Positions 1 to 64,000 of a DNA stretch of 64,000 nt are shown one piece after another; position 1 is the first letter of the stretch; each line of letters begins with the position of its first letter. The translations under genes were made by a program, and so were the position numbers. The DNA is taken from the NCBI GenBank assembly GCA_002212725.1, contig MTCR01000108.1, positions 1 through 64,000 of the forward strand. Reading direction: 5' to 3'. Source of the DNA: Sphingobacteriales bacterium TSM_CSM. Its GTDB lineage: Bacteria > Bacteroidota > Bacteroidia > Chitinophagales > UBA2359. The notes beneath the pieces were generated by a model. It was not told where the DNA came from. It saw only the letters and a list, made by a program, of their open reading frames with translations, and made no database searches.

Positions 1-818
1 TGGTTAAAAATGGGCAGAAAGAAGTGTTTCCGGTGGCATGTGAAGCCATAGTAAAGCAAGACGGCAAAGATAAAAACGACTGTGAATTAAATGCTGCTCA
101 TCGACTTATGCCTCAAATAAGGTCTGTCTTGCCTGCCACAAAGTATAAATTGATAGGGCTGTTTGACGGTTTATATCCGAATGGGAACATGATAAGAAAC
201 CTGCAAGCACAAGCCATTCGCTATATCATGGGTATTAAGGAAGGCTATGTTTTAGTACAAGTAGGCAGGTTGCGGCAAGACGGGGCATTAGCAGTTAAAG
301 AATGGAACAATGAGAAAGGGCACCGGTGTCGGGCGAGTTGGCGTAACGGCTTGATATTAAATGGTCAGCACCAGGACATATTGGTTAATTACTATGAATT
401 TGAGGAATACAACAAAAAGGGCGAACGGGTTTACCGCAATACATGGATTACCGATCTGGACATTACGCAGGTTAATATTGTTGAGTTGGTAACGGTGGGG
501 CGAAGTCGTTGGAAAATAGAAAATGAAACATTCAATACGCTTAAAACACAGGGCTATCATTTAGAGCATAATTACGGACATGGCAAGAAGAACTTAGCAA
601 CTAACTTTATGCTGCTTACTTTTTTAGCCTTTTTGATAGACCAGATAGCGCAAAGTGTTGATGTGGCATTTAAAAAAGCACTTCAATATTGCCATAACAA
701 AAAAAGTTTATGGGAGGCAGTCAGAAGTACTTTTTATGTAATTCCTTGTCGCAATTGGGAACAGTTATACCGAATAATTGCCAATGAGGTCAAGTTTAAA
801 ATAGTGCTATTGGAGTAA
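1..818 (+). CDS. DDE transposase, 3' part (IS4-like)
   Basis: The reading frame is open from the left edge (in frame from base 3) to the stop at 816-818, so this is the C-terminal part of a longer transposase. A GTG at 24 could be misread as a start, but codons upstream of it continue in frame. About 270 residues are visible. A segment with LFDGLYPNG fits the second catalytic Asp region of the DDE fold. The block GRSRWKIENETFNTLK followed by GYHLEHNYGHG fits the C-terminal catalytic Glu region of IS4-like enzymes, where R, E and K are spaced along a helix. No terminal inverted repeat could be identified in the 45 bases before the next gene. The exact IS family is not certain. Confidence 0.75.
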   Translation, partial: VKNGQKEVFPVACEAIVKQDGKDKNDCELNAAHRLMPQIRSVLPATKYKLIGLFDGLYPNGNMIRNLQAQAIRYIMGIKEGYVLVQVGRLRQDGALAVKEWNNEKGHRCRASWRNGLILNGQHQDILVNYYEFEEYNKKGERVYRNTWITDLDITQVNIVELVTVGRSRWKIENETFNTLKTQGYHLEHNYGHGKKNLATNFMLLTFLAFLIDQIAQSVDVAFKKALQYCHNKKSLWEAVRSTFYVIPCRNWEQLYRIIANEVKFKIVLLE

Positions 819-863
819 AATAAAAACATATTCGCTTGTCTGTTAATAGCGAGAATTGCTGAC

Positions 864-1310
864 ATGCTGATAAATATTTTACAAAAAATGCAAACTTTTA
901 TTCCTGCCAACCCCATACGCCCCAACATTTACGTAGCAATGGCTGCAGGCAAAGGCAGAGGTGTTTTTGCCGCACACCCGCTAAAAGCCGGTGAAATTAT
1001 AGAAATTTGCCCCGTATTGGTGCTGCCGCCCAACGACCGGCCAATGATAGACAATACCAAATTATACGACTACTATTTTTTATGGGGTGAGGAGGAAAAC
1101 CAAATTGCCATTGCATTGGGGTATGGTTCCTTGTATAACCACTCTTACCAGCCCAATGCAGAGTATGAAGCCAATTACGAAGATAACACCCTTACCTTTA
1201 TTTGCCACAAAGATATTGACGCCAACGAAGAAATAACCGTAAATTACAACTGCGATACCAACGATAACACGCCTGTATGGTTTGATAAACAAACAACGCC
1301 AACCGATTAG
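864..1310 (+). CDS. SET domain protein (putative lysine methyltransferase)
   Basis: A 148-residue stand-alone SET domain, the fold of S-adenosylmethionine-dependent protein-lysine methyltransferases. Visible motifs are GKGRGVFA near residue 30 (SAM-binding N-terminal SET motif), YGSLYNHSYQPNAEY near residue 90 (the NHS core that forms the pseudoknot) and EEITVNYN near residue 122 (C-terminal SET motif). There are no pre-SET or post-SET cysteine clusters. The ATG at 888 (MQTFIPANP) is an alternative start that would remove eight residues. The stop is three bases before the phosphatase ATG at 1314, so the two are probably co-transcribed. The substrate in this bacterium is unknown. Confidence 0.8.
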   Translation: MLINILQKMQTFIPANPIRPNIYVAMAAGKGRGVFAAHPLKAGEIIEICPVLVLPPNDRPMIDNTKLYDYYFLWGEEENQIAIALGYGSLYNHSYQPNAEYEANYEDNTLTFICHKDIDANEEITVNYNCDTNDNTPVWFDKQTTPTD

Positions 1311-1313
1311 CAA

Positions 1314-2672
1314 ATGACATATTTTTATCTTTTTCAACTTATACTCCTCTGTTGTACACCGCAGCTATTAAGCGCACAGCAAACCGGCCTGTTGGTATCG
1401 GGTCCCATGCTGGGTTACGCAGAGCACCGCGAAGCCCTTATTTGGCTGGAAGTAAGCCCGCAGGTAACTTCGGTAAAAGTGCAGTATGCCGAAAAGGGCA
1501 GCCTTGTTGCAGAACAGAAAACCGTTGCGTATGAGGGTAAACTGCAGCAAACATTCAATCCGGTAAAAATTATATTAACCGGACTTTCTATGAACAGCAC
1601 CTATGAATATGCCGTTTTGCTCAATGGCGTTGTTCAAAAACTCCCATACCCGCTTACCTTTACCACTAAAAAATTGTGGGAGTGGCGACAAGACCCGCCC
1701 GCTTTTTCTTTTATGTTTGGCTCTTGCGCCTATGTTAACGATTCGGTTTACGACCGCCCGGGTGTGCCTTATGGCCAAAATCCGGCTATTTTTGAAAGCA
1801 TGACCAAACAATCATCAGATTTTATGCTTTGGGTTGGCGATAACGTGTATTTACGCGAAGCCGACTGGAGTTCTGCCTATGGCATTCAGTACCGTTATCA
1901 GCATGTGCGGAAACTGCCGCAACTGCAACCATTTTTTGCATCCAGACCGCAATATGCCACTTGGGACGACCACGATTATGGCCCCAACGATTCTAATTTT
2001 TCCTACGAACTCAAAGATGTTACCCTGCAAACATTTATAAACTATTGGGGCAACAAATCCTATGGCGAAGACGGAAACAAAGGCGTTTACGGTAAATTTA
2101 CCTGGGCCGATGCCGAGTTTTTCCTGCTCGACGACCGGTATTACCGATGGCATGAAGCAATGCCCGATAGCCTGCCCGAAAAAGCATACCTGGGGCAAAG
2201 GCAATTGCAATGGCTTCAAAATGCGTTGCTTTCTTCCACGGCAACCTTTAAATTTATTGTTTCGGGAAGCCAGATGCTCAACCCCCTCAACAATTTTGAG
2301 TGTTTTACCCACTACACCCGCGAATACAACCAACTCATCGGGTTTATAACCAAAAACAAGGTAAAAGGCGTGTTGTTTTTAAGCGGCGACCGGCACCTGA
2401 CCGAAATCATCAAAGTCCAATCCAATGGGTTTTATCCTTTATACGATATTACTAGTTCCCCGCTAACCTCGCGCCCCTATACATCGGTATTTAAAGACAA
2501 AGAAGGCAACAACCCCAACCGCGTACCCAACACGCTGGTTGCAGAGCAAAACTATGTGCACATAGCCTTTTCGGGCAAACGAAAAGAGCGGATTATGACC
2601 ATTTCATGCTACAATGCCAACAACGAAAAAAAATGGAGCTTGGACATTAAGCAGTCGGATCTTGGGTATTAA
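1314..2672 (+). CDS. PhoD-like alkaline phosphatase / phosphodiesterase
   Basis: A 452-residue secreted calcineurin-like metallophosphoesterase of the PhoD family. Residues 1-21 form a signal peptide ending at LLSAQQ. An N-terminal beta-sandwich PhoD_N region (about 25-115) precedes the catalytic domain. Metal-site motifs are VGDNVY near residue 168, ATWDDHDYG near residue 215 and SGDRHLTE near residue 357. PhoD enzymes hydrolyse phosphomonoesters or diesters in the periplasm or outside the cell, often under phosphate limitation; no Pho box was identified here. It lacks a T9SS C-terminal domain, so a periplasmic location is likely. It follows the SET gene with a 3-base gap. Confidence 0.88.
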   Translation: MTYFYLFQLILLCCTPQLLSAQQTGLLVSGPMLGYAEHREALIWLEVSPQVTSVKVQYAEKGSLVAEQKTVAYEGKLQQTFNPVKIILTGLSMNSTYEYAVLLNGVVQKLPYPLTFTTKKLWEWRQDPPAFSFMFGSCAYVNDSVYDRPGVPYGQNPAIFESMTKQSSDFMLWVGDNVYLREADWSSAYGIQYRYQHVRKLPQLQPFFASRPQYATWDDHDYGPNDSNFSYELKDVTLQTFINYWGNKSYGEDGNKGVYGKFTWADAEFFLLDDRYYRWHEAMPDSLPEKAYLGQRQLQWLQNALLSSTATFKFIVSGSQMLNPLNNFECFTHYTREYNQLIGFITKNKVKGVLFLSGDRHLTEIIKVQSNGFYPLYDITSSPLTSRPYTSVFKDKEGNNPNRVPNTLVAEQNYVHIAFSGKRKERIMTISCYNANNEKKWSLDIKQSDLGY

Positions 2673-2823
2673 CCCCGCTTTTCTGCTATTTACAGAGCGG
2701 AAACAGGGCCTGCCAAACTTTTTTACCTTTTCTTCATCTGTAGCAGATAATTAATTGTTTTTAATAAAGAACAAATGTTAAGGCAATTAAAGCCCAAGGG
2801 TTAAAATAACGCCTTTAATTTCT

Positions 2824-2831
2824 TAGCTTTG
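2824..2831 (+). promoter_or_regulatory. Bacteroidota -7 promoter element upstream of ppdK
   Basis: TAGCTTTG matches the sigma-ABfr -7 consensus TAnnTTTG and lies 42 bases before the ppdK ATG. The -33 region is only weakly similar to consensus (TTAAA near 2801). Confidence 0.55.
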
Positions 2832-2872
2832 CACGTTTTACAGCTATTTTTCTAACCAAACACAACTTAACT

Positions 2873-5659
2873 ATGAACCAGACTACAGCGCCCCGTTATG
2901 TCTTCTCATTTAAGGAGGGCGACGGGAAAAACAAACATCTTCTTGGCGGAAAAGGCGCCAACCTGTGCGAAATGACCCAAATCGGCTTAAACGTGCCGCC
3001 GGGTTTTGTAATCAGTACCGAAGCCTGCCTGGCCTATCTTGCCCACCCCAAACGCCAGTTGCCCGATACGGTAATGGAAGAAGTACACCAAAAAATGAAA
3101 GAGGTTGAGCAGGCAACCGGCAAAATATTTGGTAATGCCACCAACCCGCTGCTGGTATCGGTGCGGTCGGGGTCTGCGTTGTCTATGCCGGGCATGATGG
3201 ACACAATACTAAACCTTGGGTTAAACGAATTAACCTTGCAAGGACTTATAAAGCAAACCAACAACGAGCGCTTTGGGTACGATGCCTACCGCCGTTTCAT
3301 ACAACTGTTTGGCAAAGTAGCGCTTGGTGTGCCCGATGAAAAATTTGATGCTCATTTTGAAGCAGTTAAACACCATGCCGGAGTAAAAACCGATATTGGG
3401 CTGAGTGCAGCCGACCTTAAAGAGGTGAGCCACCGTTTTTTGGAAGTAGGGCGCGAACATACCGGCAAACCGTTTCCGCAAAATGTGTTTGAACAATTGG
3501 AAATAGCTATTAAGGCCGTTTTTAACTCGTGGATGGGGAAACGCGCCATAGATTACCGCCGCGAGTTTAAAATAACCCCGCAAATGGCAAACGGCACCGC
3601 CGTAAATGTGGTAGCCATGGTGTTTGGCAATATGGGCAACGACAGTGCAACCGGTGTGGGCTTTACCCGCGACCCCGGCACCGGTGAAAATACCATGTTT
3701 GGCGAATATTTGGTAAATGCTCAGGGCGAAGACGTAGTTGCAGGTATCAGAACACCTAAACCGGTACACCAACTGGAAGACGAAATGCCCGAAATGTACC
3801 GCCAATTAGAAGAACTGAGCCAAAAACTGGAAAAACATTACAAAGAGGTGCAAGACTATGAATATACCATAGAAAAGCAAGTACTCTATTGCCTGCAAAC
3901 CCGAAACGGCAAAATGAACACCACCGCCATGGTGCGCACTTCGGTTGAAATGGTAAAGGAAGGGCTTATTACCAAAGAACAGGCATTGCTGCGCATTAAA
4001 CCCGATATGCTGGAACAACTGCTGCACCCGCGCCTTGACCCCACTCACAAATATACCCCGTTGGCACAGGGGTTGCCGGCCTCGCCCGGAGCCGCATCGG
4101 GGCATTGCGTGTTTGATGCCGACCGTGCCGAAGCGTTAGGCAGAGCCGGTCAGAAAGTCATCTTGGTACGCGAAGAAACCAAACCCGAAGATATTCATGG
4201 CTTTTTTGCCTCGCAGGGTATTCTTACCAGCCGCGGCGGCAAAACCTCACACGCTGCCGTAGTGGCACGTGGCATGGGTAAACCCTGCGTTGCCGGCGCC
4301 GAGGGCATTACCGTAGATGTAAAACTACGCCTTGCTTTTGTTGGCGATACCGTATTGCACGAAGGAGATGAAATTACCATTGACGGCGGAACCGGAATGG
4401 TGTACCGTGGTACTATACCTACTGTGCCGCCGGTTTTTTCCGATGATTTGAAAACCCTGCTTTCGTGGGCCGATGAAATAGCTACCTTAAAAGTTATGGC
4501 CAACGCCGATACGCCCGAAGCCGCTAAAAAAGCGGTGGAATACGGTGCAATGGGCATTGGCTTGTGCAGAACCGAGCGCATGTTTAATGCATCTGACCGC
4601 CTGCCAATTGTTATTGACATGATTTTGGCAAACACAACCGATGAGCGTTTAGTTGCCCTTAACCGCCTGCTGCCCATTCAAAAACAAGATTTTAAAGAAA
4701 TATTTACCGCCATGGCGCCCCGGCCGGTAACCGTGCGCCTGCTCGACCCGCCCATTCACGAATTTTTACCCGAAGCACAACAACTTAACGAAGAACTGGC
4801 ACACCTGCAACAGCTGAAAACTACGGTGCAGGGTGTAAACAACCTCTACAACAGCCTGCGCCTGCTCGATGGCGGCGCCGACATCAATTTTACCAATGCA
4901 TCGCCCTTTAACGCTTCCGGTGAAGATTTAATCACCCAAGCCATTGTTAAAAAAGAGCGAATGCTGAAAAAGGTGAAAGAACTGCACGAGGTTAACCCCA
5001 TGCTTGGCCACAGAGGGGTGCGCTTGGGGCTTACTTTTCCCGAAATTTACTGTATGCAGATACAAGCCATTCTGGAGGCCGCCGCCGAATGCCACCTGGC
5101 CGGTATAGCAATTAACCCCGAAATAATGGTGCCGCAGGTTTGCACCGCCGAAGAACTCATACAGGTAAATGTGCATGTGCAGGCCATTAAAAAGCAGGTA
5201 GAAGAAAAATATAAAGTTTCTCCCGCGTTTAAATTCGGAACCATGATTGAAGTGGTGCGTGCCTGCATGGAAGCCGATGAACTTGCCAAAGTTGCCGAGT
5301 TTTTCTCATTCGGAACCAACGACCTTACACAGGCTACTTTCTCGTTTTCGCGCGAAGATGCCGAAAACAAATTTTTGCCACTTTACACGCAGCAAAATAT
5401 TTTACACGATAACCCCTTTGAATCTATTGATACCAGAGGCGTTGGAAAACTGATGCGTGTAACCGTTGAATGGGGACGAAAAGCCCGCCCCGAATTGAAA
5501 ATAGGCATCTGCGGCGAACAGGGCGGCCACCCCGAATCTATCCAATTCTGCCATCACCTTGGGCTGGATTATGTGTCTTGTTCTTCGCCCCGCGTGCCTA
5601 TAGCGCGCCTTGCGGCTGCTCATGCCAAGTTGGGTGAACGCACCTACACGTCTGATTAA
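2873..5659 (+). CDS. ppdK: pyruvate, phosphate dikinase
   Basis: A 928-residue PPDK, interconverting pyruvate + ATP + Pi with phosphoenolpyruvate + AMP + PPi in the cytoplasm. The domain order is complete: N-terminal ATP-grasp domain (GGKGANLCEMT near residue 23, RSGSALSMPGMMDTILNLG near 100), central swivelling phosphohistidine domain with GGKTSHAAVVARGMGKPCV (phospho-acceptor His460), and C-terminal PEP/pyruvate TIM barrel (GICGEQGGHPES, YVSCSSPRVPIARL with catalytic Cys903). Length is typical of the family. It has its own promoter and a strong terminator, so it is probably monocistronic. It would provide gluconeogenic PEP or a PPi-based glycolytic step. Confidence 0.97.
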   Translation: MNQTTAPRYVFSFKEGDGKNKHLLGGKGANLCEMTQIGLNVPPGFVISTEACLAYLAHPKRQLPDTVMEEVHQKMKEVEQATGKIFGNATNPLLVSVRSGSALSMPGMMDTILNLGLNELTLQGLIKQTNNERFGYDAYRRFIQLFGKVALGVPDEKFDAHFEAVKHHAGVKTDIGLSAADLKEVSHRFLEVGREHTGKPFPQNVFEQLEIAIKAVFNSWMGKRAIDYRREFKITPQMANGTAVNVVAMVFGNMGNDSATGVGFTRDPGTGENTMFGEYLVNAQGEDVVAGIRTPKPVHQLEDEMPEMYRQLEELSQKLEKHYKEVQDYEYTIEKQVLYCLQTRNGKMNTTAMVRTSVEMVKEGLITKEQALLRIKPDMLEQLLHPRLDPTHKYTPLAQGLPASPGAASGHCVFDADRAEALGRAGQKVILVREETKPEDIHGFFASQGILTSRGGKTSHAAVVARGMGKPCVAGAEGITVDVKLRLAFVGDTVLHEGDEITIDGGTGMVYRGTIPTVPPVFSDDLKTLLSWADEIATLKVMANADTPEAAKKAVEYGAMGIGLCRTERMFNASDRLPIVIDMILANTTDERLVALNRLLPIQKQDFKEIFTAMAPRPVTVRLLDPPIHEFLPEAQQLNEELAHLQQLKTTVQGVNNLYNSLRLLDGGADINFTNASPFNASGEDLITQAIVKKERMLKKVKELHEVNPMLGHRGVRLGLTFPEIYCMQIQAILEAAAECHLAGIAINPEIMVPQVCTAEELIQVNVHVQAIKKQVEEKYKVSPAFKFGTMIEVVRACMEADELAKVAEFFSFGTNDLTQATFSFSREDAENKFLPLYTQQNILHDNPFESIDTRGVGKLMRVTVEWGRKARPELKIGICGEQGGHPESIQFCHHLGLDYVSCSSPRVPIARLAAAHAKLGERTYTSD

Positions 5660-5697
5660 ATACACGGTGAAACAACCAGTTCTTTAATTACAACAAA

Positions 5698-5727
5698 AAC
5701 CCGCTGCCTGTACAAAAGCAGCGGGTT
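5698..5727. terminator. bidirectional intrinsic terminator
   Basis: Perfect 10-bp stem AACCCGCTGC / GCAGCGGGTT with a 10-base loop. A-rich sequence lies to the left and T-rich sequence to the right, so it can serve both convergent genes (ppdK on plus, PNGase F-like gene on minus). Confidence 0.85.
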
Positions 5728-5760
5728 TGTTGCATTAAAACCTTTACAAAGCAGCGCCTG

Positions 5761-8700
5761 TTACTTCACTACGCCAACCCGGGCTGTATAGGTTTTATTT
5801 TCAGCCAATACCTGTACATAGTAGATGCCGGCAACGGACGGCAGTTGCAGGTCGAGCACCTGAGTTTGTAAGCTGTGCCGGCTGTTTACCACCAACTGTC
5901 CCAAGGCATTAAATACCTGTATTTCTACCGGGGTTACTTTATCAAAACTAAGGTCAACAAATACCTTGCCATCGGGGTTTGGATTGGGAAATACATTTAC
6001 AACAGGACTGACCGGGCTGCCCGACGGCTGCGGCTGTATATCGGTGGTGTTTTCACATTCAATGGCGTTGTATTCCATGCCCAGATTATATCCAATGGTA
6101 AAATGGTGTACTATGTTCATGCCGTAATCTGGTTCAAAGGTAAGGTAATAGCCGCCGGCGGGGTTTTTAAGGCGCACCCAGCCGGTTCCGTCGCTGTTTG
6201 CCCACCACGAAATGCCGTCTTGCCCGGTATCGTTAAACCTGAGAATGTAACAGCCATCGGGCAGGTTAAACACATCGTCGTAGGTGGTGTTGTTGGTCAT
6301 ACTTGTTCGGGTATAAACCACATTACCCTGGTCGTCGGTAACGGTATAAGAGTTTTCATAAGCGGCGCTGTTGGTTCTGAAATAAAGGCTCAGCCCGCTT
6401 TGGTATTGTGGCGGCAAGGTAAATGGGGTTTCCATTTTGTTGTTGTTAAGGTATTGGTCGCCGCCAATTACGTAGTTGGGTTCGCTTAGTTCAACATAAA
6501 ACACCGGATTATCGGGGTTCAGGTTGGTCCAGTTAAACAGGGGCAGGGTAATTTCTGCTTCCTGCATAAAAGTCAATTGTCCTTCCCACCGGTAATAACA
6601 GGGCATTGATTGTGCAATATCGCTCCATGAGCGCACGCCGTAGGTAATGAGTACACTGCGCAGGGTATCGGCACCGGTATTTTTGATTTTTATGCGCGGG
6701 TTGTCGCAAACAGGGTTTTCCCGGCGGTGCATATCCTCTATGCTTGGGTTTATAATGTCTTCAATAGAGGCATCGAGTTGGAAGTTGGGTGCTCCATAGC
6801 TGATGAGGTGAGCGGCCAATACATAATTTCCATACGGGGTGGGCGAAGACTGAATGTCGTAGTCAAAATTAACCGTTTCGCCCGGGTTTACAAACGGGGT
6901 TAGTTCATGGTCATAGGTATTGACAATGGCTCCCGGGCACCAGCCGCCGCGGTCATAAATCCAGGTTCCGCCCTGCGGATACACAAAATTATCGGAGCAC
7001 TCGTTCCACAAATACCAGTTAAAACGCTGTACGCCGTTAATTTTAAACTTGTGGAATTTGGGGCAAAATTCGGCGCAGTTTTCGGCAGTAGCGCCAAAGC
7101 CGTGCCCGCTGGTTCGGGTTTTAATTCGGAACATGGAGGCGTTTTGCGGCAGGGTTATGTCTTTGGGCGGCAAATGAGTGTTGGTGAGCATAGCGGCATA
7201 GTCGTAGCTGGCATCGGGGTATATTTGTTTCAGCCCCAGTACGTTGCGCGGCGGCGTTCCTTTAATAAACAGAAATTTCAAATCGAGCAATTCCTGGTTA
7301 TTGCCGGCTCTCAGGTCAACGGTTCCGCGCAGCAGGGGTGCATAATCGGTTACGTCAAATATCCAGCGCGTACCTTCGGGCCCAAGGTCAAGGTTAATGC
7401 CGTAGGGGGTAATGTATCGGCCTATTTCGTAGGTAACAGTGTTGCTGTAATATTCGTGGTCGTTTCGCACAATGGTAACTTCGGGCAATACCAGGGTAGA
7501 GTCTGTTTTTACCCCGTTTAGCCACGTATAAGTATAAACATTAGCCGGCCAGGCATAAAACGAATCGGTAGCCTCAGACGGGTGGTTGGGGGCATCGTCC
7601 ATAATAATTTCGTTTGTACCGGGGTTTTCGTACAATACAATATAAGCCATGTCGTTTTCTTCGTTTTCTTCGCTTACAAGCGTATTGATAACCGATTCGT
7701 ATTCACCCTGCTCAAAAACCACATTGGGTCGGGTGTTGGCGGAGTTTAAATTCCAGACATAATCCGATGGGTTTACCTTTTTCCATTGCGGATAACCGTA
7801 CATGGCGCCGTGGTTGGCATTGGCGGAGGCATCGGTAAGAGTGGTTCCGCTGCTTTGGTTCATGGGGTAATACCCAATAAGGTTGGCATAATCGGGGTGG
7901 GTATTGTCAAGGGTTTTGTTCATCCATGCGGCAATGGTAGCCTGCGGCAGCGCTTTGTTAAAAATGGCAAATTCTTTCATTCGGCCGTTATAGTAATCGC
8001 CCGGGTTGGTGGTATTGGCACCAATTCCTATATAAAAACGGGTTATGCCTTCCATAGTTCTGTACTTGGCAGAGCCGGAGTGCCACAAAACGCCGTTTTT
8101 ATAAATGTACATCATGCCGGTACCGGCGTTTTTGGTAAAAGCCCAATGTACCCACTGTCCTTCATATTCATTGGCGGCAGCAGCTTTTTCAATGCGGTCG
8201 TAAGAACTGCCGCTGCTGTTGCCGGCATCCCAGTATATGTTGCCGTTGCTCCAAGGCAGGTGCACGTTCAGTACGCGGTTATTATTGGCATCTACGCCTT
8301 CAAAATTGTAATTGTTTTTGGGTTGCACATCGGGGTTGCCGTAGGTCCAGAAGCTGATGGTAACCTCATTGGTTAGGGAACCTACCGCATTTGCCGGAAT
8401 ATCAACATAATCGGCGCCTTTAAAATCGAGGCAATACTCGGTTTGCCCCGAAATGATGCCCGAAGCAAAAGGGGTTTCCTCGGTAAGCAGGGCATTACCT
8501 GCGGCGGGTTCGGTATTGTTATAGGTAATTTCTACGGCAATATTGGAAGCGCCGTTCCAGGTAAAGGGTGTATTGAACTGCAAAGATTGCCAGCCTGTAC
8601 CGGCAAAAGTGGTATTTAAGCGATACACCTCAACAAAATCGGAAGTTTCATAGTCATCGGGGCTGATGGTGGTATTGAAAGTATGTTTCATTTTGATTGT

Positions 8701-9360
8701 CAGGTTGCGTAATTCGGTTCCTGCATTAGCAACTTCCAACTGTAGCCCGGTAATGTCTCCGGCAGTAAGTCCGGCTGAGGTAAGTTCGGTGGCACGCCAC
8801 AAAAACTGGCTGCGGCGGGTAGCGGTTGTTCCCAATATATCGGCATTTTCCTGAGTACCGGTTCCTATGCTTGCCGTATTGAGTGAAATAGTATTGGTAT
8901 GCACTATTTGTTGTTGTTCGGTTTGGTAAGTGGTATAGGTAGGTTGGCTGGTGTATTGCAGCAGATTAGGTGTAGCGCCGTTAATGGTGTAATTAGGTTG
9001 CGATTTGAAGGTGGAGTCATAAATTCCGTCGCGGTTGGTAACCGCAAAATAGGTAATATAGTCCCACTCACCACAGGGGTAAGAGTCGGCGTTGGTAGCG
9101 GGGTCGCATTTAAGGGTTTGGTACATCAGCACTTTTTCGTAGGTTTCAGAACCATCGGGGAAGGTAAATGTGCCCAGATAGGGGGCGCCCCAACCAATAG
9201 GGCTGGGGTCGTTAAAGGTAAAAGTTTGTACCACCACTGTATCGCCGGGTTGGCGTTGTGCCTTTAGAGAAACCGCAGCCAATAACAGGAAAAAGAGCAG
9301 GGTAATATTGGTATTAAACAAAATACCCCAAAGCAGAGAGAGCGTGTATTTTTTCTTCAT
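5761..9360 (-). CDS. secreted PNGase F-like protein with LamG insertion and T9SS sorting domain
   Basis: A 1199-residue exported protein. Residues 1-34 form a signal peptide. Residues about 40-115 resemble the start of peptide-N-glycosidase F (TFTFPDG, CGEWDYITYF; D100 aligns by eye with catalytic Asp60 of Elizabethkingia PNGase F). About 310-520 is a LamG/concanavalin-like domain. From about 645 the PNGase F fold resumes (GRYITPYG, DVTDYAPLLRG, SGHGFGATAENCAEFC with E764 matching catalytic Glu206, DRGGWCPGA). The last 80 residues are a type A T9SS sorting domain (VFPNPNPDGKVFVDL, ending in ARVGVVK). The position of PNGase F Glu118 appears to be Asn here in a hand alignment. It may release N-glycans or only bind them. 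Confidence 0.8.
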   Translation of the reverse strand: MKKKYTLSLLWGILFNTNITLLFFLLLAAVSLKAQRQPGDTVVVQTFTFNDPSPIGWGAPYLGTFTFPDGSETYEKVLMYQTLKCDPATNADSYPCGEWDYITYFAVTNRDGIYDSTFKSQPNYTINGATPNLLQYTSQPTYTTYQTEQQQIVHTNTISLNTASIGTGTQENADILGTTATRRSQFLWRATELTSAGLTAGDITGLQLEVANAGTELRNLTIKMKHTFNTTISPDDYETSDFVEVYRLNTTFAGTGWQSLQFNTPFTWNGASNIAVEITYNNTEPAAGNALLTEETPFASGIISGQTEYCLDFKGADYVDIPANAVGSLTNEVTISFWTYGNPDVQPKNNYNFEGVDANNNRVLNVHLPWSNGNIYWDAGNSSGSSYDRIEKAAAANEYEGQWVHWAFTKNAGTGMMYIYKNGVLWHSGSAKYRTMEGITRFYIGIGANTTNPGDYYNGRMKEFAIFNKALPQATIAAWMNKTLDNTHPDYANLIGYYPMNQSSGTTLTDASANANHGAMYGYPQWKKVNPSDYVWNLNSANTRPNVVFEQGEYESVINTLVSEENEENDMAYIVLYENPGTNEIIMDDAPNHPSEATDSFYAWPANVYTYTWLNGVKTDSTLVLPEVTIVRNDHEYYSNTVTYEIGRYITPYGINLDLGPEGTRWIFDVTDYAPLLRGTVDLRAGNNQELLDLKFLFIKGTPPRNVLGLKQIYPDASYDYAAMLTNTHLPPKDITLPQNASMFRIKTRTSGHGFGATAENCAEFCPKFHKFKINGVQRFNWYLWNECSDNFVYPQGGTWIYDRGGWCPGAIVNTYDHELTPFVNPGETVNFDYDIQSSPTPYGNYVLAAHLISYGAPNFQLDASIEDIINPSIEDMHRRENPVCDNPRIKIKNTGADTLRSVLITYGVRSWSDIAQSMPCYYRWEGQLTFMQEAEITLPLFNWTNLNPDNPVFYVELSEPNYVIGGDQYLNNNKMETPFTLPPQYQSGLSLYFRTNSAAYENSYTVTDDQGNVVYTRTSMTNNTTYDDVFNLPDGCYILRFNDTGQDGISWWANSDGTGWVRLKNPAGGYYLTFEPDYGMNIVHHFTIGYNLGMEYNAIECENTTDIQPQPSGSPVSPVVNVFPNPNPDGKVFVDLSFDKVTPVEIQVFNALGQLVVNSRHSLQTQVLDLQLPSVAGIYYVQVLAENKTYTARVGVVK

Positions 9361-9414
9361 GAACTATGTTTTGGTATATTGTAAAGTGAAATAATTTTTT
9401 ATTGATTAGCCATA

Positions 9415-10041
9415 TTAGCTGTAATAATTTTTCAATGCAGGATCATCTTCGTAGGCAGCGCCAATATGGCAGAGGTGGTCCAGCATTTCGGCAAAAAGGT
9501 CAAAGAGCAGTTGCAGTTGCTCAATGTCTTTTATAACACCGCGCACTTTAAACTCCAGTTCATCAACGTTTTTAGGGTAGGGGCTGATAATGGCATCGGA
9601 AGTAGCTTTGTGCACGGTTATTTTTACCTGCTCCAGTTGCTTGATAATAGTGCGTATTCTTTCGTTGGAGAAAAATTTCCACAGTTTGTAATCATCATTA
9701 CCTTTAATAACAAAATCGTAATCAAATTCCTCATCGGTGCCGGTTTCTATGTCTTCCATGCCAAAGAAGGTGGCAATATCAGAAAAAAAGTTTCGCCTGA
9801 AAATGGTAAACCTGAATCCGTCTTTGTTAATGTAGGGTGCACGCATTCGGGTGTAGCGTATATGGGCATTGTTGGTATGCACCACATAGGTGTCTAATAT
9901 TATTGTCCATTCTTTGTGGCAAACCACCACCTGGTCTTTACCAAACCAGCCGCCGTCAATAAATTCGCCGCCGATGCGCTCGCTCAGCAGGCGCCAGATT
10001 TCTTTTTTGCTGGGCCCGAATAATTGCCTTAACAGTTCCAT
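9415..10041 (-). CDS. conserved hypothetical protein, 208 residues
   Basis: Soluble protein without signal peptide or membrane segment, rich in charged and aromatic residues. The N-terminal half contains a mixed beta segment (DQVVVCHKEWTIILDTY, YTRMRAPYINKDGFRFTIFRR), the middle contains DYDFVIKGNDDYKLWKFFSNERI, and the C-terminal 60 residues are predicted helical (DIEQLQLLFDLFAEMLDHLC). The middle motif recalls DUF3137-type proteins, but this is not secure. It lies 54 bases upstream of the PNGase F-like gene on the same strand and could share its transcript. No function is proposed. Confidence 0.7.
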   Translation of the reverse strand: MELLRQLFGPSKKEIWRLLSERIGGEFIDGGWFGKDQVVVCHKEWTIILDTYVVHTNNAHIRYTRMRAPYINKDGFRFTIFRRNFFSDIATFFGMEDIETGTDEEFDYDFVIKGNDDYKLWKFFSNERIRTIIKQLEQVKITVHKATSDAIISPYPKNVDELEFKVRGVIKDIEQLQLLFDLFAEMLDHLCHIGAAYEDDPALKNYYS

Positions 10042-10154
10042 AAACCCGAAAATGTAAAAAGTGAATTAAAAATAGCAAAAGTGCAGCACAAAGAAAGCAA
10101 TTTTTTGTCCTTTTTTGTGCTAACAGGCATAATACTTTATGCTATGCCCCTTTT

Positions 10155-10772
10155 TTACCCTTGCTCCATAAAGGTATAATACAAAAGCCTTAACCCAAAC
10201 ACCAACATCAGCAACCCTATAAACCGGAACAACCTGATTAGCCACCGTTCATGTAACATGCCCGATAATTTACCGGCAAAAATGGCTTTCAGCATATCGG
10301 TTATGAAAATGCTGGTTAGTGTGCCCGACAGGTATAGCCCCATGCCCAACCCAAACCCGTATTTACCCGATGCCACGCCAATTATGCCCAGCCAAATGGC
10401 AAACACTACCGGATTTGCAAAATTAACCAGAAAACCCTTTGCAAATGCTGCATAATAATGGCTGTTGGTGTGCGAAACTACCGCCGGCGAACTTGTTCCG
10501 GGCTTAAAAAGATATTTAAAACCAAACATGAGCAATAAAACCGAACCCAATATACCCAAATAATACCGGTTGCGGTTTTGCGTTAAAAATTCCGATGCCC
10601 CGTAGGTACAAATCAACACGCATATAACATCGCTTACAAAAATGCCCAACGCTGCCCCAATGCCTGTTTTAACGCCCTGCCGAAGTGAAATGGAAAGCAG
10701 GGTAAAAAAAACAGGCCCTATGATGAATGCAAGCAGCAAACCGGCACCAAAACCTTCTAAAAACGGTATCAT
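10155..10772 (-). CDS. LysE/RhtB family translocator
   Basis: A 205-residue integral membrane protein with about six hydrophobic segments. The N-terminal signature GAGLLLAFIIGPVFFTLLSISLRQG-like block (residues 10-33) and the GIGAALGIFVSDVICV segment are typical of LysE/RhtB amino-acid and metabolite exporters. A second hallmark is FLVNFANPVVFAIWLG near residue 113, the NP-containing helix. Substrate cannot be inferred; families of this type export basic or neutral amino acids. The ATG at 10770-10772 is the natural start. Confidence 0.88.
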   Translation of the reverse strand: MIPFLEGFGAGLLLAFIIGPVFFTLLSISLRQGVKTGIGAALGIFVSDVICVLICTYGASEFLTQNRNRYYLGILGSVLLLMFGFKYLFKPGTSSPAVVSHTNSHYYAAFAKGFLVNFANPVVFAIWLGIIGVASGKYGFGLGMGLYLSGTLTSIFITDMLKAIFAGKLSGMLHERWLIRLFRFIGLLMLVFGLRLLYYTFMEQG

Positions 10773-10874
10773 AGGCTTGTTCAGATAAGTATTAAATTTG
10801 TAAAATAAACATTTACAAAATGCATAAGCATCTGCAATTGAGGCTTTTCAGCAACTGCATCTATTCGCCGCGTT

Positions 10875-11645
10875 TCAGGGCACCTGTTTTTTGGTTTCAT
10901 TCCAGATAACATCCATTTCGGCAAGGGTCATGCTGCTGAGTTGTTTTCCCATTTCATTTGCGGCTTCTTCCATGAGCATAAACCGAGACCTGAATTTTTT
11001 GTTGGTTTTTTCGAGCGCATTTTCTGGGTCAATATCTAAAAACCGGGCGTAGTTTACCAGCGCAAACAGCACATCGCCAAATTCTTTTGTCTGTTCGGTT
11101 TTGTTGCCGCTTTGCACGGCTTCTTCCAGTTCTTGTATTTCCTCTTTTACCTTATCCCAAACCTGATGCGGGGCTTCCCAGTCAAAACCTACCTTACGGG
11201 CTTTACCCTGAATTTGAACCGCCTTAATGAGCGCCGGAAGCGAAACCGGTACGCCTTCCAAAGCCGATTTTTTACCTTCTGCCAACTTTAACTGCTCCCA
11301 GTTGCGCTTTACCTCCTCCTCGCTTTCAACCTGCACATTGCCGTAAATGTGCGGATGCCGCCTTATGAGTTTTTCGCAAAGGGTGGTAATAATGCTTTCT
11401 ATGTCAAATGCCCTTTGCTCTTCGCCAATTTTTGCGTAAAAAACTATGTGCAACAACAAGTCGCCCAGTTCTTCTTTTATATCGCGAAGGTTGTTTTCGG
11501 TAATGGCATCGGCTAACTCATAGGTTTCTTCTATGGTCAGGGGCCGAAGCGATTCAAAAGTTTGTTTGCGGTCCCATGGGCATTTTTCCCGAAGGTCGTT
11601 CATGATGTACAGCAGCCGTTCAAAGGCTGCCAGTTTTTGTAGCAT
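10875..11645 (-). CDS. mazG: nucleoside triphosphate pyrophosphohydrolase MazG
   Basis: A 256-residue protein with two tandem MazG folds. The first has CPWDRKQTFESLRPLTIEETYELADAI at residues 19-45 (given here only as landmark: WD at 24-25, EE at 39-40) and EELGDLLLHIVFYAKI near 61, which carry the EExxE and ExxD metal-binding residues. The second has EIQELEEAV near 170 and KEFGDVLFALVNYAR near 188. MazG hydrolyses NTPs to NMP and PPi, cleaning damaged nucleotides and affecting ppGpp-linked stress responses. Length matches the E. coli enzyme. It is divergent from the small membrane-protein gene at 11760. Confidence 0.93.
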   Translation of the reverse strand: MLQKLAAFERLLYIMNDLREKCPWDRKQTFESLRPLTIEETYELADAITENNLRDIKEELGDLLLHIVFYAKIGEEQRAFDIESIITTLCEKLIRRHPHIYGNVQVESEEEVKRNWEQLKLAEGKKSALEGVPVSLPALIKAVQIQGKARKVGFDWEAPHQVWDKVKEEIQELEEAVQSGNKTEQTKEFGDVLFALVNYARFLDIDPENALEKTNKKFRSRFMLMEEAANEMGKQLSSMTLAEMDVIWNETKKQVP

Positions 11646-11717
11646 AAAGCGGGTGCAAATTTGATGAAAACAGGCAAAATTGCCGGTTTTGCAGGCAAAA
11701 GTACGGCAATTTAAACT

Positions 11718-11725
11718 TAACTTTG
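11718..11725 (+). promoter_or_regulatory. Bacteroidota -7 promoter element
   Basis: TAACTTTG matches TAnnTTTG, 35 bases before the ATG of the small membrane protein. A TTTG at 11688-11691 is present upstream, but at 26 bases the spacing is longer than the usual 19-21. Confidence 0.5.
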
Positions 11726-11759
11726 CACTTCAACGTTAATAGTGTAAATCTTTTGCACC

Positions 11760-11972
11760 ATGTTTTTAGCAACTTTGCTGCTCAGTATTGGTTTAATGAC
11801 CTTTGTAATGGCAGGTATAGGTCTTCGCATTTTGTTGGTTAAAGGCGGTCAGTTCAGGGGAACCTGCGCCAATAACAACCCTATGCTGGAAGAAAAAATA
11901 GGTAAATGCACCGTTTGCGGACGCACCGCCGGCGAAGCCTGCAAAGCCGATGAGGTAAAACAGGCAGTATAA
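11760..11972 (+). CDS. small single-span membrane protein with Cys motif
   Basis: A 70-residue protein. Residues 2-28 form one hydrophobic helix, then a short tail carries RGTCANNN, KCTVCGR and GEACK: four cysteines, two as CxxC. The arrangement suggests metal or redox binding near the membrane face. Similar short membrane proteins with a Cys-containing tail recur in Bacteroidota and some (NqrM-like) help mature flavin or iron complexes, but membership in that family is not established here. It has its own promoter and is followed by a convergent gene. Confidence 0.7.
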   Translation: MFLATLLLSIGLMTFVMAGIGLRILLVKGGQFRGTCANNNPMLEEKIGKCTVCGRTAGEACKADEVKQAV

Positions 11973-12086
11973 CGGTCGCCATAATTACATACTGCATGGC
12001 CACCGGCCTGAAAAAAACAGTATTTCTGTTCTGCCGCACTAAACCAAAACCTGCAATACAGGTAAACCCTTTATGCGTAACGTTTC

Positions 12087-12350
12087 CTATTGTTTCCAGC
12101 GCTCTAATTGCGGAATGTGCATAGTATATAAGTACCGCGTTGGCAGCCAGTAACCTTGCTTTTTCAACTGTTCCCTTACAAACTCCTGCATTTCTTTGGC
12201 TGAGGTAAAGTTGCCAATAAAATTGCCGTTTGCGTAGCAGTAGCTGCAATATTTGGCGCTTTTAGTACCATCGGCATTGGTGCCGCCGTGGTTGGGGTCT
12301 TTTTCCAAAGGCATTCCGCAACTTTGGCAAAATTTGTCAAATTTTCCCAT
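12087..12350 (-). CDS. putative zinc ribbon protein
   Basis: An 87-residue protein. The N-terminal FCQSCGMPL and the later KYCSYCYANG form a Cys4 zinc ribbon (CxxC...CxxC), followed by a helix, KEMQEFVREQLKK. This architecture matches the small putative zinc-ribbon family often annotated as zinc ribbon domain-containing protein in Bacteroidota. It lies 67 bases downstream of the giant vWA-like gene on the same strand and could be its distal operon partner, although such proteins are common outside this context. Confidence 0.8.
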   Translation of the reverse strand: MGKFDKFCQSCGMPLEKDPNHGGTNADGTKSAKYCSYCYANGNFIGNFTSAKEMQEFVREQLKKQGYWLPTRYLYTMHIPQLERWKQ

Positions 12351-12417
12351 GATTTATAGGGTGTTTGGTTTCACTGCAAATATAACATAACTGCTTGGCA
12401 AACCAAAGCAATTTCCA

Positions 12418-15400
12418 CTATTTTTCGGTTTTATACTGGCATCTGTCGCCATAATAACCTTCATCGCAATCGCATTTACCGGTTTGCCTGTTGCATTTGC
12501 CGTGTGCGCCGCAATCAATACCGGCGCAGGGGTTAGGAATTGTTTGCTCTGCACCGGTTTGCGGCGGGTTTTGGCATCGGTCGCCGGTATAACCATCTCT
12601 GCAAATACATTTACCGGTTTGCGGGTTGCAGGTGCCGTGTGCACCGCAGTTTATGCCGGCACAGCGGTTGGCGGGCGGGCAATCGCGCACACATTTACCG
12701 GTTTTGTCAATATAGTAGGTTTGGTTGTTTACGGTTACGCGGGCTACACCGTTGGTAAAATCATCGGCTTGGTCGTAGTATTGCCCCGGAATGGCCGGGT
12801 TGCCGGTTCGGTTTATATAAAACCACTTTCCTTCATTAAATACCCGCAACATGCCATCGGAAAAGCGGTCGGCTACCCGTTCAAATTTAAGGCTGCCGCG
12901 AAGGGTTTCCACTATGCGTCTTTCATTTTCGGCGGCAGTGTTTGAACTGTTGTTATTATTTCCCTGCTGTCCGGTTTCGTTTCCCGATGTGAGGCGGTTT
13001 CGCACTTTTACCTTAATGGGCGGGTTTTGCGGTTGTGTGGCCAATTTTATCTTAAACGGTTGCGGCGATACCAACACCCACTGCGGAGGATAGCGCAGTT
13101 CCAGTTCAATGATTTGCCCGGCGCGGAAAAATGCTTTCGGGTAAGCAAACCTGAAATTGCCGTTTTCATCGGTTACCGTTTCCATCGATTCGGTTTCCGA
13201 TTTTTCGGCAATTCCCAAATCAGATACCGCATTGCCGGCCAAATCGGTTACGGTACCATTAATATAAAGGTAATCTTCGGGGTTGGGAAGAGGTATGCTT
13301 TCGGCATTTTGGTAAATGCCGGTTTGGTAAAACCGCAGTTTGCCGGTATCGGCGGCGTGCAACACAATATACTGCCCGTTGGGAGAAAATTCGGCACTCA
13401 ACAATTTTTCATCGGGCTGAAACGAGTAACCCTGCTCAAGCGTTGCAGCACGCCAAAGTGCAGGAGTAAAACCCTGCATACCGATAATCGTTTCAGCGTC
13501 TGCTGAAAACCCGATACTTCCGGTGAGGCGCTCTTTGAGTATGACTTCTTTTACCTGTTCAAATTTGCCCGATGTTCTATACAACACCAGTTTGCCGCGT
13601 TTAGTTGCCGCGGTCAGCAGTTTACCATCGGGCGAAAAGGCAAGCGCGGTAAACAAGTCGTAAGCTTCAGTAGCGGCAATTTCCGAAATTCTTGTCTGTT
13701 GGTCGGTATTCCAGATTTCAATTTGCCCGGTTTGAGCACCGATAAACGCCAGCAAATTGCCCGCCGGCGAAATGGCAAACGTATTTTTTTTGCCGGGTGG
13801 TGTGGAAAAAGCAAGTTGCGGGTTGGGCTGTTGTGTGGCCAGGCTGTAAAACTGCAATTTACCCTCTTCAAAATTTACGGCTATTTGTTGCCCGTCGGGA
13901 GTGAACTGCAATTGGTTTACTGCACCCTTATCGTCAACCCTTATCAGTTCATTGCCGCCAACATACCAACCAATAAAGCCGCCTTGGCCGCCAACCGCTT
14001 TTATAGCGGCATTGCCCGAAAAGGCAAGTGCGGTAATAGTTCCCAGGCTGGCCCCAAAAGATTCTTTTAATGTGAGCGAGGGTAAATGCCAGACATGGCA
14101 AAGCCCTTCTTCATGTCCTGTAATAAGGTACTGCCCGCTTGCCGATATGGCATAGGCTGTTACCGGCGGCGTGGTACCGGGCAGGCGGCGCGGCGGAAAA
14201 TCAAATTCCAGCATTTGTTTTTTACCCAGCACCACGGCTAAATTTGGCGCAAATCTTTGCAGGTAATCGGGATTGGCAAGGTTTAAACTGTCGTAATAAA
14301 CCTGAGCAAGGTTGCCGTTTTGCAGCGCACCGGTTTCTTGTGTCAGCATACCGGCATTGCTGAGCAAGTAGTAGCAAAGGCCTAAATTATGCCATACATT
14401 ATACCGCAATTCGGTGGTATCGGCTTCGGTTTGCGCCCTTTTGAAAGCTTTTATTGCAATCTCATAATCATCGTTGTTGTACAGCTTTACCGCCTGTGCA
14501 TAATGCGTAACGGCTAAGTTGTACAGCGCAATGTAGTGGCTTTCATTTGTTGCCAGCGCTTGGGTGAAAAAGGTTTCGGCTTCCGTAAGGTTATTTGCAT
14601 AGAATTCATCAACGCCTTTGTTTACCAAAACTGCAGTTTGGTTTTCTGTTTCCGATTTCAGCAGGTCGCCATCGGTATAGCCTGCCCATGCAAGCCAGCC
14701 CGATAACCACAGCGCCGTACCGGGTATTGCGGCAACCAATATGCCGGTGGGCAGAGCCATTTTTTGTGTTTGCCTGGTTATGGCAAGGTAAACCAGATAA
14801 CCTGCCGCAATAACCAGCACCGCAGGGCCTAATGCCAACACTACCAAAATGGCGGGTATATACCAGGGCAGTTGTTTGCCCCACTGTGGCAAAGCACCGG
14901 CAAATGCTTTTTTCCACAACGCTTTATTGCGCAGTTGCCGGCTGTACTCTTGTGCTGTGTCGGGCACGGTTTCTTCGGGGGGTGGTTGCAGGCGGGCGTT
15001 AAACCATTGTTTAAGGGTTTGATGCAGTTGGCCGGCACCGGTTGCGGGGGTGTCTTCGTAAGGCAGGTTTTGCTGTGCTGCCTGTTCCTGTTGGCTGATG
15101 TTGCCCTTTGTTTTATGCGTTTTTTGTTGATTTTGCCGGTTTGCCAGCTCGCTTTCGGCATGTTGAAGCGCGTTGCCGGCTTCGGTGAGTTGCTGCTGTA
15201 CAAACTGCTCTTTTTTGCGGCGGGCAAAAGAGTCGTCTTTCAGGTCAATACTGTCTAACAACTCAATGGCGGCTTTGCGTGCCACCAGTTCTGCCTGCGG
15301 TGTATGCCTTAGCTCATCTAAAAGATATTGCCTGACCGGCGGGGGCATGTATGCCTGCTGAAGCCAGGGCAGCCGTGCCAGCAGCAGCAGGTTGTTGTGA

Positions 15401-17259
15401 GTGGCAGTTTGTCCCGATATTAACCCGTTTTCTTTGAGCGCTTTTGCAACGGCCAAGGTTATTTCCCAGGTTATAGGTTCAAAGCAAACCAAGGCACAGA
15501 GCAAGGTGTACAAACCTTCATCGGGGTAGCCGTTTTCATCGGGTACGGTAAGGTATTGTTTCAGCGCATTCCAGTCCACATTGGGGTTATCGGCACTGTA
15601 AATTGGCATGGATGCGCGGCGCTGCGTGCGCATAAAGCGGGTGTGCAACTTTTTAAAATCGGTGGCTTCGTCAGATGAAAGCAGTTCTGCCAGTTGTGCC
15701 TGCCCCTGCAAATTGGCGGGCAATACCACAAACACATTGCTGAGCAATCGTTCGCGGTACATCCAGTGTTCGGGTTCGGCGGGTGTTACCAGGGCGCGGC
15801 GGTTCCATGTTTCAAAGGCGGGCAATACCCAGTCTTTGAGTTGTGGCCGCAGGGGGTTGAGCAGGTAATCGCCATCATCTAACAACACCAGGCGGTGCTT
15901 TGGGTACAGGCGTGCCAACTCTTCCAGCGGTAAGCCATCGGGGTGGGCGTTGTTCCAGCAAATGCGCGGGTCTTGCCGGAAAAAAAATTTTTCGATGAGC
16001 ACATTTTCACGCGCCAGCGTATCAATCCAGTTTTCAAAAAAGCGCGCCCGGTGGTCGTTCTGGCAGGTATGGTCTATTAGGGCAAGGTATTCTGTTGCCT
16101 GACTTTGGCGGTCGTAGCAAAGGGTTACCATACCGCCGGCTTTAATGGTTTGCCGGATGGTTTTTACCATATTGAGTTTTACCGCCTCGCTGCTTTGGCG
16201 CTGCCGCATGGCATTGGCAACTTCATACACCTCTTGCACGGCTTCAATATTGGCTTCCTGCGACGGAAAAGGGATGTTGAACGGCGCCAGATTGCCACCC
16301 CTGGCATTTTTGGCTTGCTGCCGGCGCAAAAACTCCGAAAGTTGGTCGTCGGCAATTTGCCGGGCCATTTGGGTAAGACGGGTGTACCAGTTTGAAATGA
16401 GCAGAAACAGCACCAAAAAGAAGAGCAATCCGCCTGCCAGAGCAAGTATTTTTTGCCAGCTGAAGCGGCTTACAATTAACTCCGAATCGGCCTGCGGAAA
16501 CATTTGCGGCAGGGCAATTTTTTGTTCCGAAGCGGTAACGGTTATGGTAACGCGATAGGTACTGTCGCAATTTTGCTTGTCATCGGGGTAAAAAGCGGCG
16601 AGCGAGACAGATAACAACCCCGAACGCATAAAGGTATGCGAAACGGTATCGGCATTGGTTTGCACCCCTTGTCCATCGCTAAAATTCCAGCTAAAGGTAG
16701 TATTTTGGTTGGTTTTTGTTTGGTTGGTAAAGGTAACCTGTTGCCCTGCCTGTATAGTAGTTGGGTTTGCCCTGAAGTAGGTTGGGGGTTTTTGACTGCT
16801 TGGGCAGGGTTCTGCCGCAACAGGGCGGAATTTAACCGGAGGAGACAGTTCTGATGCTTGCCGGCTTTCTCTGATTTCGCCAATCAAAACATAAAGTCCC
16901 CATGCAAGCAGGAATGCAGCCAGGCCAATTCCCAAAAACAGAAACAAGTATTTGGGCGATAGTTTTGTGCGGTTAACCGGCACAGGCGGCAGGGGCAGTT
17001 CGGGCAGGGTTTCCGATGCTTTGATTTGCTGAATGTAATAATCGAACAGGCGGTTAAACTTTACCTGTTCGGGTTCGCTGTTGGCAATTATGGGGCAAAG
17101 CACTTCTTTCAGCGCTTCGGGGTTGGAGCGGTATTTGTTGCCGGTTGCCAGCAAAATTTGTTCTATGCGCAGCAAGGTATCCATACTAATGGCAAACCCT
17201 TCTGCTTCGAGTTGAAACAGCAGAGGTTGCAAAAACGGATATGTGTGTTGTGCCGGCAA
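12418..17259 (-). CDS. giant membrane protein: vWA-like, PKD, TPR, WD40, WG, EGF modules (MoxR-vWA system core)
   Basis: A 1613-residue protein. Order: N-terminal helical domain (1-80), membrane segment (104-127), PKD domain (157-242), membrane segment (270-291), degenerate vWA-like domain (386-515; YLALIDHTCQNDHRA instead of a DxSxS MIDAS, then HRLVLLDDGDYLLNP and RRALVTPAEPEHW), helical region with Q-rich coiled coil (580-760), two membrane segments (797-828, 836-860), TPR units (873-970), WD40 propeller (about 1030-1325), carboxypeptidase-regulatory fold (about 1328-1415), WG repeats (about 1460-1525) and two EGF-like units (1531-1563, 1576-1608). The start is TTG at 17257-17259, kept because the conserved-looking N-terminal domain begins at once; the next ATG is residue 26. 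It follows the MoxR gene by 34 bases. Membership in a conflict system is inferred. Confidence 0.8.
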   Translation of the reverse strand: MPAQHTYPFLQPLLFQLEAEGFAISMDTLLRIEQILLATGNKYRSNPEALKEVLCPIIANSEPEQVKFNRLFDYYIQQIKASETLPELPLPPVPVNRTKLSPKYLFLFLGIGLAAFLLAWGLYVLIGEIRESRQASELSPPVKFRPVAAEPCPSSQKPPTYFRANPTTIQAGQQVTFTNQTKTNQNTTFSWNFSDGQGVQTNADTVSHTFMRSGLLSVSLAAFYPDDKQNCDSTYRVTITVTASEQKIALPQMFPQADSELIVSRFSWQKILALAGGLLFFLVLFLLISNWYTRLTQMARQIADDQLSEFLRRQQAKNARGGNLAPFNIPFPSQEANIEAVQEVYEVANAMRQRQSSEAVKLNMVKTIRQTIKAGGMVTLCYDRQSQATEYLALIDHTCQNDHRARFFENWIDTLARENVLIEKFFFRQDPRICWNNAHPDGLPLEELARLYPKHRLVLLDDGDYLLNPLRPQLKDWVLPAFETWNRRALVTPAEPEHWMYRERLLSNVFVVLPANLQGQAQLAELLSSDEATDFKKLHTRFMRTQRRASMPIYSADNPNVDWNALKQYLTVPDENGYPDEGLYTLLCALVCFEPITWEITLAVAKALKENGLISGQTATHNNLLLLARLPWLQQAYMPPPVRQYLLDELRHTPQAELVARKAAIELLDSIDLKDDSFARRKKEQFVQQQLTEAGNALQHAESELANRQNQQKTHKTKGNISQQEQAAQQNLPYEDTPATGAGQLHQTLKQWFNARLQPPPEETVPDTAQEYSRQLRNKALWKKAFAGALPQWGKQLPWYIPAILVVLALGPAVLVIAAGYLVYLAITRQTQKMALPTGILVAAIPGTALWLSGWLAWAGYTDGDLLKSETENQTAVLVNKGVDEFYANNLTEAETFFTQALATNESHYIALYNLAVTHYAQAVKLYNNDDYEIAIKAFKRAQTEADTTELRYNVWHNLGLCYYLLSNAGMLTQETGALQNGNLAQVYYDSLNLANPDYLQRFAPNLAVVLGKKQMLEFDFPPRRLPGTTPPVTAYAISASGQYLITGHEEGLCHVWHLPSLTLKESFGASLGTITALAFSGNAAIKAVGGQGGFIGWYVGGNELIRVDDKGAVNQLQFTPDGQQIAVNFEEGKLQFYSLATQQPNPQLAFSTPPGKKNTFAISPAGNLLAFIGAQTGQIEIWNTDQQTRISEIAATEAYDLFTALAFSPDGKLLTAATKRGKLVLYRTSGKFEQVKEVILKERLTGSIGFSADAETIIGMQGFTPALWRAATLEQGYSFQPDEKLLSAEFSPNGQYIVLHAADTGKLRFYQTGIYQNAESIPLPNPEDYLYINGTVTDLAGNAVSDLGIAEKSETESMETVTDENGNFRFAYPKAFFRAGQIIELELRYPPQWVLVSPQPFKIKLATQPQNPPIKVKVRNRLTSGNETGQQGNNNNSSNTAAENERRIVETLRGSLKFERVADRFSDGMLRVFNEGKWFYINRTGNPAIPGQYYDQADDFTNGVARVTVNNQTYYIDKTGKCVRDCPPANRCAGINCGAHGTCNPQTGKCICRDGYTGDRCQNPPQTGAEQTIPNPCAGIDCGAHGKCNRQTGKCDCDEGYYGDRCQYKTEK
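12436..12669 (-). repeat. two tandem EGF-coding repeats in the giant gene
   Basis: Two 33-codon units, 12571-12669 and 12436-12534, 135 bases apart, each encode an EGF-like unit with six Cys (CAGI-CGAHG-CN-QTGKC-C-GY-GDRC). 24 of 33 residues or more are identical, which suggests a recent internal duplication. Confidence 0.8.
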
Positions 17260-17293
17260 AGTACAGGTTTTAAAACGGGGGTACTAAAAAATG

Positions 17294-18250
17294 TTAGCGT
17301 GCGGCGAGTAAGATTTGCAGGTCGTCGAAGGTTTTTGCCAGAATAGAGTAGCTGATGCGCATGATTTTTTGCTGGTCATCGGGCGATTTTTTGAGGAAAT
17401 CGCGGTTTTCCAACATTTTTACCCAGTTGAGCAATTCGGCCGTGGCCGGCTTTTTTTTGGTTAAAATGCGGCGCACTTCCATAAAAATGTTGATTAAATC
17501 CATGCTGGCATAGGGCGAGTTGGCGCCAAGGTGGTTTTGTAAAATGGAGAGCAGTTTGCCTTCATCGGGAAACGGAATGTGGTAAAACACGCAGCGCCGC
17601 AAAAAAGCATCGGGCAGGTTTTTTTCGGAGTTGCTGGTCATTATGACAATAATTTTGTGGGCATCGTCTTTTACCAGTTCCGTGTTATTATCTTCTTTTA
17701 TTTGAAAGGCAAACCGCTCAATTTCGTACAATATGTCGTTGGGAAAATCGCGGGGTGCCTTGTCAATTTCATCGAGCAGCACCACCGAGCCGCCGGTAAA
17801 GGCGGTAAAAGCGGGGTCTTTCAGGTATTTTCGGCTGATTTCGGCGGCGGGCATGGTAAGGGCAATGGCTTTTCCCAAGGCCTGCAACTCAATGTACTGG
17901 CTAACGGGCGGCAGCGCTTGCTGGGTTTGTTTGTTTAGTCCGGCATCGTAAAAATGCCTGATGGCATCGTACTGGTAAAACAAATCATTGGACGAGGAGG
18001 TGGTTTTGGTATGAAACACCAGCGGATTGGGTAAAAAATTGGCGTTATTGCGGTTTAAATCATAGGCTACTTTATATGCCAACTGGGTTTTACCCGTTCC
18101 GGGTTCGCCGGTAATGAGCAGGGGCATTCCCAGTTGAATGGCTACCTCAACGGCTGCCTGCAAAGCGGTATCCAACTGGTAGGCCTGCGGCTTTGGTTTG
18201 TTAAAGCCGGCCTCTTGTATTTGGTTAAGACGGAGGTTTATTTCTGACAT
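17294..18250 (-). CDS. MoxR-type AAA+ ATPase
   Basis: A 318-residue AAA+ ATPase. Walker A is GEPGTGKT (48-55), Walker B VVLLDEIDKAP (156-166), sensor 1 is within TSNSEKNLPDAF (205-216) and the arginines after it (R218, R219) fit the finger position. The DEIDKAPRDFPNDIL stretch is characteristic of MoxR/CbbQ-like ATPases, which remodel partner proteins carrying vWA domains. It sits 26 bases downstream of the TIR-like gene and 34 bases upstream of the vWA-like giant gene, an operon order seen in MoxR-vWA conflict systems. In such systems the ATPase is thought to license or assemble the effector complex. Confidence 0.93.
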   Translation of the reverse strand: MSEINLRLNQIQEAGFNKPKPQAYQLDTALQAAVEVAIQLGMPLLITGEPGTGKTQLAYKVAYDLNRNNANFLPNPLVFHTKTTSSSNDLFYQYDAIRHFYDAGLNKQTQQALPPVSQYIELQALGKAIALTMPAAEISRKYLKDPAFTAFTGGSVVLLDEIDKAPRDFPNDILYEIERFAFQIKEDNNTELVKDDAHKIIVIMTSNSEKNLPDAFLRRCVFYHIPFPDEGKLLSILQNHLGANSPYASMDLINIFMEVRRILTKKKPATAELLNWVKMLENRDFLKKSPDDQQKIMRISYSILAKTFDDLQILLAAR

Positions 18251-18276
18251 TTCGGTTTGTTTTTAGAATTAAATGT

Positions 18277-19575
18277 TTATTCTATTTCGCTGTTGTGTTG
18301 CCGTATAATTTCTTCCAGCTTTTGTTCCACTTCACACATATCAAATTCGGTTTGCGTGCCAAAGTATTGGTTAAGCAAGGCAAGACGGTTGGCAACATCG
18401 GTTTGCCGCAGGGTAGATTCGAGCCATATTTCAATATCAACTTTTTGAACTGTATCGAGTGGTGCCAACAACTGTGCGGTGATATTGCGCTGTAAAAATT
18501 TTTCTTTCAGTATTCTCAATTCATCTTCAATTGCCTGCCGGTGTATATCGCCGGCATAATCAATCATAAGGAAAAAAATGAAAACAGGCATATCGGGCTG
18601 ATGGTAGTTGCAAAAATCGGTTACCAGCCAGTCAAGAAACAAAGGCACCGAAGCATTCCAATGTTCGCTTTTCAGCTTTGCGCCCACACAAACCACGTCG
18701 TAGGTGCGCACACACAGCGCATTGAGCAGGTGCGAAATGTTGCCGTTAAAAAAAATTTCCTGGTTGCTGCATTTTAACTGGTCACACAAATCAGACAGGA
18801 AATTGAGTTTAAATACTTCGGGGTCGGCATCGGGAACGAGTGGAATATATACAAAGTTTGGTGAAATATTTTTATTTCCGAATATGGGATTTCCGGGGAT
18901 TTCGCGGTGGTAAAACCGCCTGCTCAATCCTTCGGTAGATTGTTTTACCAAGCCCCTGATGTAGTAGTACTGAATTTTTGCGTTGCGGTTTTGCAGGGTA
19001 GATTTTAAAAACTCGCCCTTTTGTACGCTGCGGTTGCAGGTATATTTCAGTTGCAGCATTTTAGGAATACCGGCTTCCTGATGCGGCGGCGAGGGCAGGG
19101 AGGTAAACGGCTTATCTGGTACCGGCGGCAGCAGCCCCAAAATTTTACCGAACAGTTTTTTCAGTTCTTCAATAACCTCGTTGTATAACTGACTGTCGGT
19201 TTTATCGCTGAGCGGTATGTTATCGGCGGGCAGCATGTGCAGGTTTGTCAGTTCGGGCACAACTTTCCAATCGCAATTTCCGGTCAGAACGGGTACTACG
19301 CGCTCGCTTGGCAGGTGGGTAAGGTTGCTGCTGATGCGCAGGTATTCATCGGAAATAAGGTAATCTATGCTGATGAGCAACAGCAACATTTGCGCCGATT
19401 GTATGGCTTTTGCCTTTTCCGCTTCCGGGTCGGCTCCCAACAAAACGTCTTTTTCACTCCAAAGCTCTATAAGCCCCTGGTTTTCCAGCAATTTCAGTTG
19501 CTTGGATATAGCGGTATAGTATTTCGCATCTTCGGGCGAGTAACTGATTACCAGTTTTAACGGTTCGGGCGGCAT
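18277..19575 (-). CDS. TIR-like domain fused to putative inactive STAND domain
   Basis: About 432 residues from ATG 19573-19575; an in-frame TTG at 19635 would add 20 residues, but it overlaps a likely promoter region. The N-terminal 150 residues look like a TIR domain: KLVISYSPEDAKYY, LIELWSEKDVLLGAD, AQMLLLLISIDYLISDEYL. Many TIR domains cleave NAD+ or make cyclic ADP-ribose signals; the catalytic Glu cannot be assigned with certainty. The C-terminal half starts with NRSVQKGEFLKSTL and has QYYYIRGLVKQSTEGLSRRF, like the NR..Q...F and G.....SL..R features of inactive STAND (iSTAND) domains, with no Walker motifs. It is the first gene of the minus-strand operon with MoxR and the vWA-like protein and is a candidate effector or sensor. 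Confidence 0.72.
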   Translation of the reverse strand: MPPEPLKLVISYSPEDAKYYTAISKQLKLLENQGLIELWSEKDVLLGADPEAEKAKAIQSAQMLLLLISIDYLISDEYLRISSNLTHLPSERVVPVLTGNCDWKVVPELTNLHMLPADNIPLSDKTDSQLYNEVIEELKKLFGKILGLLPPVPDKPFTSLPSPPHQEAGIPKMLQLKYTCNRSVQKGEFLKSTLQNRNAKIQYYYIRGLVKQSTEGLSRRFYHREIPGNPIFGNKNISPNFVYIPLVPDADPEVFKLNFLSDLCDQLKCSNQEIFFNGNISHLLNALCVRTYDVVCVGAKLKSEHWNASVPLFLDWLVTDFCNYHQPDMPVFIFFLMIDYAGDIHRQAIEDELRILKEKFLQRNITAQLLAPLDTVQKVDIEIWLESTLRQTDVANRLALLNQYFGTQTEFDMCEVEQKLEEIIRQHNSEIE

Positions 19576-19732
19576 GGCATGTTGGATGAATTGCAAATTT
19601 GCATTCTTTTTCTCAAACGATGCTAAAATATGCAAAATTTATGGCAAAGCAAGGCAATTTTAAACAAAATTGGTAAAATTTACCGTTCTTTTGTGCAACA
19701 ATCTGCCGTAAAAGGCAAAATACTGTAATACA

Positions 19733-21517
19733 ATGAAATATACCCTGCCGTTATTTATTGCCGTTTGCCTGTTTGCATCTTCATTTTCAGTTTTTGCACA
19801 ACAAACCACCATTGGCGGGTTGCCGGCTGTTATAACCGAATCATCGGGGCTGGAAAATTTTACCGGCAACGATTCGCTCCTTTGGTCGCACAACGACAGC
19901 GGCGGGCAACCCGATGTATATCTGTTTAACCTGAACGGACAGTTAATTCACACCATACACGTAAACAATTATGCCAACTCCGATTGGGAAGACCTGGCGC
20001 AAGACGAAGCGCAAAACCTGTATATTGGCGATTTTGGCAATAATGCCAACAACCGTACCGACTTGAAAATACTCAAAATTCCGGTTGCAGGTTTGCCCGA
20101 TACGGTTATTGCACAGGTAATTACCTACCACTACCCCGACCAAACCGCGTTTCCGCCGCCTACCAACAGCGGCCGCAATTTTGACATGGAGGCCTTTTTT
20201 TACCATAACGATTCGCTTTACCTCTTTTCAAAAAATGTGTTTTCGCTTACCAGCCCCGGAACGGGTTATACCAAGTTATATACCTTGCCCGCCATACCCG
20301 GCAACCATGCAGCCCAACTTATTGACAGCCTTTCTACATTCTTTCCGGTAACGGCGGCAGATATTGCACCGTCGGGTAAGGCGGCAGTGTTGTTGTGTTA
20401 TACCCGCATGTATGTTTTGTACAATTTCTCCGGCAATAATTTTTTAAACGGTCAGCAACAGATGTATAATATTACACCCCTGTTTCCGCCAAAACAAACC
20501 GAAGCAATTGTTTTCAGAGATTGTGCCTCGGTATATATTACCGCCGAAGATGGTGATTTATTGGTGTATGATTTTTCGGCCGATTTTCCGCCTCCGGCAG
20601 TGCAAACCGGCAGCAATCATGTAACCATTTGCGCGGGCGATACTGCCCAACTCTTTGCCTGGGGCGCAAGCAGTTATGCCTGGCAACCGCAAACCAGCCT
20701 TGATTTACCCAACGCAGCCAACCCATTTGTTTACCCTGCCCAAACAACCCTCTATACCTGTACCGCTTACAACCAAATTGGCTGTACCGATACCACACAA
20801 GTGTTGGTAACCGTGGAAAACTGCCCCCTGGCAACCCAAATCACCTGCAAACTTTGGTTGGAGGGTGCTTATAATGCCACATCGCAAAATATGAACACCT
20901 ATTTGAATACGGCTGGTTTGCTGCCACTCTCACAGCCGTTTAACCGTCCTCCATGGAATTATGCCGGTCCCGAAGGACTGAGCGCACCCTTTATTTTACC
21001 GCCCGATGTAACTGACTGGGTGCTGGTTGAAATACGCAATGCCACTACTATGCAGGTGGTAAGCCGCAGGGCTGCCTTGTTACTTAGCAACGGCTTTTTG
21101 CACGACGCTGCCCTTGTGCAACAAGGAACCGGCAACCCCGGTGTGCTGCTGTACGGCTTAAACAGTGCCGATAGTTATTACATTTCTGTGCAAACCCGCA
21201 ATCATTTGGCCCTGAACAGTGCTGTTTCTCAACAACTTACAACCGGCACACCGGCAGATTTTACCCTGCCCGCAAATGTGCAAAGCGGCACCAAAGCCCT
21301 TAAATTATTGGGCACAAACTGGGCAGCCTGTGCAGGCGATGGCAATATTGACGGCATTATATCGTTTGAAGATTTTAACAGATATGCAACCGAACAAGGC
21401 ACTTCAGGCACATATTCCGATTTGGACTTTAATTACGATGGCGTGGTTAATATTGCCGATTATCAGTTGTATCAGGCTAATGTAAGCCGTATTGGGGTTC
21501 CTGAAATAAGACATTGA
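19733..21517 (+). CDS. secreted protein with Ig-like and dockerin-like modules
   Basis: A 594-residue exported protein with a signal peptide (1-23, ending VFAQQ). Residues about 25-285 look like a beta-propeller or esterase-like domain (WSHNDSGGQPDVYLFN, DWEDLAQDEAQNLYIGDFGNN), a pattern often annotated as SdiA-regulated or esterase-like activity. About 290-370 is an Ig-like segment (ICAGDTAQLFAWGASSY). The C-terminal 60 residues hold two calcium-loop motifs, DGNIDGIISFEDF and DFNYDGVVNIADY, as in dockerin type I repeats. There is no T9SS sorting domain. It is divergent from the TIR-like gene and is followed by mltG on the same strand. Confidence 0.7.
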   Translation: MKYTLPLFIAVCLFASSFSVFAQQTTIGGLPAVITESSGLENFTGNDSLLWSHNDSGGQPDVYLFNLNGQLIHTIHVNNYANSDWEDLAQDEAQNLYIGDFGNNANNRTDLKILKIPVAGLPDTVIAQVITYHYPDQTAFPPPTNSGRNFDMEAFFYHNDSLYLFSKNVFSLTSPGTGYTKLYTLPAIPGNHAAQLIDSLSTFFPVTAADIAPSGKAAVLLCYTRMYVLYNFSGNNFLNGQQQMYNITPLFPPKQTEAIVFRDCASVYITAEDGDLLVYDFSADFPPPAVQTGSNHVTICAGDTAQLFAWGASSYAWQPQTSLDLPNAANPFVYPAQTTLYTCTAYNQIGCTDTTQVLVTVENCPLATQITCKLWLEGAYNATSQNMNTYLNTAGLLPLSQPFNRPPWNYAGPEGLSAPFILPPDVTDWVLVEIRNATTMQVVSRRAALLLSNGFLHDAALVQQGTGNPGVLLYGLNSADSYYISVQTRNHLALNSAVSQQLTTGTPADFTLPANVQSGTKALKLLGTNWAACAGDGNIDGIISFEDFNRYATEQGTSGTYSDLDFNYDGVVNIADYQLYQANVSRIGVPEIRH

Positions 21518-21543
21518 AATTATGGCGCAAAGGTGTATTTTTG
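21513..21543 (+). promoter_or_regulatory. Bacteroidota promoter for mltG
   Basis: ATTG at 21513-21516, a 19-base spacer and TATTTTTG at 21536-21543 match the -33/-7 arrangement. It lies 66 bases before the mltG ATG. Confidence 0.65.
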
Positions 21544-21608
21544 CGGCTTAAAACATATTGCAGTATTTTTTTGCTCAGTTACTTTAACCCGAAATTTAAT
21601 TACTCAAA

Positions 21609-22649
21609 ATGACACAACGCTTTAAACGCGTATTTTTTACCTTGCTTACCGTTGCCGGCTTGTTGGTTACAGGTGTTTGCATTTATGCATGGCTGGCCGT
21701 TTTTGGTAACAACATAACAAAAACAGATAAAGAACAACACGAACTGTTTATCAGAACCGGCTCCGGTTTTGAGCAGGTAAAACAAACCTTAACTGACAGT
21801 AATATAATAAATAATCCCACTACATTTGAGTGGGTTGCCAGGCGCATGAACTACCCCAACAAAATTTACCCCGGCCGTTACATTATTAAACCCGGCATGA
21901 GCAACCGAAGTCTGGTAGCCCTGTTGCGCTCAGGTAAACAAACACCCTATAATTTGGCCATTAACAACATAAGAACCAAAGAACAACTGGTAACACTGGT
22001 TTGCAGTAAGCTGGAAGCCGACTCCACAGAACTGAAGCGCATGTTAAATGATACGGCCTACCTTACCCAATACAACCTTACACCCGATAAGGTAATTGGC
22101 ATTTTTATTGCCAATACTTACCAGTTTAACTGGAACACCGGTGCCGAAGCCTTTTTTAAGCGAATGAAAAAAGAATATGACGATTTTTGGACCAATGAGC
22201 GCATACAAAAAGCCGAAAAACAGGGAATTACCCCGTTTGAAGTCATTACTTTAGCCAGCATTGTTGACGAAGAAACCGCACAACCCGATGAAATGAATAA
22301 AATTGCCGGCGTTTACTACAACCGGTTGCGGCAGAAAATGCCCCTGCAAGCCGACCCCACCATAAAATTTGCTGTTGGCGATTTTGCCCTGCGCCGCATT
22401 CTTACCGAACATCTTGCCATTAACTCGCCCTACAACACCTATAAAAATATTGGTTTGCCCCCCGGCCCTATACGCATTCCATCTATGGCAGCGCTCAATG
22501 CCGTACTTAACCCCGAAGAGCATAGCTATGTTTATTTTTGTGCCCGGGAAGATTTTTCGGGTTACCACAATTTTGCGGCTACTTATGAAGAACATCTCAT
22601 TAACGCCCGCAAATACCGCGACGAGTTAGACAGGAGGAATATAAAATAA
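21609..22649 (+). CDS. mltG: endolytic transglycosylase MltG
   Basis: A 346-residue membrane-anchored lytic transglycosylase. One N-terminal membrane segment (about 10-31) is followed by a LysM-like region and the YceG catalytic domain. Landmarks are ANTYQFNW, the active-site block ITLASIVDEETAQ (E. coli has ASIVEKET around catalytic Glu218), LQADPTIKFAVG, INSPYNTYKNIGLPPGPI and YVYFCAREDFSGYHNFA. MltG cleaves nascent glycan strands in the periplasm and sets strand length. The Asp in ASIVDEE replaces the first Glu of the E. coli block; which residue acts here needs an alignment. Confidence 0.94.
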   Translation: MTQRFKRVFFTLLTVAGLLVTGVCIYAWLAVFGNNITKTDKEQHELFIRTGSGFEQVKQTLTDSNIINNPTTFEWVARRMNYPNKIYPGRYIIKPGMSNRSLVALLRSGKQTPYNLAINNIRTKEQLVTLVCSKLEADSTELKRMLNDTAYLTQYNLTPDKVIGIFIANTYQFNWNTGAEAFFKRMKKEYDDFWTNERIQKAEKQGITPFEVITLASIVDEETAQPDEMNKIAGVYYNRLRQKMPLQADPTIKFAVGDFALRRILTEHLAINSPYNTYKNIGLPPGPIRIPSMAALNAVLNPEEHSYVYFCAREDFSGYHNFAATYEEHLINARKYRDELDRRNIK

Positions 22650-22684
22650 ACACACCAAATGTATAAAAATCTGACTGCGCATAC

Positions 22685-22728
22685 AACAACAACGCCGGCC
22701 GCCATATTAAAGCGCCGGCGTTGTTGTT
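22685..22728. terminator. intrinsic terminator between mltG and tubulin-like gene
   Basis: Perfect 15-bp stem (22685-22699 with 22714-22728, AACAACAACGCCGGC and its complement) with a 14-base loop and a T-rich 3' side. It can act on both convergent transcripts. Confidence 0.88.
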
Positions 22729-22758
22729 TAAATTCAATTACAGGTTATACAAGCTATT

Positions 22759-25700
22759 TCAAGCCTCTTTCACCTGGTTAATGATGTTCTCCCAGCGTTT
22801 AAACTGAATGCCCATTTTATCGGCTTGTTGAAAGCGCACCGATTTTGCCAGCAGCAGATCAATAAATTCATTGCGTTTTTCGCGTGCCATTACTTCGCGG
22901 TAGCCGCCGTAAACCTGTTTAAAATAGCCCGAAATTTCATTGAGGAGCAACAACAGCAGGGTTTCGCCGGTTTCTATAAGGTGGGCATTGCCAGGGCTGC
23001 CATCGGGGTAGCGTAAAATAAGGTCAATAATATTAATGCTGCCCTCTGTACCTGCAGCAGCATAATAAAGTGCCTGCGATTTTTTGTAGAAAGTATGCTG
23101 TTCCATATTATCAAGCAACTCTGCGCTGTCGCGCTGTTGCTGTTCGGCGGTGCGCTGCAGGGTTTTGTCCACTATAATGGGGTTGTGCAGCAAGGCATCG
23201 CGCAATGAGTGAATGTAACGGTCAACGGGTTTATCGCCAATGGTAATGAGGCGGCTGCCTTTGTCGTCATAAAAGAGCCAGGTAATGCGGCCGTATTCGT
23301 TTATGTTTTGAAGATAGCCCATAATTATACCCCACAACAGGGCGCGGTTAATTTTGAGTTCATCTTCTTTCATGCGTTGGGGCGAAAGTTCCGGCAAATA
23401 TGCCTGCAGGTGCCACCGTTTGTCGAGGTGCGGGGTAACAGTGTTGCCTTGCTGAGTGAGTTTTAAAATGCGTGCGGTATAGGCTTTGTAATATTCGCCC
23501 GGTTGTGCGCCTTTGTCGTCGCCACAGTAGAATTTAGGAAACTGGTCAATGGTAAGGCCGTAAATGGTGCGGTTTCTGATAATCTGATAAGTTGAAAAAG
23601 CCTCATCGGATACCAAATCGGTTCCGCTGAAAATTTCACCTTTAGCACTTTCCGAAAGTTCTTTAACCGAATCGGGGTGTGCGCCCCAGGCATTTATTTC
23701 GGTAGAGGCATTTACAGCGGGCACAAAGGGGCGCGCAAGGTTGTTTAAAACCGAAATCCGGCGTTTAATATACTGGTCAATCTGGTCATCGGGGGTATTG
23801 GACATTTCGGCTTCGCGGCGCAGGGCACGTATGCAGTTCAGGTTCAGGCTGTCTTCTTTGTATAGCTGTTTCCGGCACCAGCCCACCACATCGGCGCGGT
23901 ACATTTCCTCCACTTTTTCCACGCTGATGTCGGTAATATAGTCGCCTTTCCGGGCTTTGCCAAAGCGGGCGTACTGCCCCTTGTAAATTTCGGCCGAAAT
24001 TTCAGGTGGCATTTCATCGGTACTTACCCGCATACGCATATTTTCCCAAAAGCGTTCTTTATCTGCTTTTTTAGAAAGTACATAGCTAACGGTGGTATCG
24101 CCCGAATTTTCGTGTTTTTCAGCCAGCAGGTTTAACTCATTGGTAAGACTGTTGCGGGTATCGCGCAGGTTGCGGAAGTATTTTTCCCAGTCTGCCTGCA
24201 TTTCCTGCAGGGCTTTTTGCAGTTCGCGAAATACCAGTTCGGTGAGGCGGTCTTTTTTAAACCGGTTGAGGTTGTTGAGTTGCTTGCCCGATTTATCAAT
24301 GTATTCGTTCATGAAATCCTTAAACTGGTTGCCAAAAATTTTGCCCACCAGCCCTTGTTTAAGCGCTTTGTCTATGCGGTCATCTGCTGTTTCAATTATA
24401 CCATCGGTTTCGTCTAAGTCATACGCTTTTTTGTAGTACTCAATTCCCTGGTCAAGTTTGTCGTTCAGTGGGGTAAGGCCGTTAATGCGTTGTTCGAGCA
24501 GGTAATCAATATGGTACAACATATACCGAACAGCCACGGGGTGCAAGGGTTCGGTTTGTTTCAGCATCCAGGTATTAAGTTTGTAGTCGTCGCCGCTTAA
24601 TTTTTGGGGATGGTCATAATCTTGCAGTACAATTTCGTTGAGCAGGTAATTTTTGGTGCTGTGTATAAATTTGCGCACTTCCTGTTCGTAGATAAACAGG
24701 GCTTGCTCCCGGTTTCCCACCTCATTTCGGGCGGTTAGCTTATCATTCAGGCGGTTTTCGTCTAAATCGCACTGCCCCTGTAGTTCGCGCAGCCGCACGT
24801 TGTCGTTAATGGTAGCCTCTATACGGCGTTCTACTGCTTCTATGAACAATTCGGCTTTAGGTCTTCCAATTTCGTTAAATTTGTCAATAATATGTACAGA
24901 GCGGAAAGCCAGTTTGTAAAAAGGTCTTGGGTTTTGCTGGGTGGCCAATCCTTGCAGAATTTCGCGGTAGCGGTCGCGCAGCAGGGGTTTTGAACGTGGT
25001 ATGCCGTTTCTCAGGTCTAATTCGTACTGTTTATAGTCGGCGTCAAATTGTTCGTCAATGCGCAGCCAATCATTAGAAAGGCTGTCGGTACTCCAACGCA
25101 GAGAGCAATAATAAACAATATCGTCGTAAGGATATTCGAGCGATGCAACACCTGCACCGCAATACCGGTTCATTCCGCCTTTTTCTATAACCGCCAGAAT
25201 TTGGTTATCTTGTTTAGAAAAGCGGTCGTTGCTCATTGGGCTGAACAGGTCGAGGTAAGTGGCACGTGCTACCTGATTTATGTAGTTGCCAAAAAACTTG
25301 AGGTTGTTTTTTTCGGTATTTTCAAAATCAAACATAAACCCGAAATTATAGGGCAGGTTACGGGAGGTAATGACGTGTGCCAGTCGTCCCTGGGCATCTA
25401 CCTGATTGGGTTTGTACTCCAGTTCTATGGCCACGTTTTGCTCCTCGTTTTGTCCGCTGGCGTTGCGGGTAATGGCGTTTAGTTCTTTAATAGAGGCATA
25501 GGCATTGGCGCGGATGCTTTCTACCTCATCGCCTTTAATTACGTTGGTAAGCACAAAGGTATCGGGCAAAATAAATGCGCCACGTATAAGCACATTGCGG
25601 CGCTGAAAGTCAAATTCCAGCACATCGCGCATGTACATGGCAGTTTGCAGGAAAATGCCCGAACCGGTGCCGCCAACAATAGAGCAAACAATCATTACCC

Positions 25701-26118
25701 TTGCGCTGCTGGAGGCATCGCTGCCTGTTTCGCGGAAGATGTGGTTAATGCTGTTGTGGAGGTTGCCTAATTTACCGCTTTCCATGGCAGCGCGGTAAGC
25801 CAGGCGCGATACCGACCGGATTTGCCCTGCGCCATCGGTAAGTGATTTGCGCAGGATTTCTTTTTGCTCAAAGGGGAACCAGTCTTTTACCGATGCATCA
25901 GCCATGCGCAGATATTCCTCTACGGTCCAGTTGGTACTGGTTTGGGTAATGTTTTCGCGGTTCAGGTTTTTTAGTTTGGTAATATCATTTACGTTGGTAT
26001 CAAAGGCATGAACAGCCACAAAACTGCGGCGGTGCGGGGGTATCCAGCTATAGACTTTGTCAACAATTTGGGAGCCTATACCACCTAACCCGATGAGAAT
26101 AGTTGGAACGTTGGTCAT
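22759..26118 (-). CDS. tubulin/FtsZ-like GTPase domain protein, 1119 residues
   Basis: The N-terminal 450 residues match the prokaryotic tubulin-like family (Tubulin_2): TILIGLGGIGSQIVDKVY (7-24) as nucleotide-binding start, SIVGGTGSGIFLQTA with the tubulin signature GGTGSG at 149-154, and FILPDTF. The rest is a long, mostly helical region with many charged residues (about 450-850 likely coiled coil) and a C-terminal domain ending in FKRWENIINQVKEA. Such large tubulin-like proteins are not cell-division FtsZ; in other bacteria they occur near vWA or chaperone-type conflict genes. The operon at 12.4-19.6 kb is on the same strand but separated by two plus-strand genes. Role unknown. Confidence 0.82.
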   Translation of the reverse strand: MTNVPTILIGLGGIGSQIVDKVYSWIPPHRRSFVAVHAFDTNVNDITKLKNLNRENITQTSTNWTVEEYLRMADASVKDWFPFEQKEILRKSLTDGAGQIRSVSRLAYRAAMESGKLGNLHNSINHIFRETGSDASSSARVMIVCSIVGGTGSGIFLQTAMYMRDVLEFDFQRRNVLIRGAFILPDTFVLTNVIKGDEVESIRANAYASIKELNAITRNASGQNEEQNVAIELEYKPNQVDAQGRLAHVITSRNLPYNFGFMFDFENTEKNNLKFFGNYINQVARATYLDLFSPMSNDRFSKQDNQILAVIEKGGMNRYCGAGVASLEYPYDDIVYYCSLRWSTDSLSNDWLRIDEQFDADYKQYELDLRNGIPRSKPLLRDRYREILQGLATQQNPRPFYKLAFRSVHIIDKFNEIGRPKAELFIEAVERRIEATINDNVRLRELQGQCDLDENRLNDKLTARNEVGNREQALFIYEQEVRKFIHSTKNYLLNEIVLQDYDHPQKLSGDDYKLNTWMLKQTEPLHPVAVRYMLYHIDYLLEQRINGLTPLNDKLDQGIEYYKKAYDLDETDGIIETADDRIDKALKQGLVGKIFGNQFKDFMNEYIDKSGKQLNNLNRFKKDRLTELVFRELQKALQEMQADWEKYFRNLRDTRNSLTNELNLLAEKHENSGDTTVSYVLSKKADKERFWENMRMRVSTDEMPPEISAEIYKGQYARFGKARKGDYITDISVEKVEEMYRADVVGWCRKQLYKEDSLNLNCIRALRREAEMSNTPDDQIDQYIKRRISVLNNLARPFVPAVNASTEINAWGAHPDSVKELSESAKGEIFSGTDLVSDEAFSTYQIIRNRTIYGLTIDQFPKFYCGDDKGAQPGEYYKAYTARILKLTQQGNTVTPHLDKRWHLQAYLPELSPQRMKEDELKINRALLWGIIMGYLQNINEYGRITWLFYDDKGSRLITIGDKPVDRYIHSLRDALLHNPIIVDKTLQRTAEQQQRDSAELLDNMEQHTFYKKSQALYYAAAGTEGSINIIDLILRYPDGSPGNAHLIETGETLLLLLLNEISGYFKQVYGGYREVMAREKRNEFIDLLLAKSVRFQQADKMGIQFKRWENIINQVKEA

Positions 26119-26332
26119 ATGTAATTGGGTATATCTGGTTTATGCCGTTAAAGTAAGGAAAAATTGGCAATTTACAAGTTTTACGTCGATAATGAATTAA
26201 AATTGGTTTAACCTACGCAAATATAGGTTCATTTTTTCAGCAAATAAAACCCGAAAGCGGTGTTACCTTATTTTTATTTTTCAGATACGGCTTAGTTGGG
26301 CAGGTTATGCTTTATAGTGCCTGGTTGGGGCA

Positions 26333-27952
26333 TTATGCATACATTTGTTCGCGCAGCGCTTTAATATCGGGGCTGGTAATGTATTCGTCAAAGTCCATCA
26401 ATTTGTCAATAATACCGTTGGGTGTAAGTTCAATTACGCGGTTGGCCAGCGTTTCGGTAAAGGCGTGGTCGCGCGAGGTAAAAATAACCATGCCGGCATA
26501 ATCTTTCAATCCGCTGTTAAAGGCGGTAATAGCTTCCAGGTCCAGGTGGTTGGTAGGTTCGTCGAGCAGCAGCACATTACCCTGTTGCAGCATCATGCGC
26601 GATAACATACAGCGCACCTTTTCGCCACCCGAAAGCACCGATACACTTTTTTGGGTTTCTTCGCCGCTAAACAACATGCGCCCCAGGAAACCGCGGATAA
26701 AGGCTTCGTCTTTTTCCACAGAGTACTGCCGCAGCCAGTCCACCAGGTTCAGGTCGGAGTTGGCAAAGTAGGGATGGTTTTCGTTGGGCAGGTAAGTGGG
26801 TTTTATGGTTTGCCCCCATTTATAACTGCCTGCGGTGGGTTGTGTTTCTTCCATGAGAATTTGGTAAAAGGCAGTGCAGGCGCGGCTGTTGCGCGAAATA
26901 AGGGTAATTTTATCGTCGTGGTTCATGTGGAAGGTAATATTGCTGAACAGTGTTTCACCTTCGGGGGTGGTATAGCCCAGTTTTTCCACTTCCAGTATTT
27001 GTTTACCTGCTTCGCGTTCTTGTTTAAAAAATATGGCCGGGTAGCGGCGGTTTGATTGTTTCAGTTCGTCAATATTCAGTTTTTCGAGCGCTTTTTTGCG
27101 GCTGGTAGCCTGCTTTGATTTGGAGGCATTGGCGCTGAAACGCTGAATAAATTCCATTAACTCCTGTCTTTTTTGATCATCTTTTTTGTTTTTTTGCGCC
27201 TGTTGCCGTTGCAGCAGTTGGCTCATTTCGTACCAGAAGGTGTAATTGCCGGTAAAGAGTTGAATTTTACCAAAATCAATGTCGCACACATGTGTACAAA
27301 CCATGTCGAGGAAATGGCGGTCATGTGAAACCACAATGACGGTGTTTTTAAAATCGGCCAAAAAATCTTCGAGCCAGATGGCAGTTTCCAGGTCAAGGTC
27401 GTTGGTAGGCTCGTCTAAAATCAGCACATCGGGGTTGCCAAACAAGGCCTGTGCCAGCAGCACGCGCACTTTTTCGTTGTTGGTCAAATCCTTCATGAGC
27501 CGGAGGTGGTTTTCTTCTTTAATACCCAGGTGGCTCAGCAGTTCGGCGGCATCGCTTTCGGCGTCCCAGCCGTTCATTTCGGCAAAAAGGCCTTCCAGTT
27601 CGCCGGCAAGGTGGCCGTCTTCTTCGGTAAAATCGGTTTTGGCGTACAGGGCTTCTTTCTGCTTTATTACCTCATACAGTTTTTTGTGCCCCATAATTAC
27701 GGTTTCAATAACCGGAAATTCGTCGTATTCAAAGTGGTTTTGGCGCAACACCGCCATGCGCTCGCCGGGGGTAATTTCTATGGCTCCGGTGGTAGGGTCC
27801 ACATCGCCCGATAGTATTTTGAGGAAAGTAGATTTTCCGGCTCCGTTTGCGCCAATAATGCCGTAGCAGTTGCCGGCGGTAAATTTAAGGTTTACCTCAT
27901 CAAACAGGGTGCGCTTGCCGTAGCGCAAAGACAGGTTAGAAACCGAAATCAT
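26333..27952 (-). CDS. ABC-F family ATPase, YbiT-like
   Basis: A 539-residue soluble protein with two ABC domains and no membrane segments. NBD1 has GANGAGKS (36-43) and LLAQALFGNPDVLILDEPTNDLD with switch His in VVSHDRHF. The linker RFSANASKSKQATSRKKALEKL is the hallmark of the YbiT-type ABC-F group. In NBD2 the signature LSGGEKVRCML and Walker B LLLDEPTNHLD are intact, but the Walker A position reads SRNSRACTAFY instead of GxxGxGKS/T and the switch His is Arg (FTSRDHAF). ABC-F proteins act on ribosomes in the E site. The second site is probably not catalytic. A TATCTTTG element lies 58 bases upstream. Confidence 0.93.
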   Translation of the reverse strand: MISVSNLSLRYGKRTLFDEVNLKFTAGNCYGIIGANGAGKSTFLKILSGDVDPTTGAIEITPGERMAVLRQNHFEYDEFPVIETVIMGHKKLYEVIKQKEALYAKTDFTEEDGHLAGELEGLFAEMNGWDAESDAAELLSHLGIKEENHLRLMKDLTNNEKVRVLLAQALFGNPDVLILDEPTNDLDLETAIWLEDFLADFKNTVIVVSHDRHFLDMVCTHVCDIDFGKIQLFTGNYTFWYEMSQLLQRQQAQKNKKDDQKRQELMEFIQRFSANASKSKQATSRKKALEKLNIDELKQSNRRYPAIFFKQEREAGKQILEVEKLGYTTPEGETLFSNITFHMNHDDKITLISRNSRACTAFYQILMEETQPTAGSYKWGQTIKPTYLPNENHPYFANSDLNLVDWLRQYSVEKDEAFIRGFLGRMLFSGEETQKSVSVLSGGEKVRCMLSRMMLQQGNVLLLDEPTNHLDLEAITAFNSGLKDYAGMVIFTSRDHAFTETLANRVIELTPNGIIDKLMDFDEYITSPDIKALREQMYA

Positions 27953-28009
27953 GGGCAGCAGTACTTTGGTTTAGGTGCAAACAGGGCAATATGCCTCGCT
28001 TTTGGGCAG

Positions 28010-28017
28010 CAAAGATA
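28010..28017 (-). promoter_or_regulatory. -7 promoter element of the ABC-F gene
   Basis: On the minus strand this reads TATCTTTG, a perfect TAnnTTTG match, 58 bases upstream of the ATG at 27952. No clear -33 element. Confidence 0.6.
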
Positions 28018-28275
28018 GTATTTTTTGGGCAGAAGTTGAGTGTTATTAAAAAGCCGGTGTACTTTGTTTTTTCATGAGGTGGCAGCGTCACCGGTTTACA
28101 TTGACATGGTAACCGGCAAGCGATTGCTATACCGGACTTCATTTTATGCAGCTTTGCTTTAACCGGTTTTTTTACCCCCTACAAACAGCTATTGTGCTTT
28201 TGCCTCATAACGGTATGTTGTAAAAATGAATATGGGGCAATAATGAAATACCGGTCAATGTTGCGAAAAAATACC

Positions 28276-28283
28276 TAATTTTG
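28276..28283 (+). promoter_or_regulatory. -7 promoter element of the FAD oxidoreductase gene
   Basis: TAATTTTG matches TAnnTTTG, 22 bases before the ATG at 28306, giving a very short leader. Confidence 0.5.
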
Positions 28284-28305
28284 GGGCAAATTTAACCAAG
28301 GCTAT

Positions 28306-29583
28306 ATGGCTAAGTACGATGTTGTAATTGTTGGGGGCGGCATTGCGGGGTTAACCGCAGCCATAGAGTTGCAAAATGAGGGACTTACGGTAAAATTGCT
28401 GGAAGCCACCGACCGCATTGGCGGAAGGGTGAAAACCGATGTAATGGACGGCTTTCTGCTCGACCGCGGGTTTCAGGTATTGCTCACCGCTTATCCCGAA
28501 GTGTTCAGGCTGCTCGATTTTAAGGCGTTGGGCTTGTTTAACTTTGCCCCCGGCGCTTTAGTTTGGCGTGGCGGCAAGTTGCACAAAATGGTTGACCCCT
28601 TTAAACAGCCCGCTTCCATTATACCCGGTTTGCTTTCACCCATTGCCAATTTAGCCGATAAACTGAAAATTGTTGCGCTGCGAAACCGGTTAAAACGCTT
28701 TACGCCCGAACAGATTTTTTCGCAACCCGAAAAGTCATCAGCCGCCTACCTGCGCGAGTGGAATTTCTCTCCCACTTTTGTACAGGCTTTTTTTAAACCG
28801 TTTTTTGGCGGCATTTTCCTCGAAAGCGGTTTACAGACATCGAGCCGCATGTTGGAGTTTGTTTTTAAAATGTTTAGCGCCGGCAGCGCTGCCCTGCCCG
28901 CCGAAGGAATGGAAGCTATTCCGCGCCAAATGGCAGGGCGGCTTAAAACAGATACCATACAAACCAATGCCAAAGTTACCAAGGTAACCAAAACCAAGGT
29001 AACCACCGACAACGGCAATACTTACGAATGCCGCGCCGTGCTTATAGCCACCGATGCACCCGCTGCACAGCAACTGTTGAGCAACAAAGATTTACCTACG
29101 GCAGCCAACAGCGTTTCATGCCTGTATTTTACCACCGATAAACCACCCATTTTGCGCCCGTTTCTGGTGTTAAACGGCGAAGGCGAGGGGTTGGTTAACA
29201 ATATGTGTGTGCCCAGTTTGGTAAACCCCAACTATGCCCCGCCCGGACGACATCTTATATCGGTTACCGTTTTGGGTGCACACAACACCACAGAAGAACA
29301 ACTGCTCAACCAAGTGCGAAGCGAACTGCGGAAATGGTTTAGAAAGGAAGTGCGCTTTTGGGATCATCTTAAAACTTACCACATACCATATGCCCTTCCG
29401 CAACAACCACACCTTACCCTCCCCGATAAAAACAACATAAAGCCCATACAACCGGGTATATACCTCTGCGGCGACTACCTGTACAACGGTTCACTGAATG
29501 GCGCCATGGAATCGGGGCGTTTTACTGCCAATGCCTTAGCCTGGGATTTGGCGTTGTCCTTATCATCGGGCAAAAAACAGTAG
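28306..29583 (+). CDS. FAD-dependent oxidoreductase, amine oxidase / phytoene desaturase-like
   Basis: A 425-residue flavoprotein. The N-terminal dinucleotide-binding motif is DVVIVGGGIAGLTAAIEL (5-22) followed by EATDRIGGRVKTD, the FAD-contact block of the amine oxidase/protoporphyrinogen oxidase/phytoene desaturase superfamily. A C-terminal FAD motif is visible as GIYLCGDYLYNGSLNGAMESG. Substrate is unknown; no carotenoid genes flank it. The gene has a -7 element close to the start and is convergent with rfbD. Confidence 0.85.
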   Translation: MAKYDVVIVGGGIAGLTAAIELQNEGLTVKLLEATDRIGGRVKTDVMDGFLLDRGFQVLLTAYPEVFRLLDFKALGLFNFAPGALVWRGGKLHKMVDPFKQPASIIPGLLSPIANLADKLKIVALRNRLKRFTPEQIFSQPEKSSAAYLREWNFSPTFVQAFFKPFFGGIFLESGLQTSSRMLEFVFKMFSAGSAALPAEGMEAIPRQMAGRLKTDTIQTNAKVTKVTKTKVTTDNGNTYECRAVLIATDAPAAQQLLSNKDLPTAANSVSCLYFTTDKPPILRPFLVLNGEGEGLVNNMCVPSLVNPNYAPPGRHLISVTVLGAHNTTEEQLLNQVRSELRKWFRKEVRFWDHLKTYHIPYALPQQPHLTLPDKNNIKPIQPGIYLCGDYLYNGSLNGAMESGRFTANALAWDLALSLSSGKKQ

Positions 29584-29620
29584 GTCGGGGTGCTATATTT
29601 TGTCTGCAAACTGCCGGTAA

Positions 29621-30526
29621 TCAGGAGGTTTCACCATTGTTTTGCAGGTGGGCAAGGCAGTTCTGCAGGCTATGCCGCCAGTAAGGAATAAACAGATTAA
29701 AATCTGAACGTATTTTTTTGGTATTCAGCACACTGTAATGCGGGCGCTGTGCAGGGGTTGGGTATTCTTGGGTTTGAATGGGCACCACCGTACAGGCAAT
29801 GCCGGAAATAGACAGTGTTTCAACGGCAAGGTCGTACCATGATGCAATGCCGGTGTTGGCGTAGTGGTAAATATTGCCATGCCGTATTTGCTCTCTGAAA
29901 CCCAGAATATGTACCAATGCAATGGCAAGGTCGGGGGCATAGGTAGGCGAGCCGGTCTGGTCATATACCACTCTTAGTTCGGTGCGTTCCAGCCCTAAGC
30001 GCAGCATGGTTTTCACAAAGTTTTTTCCATAGGGCGAGTACAGCCACGAAGTTCGTATAATTAACGTATGCGGGTTAAAGCGCAGGGCCAGGTGTTCACC
30101 ATCCAGTTTGCTTCGGGCATAAATACCTTTGGGATTGGCCGGGTGGCTTTCGGAATATGGAATATTTGCGCAGCCGTCAAACACAAAATCGGTAGAAATA
30201 TGCAGCAGCAGGGCGTTACAATGCGCACATTCGCGGGCAAGGTAGGCCACGCCGGTGGCATTGGTAAAGTAAGCGGCTTCGGGTTCTTTTTCGGCATTGT
30301 CAACCTGTGTGTAAGCAGCGCAATTAATGACTGCATAAGGCATTAACTGCCGCATGATTGTTTCTGCCTGTTCGGGGCAGGTGAGGTTAAACTGGCTACT
30401 GCCCATAAAAATAAACTGGTAAGGCAAGCCGGGCGTTTGGGTTATCAGTGCCTGAAGGCATTGCCCCAATTGACCGCCGGCACCGGTAACCAGCACAACG
30501 GGTTTATTGGTTGCTATTTGTTGCAT
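29621..30526 (-). CDS. rfbD: dTDP-4-dehydrorhamnose reductase
   Basis: A 301-residue short-chain dehydrogenase-like enzyme that uses NADPH to make dTDP-L-rhamnose for surface polysaccharide. The NAD(P)-binding motif is LVTGAGGQLGQCL (12-24). The catalytic YxxxK is YARSK at 136-140, with ISTDFVFDG upstream, typical of RfbD, and RTSWLYSPYGKNFVKTML downstream. The other rml genes (rfbA, B, C) are not adjacent. It starts 12 bases after the stop of the pseudouridine synthase gene on the same strand, so these two are likely in one operon. Confidence 0.9.
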   Translation of the reverse strand: MQQIATNKPVVLVTGAGGQLGQCLQALITQTPGLPYQFIFMGSSQFNLTCPEQAETIMRQLMPYAVINCAAYTQVDNAEKEPEAAYFTNATGVAYLARECAHCNALLLHISTDFVFDGCANIPYSESHPANPKGIYARSKLDGEHLALRFNPHTLIIRTSWLYSPYGKNFVKTMLRLGLERTELRVVYDQTGSPTYAPDLAIALVHILGFREQIRHGNIYHYANTGIASWYDLAVETLSISGIACTVVPIQTQEYPTPAQRPHYSVLNTKKIRSDFNLFIPYWRHSLQNCLAHLQNNGETS

Positions 30527-30538
30527 GGCAATAAGTTT

Positions 30539-31219
30539 TTAGTGTGTAAGGGCATTCCATACAGTTTCGTGAGGCGGGTTGGCGGTAATAGTTAAATCGT
30601 TTTTTTTAACCGGGTGAACAAAGGAAATACTTCGGGCGTGCAGATGAATGGAGGCATCGGGGTTTGGGCGGTCAAATCCGTATTTTACATCGCCTTTTAT
30701 TGGGCAGCCTATGGCAGACAATTGTGCCCGTATTTGGTGATGCCGGCCAGTAATGGGTGTTACCTGCAGCAAATAATAGTGGTTGCTTTGCCGCAACAAT
30801 TCGTAATGCAGTTCGGCGCGTTTGGTATCGGGGCGCGGGGCAAGGTAAGCCTTTGATTTATTGGTTTTGGGGTCTTTAATAAGGTAATGTACCAGCGTTG
30901 CCTGTTCAGGATTTGGTTTGTTTTTTACCACCGCCCAATATGTTTTGCTTATGGTTCGGTCTTTAAACATTTGGTTCAGCCGTTCAAGGGCTTTGCCGGT
31001 TTTGGCAAACAACACCACCCCCGATACCGGCCGGTCAATACGGTGTACTACTCCTGCAAACACGTTGCCCGGTTTATTGTACGTTTCTTTCAGATACAGT
31101 TTTACCATATCTGCCAGGCAAATATCGCCGGTTATGTCTGACTGCACAAGCACGCCCGGCGCTTTGTTTACCGCAAGTACATGGTTATCTTCATACAATA
31201 TCTCAATACCTGCACGCAT
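30539..31219 (-). CDS. RluA-family pseudouridine synthase
   Basis: A 226-residue RNA pseudouridine synthase. The catalytic motif is GVVHRIDRPVSGVVLFAKT, with catalytic Asp62 in HRID (HRLD in most members). Other family landmarks are KTYWAVV and ITGRHHQIRAQLSAIG, followed by KYGFDRP. There is no S4 domain, so it resembles the short RluA/TruC-like type. The target uridine cannot be inferred. It is the promoter-proximal gene of the pair with rfbD and is divergent from the M43 protease. Confidence 0.9.
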   Translation of the reverse strand: MRAGIEILYEDNHVLAVNKAPGVLVQSDITGDICLADMVKLYLKETYNKPGNVFAGVVHRIDRPVSGVVLFAKTGKALERLNQMFKDRTISKTYWAVVKNKPNPEQATLVHYLIKDPKTNKSKAYLAPRPDTKRAELHYELLRQSNHYYLLQVTPITGRHHQIRAQLSAIGCPIKGDVKYGFDRPNPDASIHLHARSISFVHPVKKNDLTITANPPHETVWNALTH

Positions 31220-31350
31220 GTAGGGAGTTTAGAAAGGGTATATTTGCCAAATTTAGCTCTATTATAACCAATATGGCACACAAATTACGGTAAAACCGCT
31301 ATCTTTATACTATAATTTTACTTTTAGTTTTTTTAAAACACTCTTTTGTA

Positions 31351-33501
31351 ATGAGAAAAGGCAGTTTTATTGCAGTTTTATTATGTTTTTGTGTGCTTAC
31401 GCAAGCGCAGAATTTACAAAAATGCAGCACTATGGAAGGGCTGCAGGCCGAACAAATGCACAACCCGGGCAGGGTGGCGGAACTAAACCGCATTGAAACA
31501 TTTACCCAAAAGTGGATTCAGGAAAACGGCTCTGCCAAAGAGCAAATGACGGTTATTACCATACCGGTGGCAGTACATGTGTTGTACCTGCCCGGCGTTC
31601 CGCAATCCAACATTAGCGAAGCACAGATTTTGAGCCAGATAGATGTGTTGAACGAAGATTACCGACGGTTAAACGCCGATACAACTCTTACGCCCGATGT
31701 GTTTGTGCCACTTGCCGCCGATGCCGAGTTTGAATTTTGTATGGCACAGCGCGACCCCAACGGGTTGCCTACCACCGGTATTACCCGAACCCCTACCACT
31801 GTTACCTCTTTTAATACGCTAACCAACGATGCCAAATTTGATGCCACCGGCGGATATAATGCCTGGCCGGCCGATGATTATCTGAATATTTGGGTAGTGC
31901 CGGGTTTAGACGACGGGCTTACTTTGGGTTATGCTCAGTTTCCGGGTGGTGCCGATGCCACCGATGGCGTGGTAATTGGATACCGCTATTTTGGCAGGGT
32001 TGGAAACCTGGAAGTTCCGTATGACGAAGGGCGAACCACCACACACGAAGTGGGGCATTGGCTTAACCTGCGCCATATTTGGGGCGACGATGGCGGCGGC
32101 TGTACACAAGATGATTTGGTGAACGACACCCCACGCTCTGCCGATGCGTACTACGGTTGCCCTACCGGAAGCCCCAACTCCTGCACCGACTCGCCCACCG
32201 ATTACCCCGATATGTTTATGAACTATATGGATTACTGCAACGACAACTGCCTCAATATTTTTACCAACGGACAAAAGCAGCGCATGAGAGCCTTGTTTAT
32301 GCCCGGCGGCGCGCGTTACAGCATTACCCAATCTGAAGGGTGTGTGCCCGTAGAACAGGGCGCCAACGATGCCGTTTTGGTGGAACTGCTTGAACCCACC
32401 GGAACCGGCAACTGCACCACGGTTGAACCGGTTATTACCGTGCAAAACTTGGGTACAGAAGGACTGTATTATTTTATTGTAGAGTATAATTTTACCGGCG
32501 GCCCCGTGCAAACCTATGAGTGGACAGGAACTATTAACTCTTTGGAATCGGAGCAAATTACCCTGCCGCCCATTAATACCGTAGCAACCGGCATTATTCA
32601 TAACCTGCATATTAACATTACCTCGCCCAACGGATTGCCCGATTTTAGCCCCGATGACAACGAGGGAACTTATACCTTTGCCTCTGTCAGCGGTGGCAGC
32701 GCTCTGCCGTTCTTTGAAGGTTTTGAGCCGGGCACCAACTTTAACAACTGGTTCGACTCAAACCCCGACGGGCTGATTACCTTTGAACTTACCAATTCTG
32801 CCGCCGCCACCGGAACAAGTTCGGTTTTTATGAACAACTTCATTTATAATGCATCGGGCGCTACCGATGAGTTTGTTTTGCCGCATGTAAACCTTAGTGT
32901 ATCAAACCCTTATTTGCATTTTGATTTGGCGTATGCACTTATTCAGGCTGCCGGAACTTCTGATGTGTTGCAGGTGCTTATTTCTACTGATTGTGGCACA
33001 ACTTTTACCAATATATATACCAAAGCCGGCGATGCGCTGAGTACAGCTTCACCTACCGGCTCGGCTTTTGTTCCTTCATCGGGGCAGTGGCGTACAGAAA
33101 GCATTTCACTGGCTGCCTACCAGGGTGTGCGCAACGCGGTTATTAAGTTTAAACAAATTCGCGGAACGGGTAATAACCTGTATGTTGACAATATCAATAT
33201 TACCGATGGCGCTGTGAGCATTGCCCAACCCGATGTTTTACCGCTTTCCGGGTTGCAAATATACCCCAATCCTGCAGGCGGGCAGGCAATTTTACAGTTC
33301 AGCGCATACCAAAACGGCAAAGGGCTGATTACCATTACCGAGCTTAGCGGGCGGGTGTTGCTCACCCTTCCTGTTGGTTTACAAAGCGGCAACAACAGCA
33401 TGATACTGCCTTTGCAAACTCTTGCCAACGGCATGTATCTGGTAACAGTAACAGACCAAAACGGCGTTGCTGCAACACAAAAAATAACAGTGGTGCGTTA
33501 G
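31351..33501 (+). CDS. secreted M43 zinc metalloprotease with T9SS sorting domain
   Basis: A 716-residue exported protease of the M43 (pappalysin/cytophagalysin) family. A signal peptide covers residues 1-18. The zinc site is HEVGHWLNLRH, with ligands His232, His236 and His242 and catalytic Glu233. The Met-turn is FMNYMDYCND near residue 290. Residues about 345-440 are an Ig-like CARDB-type domain, followed by a MAM/jelly-roll-like segment to about 625. The last 80 residues form a T9SS sorting domain (LQIYPNPAGGQAILQF, ending KITVVR). It is expected on the cell surface or in the medium. A near-consensus TATCTTTA lies at 31300. Confidence 0.92.
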   Translation: MRKGSFIAVLLCFCVLTQAQNLQKCSTMEGLQAEQMHNPGRVAELNRIETFTQKWIQENGSAKEQMTVITIPVAVHVLYLPGVPQSNISEAQILSQIDVLNEDYRRLNADTTLTPDVFVPLAADAEFEFCMAQRDPNGLPTTGITRTPTTVTSFNTLTNDAKFDATGGYNAWPADDYLNIWVVPGLDDGLTLGYAQFPGGADATDGVVIGYRYFGRVGNLEVPYDEGRTTTHEVGHWLNLRHIWGDDGGGCTQDDLVNDTPRSADAYYGCPTGSPNSCTDSPTDYPDMFMNYMDYCNDNCLNIFTNGQKQRMRALFMPGGARYSITQSEGCVPVEQGANDAVLVELLEPTGTGNCTTVEPVITVQNLGTEGLYYFIVEYNFTGGPVQTYEWTGTINSLESEQITLPPINTVATGIIHNLHINITSPNGLPDFSPDDNEGTYTFASVSGGSALPFFEGFEPGTNFNNWFDSNPDGLITFELTNSAAATGTSSVFMNNFIYNASGATDEFVLPHVNLSVSNPYLHFDLAYALIQAAGTSDVLQVLISTDCGTTFTNIYTKAGDALSTASPTGSAFVPSSGQWRTESISLAAYQGVRNAVIKFKQIRGTGNNLYVDNINITDGAVSIAQPDVLPLSGLQIYPNPAGGQAILQFSAYQNGKGLITITELSGRVLLTLPVGLQSGNNSMILPLQTLANGMYLVTVTDQNGVAATQKITVVR

Positions 33502-33543
33502 GCATTTGCGACCACCAAACACAACAAAGCCTGACTAAAGAAA

Positions 33544-33838
33544 ACGTGAGGTTGGCTTTTGGTTTGGGTAAATTTGGAAATCGGGAATATAATTATTCAT
33601 GTGTTCAAAAATCGCCTTATAGTTCTAAAGTACTTACAAAACAAGGGTTACAGACTCCCACCCTTTTTAAGGGGGGGCTGGGGGGGATAAATGAAACAGC
33701 CTCACAACCGGGCTTCTTTTTTGATTTTGTTGATGCTTACCATAACTTTTGTACTTTTGGAATGGAGAAAAACGGACGAACAATTAAAAACCTTTGCAGA
33801 ATAAACCCACAACACTAATTTTAATTCCAACCTCACGT
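33544..33838. mobile_element. MITE-like element, 295 bp
   Basis: The ends are perfect 12-bp inverted repeats, ACGTGAGGTTGG at 33544-33555 and its complement at 33827-33838. They are flanked by an 8-bp direct repeat TAAAGAAA (33536-33543 and 33839-33846), as expected for a target-site duplication. It carries no plausible gene; inside are runs of G and the sequence CCCTTTTTAAGGGGGGG. Its size and structure fit a non-autonomous miniature element. It lies between the M43 protease stop and the terminator of the converging TonB receptor gene. Confidence 0.65.
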
Positions 33839-33844
33839 TAAAGA

Positions 33845-33894
33845 AAACACCGGCTACCGGTTGGGGGGTAAACCCGCTTCGGTAGCCGGTGTTT
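33845..33894. terminator. intrinsic terminator
   Basis: Perfect 15-bp stem, 33845-33859 with 33880-33894 (AAACACCGGCTACCG and its complement), loop of 20 bases with a T-rich end. It serves the convergent M43 protease (plus) and TonB receptor (minus) genes. Confidence 0.8.
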
Positions 33895-33941
33895 GTTTAA
33901 AGCGCCTGTTTACAACATAACCGGAAACAGGCAGGGTAATT

Positions 33942-36530
33942 TCAGAACGTAAACCCAATTTTGGTAAAGTAAAAAGCGCCGCTGAAACCCATTTGTACGG
34001 CATCCCACAAACCGCCGCTTTCGGTTTCGGTATCTTGTTGGGTGGGGTAAACGTTAAAAATATTAGCGCCGCCAATGGTAAGGTTCAGGTTATCGGTAAC
34101 ATCATAGCCAAGGGTAAGGTCGGTAACCCATCGGGGGTCATACACATCGCGCGTGCCAATCCAGTCTTCCAGTTCAACTTTGCCAAACCCTGTAAGCCGC
34201 ACATTGGCATTAAAACGCTTAATTTTGTAATCGAGAGAAAGATTTGTTTTAAAAGGCGGTGCCGAAGCCAGCAAAAACAGGCTGTCGCGGCTGCCAAAAT
34301 AAATGCTTTCTTTGCCTTGCAGTTTGTCGTTGGTTTTAACGTCTTCCACGGTCATTTTGTTAAAGTTGCCGGCAAAAGTGGCCTGCAGCCTGCCGGCGCC
34401 AATGCGGCGGGTGTAGGTAATAATTGCATCAAGCCCCAGGGTTCGGGTATCTACGGCGTTGGTAAAGAATTGGGCTGCGCCAACACCAAGCGCCTGCAAG
34501 TCGGCGCCAATATCGGGGTCGGTGTCTTCAAAGGCGCCGGTAAGCACAATGCGGTCTTTAATATTCACAAAATAGCCGTCAACCGTAAGGGTAAGCCCGT
34601 TTACGGGTTTAGCGGTAAATCCGAAACTGGCATTGAGCGAGGTTTCCTGTTTCAGTTCGGGAATTCCCAATACGCGGGTAATGGAGCTGTTGTTGGGGGC
34701 AATAATTTTATCAACCGGTACGCCGCCCACAAAGTCGGTAAAGGTAGAACTGAAATAGATTTGAGGCAGCGAGGGCGCTCTGAAACCGGTGCTTGCCGAA
34801 GCGCGCAAGGCAAAAAGTTTGGAAAACTCATATCGTGCGGCAATTTTACCGGTTAAGGTATTGCCAAAATCGCTGTAGCGCTCTGCCCTGACGGCTGCGC
34901 CCACCATAAATGCATCGGTAAAGTCCAGTTCGGTATCAATGTAGCCGGCCAGGTTGGTTCTGAATTCGTCGGTAACATCAGAAGGCTGGAAACCCGGAAA
35001 TCCCTGCGAGCCACCCGGTCGCCCCAACACATCGGTTTGTGTTATCAATCCGTTTACCACAGTATCAATTAAGCCGTAGTTGCGGTACGACCCCTCTTCT
35101 CCGGCAAAAATGCGGTAGTTGTCAACGCGGTATTCGGTGCCAAAAGCAAGGCTGATTCCCGAAAGCGGTTCGGGAAAAAATTGGGTAAAGCCAAGGCTGG
35201 TAGTGTTTTGGCTTAGTTGAAACCCTCCGGCATCAAACCTTGTAGGCGATTTTGCAAGCAAAGAAGCGTTCAGTGTTCCGTCAACATAGTAGTGGAAGCG
35301 GTTTACTCCGAAGGTGTTATTAAAATCTACTTCCCATTTGCGCAGTTTACCCCGCAAACCGGCCGATAGCGAGCGGTCTGTAATGGTAGATTGAATGCGC
35401 GGGTTAAAGCCGTTGGGGTAAATTTCGGGCACGTTGCGTTCGCTGTCGGCGGTGCGTGTCCATGCGTAGGCATCGGTAAAGCGGTGGTTTAGACCGCCAA
35501 AGGCATAGGCATGTATGTTGTCTGAAACAGGAACTTTGGCGTTAAAATAAGCGGCAAAGTTATCAGATTCGGCATCGCCGAATTTTTCGCGGTAGATATC
35601 GTATTCTTCGGGGTTTGCGGGGCGGTTGGTTTTATTTTTCCGCAGGTAATTGGTAGTAAAGTTTACAAAACCGCCATCGCCTATGGGCAGCCCGTAATTG
35701 CCGTTTACCTGTATGGTTTCACCATCAAAATCTTTATTGGTTCTGAATTTAGCTTTGTTGGCGCCTGCGGTAATGTTGCCGGTAAATTCATTTACATTAG
35801 ATTTAAGCACAATGTTAATTACGCCTGCAATTGCATCGGAACCGTATTGTGCGCTGGCGCCATCGCGCAGTATTTCAATGCGTTCAATGGCGGCGGCGGG
35901 AATGGTATTGAGGTCGGTGCCGGTATTGCCGCGCCCGCGGGTGCCAAAAATATTAACCAATGATGACTGGTGCCGGCGTTTGCCGTTAATGAGCACCAGG
36001 GTTTGGTCGGGTCCAAGGCCGCGGAGGGTGGCCGGGTCAACGTGGTCGCTGCCGTCGGCACCCGATTGGCGGTTGGAGTTAAAAGACGGTGCGGCATATT
36101 GCAGCAGTTGGTTAATGTCAACCTGTCCTACCGAGTTTATTACCTCGGCAATAGGTATAATGTCTATGGCTACCGGTGTTTCGGTGGCTGAGCGGTTCAG
36201 GCTTCGGGTTCCTACCACTTCAATACCCGACAGGTTGAGTACTTCGGCTTTTAAGACAACGTTAATTTCGGTTTGCCCTGCCGGAATAACCTCCTGCGTG
36301 GCAAATCCGATGTAGCTGAACACAATAACCGACTCGTTGCTTCGGTAATTTACGCTGTAATTTCCGTCGTAATCGCTAACGGTTCCCTGGTTGGTGCCTT
36401 TTTCAAACACATTTACCCCTACAAGGGTAAAGCCGTTTTCGTCTGTTATGTTTCCTTTCAGGGTGTACTGCGCCAACATAACAGTGGTTGAAAAGCACAG
36501 CATAACAATGGTTAGTGCAAGGTGTTTCAT
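33942..36530 (-). CDS. TonB-dependent outer-membrane receptor
   Basis: An 862-residue receptor with a signal peptide (1-20). Residues 22-95 form a carboxypeptidase-regulatory-like domain (YTLKGNITDENGFTLVGVNVF). The plug domain spans about 105-240, including LNRSATETPVAIDII and GLGPDQTLVLINGKRRH. The beta-barrel follows to the C-terminal aromatic residue (YFTKIGFTF). It imports a large or scarce ligand across the outer membrane with TonB energy. There is no SusD partner next to it, so it is not a standard SusCD glycan transporter; the ligand could be a metal chelate or vitamin. The gene is monocistronic by position. Confidence 0.92.
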   Translation of the reverse strand: MKHLALTIVMLCFSTTVMLAQYTLKGNITDENGFTLVGVNVFEKGTNQGTVSDYDGNYSVNYRSNESVIVFSYIGFATQEVIPAGQTEINVVLKAEVLNLSGIEVVGTRSLNRSATETPVAIDIIPIAEVINSVGQVDINQLLQYAAPSFNSNRQSGADGSDHVDPATLRGLGPDQTLVLINGKRRHQSSLVNIFGTRGRGNTGTDLNTIPAAAIERIEILRDGASAQYGSDAIAGVINIVLKSNVNEFTGNITAGANKAKFRTNKDFDGETIQVNGNYGLPIGDGGFVNFTTNYLRKNKTNRPANPEEYDIYREKFGDAESDNFAAYFNAKVPVSDNIHAYAFGGLNHRFTDAYAWTRTADSERNVPEIYPNGFNPRIQSTITDRSLSAGLRGKLRKWEVDFNNTFGVNRFHYYVDGTLNASLLAKSPTRFDAGGFQLSQNTTSLGFTQFFPEPLSGISLAFGTEYRVDNYRIFAGEEGSYRNYGLIDTVVNGLITQTDVLGRPGGSQGFPGFQPSDVTDEFRTNLAGYIDTELDFTDAFMVGAAVRAERYSDFGNTLTGKIAARYEFSKLFALRASASTGFRAPSLPQIYFSSTFTDFVGGVPVDKIIAPNNSSITRVLGIPELKQETSLNASFGFTAKPVNGLTLTVDGYFVNIKDRIVLTGAFEDTDPDIGADLQALGVGAAQFFTNAVDTRTLGLDAIITYTRRIGAGRLQATFAGNFNKMTVEDVKTNDKLQGKESIYFGSRDSLFLLASAPPFKTNLSLDYKIKRFNANVRLTGFGKVELEDWIGTRDVYDPRWVTDLTLGYDVTDNLNLTIGGANIFNVYPTQQDTETESGGLWDAVQMGFSGAFYFTKIGFTF

Positions 36531-36657
36531 AAGTAAAATTTTGGTTGGTAAACAATTTTGCTAAATTAGTACTGTTTGCAGCAAATTGGACAGGCCAAAG
36601 TACTAAGTATTATTTAAACTTCAGCCCCGAAATTTACATTTCGGAGGCTATAATAAA

Positions 36658-38322
36658 TTACCTGTTGCATTTGTAGCGCAGCGATTCATAGTAATTCAGG
36701 TATTTCTGAAAGTCTTTGTTGAGTTTCAGTACCTGCTGTTTGGGCAGGTTGCTTTGTGCAAATTGCCGGCGGTTGGTAATAAGGGCATATTTACCGTTTG
36801 GCGTAATGGTGCCGTAAACTAATTCAATGCTGTTACCCAATATATAAACGGGTTGCGGGGTAATGGTAACCGGCAGGTTGGTGGCGGTTTGCAGCAAAAT
36901 ATCTTTAAAATTGAGGTGCGACAAAAAATCATGATTGGTGGTGGTATCGGTAATATTGGTTGCATATACCATAAAAGGCACATGGTAGTTTTCCAGGTCA
37001 AGGGCATTTTCTTTGGGGCCGTGGTCAGCAAGTATAAAAATAAGGGTGCTGTCGGCAATACCTTTTTGGTTAAGGTTATCTGCAAGGCGGTTAAAATATT
37101 GGTTGTAGTAGGCGGAGGGGTCGGCGCCCAGCAGTTTAAGCCATTCGGTCATGTGGCCATATACCATTTCCTGCATGGCAAAAATGTGCGGGTATTTGGC
37201 CAGCGTATCGGTAATTGCGGTTAATACGGCGTTGTCTTCGCAGGCTTTTTCAATGGGGGTTGAGGTAAGGCAGGTAAATTGGGTAACAGTTTCAGGGTTG
37301 TCTATGTAATAGGAGGTACTCCACTCATTTGCGTTGGGTACAAAAGTGGACTGTTGCTTGCCATAAGAGGTAATAAAAAAAGTGGCATAATTATTTTGGT
37401 TAAAAAAACGCACCAGATTGTTGCAATTATCGGTAAAAGCAAACTTATCTTTACTAAGGTGCGACTGATAGGGCACAAAAATGCTGTTCATCATAGCCAT
37501 AAGGCTTGTATAGCTGTCAATATTGAGTGTATGGTAATTGTTGTATTGCTTTATGTGTTGTTTGTGGCGGTTAAGAAAACTGCTGCTGTCTGCCAGCGAT
37601 TTTTGTATAAAATCGCTGTATTTAAGGCCTTCCATTACCAGTACTACAATGCGGTTATACTTAAACCGGGCATTTGGCAGGGTATTGAATGATTGATTGA
37701 GGTGGTTAAACTCATTGGTTTCGGTTACAGTGGCAACCGGTGGCTGCAATTTTATAATATTGGCATCGGCGTGGAGCGAAAGTAAAATTTCTTCTGAAAC
37801 AGAGTGCAGAATAGGGTTGATAAACGGCTTAAATACACTTGGAATGAACAGCAAGAATAATGTTATCCCGATATGTTTTGTCCATTTTTGAAAAACCGGT
37901 TTTTTAGGAAAAAAGTAAGATACCATAAACAAGGCACCTAAACCCAGTAAAAATCCGCCAACGAGCCGGAAATTGGTAAAGTAGGTGATAAAAAACTTGA
38001 AATTATCAGCCGAAATGCTGAAAATGTTCATGGGAAAATGATACAAATCGAGCAGGAAAAATGTATATACGATGGAAAGCACACAAATGGGCAGGAAAAA
38101 AACATAAAAGAATAGCAGCCCGATATACGATAACGGACGGTTAAAACCGGTGCAAACAACAAACAGAAAGTAGTTTGCCATAAGCAAAAACGCATCTTGT
38201 ACCCATGAAACAAGATATAAATAGCTTGAATGGAGCGGTGTGGTAGCAAAAAAATAAATTTTTAGCAGCAGCAACAACAGCAGGGTGTTGCAGGTAATCC
38301 GGAATGGAAAGTTGGTGGACAT
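36658..38322 (-). CDS. membrane sulfatase-fold enzyme (LtaS / phosphoethanolamine transferase-like)
   Basis: A 554-residue protein with about five hydrophobic segments in the first 190 residues and a periplasmic alkaline-phosphatase-fold domain in the rest. Metal-site landmarks are IVVLVMEGLKYSDF near residue 226, the likely nucleophile in NIDSYTSLMAMMNS near 264 and FILADHGPKENA near 454. The layout is that of LTA synthase and phosphoethanolamine transferases, which move phospho-groups from phosphatidyl lipids to surface polymers or lipid A. Substrate is not predictable. No resistance operon surrounds it. Confidence 0.8.
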   Translation of the reverse strand: MSTNFPFRITCNTLLLLLLLKIYFFATTPLHSSYLYLVSWVQDAFLLMANYFLFVVCTGFNRPLSYIGLLFFYVFFLPICVLSIVYTFFLLDLYHFPMNIFSISADNFKFFITYFTNFRLVGGFLLGLGALFMVSYFFPKKPVFQKWTKHIGITLFLLFIPSVFKPFINPILHSVSEEILLSLHADANIIKLQPPVATVTETNEFNHLNQSFNTLPNARFKYNRIVVLVMEGLKYSDFIQKSLADSSSFLNRHKQHIKQYNNYHTLNIDSYTSLMAMMNSIFVPYQSHLSKDKFAFTDNCNNLVRFFNQNNYATFFITSYGKQQSTFVPNANEWSTSYYIDNPETVTQFTCLTSTPIEKACEDNAVLTAITDTLAKYPHIFAMQEMVYGHMTEWLKLLGADPSAYYNQYFNRLADNLNQKGIADSTLIFILADHGPKENALDLENYHVPFMVYATNITDTTTNHDFLSHLNFKDILLQTATNLPVTITPQPVYILGNSIELVYGTITPNGKYALITNRRQFAQSNLPKQQVLKLNKDFQKYLNYYESLRYKCNR

Positions 38323-38614
38323 TACAAATGAAGCGTGGACGGTGAAGGTTGATATGATTGCCCGATGTTCCGTTTGGGCAACCTTTATTGTTATACCGCA
38401 ACCGGTTTAAGCCTCAAACATACCCTTTTTTTGACAATTTTTATCTGTTTGGTATTGTCTTATGTAAATACAACATGGTTTGCACCCCGGCGCATATACG
38501 TCAGACCCCTGTGTTTTTTAAACCAAAATTGTTTGGCAGTTTAAAAAATTACAGCCCTTGGGTTGGCCTGTTAAAATTTGCGTACATTTGCTTTGAACCA
38601 AAAAACAACCAAAA
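38323..38614. other. intergenic region between divergent genes
   Basis: About 290 bases between the sulfatase-fold gene (minus) and fhs (plus). TACATTTG at 38583-38590 is a consensus -7 element for fhs, 25 bases before its GTG. TTG at 38563-38565 lies 17 bases upstream of it. Nothing else is recognised. Confidence 0.5.
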
Positions 38615-40297
38615 GTGAAACCAACCATTCCTTCCGATCTGGAGATAGCACAAAACGCTCCCATAAAACACATTAAAGAAATTGCCGCACGGCTGCATAT
38701 TTCGCCCGATGATTTGCATTACTTTGGCAAAACCAAGGCCAAACTGCCGCTATCACTTATAAATGAAGAAAAGGTAAAGCAAAGCAAGCTGATTTTGGTA
38801 ACGGCCATTAACCCAACGCCTGCCGGCGAAGGAAAAACTACCGTAGCCATAGGGCTTGCCGACGGGTTGAACAAAATAGGAAAAAGTGCCATTGCAGTAC
38901 TGCGAGAACCCTCTTTAGGACCCGTTTTTAGCATGAAGGGCGGCGCTGCCGGCGGTGGCTATGCGCAGGTAATACCCATGGAAGATATTAACCTGCATTT
39001 TACCGGCGATTTTGCTGCCGTTGAAAAAGCCAACAACCTGCTTTCGGCGCTTATTGACAATAACCTGCAAAGCAAAACGCGCTCACTGAACATTGACCCC
39101 CGTACTATTGTGTGGAAACGGGTAATGGATATGAACGACCGCGCCCTGAGACAGATAGTCATAGGGTTGGGTGGCGCAGCAAACGGCATTCCGCGCGAAG
39201 ACGGGTTTAATATTACTCCGGCATCAGAGGTTATGGCCATACTCTGCCTTTCAAAAGATCTGGAAGACCTGAAAAACCGGCTTGGCAATATTTTTATTGG
39301 TTTTACCTTTGATAAAAAACCGGTGTTTGCACGGCAACTCAATGCACAGGGCGCAATGGCGCTGTTGCTTAAAGATGCCATAAAGCCCAACTTGGTACAA
39401 ACCCTGGAGGGCAACCCTGCCATTTTGCACGGCGGACCGTTTGCCAATATTGCGCAAGGCACCAATACCATTATTGCCACTAAAATGGGGCTTTCGCTGG
39501 CAGACTTTGTGGTTACCGAAGCGGGTTTTGGTGCAGACCTTGGCGCCGAAAAATTTATGAACATAAAATGCGGCTACGCCGGACTTGCTCCCCATGCCAT
39601 TGTGCTGGTGGCTACCATACGCGCCCTTCGGCACCACGGCGGTGCAAAAAAAGACCAGTACAATACCCCCGACATAGACAAAGTGGCAAAAGGTTTTGAA
39701 AATCTGCAAAAGCATATTGAAAATTGCCTTAAATACGGCATTACCCCGGTAGTGGCCATTAATCATTTTTATTCCGACTCGGAAGAGGAGGTTCAGTATG
39801 TTAAAGACCGCTGTGCACAAATGGGGGTAATGGCAGTGGTAACCCAATGTTTTGCCCGCGGCGGGCAAGGCAGTACCGCATTGGCAGAGGCAGTAACAAC
39901 CGTAATAAATGCCAACGGAAACAACTTTAAACCCTTGTACGACTGGAATTTACCCGTTGAAGACAAAATTGTTACCATTGCCACCCAAATTTATGGCGCT
40001 AATGCAGTGGAATTTTCGGCACAGGCGCACACACAACTGAAAATTATTAACAGCCTTGGATTTGACCGGCTTCCGGTGTGTATGGCCAAAACCCAAAAAT
40101 CTTTCTCCGATGATGAAACCAAAATTGGCCGACCCCGAAATTTTGTTATTCACGTGCGCGAGTTTGAATTTGCCGCCGGTGCCGGATTTATTATTCCGGT
40201 TTTGGGCGAAATGATGCGAATGCCCGGTTTGCCCGCCGTACCTGCCGCCGAAATTATGGATATTGACAAAGATGGCAAAATAACCGGACTGTCGTAG
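38615..40297 (+). CDS. fhs: formate-tetrahydrofolate ligase
   Basis: A 560-residue enzyme making 10-formyl-THF from formate, THF and ATP in the cytoplasm. The P-loop is in TPAGEGKTTVAIGLADGLN (residues 68-86). Other family blocks are REPSLGPVFSMKGGAAGGGYAQ, DINLHFTGDFAAV, FGADLGAEKFMNIKC and AINHF. Length is normal. The start is GTG at 38615; no closer ATG fits because the conserved N-terminal IPSDLEIAQ begins at residue 4. It precedes fdhD on the same strand by 78 bases, suggesting a formate-related pair. Confidence 0.97.
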   Translation: MKPTIPSDLEIAQNAPIKHIKEIAARLHISPDDLHYFGKTKAKLPLSLINEEKVKQSKLILVTAINPTPAGEGKTTVAIGLADGLNKIGKSAIAVLREPSLGPVFSMKGGAAGGGYAQVIPMEDINLHFTGDFAAVEKANNLLSALIDNNLQSKTRSLNIDPRTIVWKRVMDMNDRALRQIVIGLGGAANGIPREDGFNITPASEVMAILCLSKDLEDLKNRLGNIFIGFTFDKKPVFARQLNAQGAMALLLKDAIKPNLVQTLEGNPAILHGGPFANIAQGTNTIIATKMGLSLADFVVTEAGFGADLGAEKFMNIKCGYAGLAPHAIVLVATIRALRHHGGAKKDQYNTPDIDKVAKGFENLQKHIENCLKYGITPVVAINHFYSDSEEEVQYVKDRCAQMGVMAVVTQCFARGGQGSTALAEAVTTVINANGNNFKPLYDWNLPVEDKIVTIATQIYGANAVEFSAQAHTQLKIINSLGFDRLPVCMAKTQKSFSDDETKIGRPRNFVIHVREFEFAAGAGFIIPVLGEMMRMPGLPAVPAAEIMDIDKDGKITGLS

Positions 40298-40375
40298 TTT
40301 TGCTTTTAACCCAACCTGCTGCCGGCAGTTGTACAACCACTTTTTGATAATTTACCAACTGAAAATAGCATATAT

Positions 40376-41176
40376 ATGCAAACTGACGCCTACCTTGGCT
40401 TAAAATACAACGACCACTCCTTTAGCCGGGTAACCGATGTGCTTGCCGTAGAGGAAATGCTGAGCATAAGCATAAACAAGGTTCCTTTTACCATTACCAT
40501 GCGCACACCCGGCGCCGAATCCGAACTGGTGCGCGGGCTTCTTTACTCGGAGCAAATTTATACAGACCCTGTTACCCACCCTGTTACCGAAGTATGCAGC
40601 TTCAACGAATTGGGGTATGTTACATCGGTTAATGTTGTTATTCCGCACGAAAAGTTGCAAAAGGCTTTTGCCGGAAAACGCAGCCTTGTTTCTGTATCAA
40701 GTTGCGGCATTTGCGGTAAAACCGAATTGGATATAACCCCCGGTCCGCAATTGGTTAGCGAAAAAGAATTGCTGCAACCCGAAGCAGTGGCAGATATGTT
40801 TACCGAAATGAGCAAGCACCAAAACGCTTTTAACATTTCGGGCGGTTGCCATGCGGCGGCGGCCTTTACCATTAGCGGGCAACTGCTTTCGGTGCAGGAA
40901 GATATTGGCCGCCATAATGCCGTAGATAAGGTTATAGGCAGTTTGTTGTTACAGCGCCGGCTGCACCTGGCAAAATGCCTTGTTGTAAGCGGCCGCATTT
41001 CTTACGAAATTGTAAGTAAAACCTATTTTGCCGGCATCCGGTATTTAGCGGCAGTATCGGCGCCTTCTACTATGGCAGTAGATTACTGCAAGCAAACCGG
41101 CATTACCTTGCTGGCTTTTTGCCGCAACCGCTATTTTACCATTTATGCCAATCCGGCCGGCATTGATATCGGGTAA
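40376..41176 (+). CDS. fdhD: formate dehydrogenase accessory sulfurtransferase FdhD
   Basis: A 266-residue FdhD protein, which passes sulfur from the cysteine desulfurase to the molybdenum-bis-MGD cofactor of formate dehydrogenase. The catalytic CxxC is Cys110-Gly-Ile-Cys113 within SVSSCGICGKTELD. Other family motifs are SGGCHAAA, QEDIGRHNAVDKVIG and VSGRISYEIVSKTYFAGI. A formate dehydrogenase gene is not in this window. It is convergent with the beta-propeller gene at 41215. Confidence 0.95.
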   Translation: MQTDAYLGLKYNDHSFSRVTDVLAVEEMLSISINKVPFTITMRTPGAESELVRGLLYSEQIYTDPVTHPVTEVCSFNELGYVTSVNVVIPHEKLQKAFAGKRSLVSVSSCGICGKTELDITPGPQLVSEKELLQPEAVADMFTEMSKHQNAFNISGGCHAAAAFTISGQLLSVQEDIGRHNAVDKVIGSLLLQRRLHLAKCLVVSGRISYEIVSKTYFAGIRYLAAVSAPSTMAVDYCKQTGITLLAFCRNRYFTIYANPAGIDIG

Positions 41177-41214
41177 ATGCCGCACCGGTTATGGGTGTTG
41201 ACTGGTATCAGACA

Positions 41215-42363
41215 TCAGGGTTTGTCACTTGGGGTTTCTACCCAATCGGCAACAAAAATATTGGTATCGCGGGTGCCGCCGTTGTTGCGGTTAGAGGCAA
41301 AAACCAGTTTTTTACCATCGGGTGAAAACATGGGAAAAGAGTCGAAGGCTTCGTCAAAAGTGATTTGTTCCAGGTTGTTGCCATTCAGGTCAACCATAAA
41401 AATATTAAACGGAAAGCCTTTTCCCTGCGTGTGGTGGTTAGAGGCAAACAGTATTTTTTGCCCCGATGGGTGGAAAAACGGCGCCCAGTTAGCGCCTCCC
41501 AGTTTGGTAATTTGCCGCAGGTTAGTACCGTCGGCATTGCTCACATAAATTTCCATGTTGGTAGGGGCAACCATGTTTTTCGCCAGCAGTTCTTTATATT
41601 CGGCAATAGCTTCGGGGGTTTGCGGCCGGCTTGCGCGAAACACTATTTTTTTGCTGTCGGGCGAAAAAAATGCTCCACCATCGTAACCAAGTTCGCGGGT
41701 AATGCGGCGCAGGTTGGTTCCGTCAATATTCATGGTATAAAGGTCAATATCGCCGTCGCGGGTAGAGGTAAAAACAATTTTATTGCCATCGGGGCTAACG
41801 GTGGCTTCGGCATCGTAAAATTTATTGTTGGTAAGTTGCTGCACAACCTGCCCTTGCAGGTCGGCGTAATAAATTTCGTATTCGCTGTAAAGCGGCCAAA
41901 CGTATTTGCCAATTTTGCGCCAGTCAAATTTTTCGGGACATGCTTCGTTGCTTTTATGCGTGGAGGCATAAAGTATAGCCTGGTCGCCGGGTAAAAAATA
42001 AGCGCAGGTGGTGCGCCCTTTACCGGTGCTTACCAAAGTCGGAGCAAAGGTGTCGGTGGGCAATTGCGGCAGAATGCCATAAAAAATCTGGTCGCATTCA
42101 ATACCTTTATCGGGGTTGGCAATTTGCATTACCAGTTTTTTGCTGTCAAAACTAAAATAAGCCTCGGCATTATCGCCCCCAAAGGTAAGTTGCTGAATAT
42201 TGGTTAAATGTTTTTCATTCGGATATTGCAGTTTACCTTGTACCGGCGATGCAGGTGCATCTTGTTTTGCCATGCGGCTGTTTTGGTACATATTTTTACC
42301 AATGGCCAGCGAAATAAAGACTAATAAAACCAGCGGAATAATGTAAAAAGTGCGTTTCAGCAT
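41215..42363 (-). CDS. TolB-like PD40 beta-propeller protein
   Basis: A 382-residue protein with an N-terminal hydrophobic anchor or signal (5-25) and at least five PD40/WD40-like blades. Repeats show the typical signature, for example ATVSPDGNKIVFTSTRDGDIDLYTM, FFSPDSKKIVFRAS, FHPSGQKILFASN and FSPDGKKLVFASNRN. These propellers bind proteins or peptides at the envelope. TolB itself is part of Tol-Pal, but no tol genes are nearby, so the name describes fold only. Confidence 0.85.
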   Translation of the reverse strand: MLKRTFYIIPLVLLVFISLAIGKNMYQNSRMAKQDAPASPVQGKLQYPNEKHLTNIQQLTFGGDNAEAYFSFDSKKLVMQIANPDKGIECDQIFYGILPQLPTDTFAPTLVSTGKGRTTCAYFLPGDQAILYASTHKSNEACPEKFDWRKIGKYVWPLYSEYEIYYADLQGQVVQQLTNNKFYDAEATVSPDGNKIVFTSTRDGDIDLYTMNIDGTNLRRITRELGYDGGAFFSPDSKKIVFRASRPQTPEAIAEYKELLAKNMVAPTNMEIYVSNADGTNLRQITKLGGANWAPFFHPSGQKILFASNHHTQGKGFPFNIFMVDLNGNNLEQITFDEAFDSFPMFSPDGKKLVFASNRNNGGTRDTNIFVADWVETPSDKP

Positions 42364-42590
42364 TCTATAATTGTGTTTACAATAGGAAAAAAATACAAAA
42401 ACAGCTTAATTTTGCAGATTGGGTTACCTGATTTTTGCTGCCCAAAGCGCTTAAAACTAAGTTTTTGAACTTTATGGCAGGTAAAATGTGTTTGTAATTG
42501 AGCCTGCAAAGGTAATAAAACTGCTAAATAAACTATCGGAAAGGGTAGAAGGTTTTATGCAAGTTTTTAAGTGTAAAATTTAACAATTAA

Positions 42591-43637
42591 ATGATAATCA
42601 CCAAAGTAAGCAAAGCATATAGGGTGGTTCTGTTGCTGATGTTTGTATTTATTTTTGCCTGCCGCAACGACAAAAACGCCTCAACGCTGCAAAAGCAGGA
42701 ACAGGCAAATACCTCCGAAACCGGCATGGCAAACAATATACCGCAGGTAAAACAACTTACTGCCCAAATAGCTGCCGATAGCGCCAATGCAGATTTGTAC
42801 TTTTTGCGCGGCAATGTGTACTTGCAGGCTAACACGCCTGAACTGGCCTCTGCCGATTTTTACCGTGCGCTTGCTTTAGATTCGCTCAACAGCGCCTATT
42901 ACTTAGCTGCAGCAGATGTGTTTTTTATGCAAAAAGATTTGCCAACTGCCATTAAACTCTTGGAAAAAGCACAGCAAACACTGCCCGACAGCGTGAATAT
43001 TAAAACCGAATTGGGTAAATACTACTATTATATACAGGACTATGACAAATCGGTAAATGCCCTTAATACCGTTACCGGCAGGCAACCCCAAAATGCCGAT
43101 GCCTGGTTTTGGCTGGGTATGAACTACAGAGATAAAAAGGAAAATGCTAAAGCCATTGCCAGCTTTACCCGCGCAGTTCAAGCCGATGCATCGTTTTACA
43201 ATGCTTATATGGTTATGGCCAACCTGCAGGCGCAAAACAAAGACAGTAAAGCGCTTGATAATTACAGCAAAGCCATTGCCCTGGATACCGCAAGCGTGGA
43301 AGCCCGCTACGGAAGAGCTTTGTTTTTGCAAAATACCGGTAAAACCAAAGAAGCCCTTGACGAATACCGGCAAATAGTTTTGATTGACCCGCAACATGCC
43401 GACACACATTACAATGTGGGCTATATTTACTTTAATAACAAAGACTACGAAACCGCGTTAAAAAGTTTTACCATGGCCGTTGGCACATCGCCAACCTTTG
43501 CCAAAGCCTACTATATGCGCGGTTTATGTGCCGAAAAACTGGGTAAAACCGCCAATGCCCGCACCGATTATGAAAGCGCCCTGAAATTTGACCCGCAACT
43601 TACTTTGGCAAAAGAGGCATTAACTCGTGTTCAATAA
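42591..43637 (+). CDS. TPR-repeat lipoprotein
   Basis: A 348-residue protein. Residues 1-24 form a lipoprotein signal with lipobox FIFAC, so Cys24 is the likely acylated residue. It then contains about seven tetratricopeptide repeats (for example ADLYFLRGNVYLQANTPELASADFYRAL and TSPTFAKAYYMRGLCAEKLGKTANARTDYESAL-type units). TPR lipoproteins act as scaffolds for envelope complexes. The stop is 64 bases before thrS. Confidence 0.88.
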   Translation: MIITKVSKAYRVVLLLMFVFIFACRNDKNASTLQKQEQANTSETGMANNIPQVKQLTAQIAADSANADLYFLRGNVYLQANTPELASADFYRALALDSLNSAYYLAAADVFFMQKDLPTAIKLLEKAQQTLPDSVNIKTELGKYYYYIQDYDKSVNALNTVTGRQPQNADAWFWLGMNYRDKKENAKAIASFTRAVQADASFYNAYMVMANLQAQNKDSKALDNYSKAIALDTASVEARYGRALFLQNTGKTKEALDEYRQIVLIDPQHADTHYNVGYIYFNNKDYETALKSFTMAVGTSPTFAKAYYMRGLCAEKLGKTANARTDYESALKFDPQLTLAKEALTRVQ

Positions 43638-43638
43638 C

Positions 43639-43646
43639 TAACTTTG
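43639..43646 (+). promoter_or_regulatory. -7 promoter element before thrS
   Basis: TAACTTTG, matching TAnnTTTG, 56 bases before the thrS ATG. It lies just after the stop of the TPR gene. Confidence 0.5.
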
Positions 43647-43701
43647 CAAACTTTTTTAGATACCCCGAATTTGAAACCTGAAATTTGTAACCGATATTCC
43701 A

Positions 43702-45621
43702 ATGATTAACATTACCTTTCCCGACGGCAACGTGCGCCAATATCCGCAAGGCATTACTGCGCTCGAAATTGCCAAATCCATCAGCAACAGCCTTGAAAAA
43801 AAGGTGTTGTCTGCAAAAGTGAACAACGAAGTATGGGACGCCACCCGCCCCATTAACACCAATGCCAGCCTTACCTTACTTACCTGGGACGATAAAGAAG
43901 GTAAAACTACTTTTTGGCATTCATCGGCACATTTAATGGCCGAAGCACTGCAAACCATTTACCCGCAGGTAAAATTTACCATTGGCCCGCCTATTGACAA
44001 CGGCTTTTACTACGACGTGGATTTTGGCGGAGAAATTCCGAAACAAGACGACCTGGAAGCCGTTGAAAGGCTTATGCTGAAACTGGCCGCACAAAACAAC
44101 CCCTATCAGCGGCGCAATGTTTCTAAAGCCGAAGCCCTGGAATTTTACCACACCAATGAGTATAAAACCGAACTCATTAACGACCTTGCCGACGGCGATA
44201 TAACTTTTTATACCCAAGGCAATTTTGTTGACCTTTGCCGTGGCCCGCATGTGCCGCATACCGGCTACATTAAAGCCGTAAAACTGCTCAATATTGCCGG
44301 CGCTTACTGGCGCGGCGATGAAAACAGACCGCAGCTTACCCGTATTTATGGCGTTACCTTTCCCAAACAGCAGGAATTAGATGATTACCTGCATTTATTG
44401 GAAGAAGCCAAAAAACGCGATCACCGCAAACTGGGCACCCAACTGGGCTTGTTTGCCTTTAGCGACAGGGTAGGGCAGGGGCTTCCGCTTTGGTTGCCAA
44501 AAGGCACCAAACTGCGCGAAATATTGCAGGATTTTCTGCGGCACGAGCAGGTAAAAAGAGGCTATAAAATGGTAATGTCGCCGCATATTGGTAAAAAAGA
44601 CCTGTATGTAACCTCCGGACATTATGCCAAATATGGAAAAGACTCGTTTCAGCCCATACATACCCCCCGCGAAGGCGAGGAGTATTTCCTGAAACCCATG
44701 AACTGCCCCCACCACTGCGAAATTTACCGCACTCAGCAATATTCTTACCGCGACCTGCCCCTGCGACTGGGCGAATTTGGTACCGTTTACCGCTACGAAC
44801 AAAGCGGCGAACTGAACGGATTGCTGCGTGTGCGGGGCTTTACCCAAGACGACGCCCATATTTTTTGCGCACAAGAACAACTCAAAGACGAATTTAAAAA
44901 TGTAATTGACCTGGTAACACTGGTTTTTGGCAAGTTGGGCTTTAAAGAATTTACCGCACAAATTTCTCTGCGCGACCAGGAAGACCGCACCAAATATATT
45001 GGCTCTGAAGAAAACTGGGAAAAAGCCGAAAATGCCATTATTGAAGCCGCTCAGGAAAAAGGACTTAAAACAGTAATTGAATATGGCGAAGCGGCTTTTT
45101 ATGGCCCGAAACTGGACTTTATGGTGAAAGATGCGCTTGGCCGCTCCTGGCAACTTGGAACCATACAGGTAGATTACAATTTGCCCGAACGCTTTGACCT
45201 GGAATATATTGGTGCCGATAACCAACGCCGCCGGCCGGTAATGATACACCGCGCACCCTTCGGGTCTTTTGAGCGCTTTATTGCCGTACTTATCGAAAAC
45301 TGTGCAGGCAATTTCCCGATGTGGCTGGCACCGCAACAAATTGCCATATTGCCCATTAGCGAAAAATTTACCGAGTATGCCGAAAAAGTGCAGCGCGAAC
45401 TGACTGCTCATGGCTTCAGAGCCGAAATTGACTACCGAAACGAAAAAATTGGGCGTAAAATCAGAGATGCCGCCATGCAAAAAATACCTTGCCAACTCAT
45501 TATTGGTGAAAAAGAAGCCGAAGAAGGCATGGTATCGGTGCGCCGGCAAGTAGAAGGCGACAAAGGCGCAATGACCCTGCTGCAACTTGTTGATATGCTT
45601 AACCTCGAAATGGAAGGTTGA
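43702..45621 (+). CDS. thrS: threonine-tRNA ligase
   Basis: A 639-residue class II synthetase with all domains: TGS (1-61), editing domain with [11 protein letters not shown] (HxxxH at about 73-77) and the [10 protein letters not shown] block, catalytic core with [11 protein letters not shown], the zinc-binding [10 protein letters not shown] and motif 3 [11 protein letters not shown], and the C-terminal anticodon-binding domain ([11 protein letters not shown] onward). It charges tRNA-Thr and hydrolyses Ser-tRNA-Thr. Gene order thrS-infC is conserved in many bacteria, although a strong terminator separates the two here. Confidence 0.98.
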
Positions 45622-45634
45622 TGAAAAAATGCCT

Positions 45635-45681
45635 GAAAAACGGGCTTTGAAGAAAAAAATTAGCTTCAAAGCCCGTTTTTC
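45635..45681 (+). terminator. intrinsic terminator after thrS
   Basis: Perfect 18-bp stem, 45635-45652 with 45664-45681 (GAAAAACGGGCTTTGAAG and its complement), 11-base A-rich loop; the 3' arm carries TTTTT. Confidence 0.88.
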
Positions 45682-45955
45682 ATATTACAGCAATTAAAAA
45701 ACACTATCTTAGCACCCATATTTAATGCGCAATATCCTTAACTTGTGCCCTATATTGCTGTGCAGGCGGTTAAAGGCAAAAATAAGAACCCCGCATTTTC
45801 AATGGCAATTTAAACCGGTGAGTGCCAAAAGAGTTTAAACAGTAAATAAATCGGCGGTATGGCACCAAGCCGGCATGGTAAGTAACCTCAAATACATCAA
45901 ACAACGCATTGCTCAACAATTTGCAACTTATTTTTTTCACTAAACAATTTTTTAC
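45682..45955 (+). promoter_or_regulatory. infC promoter and long leader
   Basis: About 270 non-coding bases. TATCTTAG at 45705-45712 is a 7-of-8 match to the -7 consensus, which would give a leader of about 235 bases. A possible early hairpin pairs GCAATAT (45729-45735) with ATATTGC (45752-45758). Long infC leaders often carry autoregulatory or L20-binding structures; no specific known motif was recognised. Confidence 0.45.
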
Positions 45956-46516
45956 TTGGCCAAATTAGTAAAACCCGGCTTTAAGAAACCGGAAGACAAT
46001 GGTAAATTAGATTTTCGTATTAATGACGAAATACGTGTGCCCCAGGTTCGCCTTGTTGGCGAAAACGTAGAAGAAGGTGTTTACCCCACTTCGCAGGCGC
46101 TGCGCATGGCCGAAGAAATGGAGTTAGACCTTGTTGAAATTGCTGCAACGGCAACCCCGCCTGTATGCCGTATTATTGACTACAATAAGTTTTTGTACGA
46201 AAAGAAACGCAAGGAAAAGGAAATTAAGGCAAAAACCCAGAAAACAGTGGTTAAAGACATCCGGTTTACCCCCAATACCGATGACCACGATTTTGAGTTT
46301 AAAGCCAAACACGCCGAGCGTTTTCTGAAAGAGGGAGATAAGGTAAAAGCCTATGTGCAGTTTAGAGGGCGGGCAATTCTTTTTAAGGAACGCGGCGAGT
46401 TGTTGCTGTTAAAGTTTGCGCAGCGTCTTGAGGAATTTGGCACTCTGGAAAATTTGCCCAAACTGGAAGGTAAGAGCATGATTATTTTCATTTCTCCCAA
46501 GAAGAAGAAATCATAA
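45956..46516 (+). CDS. infC: translation initiation factor IF-3
   Basis: A 186-residue IF-3. The N-terminal domain contains [25 protein letters not shown] and the linker [20 protein letters not shown]; the C-terminal domain has [26 protein letters not shown] and ends in [12 protein letters not shown]. It binds the 30S subunit and checks start codons. There is no ATG: the frame, after the TAA at 45941, offers only ATT at 45947 and TTG at 45956 before the conserved sequence. I chose TTG, giving MAKLVKPGF. Non-AUG starts of infC allow feedback control by IF-3 itself. No rpmI or rplT gene follows. Confidence 0.93.
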
Positions 46517-46529
46517 CCTTCCCGAAAAA

Positions 46530-46584
46530 GCTGCTTATGTAGCAGCAGCGCTGCAGTTTGCAATAACCCTTTACGGTTATTGCA
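46530..46584. terminator. possible terminator hairpins after infC
   Basis: Two small hairpins between convergent genes: GCTGCT / AGCAGC (46530-46546) and TGCAATAACC / GGTTATTGCA (46559-46568 with 46575-46584). No clear T-run follows either, so the call is weak. Confidence 0.35.
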
Positions 46585-47032
46585 GAGGTGCTGTAGTTTT
46601 ACCAAAAAAACGTCTGTAAACCGGTTTGCGCCATGCAAATTGCATGTAGAGTACCGGGTAAAGCAGCCGTGTAAGTAAGGTATTATGGCTTTGGTAGGTA
46701 ATAGTGTCGGTAATAAGGCTTTCGTTTGGGTTGCCTTCTGCCGCAGTAATGCTGTGTTTATGCTGCCATGATTGCAGAAAAAAAGGCAGTTTTTTACCCA
46801 CATCGGTAAAGCAAACCGCATTGGAAGTATCGGAAAATTCGGTAATAATACTTATCCACTCCTGCCCAAATCCTAAGTTCAGATGAACTTCGTCTCCGGT
46901 GTTGCATCCGTCAAACCGTAGCAGTTTCATGGGAACAAGCGGCGGTTTCAGTGCCATGAACAAGGCGCGGTTAAAACCGGCAAATACGGTTCTGAAAGGT
47001 TGCTCCACGCGGGTAGTAATGGTAAACTGCAT
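46577..47032 (-). CDS. SRPBCC-fold ligand-binding protein
   Basis: A 151-residue protein. The start MQFTITTRVEQPFRTVFAGF and the segment QEWISIITEF, followed by FTDVGKKLPFFLQSWQHKH, resemble the START/Bet v 1-like SRPBCC fold seen in many small Bacteroidota proteins. Members bind hydrophobic ligands. It is convergent with infC and its stop overlaps a possible terminator hairpin. The exact role is unknown. Confidence 0.7.
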   Translation of the reverse strand: MQFTITTRVEQPFRTVFAGFNRALFMALKPPLVPMKLLRFDGCNTGDEVHLNLGFGQEWISIITEFSDTSNAVCFTDVGKKLPFFLQSWQHKHSITAAEGNPNESLITDTITYQSHNTLLTRLLYPVLYMQFAWRKPVYRRFFGKTTAPLQ

Positions 47033-47128
47033 AACACAAACGTTAAGTTACGGATATTTCCTTTAAAGTATGAAACACCCGTAACTTCGTTTTGTTCGGA
47101 ACAGGGCAGCTAAACAGCCACAGCCAGA

Positions 47129-48151
47129 TTACATCAGTACGTCTTCGTCTAATATGTTGCCGTTAACCTCATCAACTTCTATATCCTCTTGCCCCTCATC
47201 GCTCTCATGCTCTTCGTCGTTATCAGTGCAATGCACATTAATAGCCATAGGGCCGCGCTCATTTTTTCCTATTTCAAATGCTACGCGTTCGCCTTTGGAG
47301 AGGTTAAAAAAGTCTTCGGTACGGCTTCTGAAAAAGATGATGTTCGGAAATTTATTATCGTCTGACTTAATATTTCCCAAACCCCGTTCAAAGTCTATGT
47401 GAATAATAACACCTTCAAATTGTTCTGATTCAAATTCAGGCATCCGGGGCTGTTCTATCTTAATTTTTTTAGATAATTCTTCTTCTTCATCTATCGGGAT
47501 AAACATGTTTTCCACAATTTGGTTCGACCTGCGGGAGCGCATAATTTCTGCCATATTAATCTCGTAGGTAGCTTCATTTATCAGCCCTATATTGGTTCTT
47601 ACCGGTGGAATGCTTACTTCGGGCGGAAACTCCAAATCCCAGTACAGCAGCATAACGCGGGTGCCAAGTGTATTGAGTTTTTTGATGAGCGGAAGGTAGT
47701 CGCCATCGCCGGTAATGAGTACTATTACATCAAACTGTTTGTACACAGCCAGTTCAAATGCTTCCAGGGCAAACCATACATCAATGCCTTTTTCAGAGCG
47801 TTCTGCGCGTTTTGATTTATCGGCAAACATGGGCAGGTAGTGGGTAACCACGCCGGCATACATGAGTATGTCATCAAAAATTCGGTCATACAACAATTGG
47901 TTTTCGCGTTTAGCTGCATCATAGGCGCTAAACCTGCCCCTGAAATAATGGGCATCTACCACCTGACAATAGTGAATTTGGTCAACCGATTCAGATTCCA
48001 TTACTTTTCCTCTGATAAATTCATGCAACCCTTTAATACTAATGCGAGATTTGCGCTCGTAATACCGGTAATACTGGGTAACTCTTGAAAAATAACCGCC
48101 ATCGTAAAAAACGCCGATTTTAATAATTTTACTTTGCTGTTGCGTTGCCAT
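47129..48151 (-). CDS. NYN domain protein with cold-shock-like C-terminal domain
   Basis: A 340-residue protein. Residues about 8-215 form an NYN/LabA (DUF88) domain: KIGVFYDGGYFSRV, GIDVWFALEAFELA and VLITGDGDYLPLIKKL carry the acidic residues of this PIN-like nuclease fold. The C-terminal 75 residues (FEGVIIHIDFERGLGNIKSD-type strand pattern, then NIIFFRSRTEDFFNLSKGERVAFEIG) look like a cold-shock/OB domain binding RNA, and the end is strongly acidic. It is probably an RNA-processing or regulatory nuclease. No toxin-antitoxin neighbour is seen. Confidence 0.88.
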   Translation of the reverse strand: MATQQQSKIIKIGVFYDGGYFSRVTQYYRYYERKSRISIKGLHEFIRGKVMESESVDQIHYCQVVDAHYFRGRFSAYDAAKRENQLLYDRIFDDILMYAGVVTHYLPMFADKSKRAERSEKGIDVWFALEAFELAVYKQFDVIVLITGDGDYLPLIKKLNTLGTRVMLLYWDLEFPPEVSIPPVRTNIGLINEATYEINMAEIMRSRRSNQIVENMFIPIDEEEELSKKIKIEQPRMPEFESEQFEGVIIHIDFERGLGNIKSDDNKFPNIIFFRSRTEDFFNLSKGERVAFEIGKNERGPMAINVHCTDNDEEHESDEGQEDIEVDEVNGNILDEDVLM

Positions 48152-48221
48152 ACATAATAAAAGGTTTTAAATTTTAAATTAGTTCAATTGTTATGAAAAA
48201 TGAAATGTTATTTTCCGGTGT

Positions 48222-49433
48222 TTACACCGGAACTGTTTTGAGTGAAGCCAGATAAGCCTTATATAAAAGTGCTGCTCTTAATGCCAAAAGGGAAATCAGA
48301 AATATAAGTGAATTATGAAGTTGCTGCGGCAGCCATAGCCAAAAAACAAGTAAAACAATGCATATAACAGAAAATATGCCAAAGTACACACCCACCCATT
48401 TAGGTGTATTTGATTTTAGCAGTAAAATTGCCGCCGGTAAATGCATCGGAAATGCCCAAAGCAAATTCATATTAAAGGCCAGTTCTTTATGGTTGGTTCC
48501 AAACCAGAGCAAAAGTAGTATAATTCCCAGTAGTCCGGTTGTGCTAAACAGAATTAAATCGAAAATTGCAGAAAATTTCTTTTTTTTCACTTGCAACCGG
48601 GTTACAAGTATTCCCAGTGCCAGCAGCAACCCAAAGGCCAAATATGGGCTGAAGAGTTGTTTTTTTACCGGCGGCAGTTGTGCATTCACCACCTGCCTGG
48701 TATTTTTTACTAGGGGTATTTGGTTGCCCAGCGAGTCGGTAACTTGCGCATGGGCAAAGGCATTCATGAGGTAATCGGGCAAAAAGAGGTATTGGTAAAC
48801 GGTAGCCTTGCGGTCGGCCGGGTATCCCAGAATAAGGTCTATGCCAAAATCAACCCATTCATTTTTCTTAATGTAGGGGTCAATTAACTGCCTGAAACTA
48901 AGGGTATTACCTTTTATAGTATCGGCAAATGCAATTTTACCCTGCAGGCTTTTTTCCACAATGTCGCGCGGGCGGGTGGCGCAGTTGTCATAAAAAAATT
49001 CGTAGAGGTAAGCTCTGTTTTCGGGCAGGGCATTGGTAAGCAGCAAATCTGCCAGATATTGTTTTTGTGGGGGGGTAAGTTGCAAAATTTGTTCATACAC
49101 CCATCGGTTTTCGCTTTCATAAGCGGGCACAAAACGGCTGTAGGCAGCAACCGAGAGGTAATAATTCAGCTTTCCTTTTATAAATTTGAAATAGAAATTG
49201 GGTTCTGAAAAATTAAAAGTGCCGTAATTAAACACTTTGTCGTAGTTATTGCCGGGGTCGTTTATGCGCAATGCACAATGCCCGAAATAGGAGTAAATTT
49301 CGTTGCCGGGCGAGCAGGTGAGCAGGCTGATTTCTGCTTGCGGGCTAAGTTGCATGGTTTGGGCATATACCTTTGGAACACCTGCAAAAAGCAGTTGCAG
49401 AAAGAGCAGCAGGTATATGCTTAAATGCCTCAT
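48222..49433 (-). CDS. DUF4105 membrane protein
   Basis: A 403-residue protein from ATG 49431-49433 (MRHLSIYLLLFLQLLF); a longer open frame to 49658 overlaps the upstream gene and encodes non-conserved sequence. A signal segment (1-23) is followed by the DUF4105 (Lnb-like N-terminal) periplasmic domain with SYFGHCALRI, YGTFNF and the Cys-containing FFYDNCATRPRDIVE. The C-terminal third contains about five membrane segments. It follows the outer-membrane protein gene by 16 bases. Function not established. Confidence 0.85.
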   Translation of the reverse strand: MRHLSIYLLLFLQLLFAGVPKVYAQTMQLSPQAEISLLTCSPGNEIYSYFGHCALRINDPGNNYDKVFNYGTFNFSEPNFYFKFIKGKLNYYLSVAAYSRFVPAYESENRWVYEQILQLTPPQKQYLADLLLTNALPENRAYLYEFFYDNCATRPRDIVEKSLQGKIAFADTIKGNTLSFRQLIDPYIKKNEWVDFGIDLILGYPADRKATVYQYLFLPDYLMNAFAHAQVTDSLGNQIPLVKNTRQVVNAQLPPVKKQLFSPYLAFGLLLALGILVTRLQVKKKKFSAIFDLILFSTTGLLGIILLLLWFGTNHKELAFNMNLLWAFPMHLPAAILLLKSNTPKWVGVYFGIFSVICIVLLVFWLWLPQQLHNSLIFLISLLALRAALLYKAYLASLKTVPV

Positions 49434-49449
49434 AGGGTTGGCAGATGGG

Positions 49450-50214
49450 TTAGTGGGTGTAAAACCGGTTGTCGGAGTGGGCATAAAGGGGCAAAATCCA
49501 GCCTGCCCGAAGGGCAAAGAGCAAATCGAGGCGGGTACCGGTTTCTGCAATTCGGGTATCAAAATTAAGGGCGCGGCGATTTTTGGTAAAGGCTTGGGTA
49601 AATTCCAGTGCGGCAAAAAAATTGACGCGGCGGTTTTTGTCCAGGTTGATAAACCCAATTGTTTGCGAAAGCGCGGGGCCGTTGCTGAGACGGTCGTACC
49701 CTTGCCGGTATTTACCGGTTATTTGCGGAACCGATTTGGTGCGGTCTTCAATATGAATTTTGTGTTGCAGCACGCCGGCGCCACCCGTAACAAAAATACC
49801 CGAATTGGGGTTAGCGCCAATGGCAAACAATTTACCTGCCTTTACCTGCAACCTGAACCCCCGGAGGAAAAAATTGACATCGGCAGGCAAGCCGTCGGTG
49901 CCGGTAATATACCCTTCGGAATTAAGCAGGTTAATAGCCAGCGAGTCTTCATTTATTCGGTTTCCAAATAAAAAATGCCCTTCCACGCCAAACAAAACAT
50001 TGGCTGCGTTTTTGCGCAAAATGCTGCCGCCCACCATGGAATGCAAGCCAAAACGCTTAGCCATATCAGCAGCCGGAACGGTAAAGGCATAATCTACCGT
50101 AATAAGTGTGGCGGGTATGGGTTTTTCCTGTTGCGGTGCAGCAGCAGGCGCCTGTGCAACAACCGCAGAAAAAGTGGTAAAGCAAAGCAAAAACAGAACC
50201 AGGCAGGCTTTCAT
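49450..50214 (-). CDS. outer-membrane beta-barrel protein, 254 residues
   Basis: A signal peptide (1-20, ending VVAQA) is followed by alternating hydrophobic strands ending in aromatic residues, such as NVLFGVEGHFLFGNRI, VNFFLRGFRLQVKAGKLFAIGAN and FFAALEFTQAF, typical of small Bacteroidota outer-membrane barrels. No enzymatic motif is seen. It sits immediately upstream of the DUF4105 gene in the same transcript and may cooperate with it in the envelope. Confidence 0.72.
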   Translation of the reverse strand: MKACLVLFLLCFTTFSAVVAQAPAAAPQQEKPIPATLITVDYAFTVPAADMAKRFGLHSMVGGSILRKNAANVLFGVEGHFLFGNRINEDSLAINLLNSEGYITGTDGLPADVNFFLRGFRLQVKAGKLFAIGANPNSGIFVTGGAGVLQHKIHIEDRTKSVPQITGKYRQGYDRLSNGPALSQTIGFINLDKNRRVNFFAALEFTQAFTKNRRALNFDTRIAETGTRLDLLFALRAGWILPLYAHSDNRFYTH

Positions 50215-50323
50215 TCATCAAAAATACGTAAATAAGCCGATTTTTTGCATGTGCAAAGGTAATTTTTCTTTTATAAACTGTTTAGTTGCCGCCCAAACAA
50301 CCGTAAATTACCGGCAAAATGCA

Positions 50324-50331
50324 TATCTTTG
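50324..50331 (+). promoter_or_regulatory. -7 promoter element of the Roco gene
   Basis: TATCTTTG, a perfect TAnnTTTG match, 15 bases before the ATG at 50347. Its TTG has been read as an upstream start in frame, but a promoter reading is more likely. Confidence 0.6.
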
Positions 50332-50346
50332 CAACAACAGAAAACC

Positions 50347-52902
50347 ATGGAGAGCAATGCCAGTATAACAGCTTTGGAGCGAATTCGGGAAGCACAGTTT
50401 GCAGGAACGTCCGTTTTAGACCTCAGCAACCTGGATTTAACCTTCCTTCCCGAAGAAATTGTGCAATTAAAGCAACTCAAAGAATTATGCCTCCAAAACA
50501 ACCTGCTTTCTTCGTTGCCGGCAGAAATTGGCAACCTGCCCCAACTACGGGTCATTCATGCTTCGGGAAACCAGATTGCACAGGTGCATAAAGCCATCAA
50601 AAAGCTCAACCAACTTTCAGAACTGTTGCTCAATGATAACAAATTGAACAGCTTGCCCTACGAATTTGCACAACTTGGGCAGTTGCAAACCCTGAACCTG
50701 AACAACAATAATTTTACCGATGTGCCAAGGGCACTGAAACAACTGCCCCGCCTTAGCTGCCTGCACCTTTGCAACAACCGCCTGCAACGCCTGCCCGATA
50801 CCATTTCGCAAATGACCGAATTGGAAGAACTCTATATATCCGGCAATGAAATTGATAAACTGCCCGATACCATAGGACAACTTTCGCTGCTGCGCGTATT
50901 GCAGGTTAACCACAACGTTTTAACCATACTGCCGCCGGGCATAGGGCAACTTAGCCTGCTTACCGATTTAGATGCCTCGCACAACCTGCTGCATTCATTG
51001 CCATCGGAATTGGCACAGTTGCGCCAACTAAAACACCTCAACCTGTCAGACAACAGGCTTTCTAACATTCCATTGCAAATAAAAAACCTCACCCAATTGC
51101 AAAACCGTCCGGGGAAGCCCGGATTTAACCTTGCCAACAACCGGTTTAACGTGCCCGAAGAGCTGTTTGACCGCCGCCCCGGTGAAATTATACAATACCT
51201 GGCAGACCTGCAACTGTCAAAAAACAAAAAACCCCTGCACGAAGCCAAACTCATCTTCATCGGGTCGGGCGAAGTGGGTAAAACTTCGCTCATCAGCATG
51301 CTTACTACCGGAAGCTATAACCCTGCCGAACAAAAAACCGATGGCATTCAAATACAAGATTGGGAGGTTAAGCGCGGGAACGACCATATTAAACTGCATA
51401 TCTGGGATTTTGGCGGACAGGAAATTATGCACGCCACCCATAAATTTTTTATGACCGGACGAAGTGTTTATGTACTCGTTATCAGCCCCCGAACCGAAGA
51501 CCGCTATGGCGACTCAGAACTGGAGTACTGGCTCAAACTCATACGCTCTTTTGCCGGCATGGATGTGCCCATTGTTGTAGTCATAAACAAGTGCGAAACC
51601 CATAAATTAGACATTGCCAAAGGACATCTGCGCGATAAATACCCCAATATTGTTGAATTTGTGGAAACCTCCTGCAAAGACAACCTCAATATTGATAAAT
51701 TGGAAAACGCCATTACCGTCGCCATTTCAGAACTAACACATATTGACGACCTGCTGCCCAAAAGCTATTTTGAAATTAAACAGCAACTCGAAACCAGCAA
51801 CAAAGATTTTATTTCCTACCACGATTACCAGAAAATATGCCTGCAAATTGTGCCCGATTTTACAGAAGCCAGTATGCAAACACTGGTAAACCTGCTTCAC
51901 GACCTGGGCGTAATGCTTAACTTTAACGACGACCGAAAACTGAAAGACACCCATGTGCTAAACCCCGAATGGGTAACGCAGGGCGTTTACCAGATTATTA
52001 CCTCGCCCCGCCTCATCAGCAAAAAAGGCATCTTGTCTATAACCGAGGTAAAACAAATTCTGGACCCCAAAAACTACCCTACCGACAACGAACGGTTTTA
52101 TATTATGGATATGATGCAGCGTTTTGAACTCTGCTACCAGATTACCGAAACCGATAACAACTTTTTTATTCCGGGTGCTTTTCCGAAAGATAAACCCCAT
52201 TTTGAGTGGAACTATATGCCGGCCGACCTGCTGCGTTTTCAGTATAAGTACGACATTATGCCGGCAAGCATTATGGCACTGTTTATTGTAAAAGTGCATA
52301 ACTATATACGAAACAACGATTTTTGGCGAAACGGCGTGGTGCTGCGAAAAGACGGCTGCGAAGCGCTTATACAAGCCGACCCCCAAGATTGCAAAGTGTA
52401 TATTGAAGTAGGCGGAATGGGCAATATGCGCGAAATGCTGGCCTTTGTAAGAAGCCAGTTTGAAATATTGCACAGCCGTTTTAGCAACCTTACCATTAAA
52501 AAACTCATGGTCTATACCGAAAAAAACGAAACAGCACTCATAGATTTTGATGCGCTGCTTGTTTACGAACAACTTAGAGAAGAATACATGGTAGTGCCCG
52601 AACTGAAGAAAAAACTGTCGGTAAAAAAACTGCTCAGCGGCATAGAACCCGACTCGGCAAGCACACGCAACCAATACCTTGAGAAAGAGGGCATTAACCA
52701 ACGGCAGCGCCGCGAAGATGCCTTTGCAGATACCATAAACACAGGGCAAACCCGGGCAACACTGGCAAGCGGACTAAAAACCATGACCATTCTTAAAATT
52801 ATTGGCGCTACTTTGGCCGGAATTATTAGCCTTTTAGCCGGAATTGCCGAAATAACCGGAGAAAACCTCTTAAATTTGTGGCACATTATAAACGGCAAAT
52901 AA
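50347..52902 (+). CDS. Roco protein: LRR, Roc GTPase, COR domain, C-terminal membrane segment
   Basis: An 851-residue protein from ATG 50347. About ten leucine-rich repeats span residues 15-265 (units such as LPDTIGQLSLLRVLQVNHN). The Roc GTPase follows: P-loop FIGSGEVGKTSLI near 303, G3 DFGGQEIMHATHKFF near 350, G4 VINKCE near 412. A COR dimerisation domain spans about 470-735, and a hydrophobic segment (LKIIGATLAGIISLLAGIAEI) lies near the C-terminus. Roco proteins are GTP-dependent signalling ATPase-like switches; bacterial roles are poorly known, and several occur in defence-related loci. No clear partner gene is adjacent. Confidence 0.92.
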   Translation: MESNASITALERIREAQFAGTSVLDLSNLDLTFLPEEIVQLKQLKELCLQNNLLSSLPAEIGNLPQLRVIHASGNQIAQVHKAIKKLNQLSELLLNDNKLNSLPYEFAQLGQLQTLNLNNNNFTDVPRALKQLPRLSCLHLCNNRLQRLPDTISQMTELEELYISGNEIDKLPDTIGQLSLLRVLQVNHNVLTILPPGIGQLSLLTDLDASHNLLHSLPSELAQLRQLKHLNLSDNRLSNIPLQIKNLTQLQNRPGKPGFNLANNRFNVPEELFDRRPGEIIQYLADLQLSKNKKPLHEAKLIFIGSGEVGKTSLISMLTTGSYNPAEQKTDGIQIQDWEVKRGNDHIKLHIWDFGGQEIMHATHKFFMTGRSVYVLVISPRTEDRYGDSELEYWLKLIRSFAGMDVPIVVVINKCETHKLDIAKGHLRDKYPNIVEFVETSCKDNLNIDKLENAITVAISELTHIDDLLPKSYFEIKQQLETSNKDFISYHDYQKICLQIVPDFTEASMQTLVNLLHDLGVMLNFNDDRKLKDTHVLNPEWVTQGVYQIITSPRLISKKGILSITEVKQILDPKNYPTDNERFYIMDMMQRFELCYQITETDNNFFIPGAFPKDKPHFEWNYMPADLLRFQYKYDIMPASIMALFIVKVHNYIRNNDFWRNGVVLRKDGCEALIQADPQDCKVYIEVGGMGNMREMLAFVRSQFEILHSRFSNLTIKKLMVYTEKNETALIDFDALLVYEQLREEYMVVPELKKKLSVKKLLSGIEPDSASTRNQYLEKEGINQRQRREDAFADTINTGQTRATLASGLKTMTILKIIGATLAGIISLLAGIAEITGENLLNLWHIINGK

Positions 52903-53001
52903 CCGTCAAAACCGGTTATATCCTGCCCAAACGGAACGCCAGAAAACGCATCAATAACCAGCAAATACCTGTTGTACCTACTTCCTGTAAAAATTAACAA
53001 A

Positions 53002-55140
53002 ATGGAAAGAACCAATTACCTGAGTATAGAAAAAGAAAACGGCATAGCCACGCTCTGGCTTGATAAAAAAGACGACAAACAAAACATTATTTCTCCCGAC
53101 CTCATCGGGTTGTTTGATGAGGTGTTTGCAGAACTTGAAGCCGATGCATCGGTAAAAGCAGTGGTTATCATCAGCCGGAAAAAAGATTTTATTGCCGGCG
53201 CCGATATAAAAGCCTTTAAGGCCGAAAAACCCGGCGACTTTCAGCCAATTTCCCGCAAGGGACACGAAATTATGAACCGCCTTGAACACGCCACTAAACC
53301 GGTAGTGGCTGCCATAAGCGGCACCTGCTATGGCTTAGGAGTGGAAATGGCGCTGGCCTGCCACGCCCGCATTGTTACCGACGACCGCAGCACCAAACTG
53401 GCACTGCCCGAAGTAAAGCTCGGGTTGCTGCCCGGTGGCGGTGGTACGCAACGGCTACCCCGCCTCATTGGCATACAAAAAGCCCTTGATATGATGCTCA
53501 CCGGTAAAAACATTTACCCCTATCAGGCGCTGAAAATGGGGTTGGCCGATGCCGTGGTAAATAAAAACAAACTGCACCAGGCAGCCTGTAAATTGGCTTT
53601 GCAATTAACCCAGGCACCTTTGCACCGCAAAGACAAGCGCACCTTTACCGAAAAACTTCTCGAAAAAAATATCCTTGGGCAACGCCTTATTTTCAGTCAG
53701 GCGCGCAAAACCGTACAACGGTTAACACAAGGCAACTACCCGGCCCCGTTTGAAATTATAAATTGCGTGGAAACCGGCATAAGCAAGGGATTGCAGGCCG
53801 GCTACGCCACCGAAGTGGAGCGCTTTGAAAAGCTTATTTTAAGCCCCGAAAGCAAACAACTCATCAACATCTTCTTCATTATGTCTGACAAGAAGAAGAA
53901 TCCCATGGCAGAATTGGTAAAACCCGTAAATACCATAGCCATGCTTGGCGCCGGCTTTATGGGTGCCGGTATTACCGAGGTAAGCATAACCAACAACATA
54001 AACGTAATACTCAAGGATATAAAAAACGAAACGATTTCATCAGCACAAAAAACCATCTGGGACGCCTTTTACCGCAAGGTAAAACGAAAAGCCATGCAAA
54101 AGGTGGAGGCTATGCAATTAATGAACCGCATTCACCCCCAACTCGATTACCACAATTTTACCCATGCCGATATTATCATTGAAGCCGTATTTGAAGACCT
54201 GGGCATTAAACAAAAAGTACTGGCCGAATGCGAAGCCAATGCCCGGCCCGATACCATTTTTGCCAGTAACACCTCTGCCTTACCCATTTCTGCCATAGCC
54301 CAACACGCCAAACGCCCCGAACTGGTAATAGGTATGCACTATTTTTCGCCGGTGCCCAAAATGCCCCTGCTCGAAATAGTAAAAACGCCGCAAACCGCCG
54401 ATTGGGTAGTAGCCACCTGCCTGCAAACAGGCATAGAGCAGGGTAAAACCTGTATTGTGGTAAAAGACGGCCCCGGCTTCTATACTACCCGTATTTTAGC
54501 TCCCTACCTCAACGAAGCCCTGCTGTTACTGGAGGAAGGCGCCGAAATAGACCTGTTAGACCGCGAAATGAAACAATTTGGTTACCCCGTTGGCCCTGTT
54601 GCCCTTATGGATGAGGTGGGTATTGATGTGGGCGCACATATTATGAGCGGAGATTTAATGAAATCCTTTATCAGCCTGCGGCCCGATTTAAAAGTGAGCG
54701 AAGCACTGCTGCACATGCACAAAGCCGGCTACAGCGGGCGCAAAAACAAAAAAGGCTTTTACCTCTATGACCCCAAAACCGGTAAAAAGATACGTGGCAA
54801 GGTAAACACTGCCGTTTATGATTACTTTGGCGGCGTGCAAAGCAGGCACCCCTTTAAATCTGCCGATGTACAGCAACGCATGGCCATGTCTATGGTTAAC
54901 GAAGCTGCTCTTTGCCTGCAGGAAGGCATTATTGAAAACCCAACCGATGGCGATGTAGGTGCAGTATTTGGTTTGGGTTTTCCGCCGTTCCGCGGCGGTC
55001 CGTTCCGCTTCATTGACAGTTTTGGTGCAGATAATGTGGTAAAAGTGTTACAACAACTCCAAAACCAACATGGCAACCGCTTTGCCCCTGCATCCATTTT
55101 GGTGCAATATGCGCAGCAGGGCAAAAAGTTTTACCCATAA
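53002..55140 (+). CDS. fadJ: fused enoyl-CoA hydratase / 3-hydroxyacyl-CoA dehydrogenase
   Basis: A 712-residue bifunctional beta-oxidation enzyme from ATG 53002 (a TTG at 52972 would add ten residues). The N-terminal crotonase domain (1-280) has the oxyanion block IAGADIKAF and the acidic-residue region LALPEVKLGLLPGGGGTQRLP. The C-terminal dehydrogenase starts with the NAD motif IAMLGAGFMGAGI near 313, with GMHYFSPVPKMPLLEIV and a second C-terminal domain ending in NPTDGDVGAVFGLGFPPFRGGPF. It hydrates and oxidises acyl-CoA intermediates. The FadJ/FadB label is by architecture; the matching thiolase is not in the window. Confidence 0.93.
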   Translation: MERTNYLSIEKENGIATLWLDKKDDKQNIISPDLIGLFDEVFAELEADASVKAVVIISRKKDFIAGADIKAFKAEKPGDFQPISRKGHEIMNRLEHATKPVVAAISGTCYGLGVEMALACHARIVTDDRSTKLALPEVKLGLLPGGGGTQRLPRLIGIQKALDMMLTGKNIYPYQALKMGLADAVVNKNKLHQAACKLALQLTQAPLHRKDKRTFTEKLLEKNILGQRLIFSQARKTVQRLTQGNYPAPFEIINCVETGISKGLQAGYATEVERFEKLILSPESKQLINIFFIMSDKKKNPMAELVKPVNTIAMLGAGFMGAGITEVSITNNINVILKDIKNETISSAQKTIWDAFYRKVKRKAMQKVEAMQLMNRIHPQLDYHNFTHADIIIEAVFEDLGIKQKVLAECEANARPDTIFASNTSALPISAIAQHAKRPELVIGMHYFSPVPKMPLLEIVKTPQTADWVVATCLQTGIEQGKTCIVVKDGPGFYTTRILAPYLNEALLLLEEGAEIDLLDREMKQFGYPVGPVALMDEVGIDVGAHIMSGDLMKSFISLRPDLKVSEALLHMHKAGYSGRKNKKGFYLYDPKTGKKIRGKVNTAVYDYFGGVQSRHPFKSADVQQRMAMSMVNEAALCLQEGIIENPTDGDVGAVFGLGFPPFRGGPFRFIDSFGADNVVKVLQQLQNQHGNRFAPASILVQYAQQGKKFYP

Positions 55141-55205
55141 TTACAGTAGTCCGCGTGGCAGGCGCGGCACAGGTACACATTTTATGAATGCAAAGATAAA
55201 TGCCG

Positions 55206-55574
55206 CTACCGGGGGTACAACTCCGCAAAATGCCTGAACAACACAAACCGGAAGGAGGCAATTTTGGTGCCGTCGGGGTTGTCAATGGTATTGCGTTGTG
55301 TGGTGGAGGCCACACAAGAGATGCCAATTTGTTGCAACTTTGCCACTAAGCTAAAGCAGAAAGTTAGTTCACCCATGAGGTGAACAGCCAAAGGGTTTAA
55401 TTGCCTTATTTTTACAACATATTGTTCTGCTAATAATTCCACTTCATCGGTAGTCCAGGTAGGCGGTATCTGGGGAAAGGGCAGGTCTTCCACGCCGCCC
55501 CACCGGTTACAGGCGGCATTGGTTTGCTCTGCACTCCAATTGGCAGAGGGGTGGTTGGAAAGGTTGAGGAGCAT
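55206..55574 (-). CDS. small CRISPR-associated protein, candidate ring nuclease (Csx15/Csx20-like)
   Basis: A 122-residue protein from ATG 55572-55574 (MLLNLSNHPSANWS); ATG 55598 is an alternative. It begins with a hydrophobic strand and NHP, has VEDLPFPQIPP, then HLMGELTFCFSLVAKLQQIGISCVASTTQRN. The GEx(T)...V..L...G...ATT.R pattern resembles small accessory proteins of type III CRISPR loci such as Csx15 and Csx20, which have been linked to cyclic oligoadenylate breakdown. It is the last gene on the minus strand of this type III-B locus, 51 bases after the CARF-HEPN gene. Family membership is from recalled motifs, not a search. Confidence 0.6.
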   Translation of the reverse strand: MLLNLSNHPSANWSAEQTNAACNRWGGVEDLPFPQIPPTWTTDEVELLAEQYVVKIRQLNPLAVHLMGELTFCFSLVAKLQQIGISCVASTTQRNTIDNPDGTKIASFRFVLFRHFAELYPR

Positions 55575-55625
55575 GGGGGAATCTATTTTGTTATACAAAG
55601 TACAGTAATGGTGGTGGTAACGATA

Positions 55626-56897
55626 TTATTCTATTTGTAAAAATGCTTTTACCAGACTTAAACTATGCCGTAGTTTTGTCTCAAATGACCTATATCTGCG
55701 AGCATTTTTTTCAGTACCTGCGTGGTTGATATCGTTTCTATAATCCTTTAAGGCATTGTACGCAGGCTCTAACCCTATAAACGAAGGGTGTGTTTGTATG
55801 ATTTTAATTATGGCATGGTCAACATTTCGCCAATATTTTTCGGGCATATTTTTACAATTCATCGCATCGGCAATCAGCTTTCTATTGTCTTTAAACACCT
55901 GCTTATTGTAGCCTGTTTGGGTACAAATATAGCTGATAATGGTTTCCTGTAATAAGGTGATGCCTTGTTGAATAAGGTTGTGATTTAAGCACCATTCAGC
56001 TGCATAAAAACCGTTTACCACATCGGGCCGGGTAAATTTACCCAACTCCTGTTGCAACTTGCCCAATACGCGTTTCATGGCCTCGCTTTCTACCCGATTT
56101 TCAATATTTTTCAGTTCGGCAACCAAATCGCTGAACAGCCGGGCATTTTCTAACTCAGATCCTCTAACGGTAGAAAAAGCGCCTCCTATGTTTGATAAAA
56201 TAGCAGATAAGTTGCCAAACCCTTGTCTTTCCGATAATTTTGCAAGTTGCCGGGTGTTGCCGTGGTAAATGAAATCGTTAGCAGCTATTGTCCACTCCTG
56301 AAGCCTGACCATTTCGGTTAGGTAAAGAATAGGCGCTATGCGGTCTGCCGGATTAGGATACTGTTGTTGAATAGCAAAAGCAGAACCCAATGCCTCAAAA
56401 GCGCCATACATGACCGACTCAATAACCACATCATTCAACAAAAAAGAAGCATAATTTACCAATACCGAGCCAAACATGGGTATAGACCTGAACGCATTGG
56501 TAATATCTAAATGCACATGGTCGTTGTTGGTTAAAACATCGTAGATGTTACTGAAGATGAGTTGGTTGTCTTTATCGGTAAATCCTTCGGGAATAGTTTT
56601 ATCCACAACTTGGCAACCAAGGTTTAACTTTTGCAGTTTAGCCCGAAGTCCTTCTTGGTCAGCGGGGTCATCTTTGTAATTAGCCCCCTCCCAGTTAGTA
56701 ACCCTTGACCCTCTTTCGCCCTCAGTCATAAAAATATAAATGCAATCATGGGCGCTCCAATTGGCACACAAATTTTCGCAAATTGCTTCCTGCACAAACC
56801 GCACTACAGCAGACGTTTTATCGGGAAACCGATACCGGCAATTCAGGTATTTGTTATTGCCCAAAAAGGTGATGAGTACGTTTCGGTTTTGTTGCAT
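55626..56897 (-). CDS. csx2: Csx2/TIGR02221-type CARF-HEPN ribonuclease
   Basis: About 423 residues from ATG 56895-56897; a longer frame to 56939 runs further into the HicB-like gene. The N-terminus RNVLITFLGNNKYLNCRY and VHLDITNAFRSIPMFGS are typical of the TIGR02221 (Csx2) CARF domain, which binds cyclic oligoadenylates. The C-terminal HEPN domain carries the R-x4-H motif RNDINH (R387-H392 from the chosen start) for metal-independent RNA cleavage. Such proteins are ancillary effectors activated by Cmr2/Cas10 products. Base composition is host-like, unlike the cmr core. Confidence 0.88.
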   Translation of the reverse strand: MQQNRNVLITFLGNNKYLNCRYRFPDKTSAVVRFVQEAICENLCANWSAHDCIYIFMTEGERGSRVTNWEGANYKDDPADQEGLRAKLQKLNLGCQVVDKTIPEGFTDKDNQLIFSNIYDVLTNNDHVHLDITNAFRSIPMFGSVLVNYASFLLNDVVIESVMYGAFEALGSAFAIQQQYPNPADRIAPILYLTEMVRLQEWTIAANDFIYHGNTRQLAKLSERQGFGNLSAILSNIGGAFSTVRGSELENARLFSDLVAELKNIENRVESEAMKRVLGKLQQELGKFTRPDVVNGFYAAEWCLNHNLIQQGITLLQETIISYICTQTGYNKQVFKDNRKLIADAMNCKNMPEKYWRNVDHAIIKIIQTHPSFIGLEPAYNALKDYRNDINHAGTEKNARRYRSFETKLRHSLSLVKAFLQIE

Positions 56898-57063
56898 TGT
56901 AGGAGTAGCGTATCCATTCAGCGATAATCTGCTCGGCATTTTCCAAGGCTTCAGAGTATGTTTTTCCGTCTGACATGCAGTCTGCTAATTCAGGCACTTC
57001 CGCAATATACGACAGGTCGTTTTCGCTCCAGTAAATAATGATTTCGTATTTAAAAGGTGCCAT
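56854..57063 (-). CDS. HicB-like antitoxin family protein
   Basis: A 69-residue protein with the HicB fold: KYEIIIYWSENDLSYIAEVPELADC then SDGKTYSEALENAEQIIAEWI (compare fvaevPelpGc and GdTpeEAl in HicB). It lacks a C-terminal DNA-binding domain, and no hicA gene is found on either side. Its last 44 bases overlap the csx2 coding sequence in another frame, so the two may be translationally coupled. It could be an orphan antitoxin or a regulator recruited into the CRISPR locus. Confidence 0.8.
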   Translation of the reverse strand: MAPFKYEIIIYWSENDLSYIAEVPELADCMSDGKTYSEALENAEQIIAEWIRYSYNATKPKRTHHLFGQ

Positions 57064-57178
57064 CGGTTTATTTGTTTGTTAAAATGTGATCAACAAACCG
57101 CATTTCCTGCAAGTACTCGGCGCAATAACTTTACTATTTTACTCATTTAGTATTTTTGAAGCAATACAAAGCGTTTTC

Positions 57179-57769
57179 TTATAGCTTTATATTTCCGTTT
57201 TCATCTAATAAATCGGGGTTAATCCAGCCGCCGTTGGGCTGTAACCCTTTTTTCCAATGCTCCTCCTGTTCCGGTGTCATTTGCACAGGTTTTTTTTCCC
57301 ATTCCTCCACTAAATCTTTGCAGGTACAATACTCCAAACCCCATGGACATTGTTCCGGTTCATAATGGCAAAACTCTAAGTGCAAATGCCCTACCGATGT
57401 ATAGCTTACAGGGTGTTCTCTCCAGTAGTTGCGAAATGCGCGGTACAATAATTTAGCGGGCACATTGTCCGGAAAATCGGCAAGTATATTAAATGCCTGC
57501 CAGAGGTTCAGAATGGCATGGCAAAGGCTTTCGGCTTGTTTGTTGGTTAGCAGCTCAACGGGCGGCAGCGCATCGGGCGATATGCCAAACAGTTCTTCCA
57601 TTGGTTGTTCATCGCCCATTTCCCACTCTATAATGTAGTCTAAGCCTCCTTTGTATTTAGGATCTGCGGCGGGGTGGTTTGGGTACAGCAAGGCATAATC
57701 TTTTGGCGGAGGCAGGTTGTTTTGCGCGGTTTTAAGGTCTTGGAGGAGCTGGGTGATGTAGGTTTGCAT
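57179..57769 (-). CDS. uncharacterised protein with Cys-rich C-terminal motif
   Basis: A 196-residue soluble protein I do not recognise. N-terminal helix MQTYITQLLQDLKTA, a middle part with PVELLTNKQAESLCHAILNLWQAF and PAKLLYRAFRNYW, and a C-terminal motif LEFCHYEPEQCPWGLEYCTC (C-x7-C-x6-C-x-C) that may bind metal. Proteins with a similar E-FC...C....YC-C ending occur widely in Bacteroidota, so the gene may be a passenger here. It lies ten bases downstream of cmr6 on the same strand, so it is probably in the cmr transcript. Confidence 0.7.
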   Translation of the reverse strand: MQTYITQLLQDLKTAQNNLPPPKDYALLYPNHPAADPKYKGGLDYIIEWEMGDEQPMEELFGISPDALPPVELLTNKQAESLCHAILNLWQAFNILADFPDNVPAKLLYRAFRNYWREHPVSYTSVGHLHLEFCHYEPEQCPWGLEYCTCKDLVEEWEKKPVQMTPEQEEHWKKGLQPNGGWINPDLLDENGNIKL

Positions 57770-57779
57770 GTTGCCGGTA

Positions 57780-58670
57780 TTAGGGTTCTTTCATGTATCC
57801 GTAGCCTACGGCGGTTTTTGCGCCGATGCCTTTATTGGTTAGAGCAGTTTCAAGCCAAGATTTAGCTTTGTCCAGTAATTGTTCATCGGCATATTTTTTT
57901 ATACCTATATAGAAAGTAAAAGCCACATCTTTTAAAGTTAAGAAAAGCACGGGATTGGGAGATAGCCAATCTGCGGGAGCTTTTCCCTCTGTGTAGTAGT
58001 CCTGATAATGATTATTCATTATGTCAGGTTGTACTGAGTTATTTGCTAACGCTTGGGGAAATGCATCAAAAAAAATGATTTTACCCTCATTTTTTTCCGT
58101 GCCAAAAATATCGTTGTAATCTTTCTTCGTTACTTTATCATCACCCAATTTTTCATTTTCATTTTCATCTTTAAGCATGTCTTGTGCGTAATGATTTGTA
58201 ATACCTTTTATGCTACTTGCCGGCAAATACGGAAAACCATAGACGTGGTGCAATGTAATGCCATTTTCAAAAACTGATGCATTGCCAATACCAATAGCTA
58301 AACGCCAATCGGTTGTTAATGGTATTGCTTCGTGTTTAGAGCACAAACCCTCTACGGATAATTCGGTTTGAATTTGACAATATTCTAAGTCAACTTTGTT
58401 AAATTGATGAATGGTGACATCTAAATACCATTCTTGCTCACTGAACTTCTTTCCAGTTTTATACTTTTTGACATAGAATGCTGGCTTAATCGCCTTCTTG
58501 CCATTTATTAAAATAGAAAGATCATCAGAATCTTCAAACCTGTCTTTATTGAAAAAATTTGCACACTTAAATAGTTTCAAAGAGAAGTTGTCTACTTGCC
58601 TCAAATTAAGCAATTGGCGCACATTTTCTGGAAGTGCTGTGTTTTTTATATTGAACAGGTTATTCATCAT
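57780..58670 (-). CDS. cmr6: Cmr6, type III-B RAMP protein
   Basis: About 296 residues from ATG 58668-58670 (or 58667); a longer frame to 58715 lies inside cmr5. RAMP features are LAIGIGNASVFENGITLHHVYG-region, with the substrate/backbone loop FPYLPASSIKGITNHYA and the C-terminal glycine-rich GIGAKTAVGYGYM. Cmr6 sits with Cmr1 at the 3' end of the crRNA in the Cmr complex. The start overlaps the end of cmr5 by 11 bases. Clearly A+T-rich. Confidence 0.9.
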   Translation of the reverse strand: MMNNLFNIKNTALPENVRQLLNLRQVDNFSLKLFKCANFFNKDRFEDSDDLSILINGKKAIKPAFYVKKYKTGKKFSEQEWYLDVTIHQFNKVDLEYCQIQTELSVEGLCSKHEAIPLTTDWRLAIGIGNASVFENGITLHHVYGFPYLPASSIKGITNHYAQDMLKDENENEKLGDDKVTKKDYNDIFGTEKNEGKIIFFDAFPQALANNSVQPDIMNNHYQDYYTEGKAPADWLSPNPVLFLTLKDVAFTFYIGIKKYADEQLLDKAKSWLETALTNKGIGAKTAVGYGYMKEP

Positions 58671-59133
58671 CACCTCCTTCTTCCTCTGTGGTATTTTTTT
58701 CGGGTTCGTCATCAATTAGTCCATCGGCAAAGCGTTTTAGCCAAGATAGCAAACTTAGTACCTTTTTAGTAAGTGCGCGATATTCTTGTGAATTTTGGGC
58801 AATGATATGTTTAGCTAAATCGGTACTGCCTATATCATCTTGCAAATACTCACTAATTTGTTGATAAATAAGGTCATAGGCATTTTTAGGCTTATTGCTT
58901 GCTGCTTTTTTAGAGAGTATAAAAGCAAAGGTAACCCCCAAGCCATTGTTTTGAATCATGGCAGGCAATTTTTTGACATAAGATTTATACTTTTCATCTT
59001 TATACTCTTCCGACCCTACCTGTGCCGTTTTTTTTGCTTTTGCAGCATCATAGATTTCTTTACCCTGCTCTGCAAATTTAAAAGCTTTTACAGCTATTTC
59101 GTTTTCAATATGTTTGATATGTGTCATGGTCAA
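58660..59133 (-). CDS. cmr5: Cmr5, type III-B small subunit
   Basis: A 157-residue, mostly helical protein (IENEIAVKAFKFAEQ, VKKLPAMIQNNGLGVTFAFILSKK, YDLIYQQISEYLQDD) ending in a strongly acidic tail. The motif KLPAMIQNNGLG is characteristic of Cmr5. It lines the crRNA-target duplex as the belly subunit. It lies between cmr4 (32-base gap) and cmr6 (overlapping). Confidence 0.9.
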   Translation of the reverse strand: MTMTHIKHIENEIAVKAFKFAEQGKEIYDAAKAKKTAQVGSEEYKDEKYKSYVKKLPAMIQNNGLGVTFAFILSKKAASNKPKNAYDLIYQQISEYLQDDIGSTDLAKHIIAQNSQEYRALTKKVLSLLSWLKRFADGLIDDEPEKNTTEEEGGDDE

Positions 59134-59165
59134 TTGTAGTATGGTTTTGGAAATATGAATTCTGT

Positions 59166-60212
59166 TTAGTTGATTTTCACAATGCCTTTGCCTAGTGTTG
59201 TATTACTACCTATTTGCAAGATGTTATTAGCTTTTGTTAAGCCATTCACAAAAAACTCCATAACATCAGTCTCTGTTTTAAACTCTTTTTCAGTTCCATT
59301 TTCTTCGGAAGTTTTAAATTTAACCGTTTTTTCCTGAAATACTGGACTTGCCAACACCAAACAGTATAAGATGGTTTCGGAAGGCAAATATTCTTCGGTA
59401 AATAAAGCACCGCCTTTAACCACTCCTGTACTATTTTCTATTTTTATACGTGTGATAACCTCAGTAGAAAGTTCTACAAAATCGCGAAAATCATCATCGT
59501 GCAGTATGACAAGATGGTTGCTTATCTCTAAACCTGATAAGTTTTTGATACTTTCTGATATTTTAGCTAAATTGGGGTTGTCTTCACTACTTTTAACATC
59601 AAAAGCGTATTCTTCTAAAACGATGCTTGATTTAGCGCCTTTTGTAATGCATTTACCCTCAACTGAATAACATTCGCCGCTTTTTAAATTCATTTTTTGC
59701 ACTTCAGAATCAAGACTGGTTAAAGCTCCTTGCATAGCAGCTTCTAAGGTGCTTAGTTCTAGTTCGGCAACAAATTTTTCGAGTATACCCACACTTGTTA
59801 CCAAAGCATAAACACCTTTCATGCTTTTGATAGGAAAAAACAATAAGCGAGCATCGGTAAAACCTAATGCACCAGAGTATTCTTTGGCGAATGGTTTTAT
59901 TTCCTCATCAATACCTTCGTTATTTTTTCTTTTTTCAACTTTATCGAACTTATCTTTAACAGTATCTTCTTCGCCTTGTGGGTCATAACCAAACGTAAGA
60001 TGTATTTTCACCCTGTCATTAACAGATGTAGAAGGATATATATCCTCAAACCGCTGGCGCAAAGCTCCTTTTAGTGAAGATGCTTCGAATTTGGGGTAAT
60101 TGCTATGCCCTTCACGCTGTATGGGCAAATCTACTATGCCTAAATCACTTCCACTCCCTACATGTGTAGGAGTGAGGCATTGAATAAAAAGAGGTTTTGC
60201 TATTTTGAACAT
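59166..60212 (-). CDS. cmr4: Cmr4, type III-B backbone and target-RNA nuclease
   Basis: A 348-residue RAMP protein. Family landmarks are FIQCLTPTHVGSGSDLGIVDLPIQRE with the following PKFEASSLKGALRQRF loop, and the catalytic-thumb region with aspartates around residue 30. GALGFTDARLLFFPIKSMKGVYALVTS is the conserved central block. Cmr4 repeats along the crRNA and cuts target RNA at six-base intervals. It follows the CARF-nuclease gene by 52 bases. Confidence 0.93.
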   Translation of the reverse strand: MFKIAKPLFIQCLTPTHVGSGSDLGIVDLPIQREGHSNYPKFEASSLKGALRQRFEDIYPSTSVNDRVKIHLTFGYDPQGEEDTVKDKFDKVEKRKNNEGIDEEIKPFAKEYSGALGFTDARLLFFPIKSMKGVYALVTSVGILEKFVAELELSTLEAAMQGALTSLDSEVQKMNLKSGECYSVEGKCITKGAKSSIVLEEYAFDVKSSEDNPNLAKISESIKNLSGLEISNHLVILHDDDFRDFVELSTEVITRIKIENSTGVVKGGALFTEEYLPSETILYCLVLASPVFQEKTVKFKTSEENGTEKEFKTETDVMEFFVNGLTKANNILQIGSNTTLGKGIVKIN

Positions 60213-60264
60213 AATATTGTATTTTTCGTTTGTTAAATTACTATGTGTGTCAATTATTCTTGTT

Positions 60265-61893
60265 TTAGGTTTGATGAGATGGAAAAGTCAAATCTTCCCA
60301 ATCCCAATCTTTCCAGTTTTCGCCATTGTAAAAATTAGTAAAATTAAGTTTACCTGTTGTAGTATCAAAATTAATAGGAATCTTAATGCTAACAGCCCTA
60401 AATTTTGTTTTTCGTTTAAAACTAAGCGAATTAATTTTGTGCAAATGGGTAATTATCTTATCTAGATGTGGACTAGAAAACTTTTTGTCATGGGTAATGT
60501 TTTTTAGCGTAAACTTAAAAACAATAAAGAGTAGTTCTATTTCCTCATTGTCTTTTAAAATTTCTTCTAGTGCTTTTGCTCTTGCTATTTGCTGATGTAG
60601 ATAATCCTTATTTCCCCCAATTTCTTTTTGATAATCACATGCAGCGTTAAATGCCTTAGATTCGCCCCACACATACACGATATTTTTATCTCCTGCTTTC
60701 TTTATCACCTTTTCATCTTCTGCCCTCTTTATCAAAGGGATATCCATATCGCCAATTTCTGTTTGTTTAGTTCCCTTGTCAGTTAATTCCACTTCCTTTG
60801 TACTATTGAGTTTAAAAAAATGATGTTTTAGCTGAAGCGGTTTGGTAGTTTCATAATCTTTTACTAACAAGGGTTTTTGGAGATAAATATCAAAGTATTT
60901 ATATAGAATGTGCTCCATAATAAAACCACTATTGCCATCTACTGGAATATTTGCAATAATTTTTGCAAAAGCACTTTCTTTGAGTTCAGTTTTTTTCCAA
61001 GTTACTAAGTTATAATCAATTAGTAGCTTTAATACTTGATGTAATTCGACAGGCTTTTTTTTGACCTCCTCATTGCAGTTTTGAGATAGTATGTAACGTT
61101 GTTTATCATTATCAAATTGTGCGTTATTCTCAAAAACCTCCAATGCAATATCTTGAAGGTTTTCTTTAAGGAAATAATTTTTCCAACAAGGTTTTAGGGC
61201 TTCTACTATATCCCAGTCTAGGTTAATGGGCAAATTACCCACAGTAATCAAGTCGTTGCTATCTTCGTAGATGTACTTAAGTTGCAAGCCTTTTATTTGC
61301 CCAATAATGGTCATAAAAGGAATAAGGGCTTTATAGCCACCTGTAATGTTGAGGATAGTATTATCTTTCGCGTTTTTGTTGACGTATTCAGTTTGTTCGT
61401 TGAGGGCTGTTGTTTGAAAATCGCTGCCGCTGTTTATGGTTAGACCCTCAATGCGCTTCAAATGAACGTGGTTATATCCTTGTCGCCTAAGTTCTTTTTC
61501 CAAAATCCACCCGCATAAATGTCCATCAAAAGTGGATGTTGTTAGTAGATGAATAGTTACCTTAGCTTTATCAGTAGAGCCTACTATTTGCTTAATAGAT
61601 TTAAGCTCGGCTGATGTATCATCTCCTTTTTTCCCTATCCATGTACTTATTTTATTGACAAAAGATTCTGTTTTTGCTTGCTGGCGTTGAATTGCCAGCC
61701 AAGTAGTTTCATTGAACGCTTTTCGACCATTATTCTTTTCAGGTTCATTTTTTTTGTCATTATATTTACACCAAACCAACTCTTTATCCCAAAATTTCTG
61801 AAACTCGGAATCTACAGCATCTTGTATATAGTTAGTAAACAAAGATGTCCCAACTGTTGATATAATAATCATCGGTTTTTCAGTATTAGTCAT
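60265..61893 (-). CDS. CARF domain fused to PD-(D/E)xK-type nuclease
   Basis: A 542-residue protein. The N-terminal CARF domain (about 1-230) has IISTVGTSLFTN (10-21) and LNITGGYKALIPFMT (181-195), the ligand-site signatures of the APE2256 (Cas_APE2256) CARF type. The C-terminal part has a layout of a PD-(D/E)xK nuclease: GFIMEHILYKYF with Glu327, EIGDMDIPLI with Asp384, and VWGESKAF with Glu411-x-Lys413. The ATG overlaps the cmr3 stop by eight bases (ATGACTAA), so the pair is translationally coupled. It probably cuts DNA or RNA on binding cyclic oligoadenylate, like Card1/Can2, but the APE2256-type CARF makes it a different arrangement. Nuclease assignment is by eye. Confidence 0.8.
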   Translation of the reverse strand: MTNTEKPMIIISTVGTSLFTNYIQDAVDSEFQKFWDKELVWCKYNDKKNEPEKNNGRKAFNETTWLAIQRQQAKTESFVNKISTWIGKKGDDTSAELKSIKQIVGSTDKAKVTIHLLTTSTFDGHLCGWILEKELRRQGYNHVHLKRIEGLTINSGSDFQTTALNEQTEYVNKNAKDNTILNITGGYKALIPFMTIIGQIKGLQLKYIYEDSNDLITVGNLPINLDWDIVEALKPCWKNYFLKENLQDIALEVFENNAQFDNDKQRYILSQNCNEEVKKKPVELHQVLKLLIDYNLVTWKKTELKESAFAKIIANIPVDGNSGFIMEHILYKYFDIYLQKPLLVKDYETTKPLQLKHHFFKLNSTKEVELTDKGTKQTEIGDMDIPLIKRAEDEKVIKKAGDKNIVYVWGESKAFNAACDYQKEIGGNKDYLHQQIARAKALEEILKDNEEIELLFIVFKFTLKNITHDKKFSSPHLDKIITHLHKINSLSFKRKTKFRAVSIKIPINFDTTTGKLNFTNFYNGENWKDWDWEDLTFPSHQT

Positions 61894-63094
61894 TAGTATT
61901 AAAATTGGGATTTAAATTGCCCATGTAAGCAATGCCAAATCCTTGTTTTTTAAAATTAGGATCTCTACACAAGCTTTTTTGATGAAAATTGATGAGCAGT
62001 TTGGATTTATCTGAATTGTTAATTAGTTTGAAATAGTAAACACTGCCTGCAGGTATTGCCCGATACATAGTTTTAGGTTTTTTAGTGGCTAAATCGAAAC
62101 CGCCTATAGATATTGGTTTTCCTACAAAGGCTGTTATCAATTGCATTTCGATTCCTTTCCATACGGCAATACGTGTAACAGCATCATAACTATCAAAATC
62201 AGGTAGCCATCCTTCATTTTTTATAGTGGTATTTGGCACAAAAACACAAGGCGTGGCAAAGTAGATTTTAAAGTACACATCATCATTTTCCTCTACTAAT
62301 GGTGTTTTGATGTCTATTGACAATAAGGGTTTTTCATTTTGTTCTTCTCCTCCCTGTTTCAGAGGAAGCGTTTTAGCTGTTTCATCAGTACAGACTACAG
62401 TTTTGCCTTCTGCCCCTAATCGTAGCCATTTTGAAGCAGGAAAAAAATTAGTTACTAACAAAAACGAAAAGCGTTGGTTTTCTTTTTCTAAACGTGACAT
62501 ATTAACACGATATAAATGCCCTTCTTCGGTGCTTTGCCGTTCATTATTTAATGCGTTACCAATTTTTGATTCGGTATTTATTAGGTTGTCTGTAATAGAA
62601 AATGCCACTTTATCAAGTTGTAAATAGTTGTTCAACTCCTCAATACTTAAGTAACCTTCGGGTTGTTCTAACTGTTCCTCATCGTCACAATGATCAGCTA
62701 TTGAATTCACTTGGACATTAGATAATACTACTTTACATAACTTTTCAGCAGCAAAACTTAGTCTATCTTTTCTTCCTTCTTTATAGTGTACCAAATCTAA
62801 TGGAATTGGCAATAAAGGAGTTAGGTTGCTTGCTTCATTTTTATTGTACAGTCTATTATCGTTTTCTTCTTTTAGGTAATAAATACCCGTAATTTCGATG
62901 CTCGCGGTCTCTGTTGATGCATTAGATAACAGATGTAAATTGTCTGCCAAAAAAGCACTACACAATGCTCCGTGAAATACAGATGGCGGTGGAGGAAATA
63001 TACCCGTTGCAAAGGTATCGTCACCCATCGAAAATGGCTTACCATCTCTAAAAAAAAGAGTATCTACTGCTTGAAGTTTTAATAAGTAGGTCAT
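61886..63094 (-). CDS. cmr3: Cmr3, type III-B crRNA 5'-handle binding RAMP
   Basis: A 402-residue protein beginning YLLKLQAVDTLFFRDGKPFSMGDDTFATGIFPPPPSVFHGAL-type sequence (residues 3-44), diagnostic for Cmr3. A glycine-rich region near the C-terminus (KPISIGGFDLATKKPKTMYRAIPAGSVYYF segment) is also typical. Cmr3 caps the 5' tag of the crRNA together with Cmr2. Its ATG overlaps the cmr2 stop (ATGA at 63091-63094). Confidence 0.92.
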   Translation of the reverse strand: MTYLLKLQAVDTLFFRDGKPFSMGDDTFATGIFPPPPSVFHGALCSAFLADNLHLLSNASTETASIEITGIYYLKEENDNRLYNKNEASNLTPLLPIPLDLVHYKEGRKDRLSFAAEKLCKVVLSNVQVNSIADHCDDEEQLEQPEGYLSIEELNNYLQLDKVAFSITDNLINTESKIGNALNNERQSTEEGHLYRVNMSRLEKENQRFSFLLVTNFFPASKWLRLGAEGKTVVCTDETAKTLPLKQGGEEQNEKPLLSIDIKTPLVEENDDVYFKIYFATPCVFVPNTTIKNEGWLPDFDSYDAVTRIAVWKGIEMQLITAFVGKPISIGGFDLATKKPKTMYRAIPAGSVYYFKLINNSDKSKLLINFHQKSLCRDPNFKKQGFGIAYMGNLNPNFNTND

Positions 63095-64000
63095 AATATA
63101 TCGGCGGTTTCTAATTGTTCTGAAAATTTTAGTTCGCGAGCCATAAAGTCCACGATAAAAAGCAATTGTAATAGGTTATTTAAGTTTCCACTAAGTTCAA
63201 AAAGCCTATAAAATTGTTCTGCTAAATTAATAACTACCGATTTTGCAATTTTATCTGATTTTGCCCTCAACATTAACCGTTTTAATTCAGTTTCAATAAT
63301 CGGGTTAAAGTTGTACGATGCTGTACCTTCCAGTAACCTACTCATCTCCATGCCCAAAACTCTAAAAAATTTAGAAGATAGTTGGTCGTTGAGGCGATAT
63401 TGTAGTAGTTGATTGACTATGGTGGTGACATAACCCAATTCGTTGTACTGCCATTTGAAATAGGTTTGGTGATTTTCGCCCGAATGTTTGGAGGCTATAA
63501 TACAAAAAGCATTACGGTCGCCTTTATTTTCGTCTTTGGCTGCTTTTTCGGCTTCGCGTGCTTTGGATAACACCAAGTTGAGCGGTTCTTTGTAGTGTGC
63601 AATGGCTATGCCCGCCGAAAAACTAAAATTATAGTCTTCGCCGTCATTTCCCAACAGGTATTGTTCTTGTAGCTTTTTGTTCACTCTGCAATCAAAATTG
63701 CGGTGTAGGTCTTCCATTACCTCAAACAAATAACGCAAATTAACAAAACCCAGAAAGTCATCGCCACCAGCATATACTGCTTTTCCTTTGGGAGCAAGCA
63801 AGTATTTTGTGCTCGCCCATTTTGCAAACTCGCGCAATAGCTGCGAAAGTCGATTTTGGAATTTTTGTAAATCTACACTTTCTCTATTTTTTAGTAATTT
63901 GCCTGATAACATTTTACCCATGTGGTCGCCATCAAAATGTATAATAGCATAGTATTTGCCAAATTTGATGTTTGTAGGTTTTATTGCATTGATTAAAGCA
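63091..64000 (-). CDS. cmr2: Cmr2/Cas10, C-terminal part (continues past window edge)
   Basis: The frame stays open to base 64000 on the minus strand, so only the last 303 or so residues are in the window. The edge-near part reads YYAIIHFDGDHMGKML (63922-63970 region), the Palm1 Asp motif of Cas10, and further on AVYAGGDDFLGF is the GGDD cyclase motif that makes cyclic oligoadenylates from ATP. SFSAGIAIAHYKEPL and AREAEKAAKD are other Cas10 Palm blocks. The N-terminal HD nuclease domain, if present, lies outside. An ATG at 63919-63921 is internal, not the true start. Confidence 0.93.
   Translation of the reverse strand, partial: ALINAIKPTNIKFGKYYAIIHFDGDHMGKMLSGKLLKNRESVDLQKFQNRLSQLLREFAKWASTKYLLAPKGKAVYAGGDDFLGFVNLRYLFEVMEDLHRNFDCRVNKKLQEQYLLGNDGEDYNFSFSAGIAIAHYKEPLNLVLSKAREAEKAAKDENKGDRNAFCIIASKHSGENHQTYFKWQYNELGYVTTIVNQLLQYRLNDQLSSKFFRVLGMEMSRLLEGTASYNFNPIIETELKRLMLRAKSDKIAKSVVINLAEQFYRLFELSGNLNNLLQLLFIVDFMARELKFSEQLETADIL

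Follow-up and report, generated by a model that had tools for sequence, protein, structure and literature searches.

An FtsZl1-family tubulin-like gene probably partnered by three membrane-protein genes at other loci, not by the adjoining TIR/MoxR genes

With which proteins does a large tubulin-like GTPase act when its gene lies close to immune-like genes? The question is raised by the gene at 22759..26118 of the DNA analysed here (the window, a stretch of 64,000 nucleotides from Sphingobacteriales bacterium TSM_CSM), which the initial annotation placed close to a TIR/MoxR/vWA operon. The gene is a genuine member of the FtsZl1 family, described by Makarova and Koonin (2010). Its product seems to act with three membrane proteins whose genes lie at other loci, a vWA protein and two proteins here called X and Y, and not with the products of the adjoining genes. 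Neighbours of one gene alone can mislead; the co-inherited set draws attention to two protein families that are still uncharacterised and defines a specific complex open to testing.

The gene encodes an FtsZl1 protein with a tubulin-like N-terminal domain

The gene and the parts of its product are as follows.

22759..26118, minus strand: FtsZl1 / Tubulin_2 gene, single open reading frame with ATG start, 1119 aa (P0001)
25084..26100, minus strand: Tubulin_2 GTPase domain (Pfam), residues 7-345, predicted tubulin/FtsZ/CetZ fold
26071..26091, minus strand: T1-like nucleotide loop GLGGIGS, residues 10-16, named by analogy with FtsZ
25657..25674, minus strand: T4 tubulin signature GGTGSG, residues 149-154, from conservation
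25204..25209, minus strand: tentative candidate T7 (catalytic-loop) residues D304-N305, from conservation
22762..25083, minus strand: C-terminal region, residues 346-1119, mostly predicted helical (DSSP on a low-confidence AF2 model)

The plus strand of 22759..26118 is interrupted by stops, and in other genomes of the gene's family the orthologous frame, 62-96% identical, is open across ~1119 aa, indicating that the open reading frame is not a chance one. Residues 7-345 matched Pfam Tubulin_2 (PF13809) with an E-value of 1.7e-52 and a score of 179 bits (cut-off 27), in line with the original description of a tubulin-like GTPase of a poorly understood type; the literature that we searched gave no report of a function for FtsZl1 proteins, a family described in 2010. 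The match of the 1119-aa protein to PF00091 (Tubulin) was weak and below threshold (E 0.006), and Pfam returned no match in it to the FtsZ_C or Tubulin_C domain of canonical FtsZ and tubulin.

The GGTGSG signature was present where it had been reported and is conserved among the orthologues. Across 26 diverse Tubulin_2 domains, G149 and G150 of this T4 loop are invariant and T151, G152 and G154 are at least 90% conserved, as are G12, G13 and G15 of the T1-like loop. D304 and N305 are invariant in 12 orthologues, N305 is at least 90% conserved in the 26 domains, and we tentatively take the pair to be the T7 residues. An attempt to locate T7 through a profile-profile alignment to E. coli FtsZ was abandoned, as the T4 loop alone aligned, with a probability of 1.4. 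The AF2 model of residues 1-430 (pLDDT 75, pTM 0.68) yielded a predicted fold that matched CetZ, FtsZ and tubulin in Foldseek and VIA-align searches, with Z scores of 17-20 and a maximum of 19.7; the full-length model (pLDDT 64) was left out of the fold search. Identity to CetZ, FtsZ, TubZ and tubulin was about 10-19% over the aligned part and, unlike these proteins, with which its N-terminal domain shares a fold, the window protein lacks FtsZ_C/Tubulin_C and carries a C-terminal extension of >700 aa. A PDB sequence search with the orthologue profile gave no tubulin match and three chance helical matches; a profile of diverse N-terminal domains found CetZ at an E-value of 0.0037, followed by gamma-tubulins at E-values above 0.4. 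The long C-terminal part, which the initial annotation had called helical, was mostly so in the full-length model of low overall confidence, and many of its positions are invariant in the orthologue alignment.

The adjoining operon is not conserved beside the gene

At lower window coordinates lie two plus-strand genes and an operon on the minus strand.

12418-17259, minus strand: 1613-aa PKD/TPR/WD40/EGF protein (Pfam)
17294-18250, minus strand: MoxR-type AAA (Pfam)
18277-19635, minus strand: TIR-iSTAND (Pfam)
19733-21517, plus strand: secreted protein, from its hydrophobic N-terminus
21609-22649, plus strand: mltG/YceG

As the initial annotation stated, the FtsZl1 gene shares the strand of the operon and is separated from it by the secreted protein and mltG. 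The operon was also said to encode a vWA protein; no vWA domain occurs among the listed Pfam matches (25 of 33) of the 1613-aa protein. MoxR lies within 8 kb of the orthologue in two of 16 loci (a set that includes L010 and L011, both without flanking genes), namely the window and its 96%-identical sister G002. The genus has a third genome, G001, and there an intact TIR-MoxR-WD40 operon sits on a contig other than that of the orthologue. Among these loci MoxR linkage was thus seen in one clade only; homologues elsewhere without it are what the annotation itself had named as evidence against its proposal. A full-length relative of the TIR-iSTAND protein was found in genus g1 only, and the tubulin profile matches nine genera of the family. 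We therefore dropped a functional link between the tubulin and TIR/MoxR drawn from adjacency, since that adjacency is not conserved; the operon is probably a separate conflict system of the MoxR-iSTAND type that landed beside FtsZl1 in this sub-lineage.

A vWA protein, X and Y are inherited together with FtsZl1

The complete gene order vWA - FtsZl1 - X - Y occurs in G006. Partial operons comprise vWA-tubulin in L066 and tubulin-X-Y in L068 and G274; G007 has the order vWA, a 360-aa protein and tubulin, and in G008 tubulin and X are joined through a 55-base identical overlap of contig ends. These neighbours were called as the longest open reading frames by a simple method that picked the wrong strands in GC-rich L125; annotated coordinates replaced its output when the X profile was compared with Azospirillum and Thermales proteins (below). 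The vWA partner has an N-terminal hydrophobic stretch or signal peptide, a DxSxS motif, one transmembrane segment near residues 545-580 and a short C-terminal tail, and its vWA domain is predicted to be periplasmic. By hydropathy, X (about 570-740 aa) has a transmembrane hairpin and Y (1030-1280 aa) N-terminal transmembrane helices. Neither matched a Pfam or NCBIfam family, and no description of either turned up in the literature searched. Y ends in a zincin-like HExxH stretch in three relatives outside the scattered group, and Y of the window's group is without it.

Of the 20 family genomes surveyed, 12 carry the tubulin gene; vWA occurs in 11 of these and in none of the other eight, and the counts for X and for Y are identical. 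Across the order, 13 of 396 genomes carry the tubulin gene, with Y in 12 of these and in none of the other 383; the tubulin and Y surveys are taken to cover the same 396-genome set from the equal number and the genome handles they have in common, and the presence patterns are phylogenetically non-independent, 12 of the 13 carriers belonging to one family. In the window's family the four genes are dispersed across two to four loci, yet inherited together. That they remain co-inherited after the break-up of the operon is strong evidence for one machine.

In the window's own genome, vWA is encoded in trans, at G000:C171. X and Y were not found in its assembly, and the syntenic X/Y flank stops 386 bases before the end of the 7938-base contig C117, so that their absence looks like an assembly gap. 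G008 has no vWA in an assembly rated 98% complete. The gene surroundings of the vWA and X/Y loci are ordinary-looking.

Two comparisons reached further afield. The X profile did not match a 710-aa Azospirillum or a 679-aa Thermales protein, and their likeness to X is therefore positional only, apart from a transmembrane segment in the Azospirillum protein. The Y profile matched a 1118-aa Azospirillum protein weakly, with an E-value of 2.6e-6 in a set of 16 proteins and of 4.4e-4 for its best single stretch.

TIR genes recur near the orthologues

In three of eight lineages, or four with a weaker match, a TIR gene lies no more than 3.2 kb from the orthologue, and the architectures of these genes differ. 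About 0.08 would be expected under uniform placement, an estimate that sets a post hoc count against an assumption at odds with the clustering of conflict genes; G013 and G017 were merged as one lineage and G000 and G002 likewise, and the tubulin contigs of G010 and G008 have no flanking genes. The TIR-like protein of L012 matched a small home-made profile and had no Pfam match; the profile holds four sequences, of which that from L056 is the N-terminal part of the longest open reading frame and possibly not pure TIR. The recurrent TIR neighbours are left unexplained by a vWA-FtsZl1-X-Y complex. The initial annotation had described tubulins of this type beside vWA and conflict genes in other bacteria: the vWA association stands, with a different vWA protein encoded in trans, that with conflict genes stands in part through the recurrent TIR genes, and that with MoxR does not.

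Comparison with described systems

FtsZl1 (PF13809) proteins as described in PMC2875224 resemble ours in the N-terminal FtsZ-like domain, the long helical C-terminal part and the vWA partner; for the family's coiled-coil/helical trait we rely on helicity in the low-confidence AF2 model. Kinases lie near some members there, and G001 has two kinase genes upstream, the second and third. By contrast with that account, the partners are in trans in the window's family, with vWA adjacent in G006 and L066 and near in G007; no separate P-loop GTPase gene was recognised among the scanned neighbours; and for the OmpA-family partner there is one candidate only, the intervening G007 protein, whose C-terminal part is OmpA-like by eye. 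With no Pfam match and an occurrence in one of 20 family genomes, it was rejected as a general component. X and Y could correspond to unnamed A/B families of that paper.

The GAP1-N2 DO-GTPase systems (Kaur et al. 2020, PMC7159879) likewise combine a tubulin with a helical C-terminus and a membrane-bound extracellular vWA protein in a membrane-proximal complex. However, the bacteria in which their tubulin theme was reported are Firmicutes and Actinobacteria, and Pfam returned no GAP1, DO-GTPase or FNIII match in X or Y. The MoxR-vWA iSTAND ternary systems of the same paper resemble the operon at 12418-19635 in its TIR-iSTAND and MoxR components, whereas the tubulin gene has no conserved linkage to that operon.

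A proposed membrane-associated system and its alternatives

We favour, with somewhat more confidence than doubt, a reading in which four proteins, vWA, FtsZl1, X and Y, form a membrane-associated system and FtsZl1 serves as its cytosolic GTPase scaffold. We infer its GTPase activity, polymerisation and partner contacts, as well as the function of the whole. On binding GTP, the tubulin domain would polymerise or change state on the cytosolic side of the cytoplasmic membrane, anchored there by X, by Y and by the vWA protein's tail. The periplasmic vWA domain could read a ligand or a metal-dependent contact and pass the signal on, and the HExxH end of Y, in relatives outside the scattered group, may be a peptidase output. 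An extended version, which we regard as quite unlikely, makes the set an envelope-spanning signalling cytoskeleton, a counterpart of the inflammasome in which the periplasmic vWA would trigger GTP-driven scaffold assembly and so switch on a protease arm (the zincin-like end of Y, calpain in a sister subfamily, and elsewhere caspases or BrxL). On this view Y would have lost its output arm in the window's family and the operon would have become scattered, with nearby TIR genes as possible replacement outputs.

The tubulin might instead be an effector or scaffold of the adjacent TIR-iSTAND/MoxR/WD40 conflict system. In both the window and G002, gene and operon share a strand with 3.1 kb between them, and TIR genes recur in three to four lineages. 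PMC7159879 also reports that MoxR-vWA systems in rare cases have an FtsZ/tubulin domain as effector, and that tubulin genes occur within GAP1-N2 GTPase conflict systems. We nonetheless consider this very unlikely, given that the MoxR linkage is confined to one clade and is lost within the genus, that the tubulin is spread over far more genera than the full-length TIR-iSTAND protein, and that two plus-strand genes, mltG among them, intervene in the window. A broader proposal, which is doubtful yet the least improbable of the alternatives, holds that the FtsZl1 system is itself directed against invaders, with proteases as output, scattered here and found with defence genes elsewhere. All three Thermales plasmids carry vWA, tubulin, a hypothetical gene (677-686 aa) and brxL, with a transposase between in one, and one of these loci adjoins HmaC-type and DUF1156 genes. 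A calpain domain occurs in the ~1355-aa partner of a second FtsZl1 subfamily (four of four proteins scanned), caspase genes adjoin an Azospirillum FtsZl1, and the HExxH stretch of Y in three relatives and the nearby TIR genes fit as well. However, PADLOC gave no match for the tubulin (P0001), the vWA protein or the 679-aa protein, Y of the window's group is without HExxH, the vWA and X/Y surroundings look ordinary, and the tubulin, in contrast to mobile defence genes, occurs widely across the family. A literature search joining 'tubulin-like' with BREX and anti-phage terms found nothing.

Membrane remodelling was proposed for FtsZl1 by Makarova and Koonin (PMC2875224): filaments would deform the inner membrane by bending or budding, with vWA and envelope proteins in accessory roles. 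Family and partner type agree with that paper, each of X, Y and vWA is a predicted membrane protein, and the protein that looks OmpA-like by eye stands between vWA and tubulin in G007. It has no Pfam match and was found in that one of 20 genomes, however, there is no direct sign of membrane bending, and the peptidase-like parts of Y in several relatives better suit a signalling or effector output, making remodelling unlikely in our estimate.

Viral sequences and a candidate promoter

Viral contigs contained one distant relative (24%), and a phage collection one record with a vWA-tubulin pair, MT836542.1 (marked UNVERIFIED). Its first open reading frame resembles bacterial purC by eye; we therefore take the record for a bacterial scaffold.

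One further feature lies upstream of the FtsZl1 gene.

26218..26225, minus strand: TATATTTG, candidate -7 element, ~100 bases upstream of the FtsZl1 ATG, by consensus only

TATATTTG lies inside the 214-base gap after an ABC-F gene and fits TAnnTTTG, the Bacteroidetes -7 element; it suggests that the FtsZl1 gene has a putative promoter of its own.

The tubulin-like protein and its gene

22759-26118, minus strand: tubulin-like gene, ATG start, 1119 amino acids

The initial annotation had proposed a tubulin-like GTPase carrying GGTGSG at residues 149-154. The motif is there, Pfam places a Tubulin_2 domain at residues 7-345 (E 1.7e-52), and the predicted fold is of the CetZ/FtsZ/tubulin type. A search of the assembly found this to be its only Tubulin_2 gene. 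An AlphaFold model of residues 1-430, built with 26 diverse family members, had a pLDDT of 75 and a pTM of 0.68. Foldseek returned 49 PDB matches at E <= 0.001, headed by CetZ, TubZ, PhuZ and FtsZ (best E 4.2e-8), and VIA-align superposed the model on CetZ with Z 19.7 over 254 residues (rmsd 4.3) and on FtsZ and tubulins with Z 17-18.5. Positions that are invariant or near-invariant across the 26 sequences include two nucleotide loops, GxGGxG around residue 12 and GGTGxG at 149-154, as well as N205 and E212. D304-N305 is invariant in 12 orthologues, and the segment that follows has a spacing to GAGVAS that we take to resemble the T7-H8-S7 region of FtsZ. The likeness was not borne out when profiles were compared with E. 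coli FtsZ, so we assign the segment only tentatively as the counterpart of that region.

Another 10 genomes from the window's family have orthologues with 62-96% identity, of which two are truncated at contig ends, and family member G006 has a diverged orthologue (27-28% identity). An ABC-F gene lies 214 bases upstream on the same strand, mltG lies downstream in convergent orientation, and a TAnnTTTG-like element was found by consensus match ~100 bases ahead of the start. Together, these features suggest that the gene is probably its own transcription unit.

Proposed partner genes co-inherited with the tubulin gene

Three proposed partners, vWA, X and Y, were each detected in 11 of 12 family genomes that carry the tubulin gene and in 0 of 8 that do not. 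The vWA gene was missed in G008, and both X and Y were missed in G000, the window's own assembly; X of G013 was counted though split across two contigs. In the order as a whole, the tubulin gene is present in 13 of 396 genomes, and Y in 12 of these 13 versus 0 of the 383 others (Fisher p 5e-22, with carriers mostly of one family and not independent). The lack of X and Y in G000 is best explained as an assembly effect, since DNA around X-Y in the near-identical sister G002 matches G000 contig C117 until 386 bases short of the contig end.

The four genes lie in the order vWA - tubulin - X - Y in G006. Partial rows were vWA-tubulin on a Saprospiraceae contig (L066), tubulin-X-Y on a second Saprospiraceae contig (L068), tubulin-X-(186 aa)-Y elsewhere in the phylum (G274), vWA-(360 aa)-tubulin in G007, and tubulin-X in G008, where 55 identical bases shared by two contigs bridge the genes. 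Most remaining family genomes have vWA on its own among other genes and X paired with Y; X and Y are apart in G003, G008 and G009.

Hydropathy places a transmembrane segment between residues 544 and 580 in all 11 vWA proteins; at a strict cut-off, 7 of them also show a hydrophobic stretch at the N-terminus. All 12 sequences compared keep the D and both S residues of DxSxS; Pfam called the vWA domain in G007 (E 5.9e-10) and gave no match in the vWA proteins of G000 or G006. Most full-length X proteins have two transmembrane segments at about residues 490-550, and Y has N-terminal transmembrane helices; no Pfam model reached its cut-off for either protein, and neither falls in an NCBIfam family. 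Y of L068, G274 and G006 ends in a cysteine-containing stretch with HExxH, and in the first two a weak DUF6782 metallopeptidase match fell under cut-off (E 0.03 and 0.0076). The nine complete Y proteins from family members with the four genes at scattered loci stop short of this stretch. The Y frame of G709 is 1281 amino acids long and so may also have the HExxH end.

Linkage to the TIR/MoxR operon

12418-19635, minus strand: TIR-iSTAND, MoxR-type AAA, and 1613-amino-acid PKD/TPR/WD40/WG/EGF protein with transmembrane segments

This operon looks like the ternary conflict systems of the MoxR iSTAND and beta-propeller kinds described by Kaur et al. 2020 (PMC7159879); the Pfam matches shown for the 1613-amino-acid protein include no vWA domain. 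In the window, and likewise in G002 (96% identity), ~3 kb and two plus-strand genes separate the operon from the tubulin gene. In G001, of the same genus (75% identity), the operon is intact on a separate contig and the tubulin gene has other neighbours, among them genes for a subtilisin-like protein and for two Ser/Thr kinases. Full-length relatives of the TIR-iSTAND protein were confined to the three genomes of the window's genus among 20 searched, and MoxR lies <= 8 kb from a tubulin orthologue at 2 of 16 loci. The linkage is therefore not conserved, and the proposed tie to the adjacent operon is not supported. From the suggested vWA/MoxR neighbourhood the vWA half survives, through a different vWA protein whose gene adjoins tubulin in G006 and L066, and the MoxR half does not.

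Relatives beyond the phylum and a second subfamily

A plasmid of Azospirillum ramasamyi encodes a 23% relative (82% of the protein covered), followed by 710-, 1118- and 897-amino-acid proteins, the second a weak Y match and the third a vWA-profile match. Three of three Thermales plasmids (L127, L129, L130) have the order vWA - tubulin-like - hypothetical - brxL. The Meiothermus copy adjoins DUF1156 and HmaC/DUF499-type genes, and on an Azospirillum sp. TSA2s plasmid (L128:13393-20405) a tubulin-like gene sits amid caspase-family, OmpA and DUF4384 genes.

The window's family also has a second, shorter FtsZl1 subfamily (G005, G006, G014, G015, G018), paired with a vWA-type protein wherever flank is present and with a ~1355-amino-acid partner. 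All four of the partner proteins that were scanned contain a peptidase domain of the calpain family (E 8e-20 to 1e-24):

L027:3465-7535: calpain partner
L083:3797-7861: calpain partner
L028:6229-10296: calpain partner
L030:2846-6913: calpain partner

Two of the partners show a weak Tubulin_2 match past the calpain domain, as if a protease had been inserted in a degenerate tubulin. In G014 (L083:3797-15886, minus strand), MoxR and VWA_CoxE-like genes lie directly upstream of a vWA gene, in a one-strand row continuing with a lipoprotein, the second-subfamily FtsZl1 and the calpain partner.

Proposed role of the FtsZl1 set

We give most weight to a reading in which the FtsZl1 set forms a scaffold, tethered to the membrane, that serves signalling across the envelope. 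Judging from protein anatomy, the tubulin would work in the cytosol as a GTPase, assembling or switching at the inner membrane, where X, Y and the tail of the vWA protein would hold it; its input would come from the periplasmic vWA domain. Membrane remodelling carries less weight, as does defence, to which neighbouring genes are relevant: TIR genes of differing architectures lie near the tubulin gene in G000/G002, G003 and G009, and in G004 by a weaker match. Those adjoining the orthologue in three other genomes are:

L021:17794-19458: TIR or TIR-like gene
L022:113-475: TIR or TIR-like gene
L012:2593-3324: TIR or TIR-like gene

Such proximity was observed in 3 (or 4) of 8 lineages versus ~0.08 expected, a post hoc figure that assumes uniform placement when conflict genes cluster; no TIR matches were found on 11 vWA contigs or 14 X/Y contigs. 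Because TIR genes recur near it, a conflict role for the tubulin is possible, and the idea has precedent, since Kaur et al. 2020 (PMC7159879) assign tubulin-vWA pairs of Firmicutes and Actinobacteria to GTPase-centred conflict systems.

The FtsZl1 family and its vWA partnership are already known. As far as our literature searches went, the new elements are a Bacteroidota set of four members, trans-encoded yet closely co-inherited, together with families X and Y, either of which could belong to the unnamed families in the additional files of the 2010 paper by Makarova and Koonin (PMC2875224) on FtsZl1.

Other genes in the window

57179-63921, minus strand: Type III-B (Cmr) CRISPR genes (Cas10/Cmr2 palm, Cmr3, RAMPs, Cas_APE2256-type protein)
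50329-52902, plus strand: LRR-Roc-COR protein, 857 amino acids, with Roc GTPase and COR-A/COR-B domains
864-1310, plus strand: small SET-domain protein, 148 amino acids, flanked by a transposase gene (24-818) and a PhoD-like phosphatase

Follow-up and report, generated by a model that had tools for sequence, protein, structure and literature searches.

A CARF7 sensor fused to a predicted PD-(D/E)xK nuclease occupies a fixed slot between cmr3 and cmr4 of type III-B CRISPR operons

A gene embedded in the cmr core of a type III-B CRISPR operon from a Bacteroidota assembly encodes a CARF7 sensor, a winged-helix-like linker and a C-terminal domain with the conserved residues and fold of a PD-(D/E)xK nuclease. 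The protein is probably a cyclic-oligoadenylate-activated nuclease of the III-B system, and relatives with the same C-terminal domain (hereafter PD-type) share its place in the operon. The window, that is, the whole stretch of DNA that we analysed, covers positions 1–64,000 of a contig that is 96 kb long.

The effector gene lies within a complete III-B operon

The operon is complete and runs on the minus strand in the order cmr1–cas10–cmr3–effector–cmr4–cmr5–cmr6–196-aa gene–csx1–csx20. Its features in the window, and the domains of the effector, are as follows:

63091–64000, minus strand: cas10/cmr2, 3′ part (GGDD present; no N-terminal HD domain)
61886–63094, minus strand: cmr3, directly upstream of the effector gene (TIGR01888, PF09700)
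60265–61893, minus strand: CARF7–winged helix–PD-(D/E)xK effector gene (542 aa from M1; 535 aa if the start is M8)
61219–61893, minus strand: CARF (APE2256/CARF7) sensor, effector residues 1–225 (PF09651, PADLOC CARF7, fold matches)
60946–61161, minus strand: winged-helix-like linker domain, residues 245–316 (AlphaFold secondary structure; Sis0811, SSO1393 and Cami1 alignments)
60268–60930, minus strand: predicted PD-(D/E)xK nuclease domain, residues 322–542 (invariant residues, AlphaFold, fold neighbours, Cdn1 match)
59166–60212, minus strand: cmr4, 52 nt downstream of the effector gene (TIGR02580, 2e-57)
58660–59133, minus strand: cmr5 (TIGR01881)
57780–58715, minus strand: cmr6 (TIGR01898)
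55626–56939, minus strand: Csx1-type CARF2–HEPN RNase at the operon edge (PADLOC CARF2--CARF_HEPN, 3e-84)
55206–55598, minus strand: Csx20, ring nuclease family (PADLOC Csx20, 4e-39)

The whole cas10 gene spans contig positions 63091–64956 (621 aa; locus L013), and cmr1 lies beyond the window at 64961–66115. Cas10 has an intact GGDD cyclase motif and, because the 621-aa protein starts at the palm-type region, no HD nuclease domain. Csx1 keeps the HEPN motif R-x4-H (RNDINH at residue 401). The 196-aa gene between cmr6 and csx1 (57179–57769) matches no family; its only second copy is at the end of contig L032, likewise behind cmr6. The CRISPR operon ends about 2.3 kb from an 857-aa LRR-Roc-COR (ROCO) GTPase gene (50329–52902).

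The same genome holds a second III-B locus (L016), with a PD-type protein that is 22% identical to the effector and occupies the same cmr3/cmr4 slot. Bacteroidetes bacterium UBA2322 (L103) carries an almost identical copy of this second PD-type CARF7 gene (L016:8060–9493, contig C58). A single cas1 gene, accompanied by a Cas2-like ORF, is present on another contig (C119) of the assembly, which is 88% complete and has no match to PF10040 (Cas6). The sequence that we read flanking the two III-B loci and on the cas1 contig contains no CRISPR array.

The original prediction placed the effector gene between cmr3 and cmr4 and coupled it to cmr3 by an overlap. The placement is borne out, the ORF at 60265–61893 being flanked by the TIGR01888 gene (107 bits, cut-off 100.4) and the TIGR02580 gene. 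The overlap, an 8-nt ATGACTAA through which M1 shares bases with the cmr3 stop codon, can be read in the sequence but exists only if translation begins at M1. The usual N terminus of the relatives, M-x-x-I-T-T-V-G-T-S, in which T-V-G-T-S typically follows the start by 4–6 residues, aligns with M8 (ATG at 61872), and a start there leaves a 13-nt gap to cmr3. M8 thus appears to fit the relatives better than M1, and the ATGACTAA overlap is uncertain.

Tight coupling to cmr3 is a feature of the family, because longest-ORF calls put every one of 41 distinct PD-type relatives within 25 nt of cmr3 and 23 in overlap with it, the overlap being 4 nt in 16; ten of the overlapping genes could not accommodate a later start. 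The effector may, as originally proposed, be produced in near-stoichiometric amounts with the Cmr complex, although coupling alone would not set the ratio of effector to complex because Cmr4 and Cmr5 are present in multiple copies.

The sensor is of the CARF7 clade

The N-terminal domain is an APE2256-type CARF domain, in agreement with the original reading, which mentioned neither the winged helix that separates this domain from the C-terminal one nor the lack of an HD domain in Cas10. PF09651 matches residues 93–218 (1e-21, 77.7 bits; cut-off 24.8), TIGR02619 scores 43.9 bits (cut-off 37.45), and PADLOC models of the CARF7 clade cover residues 9–270. In fold comparisons using the full-length AlphaFold model (pLDDT 73, pTM 0.71), the CARF domain and winged-helix linker match Sis0811 (Z 21), SSO1393 (Z 20–21) and Cami1 (Z 20), with structural alignments reaching residue 320 or so; Csa3 is also among the fold matches.

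Sis0811, a ring nuclease, and SSO1393, both of the APE2256 family, provide the best structural match but lack a nuclease domain. S17 and G185-G186-Y187-K188 are invariant among 36 sequences, and S17 and K188, kept in 36/36, align with Sis0811 S12 and K169, residues that we took from the mutants in PDB titles (7pq6, 7pqa). This invariance suggests that the effector CARF domain may have intrinsic ring-nuclease activity. It would also suit a protein that is itself a ring nuclease, with the extra domain merely assisting messenger degradation, as would the identity of the nearest CARF structures. However, such an enzyme would have no need of 300 additional residues that carry an invariant nuclease site, and Cami1, which has intrinsic ring-nuclease activity, shows that effector and ring-nuclease activities can coexist (PMC12830947). 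We therefore regard a function confined to messenger degradation as very unlikely.

The C-terminal domain has the features of a PD-(D/E)xK nuclease

Across 35 C-termini with a mean identity of 18%, E327, D384, E411 and K413 are the sole invariant columns, and the same holds for the columns of alignments A3 and A4. In an independent alignment of 42 proteins with long C-termini, E327 is kept in 41/42, D384 in 40/42, and E411 and K413 each in 41/41. These residues had been named from the one sequence; all four stand at the numbers then assigned to them, and the conservation of E, D and ExK extends to at least 40 of the 42 homologues.

The predicted structure likewise bears out a nuclease fold rather than a winged helix only. 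AlphaFold models contain the alpha-beta-beta-beta-alpha-beta core of PD-(D/E)xK enzymes and place the four residues where this fold requires them: E327 belongs to the first helix, and D384 and E411-x-K413 lie on core strands. The domain of the window protein carries long low-confidence insertions at 338–379 and 394–402; that of a compact relative (L049) is modelled with a pLDDT of 92.9. The fold neighbours of the L049 domain are mostly PD-(D/E)xK proteins (XisH, AF1548, BstEII, McrC, EndoMS, Can2, FokI, Cdn1 and Card1), and its best structural neighbour is SfsA with a modest Z of 8.3. Foldseek alone finds no match to the nuclease domain below E 1e-3 in the PDB. Given this non-significant search and the modest Z score, we base the fold call on the motif, the topology and the composition of the neighbour list taken together.

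Profile comparisons point the same way. Among PDB sequences, a full-length profile (A2) matches Cdn1 in its nuclease part (1.5e-4), whereas profile A3 has no match there, and HHalign relates the PD domain to Card1-type nucleases at 3.5e-4, as against 0.5–0.6 for two RelE-type controls. Searches of isolated C-termini against Pfam, NCBIfam and PADLOC yield no library model for the PD domain; one C-terminus (L019) reached the PADLOC model CARF4--CARF_PDDEXK at 1.4e-4, and another (L020) aligned, with gaps, to the generic CARF_RelE model (2e-11). Sequence conservation and structural models thus support assignment of the effector C-terminus as a PD-(D/E)xK nuclease, with the four residues as its predicted active site.

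A predicted winged helix next to a CARF domain, and the presence of Csa3 among the fold matches, could instead indicate a DNA-binding regulator controlled by cyclic oligoadenylate (cOA), in the manner of Csa3, with a vestigial nuclease domain. However, the four predicted catalytic residues are conserved more strongly than anything else in the C-terminus, and a domain that had lost its function would not have retained them across at least ten phyla, making a chiefly regulatory role extremely improbable.

The effector is distinct from Cami1 and from Card1-type nucleases

The best PADLOC matches of the effector are to CARF7--CARF_RelE models (8e-45), and its CARF part resembles Cami1 in both sequence and fold. 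Cami1 of A. vinosum (CARF7–RelE; PDB 8phb, 8phj) has the CARF clade, the winged-helix linker and the III-B association in common with the effector, which could accordingly be viewed as a divergent Cami1, that is, a CARF–RelE ribosome-dependent mRNase. The match nevertheless stops at residue 270, and no PADLOC model matches the C-terminus by itself, which largely refutes a Cami1/RelE identity. Used as a control, A. vinosum Cami1 itself fails the PD profile (E 0.5) and matches a short RelE-type profile at 6e-6, and HHalign between the two C-terminal classes gives E 0.59. We consequently give almost no credence to a divergent Cami1. The two proteins differ in their C-termini, a ribosome-targeting RelE RNase in Cami1 and a predicted PD-(D/E)xK nuclease here, and in gene position: the Cami1 genes of A. 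vinosum and A. tepidum precede cmr1 at the operon edge, whereas the effector gene lies between cmr3 and cmr4.

The CARF4–PD-(D/E)xK proteins Can2, Card1 and Cdn1 share with the effector a CARF sensor followed by a C-terminal PD-(D/E)xK domain; their D and ExK residues align with those of the effector, and the nuclease domains are remote homologues. Card1 (372 aa; 6wxw) is shorter than the 542-aa effector, and the operon slot differs too. The Card1 endonuclease family PF09002 has no match in the effector or its genome, and matches in seven other genomes of the phylum; the CARF4-type Card1 sensor model (PF23400) scores 15.6 bits against the effector, below its cut-off of 24.6. The original contrast with the smaller Card1/Can2 proteins is thus upheld in that the effector falls outside their Pfam family, but remote homology of the nuclease domains means that the difference is not categorical.

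The operon slot is fixed in the PD-type family

Searching 84,980 species genomes for sensor motifs, we obtained 80 CARF7 loci, which together with a phylum sample gave 41 distinct PD-type proteins; gene position was not a search criterion. PD-type proteins are found in Bacteroidota, Bacillota, Planctomycetota, Ignavibacteriota, Thermodesulfobacteriota, Thermotogota, Caldisericota, Cloacimonadota, Campylobacterota, Aquificota and CSSED10-310. All 41 genes come directly after cmr3, and for 38 of them cmr4 is the first cas gene recognised further along; in the other three, the contig holds no such gene or it is a cmr1 1.8 kb away. The original prediction had most CARF effectors at the locus edge, a generalisation that does not hold for this family, in which the embedded position is the norm and no peculiarity of one locus.

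Short RelE-type CARF7 proteins occupy the cmr3/cmr4 slot in 24/38 cases, the remainder lying elsewhere. A tree of the CARF domain alone, built with a quick method, has five switches of C-terminal class, of which three or more fall on well-supported branches; the place of the window protein is unsure owing to its long branch. The shared slot and these changes of class indicate that the effector domain has been exchanged on one sensor, usually in the same slot. Such a slot could exist because the effector docks on the Cmr complex, near Cmr3 or Cmr4, and would cut locally at the transcribed target, with RelE and PD-(D/E)xK warheads exchanged on a docked CARF7 sensor; we consider this proposal improbable.

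Four CARF7 proteins of odd length (L034:11481–12299, L040:13122–15062, L104:7379–9340 and L105:575–2914) have C-termini that the PD and RelE-type profiles both fail to match, and are possible further warheads. Phage records and viral contigs yielded no relatives. Eight relatives are on plasmids, one of them a confirmed PD-type member in Runella sp. SP2 (plasmid pSP2_2, L117:7992–9362). It sits in the same slot, has its frame broken by a TAA in the CARF part and is annotated by NCBI as two hypothetical proteins; the surrounding operon is otherwise like that of the window, with a TM1812-type Csx1 and a small Csx20-like gene.

A proposed DNase acting in trans

Binding of target RNA by the Cmr complex would cause Cas10, which has GGDD and no HD domain, to make cOA. 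The messenger is most likely cA4, by analogy with Cami1, whose signal is cA4 (PMC11229360), with Sis0811 and with the Csx20 family, which is a cA4-specific ring nuclease family (PMC12409355). The cOA would bind a dimer of the CARF7 sensor and the winged-helix part would relay the change, allowing the PD-(D/E)xK domain (E327, D384, E411 and K413 plus metal) to cut nucleic acid. The signal would be switched off by Csx20, and perhaps also by the CARF domain of the effector itself.

The substrate would most likely be DNA, through nicking or cleavage of double- or single-stranded DNA, and perhaps RNA, as in Can2/Card1. Because Cas10 has no HD domain, the effector would be the DNase of the operon in trans, beside the Csx1 RNase. 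That the domain cuts mainly RNA, or single strands only, is a possibility to which we attach a lower but appreciable weight: Can2/Card1, with a nuclease domain of the same superfamily, cut ssRNA as well as DNA (PMC9704534), and Cdn1 is described as a ribonuclease (PMC12825302). Against an RNA substrate, the locus already contains the HEPN RNase Csx1, so a second RNase would add less than a DNase, which is a weak argument.

All Cas10 neighbours of PD-type genes have GGDD, and 33 of 34 lack a long N-terminus; long Cas10 proteins accompany 1/34 PD-type and 6/27 RelE-type genes (Fisher p 0.04). We rejected a tie between the PD type and HD-less Cas10, as the tree offers two independent pairs and no signal is left once relatedness is considered.

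Discussion

The combination of a CARF7 sensor with a PD-(D/E)xK domain appears to be a new pairing of known parts: CARF7 with RelE is Cami1, and CARF4 with PD-(D/E)xK was already known, the domain being named with Crf4 in PMC12669027. PADLOC-DB and NCBIfam as scanned contain no CARF7 plus PD-(D/E)xK model, and the 2020 CARF classification or the 2025 supplement may list the combination without experiment. A literature search on CARF7 returned HIV papers only. A slot inside the cmr core is not by itself new, because the csx1 gene of P. furiosus (PF1127) presumably sits in the same place, between cmr3 and cmr4; its product is a CARF–HEPN RNase, whereas the window effector has a PD-(D/E)xK domain. 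What the present comparison adds is the strictness of the slot in the PD-type CARF7 family.

Inventories of type III effectors depend on profile names, and PADLOC returns CARF–RelE for these proteins and NCBIfam and Pfam the CARF domain alone. A family of predicted DNases that spans ten or more phyla would therefore be counted as translation inhibitors or as hypothetical proteins. One sensor carrying either warhead at one point of the III-B operon offers a natural comparison between mRNA cleavage and DNA cleavage, and the fixed slot makes it testable whether operon position serves expression control or contact with the complex.
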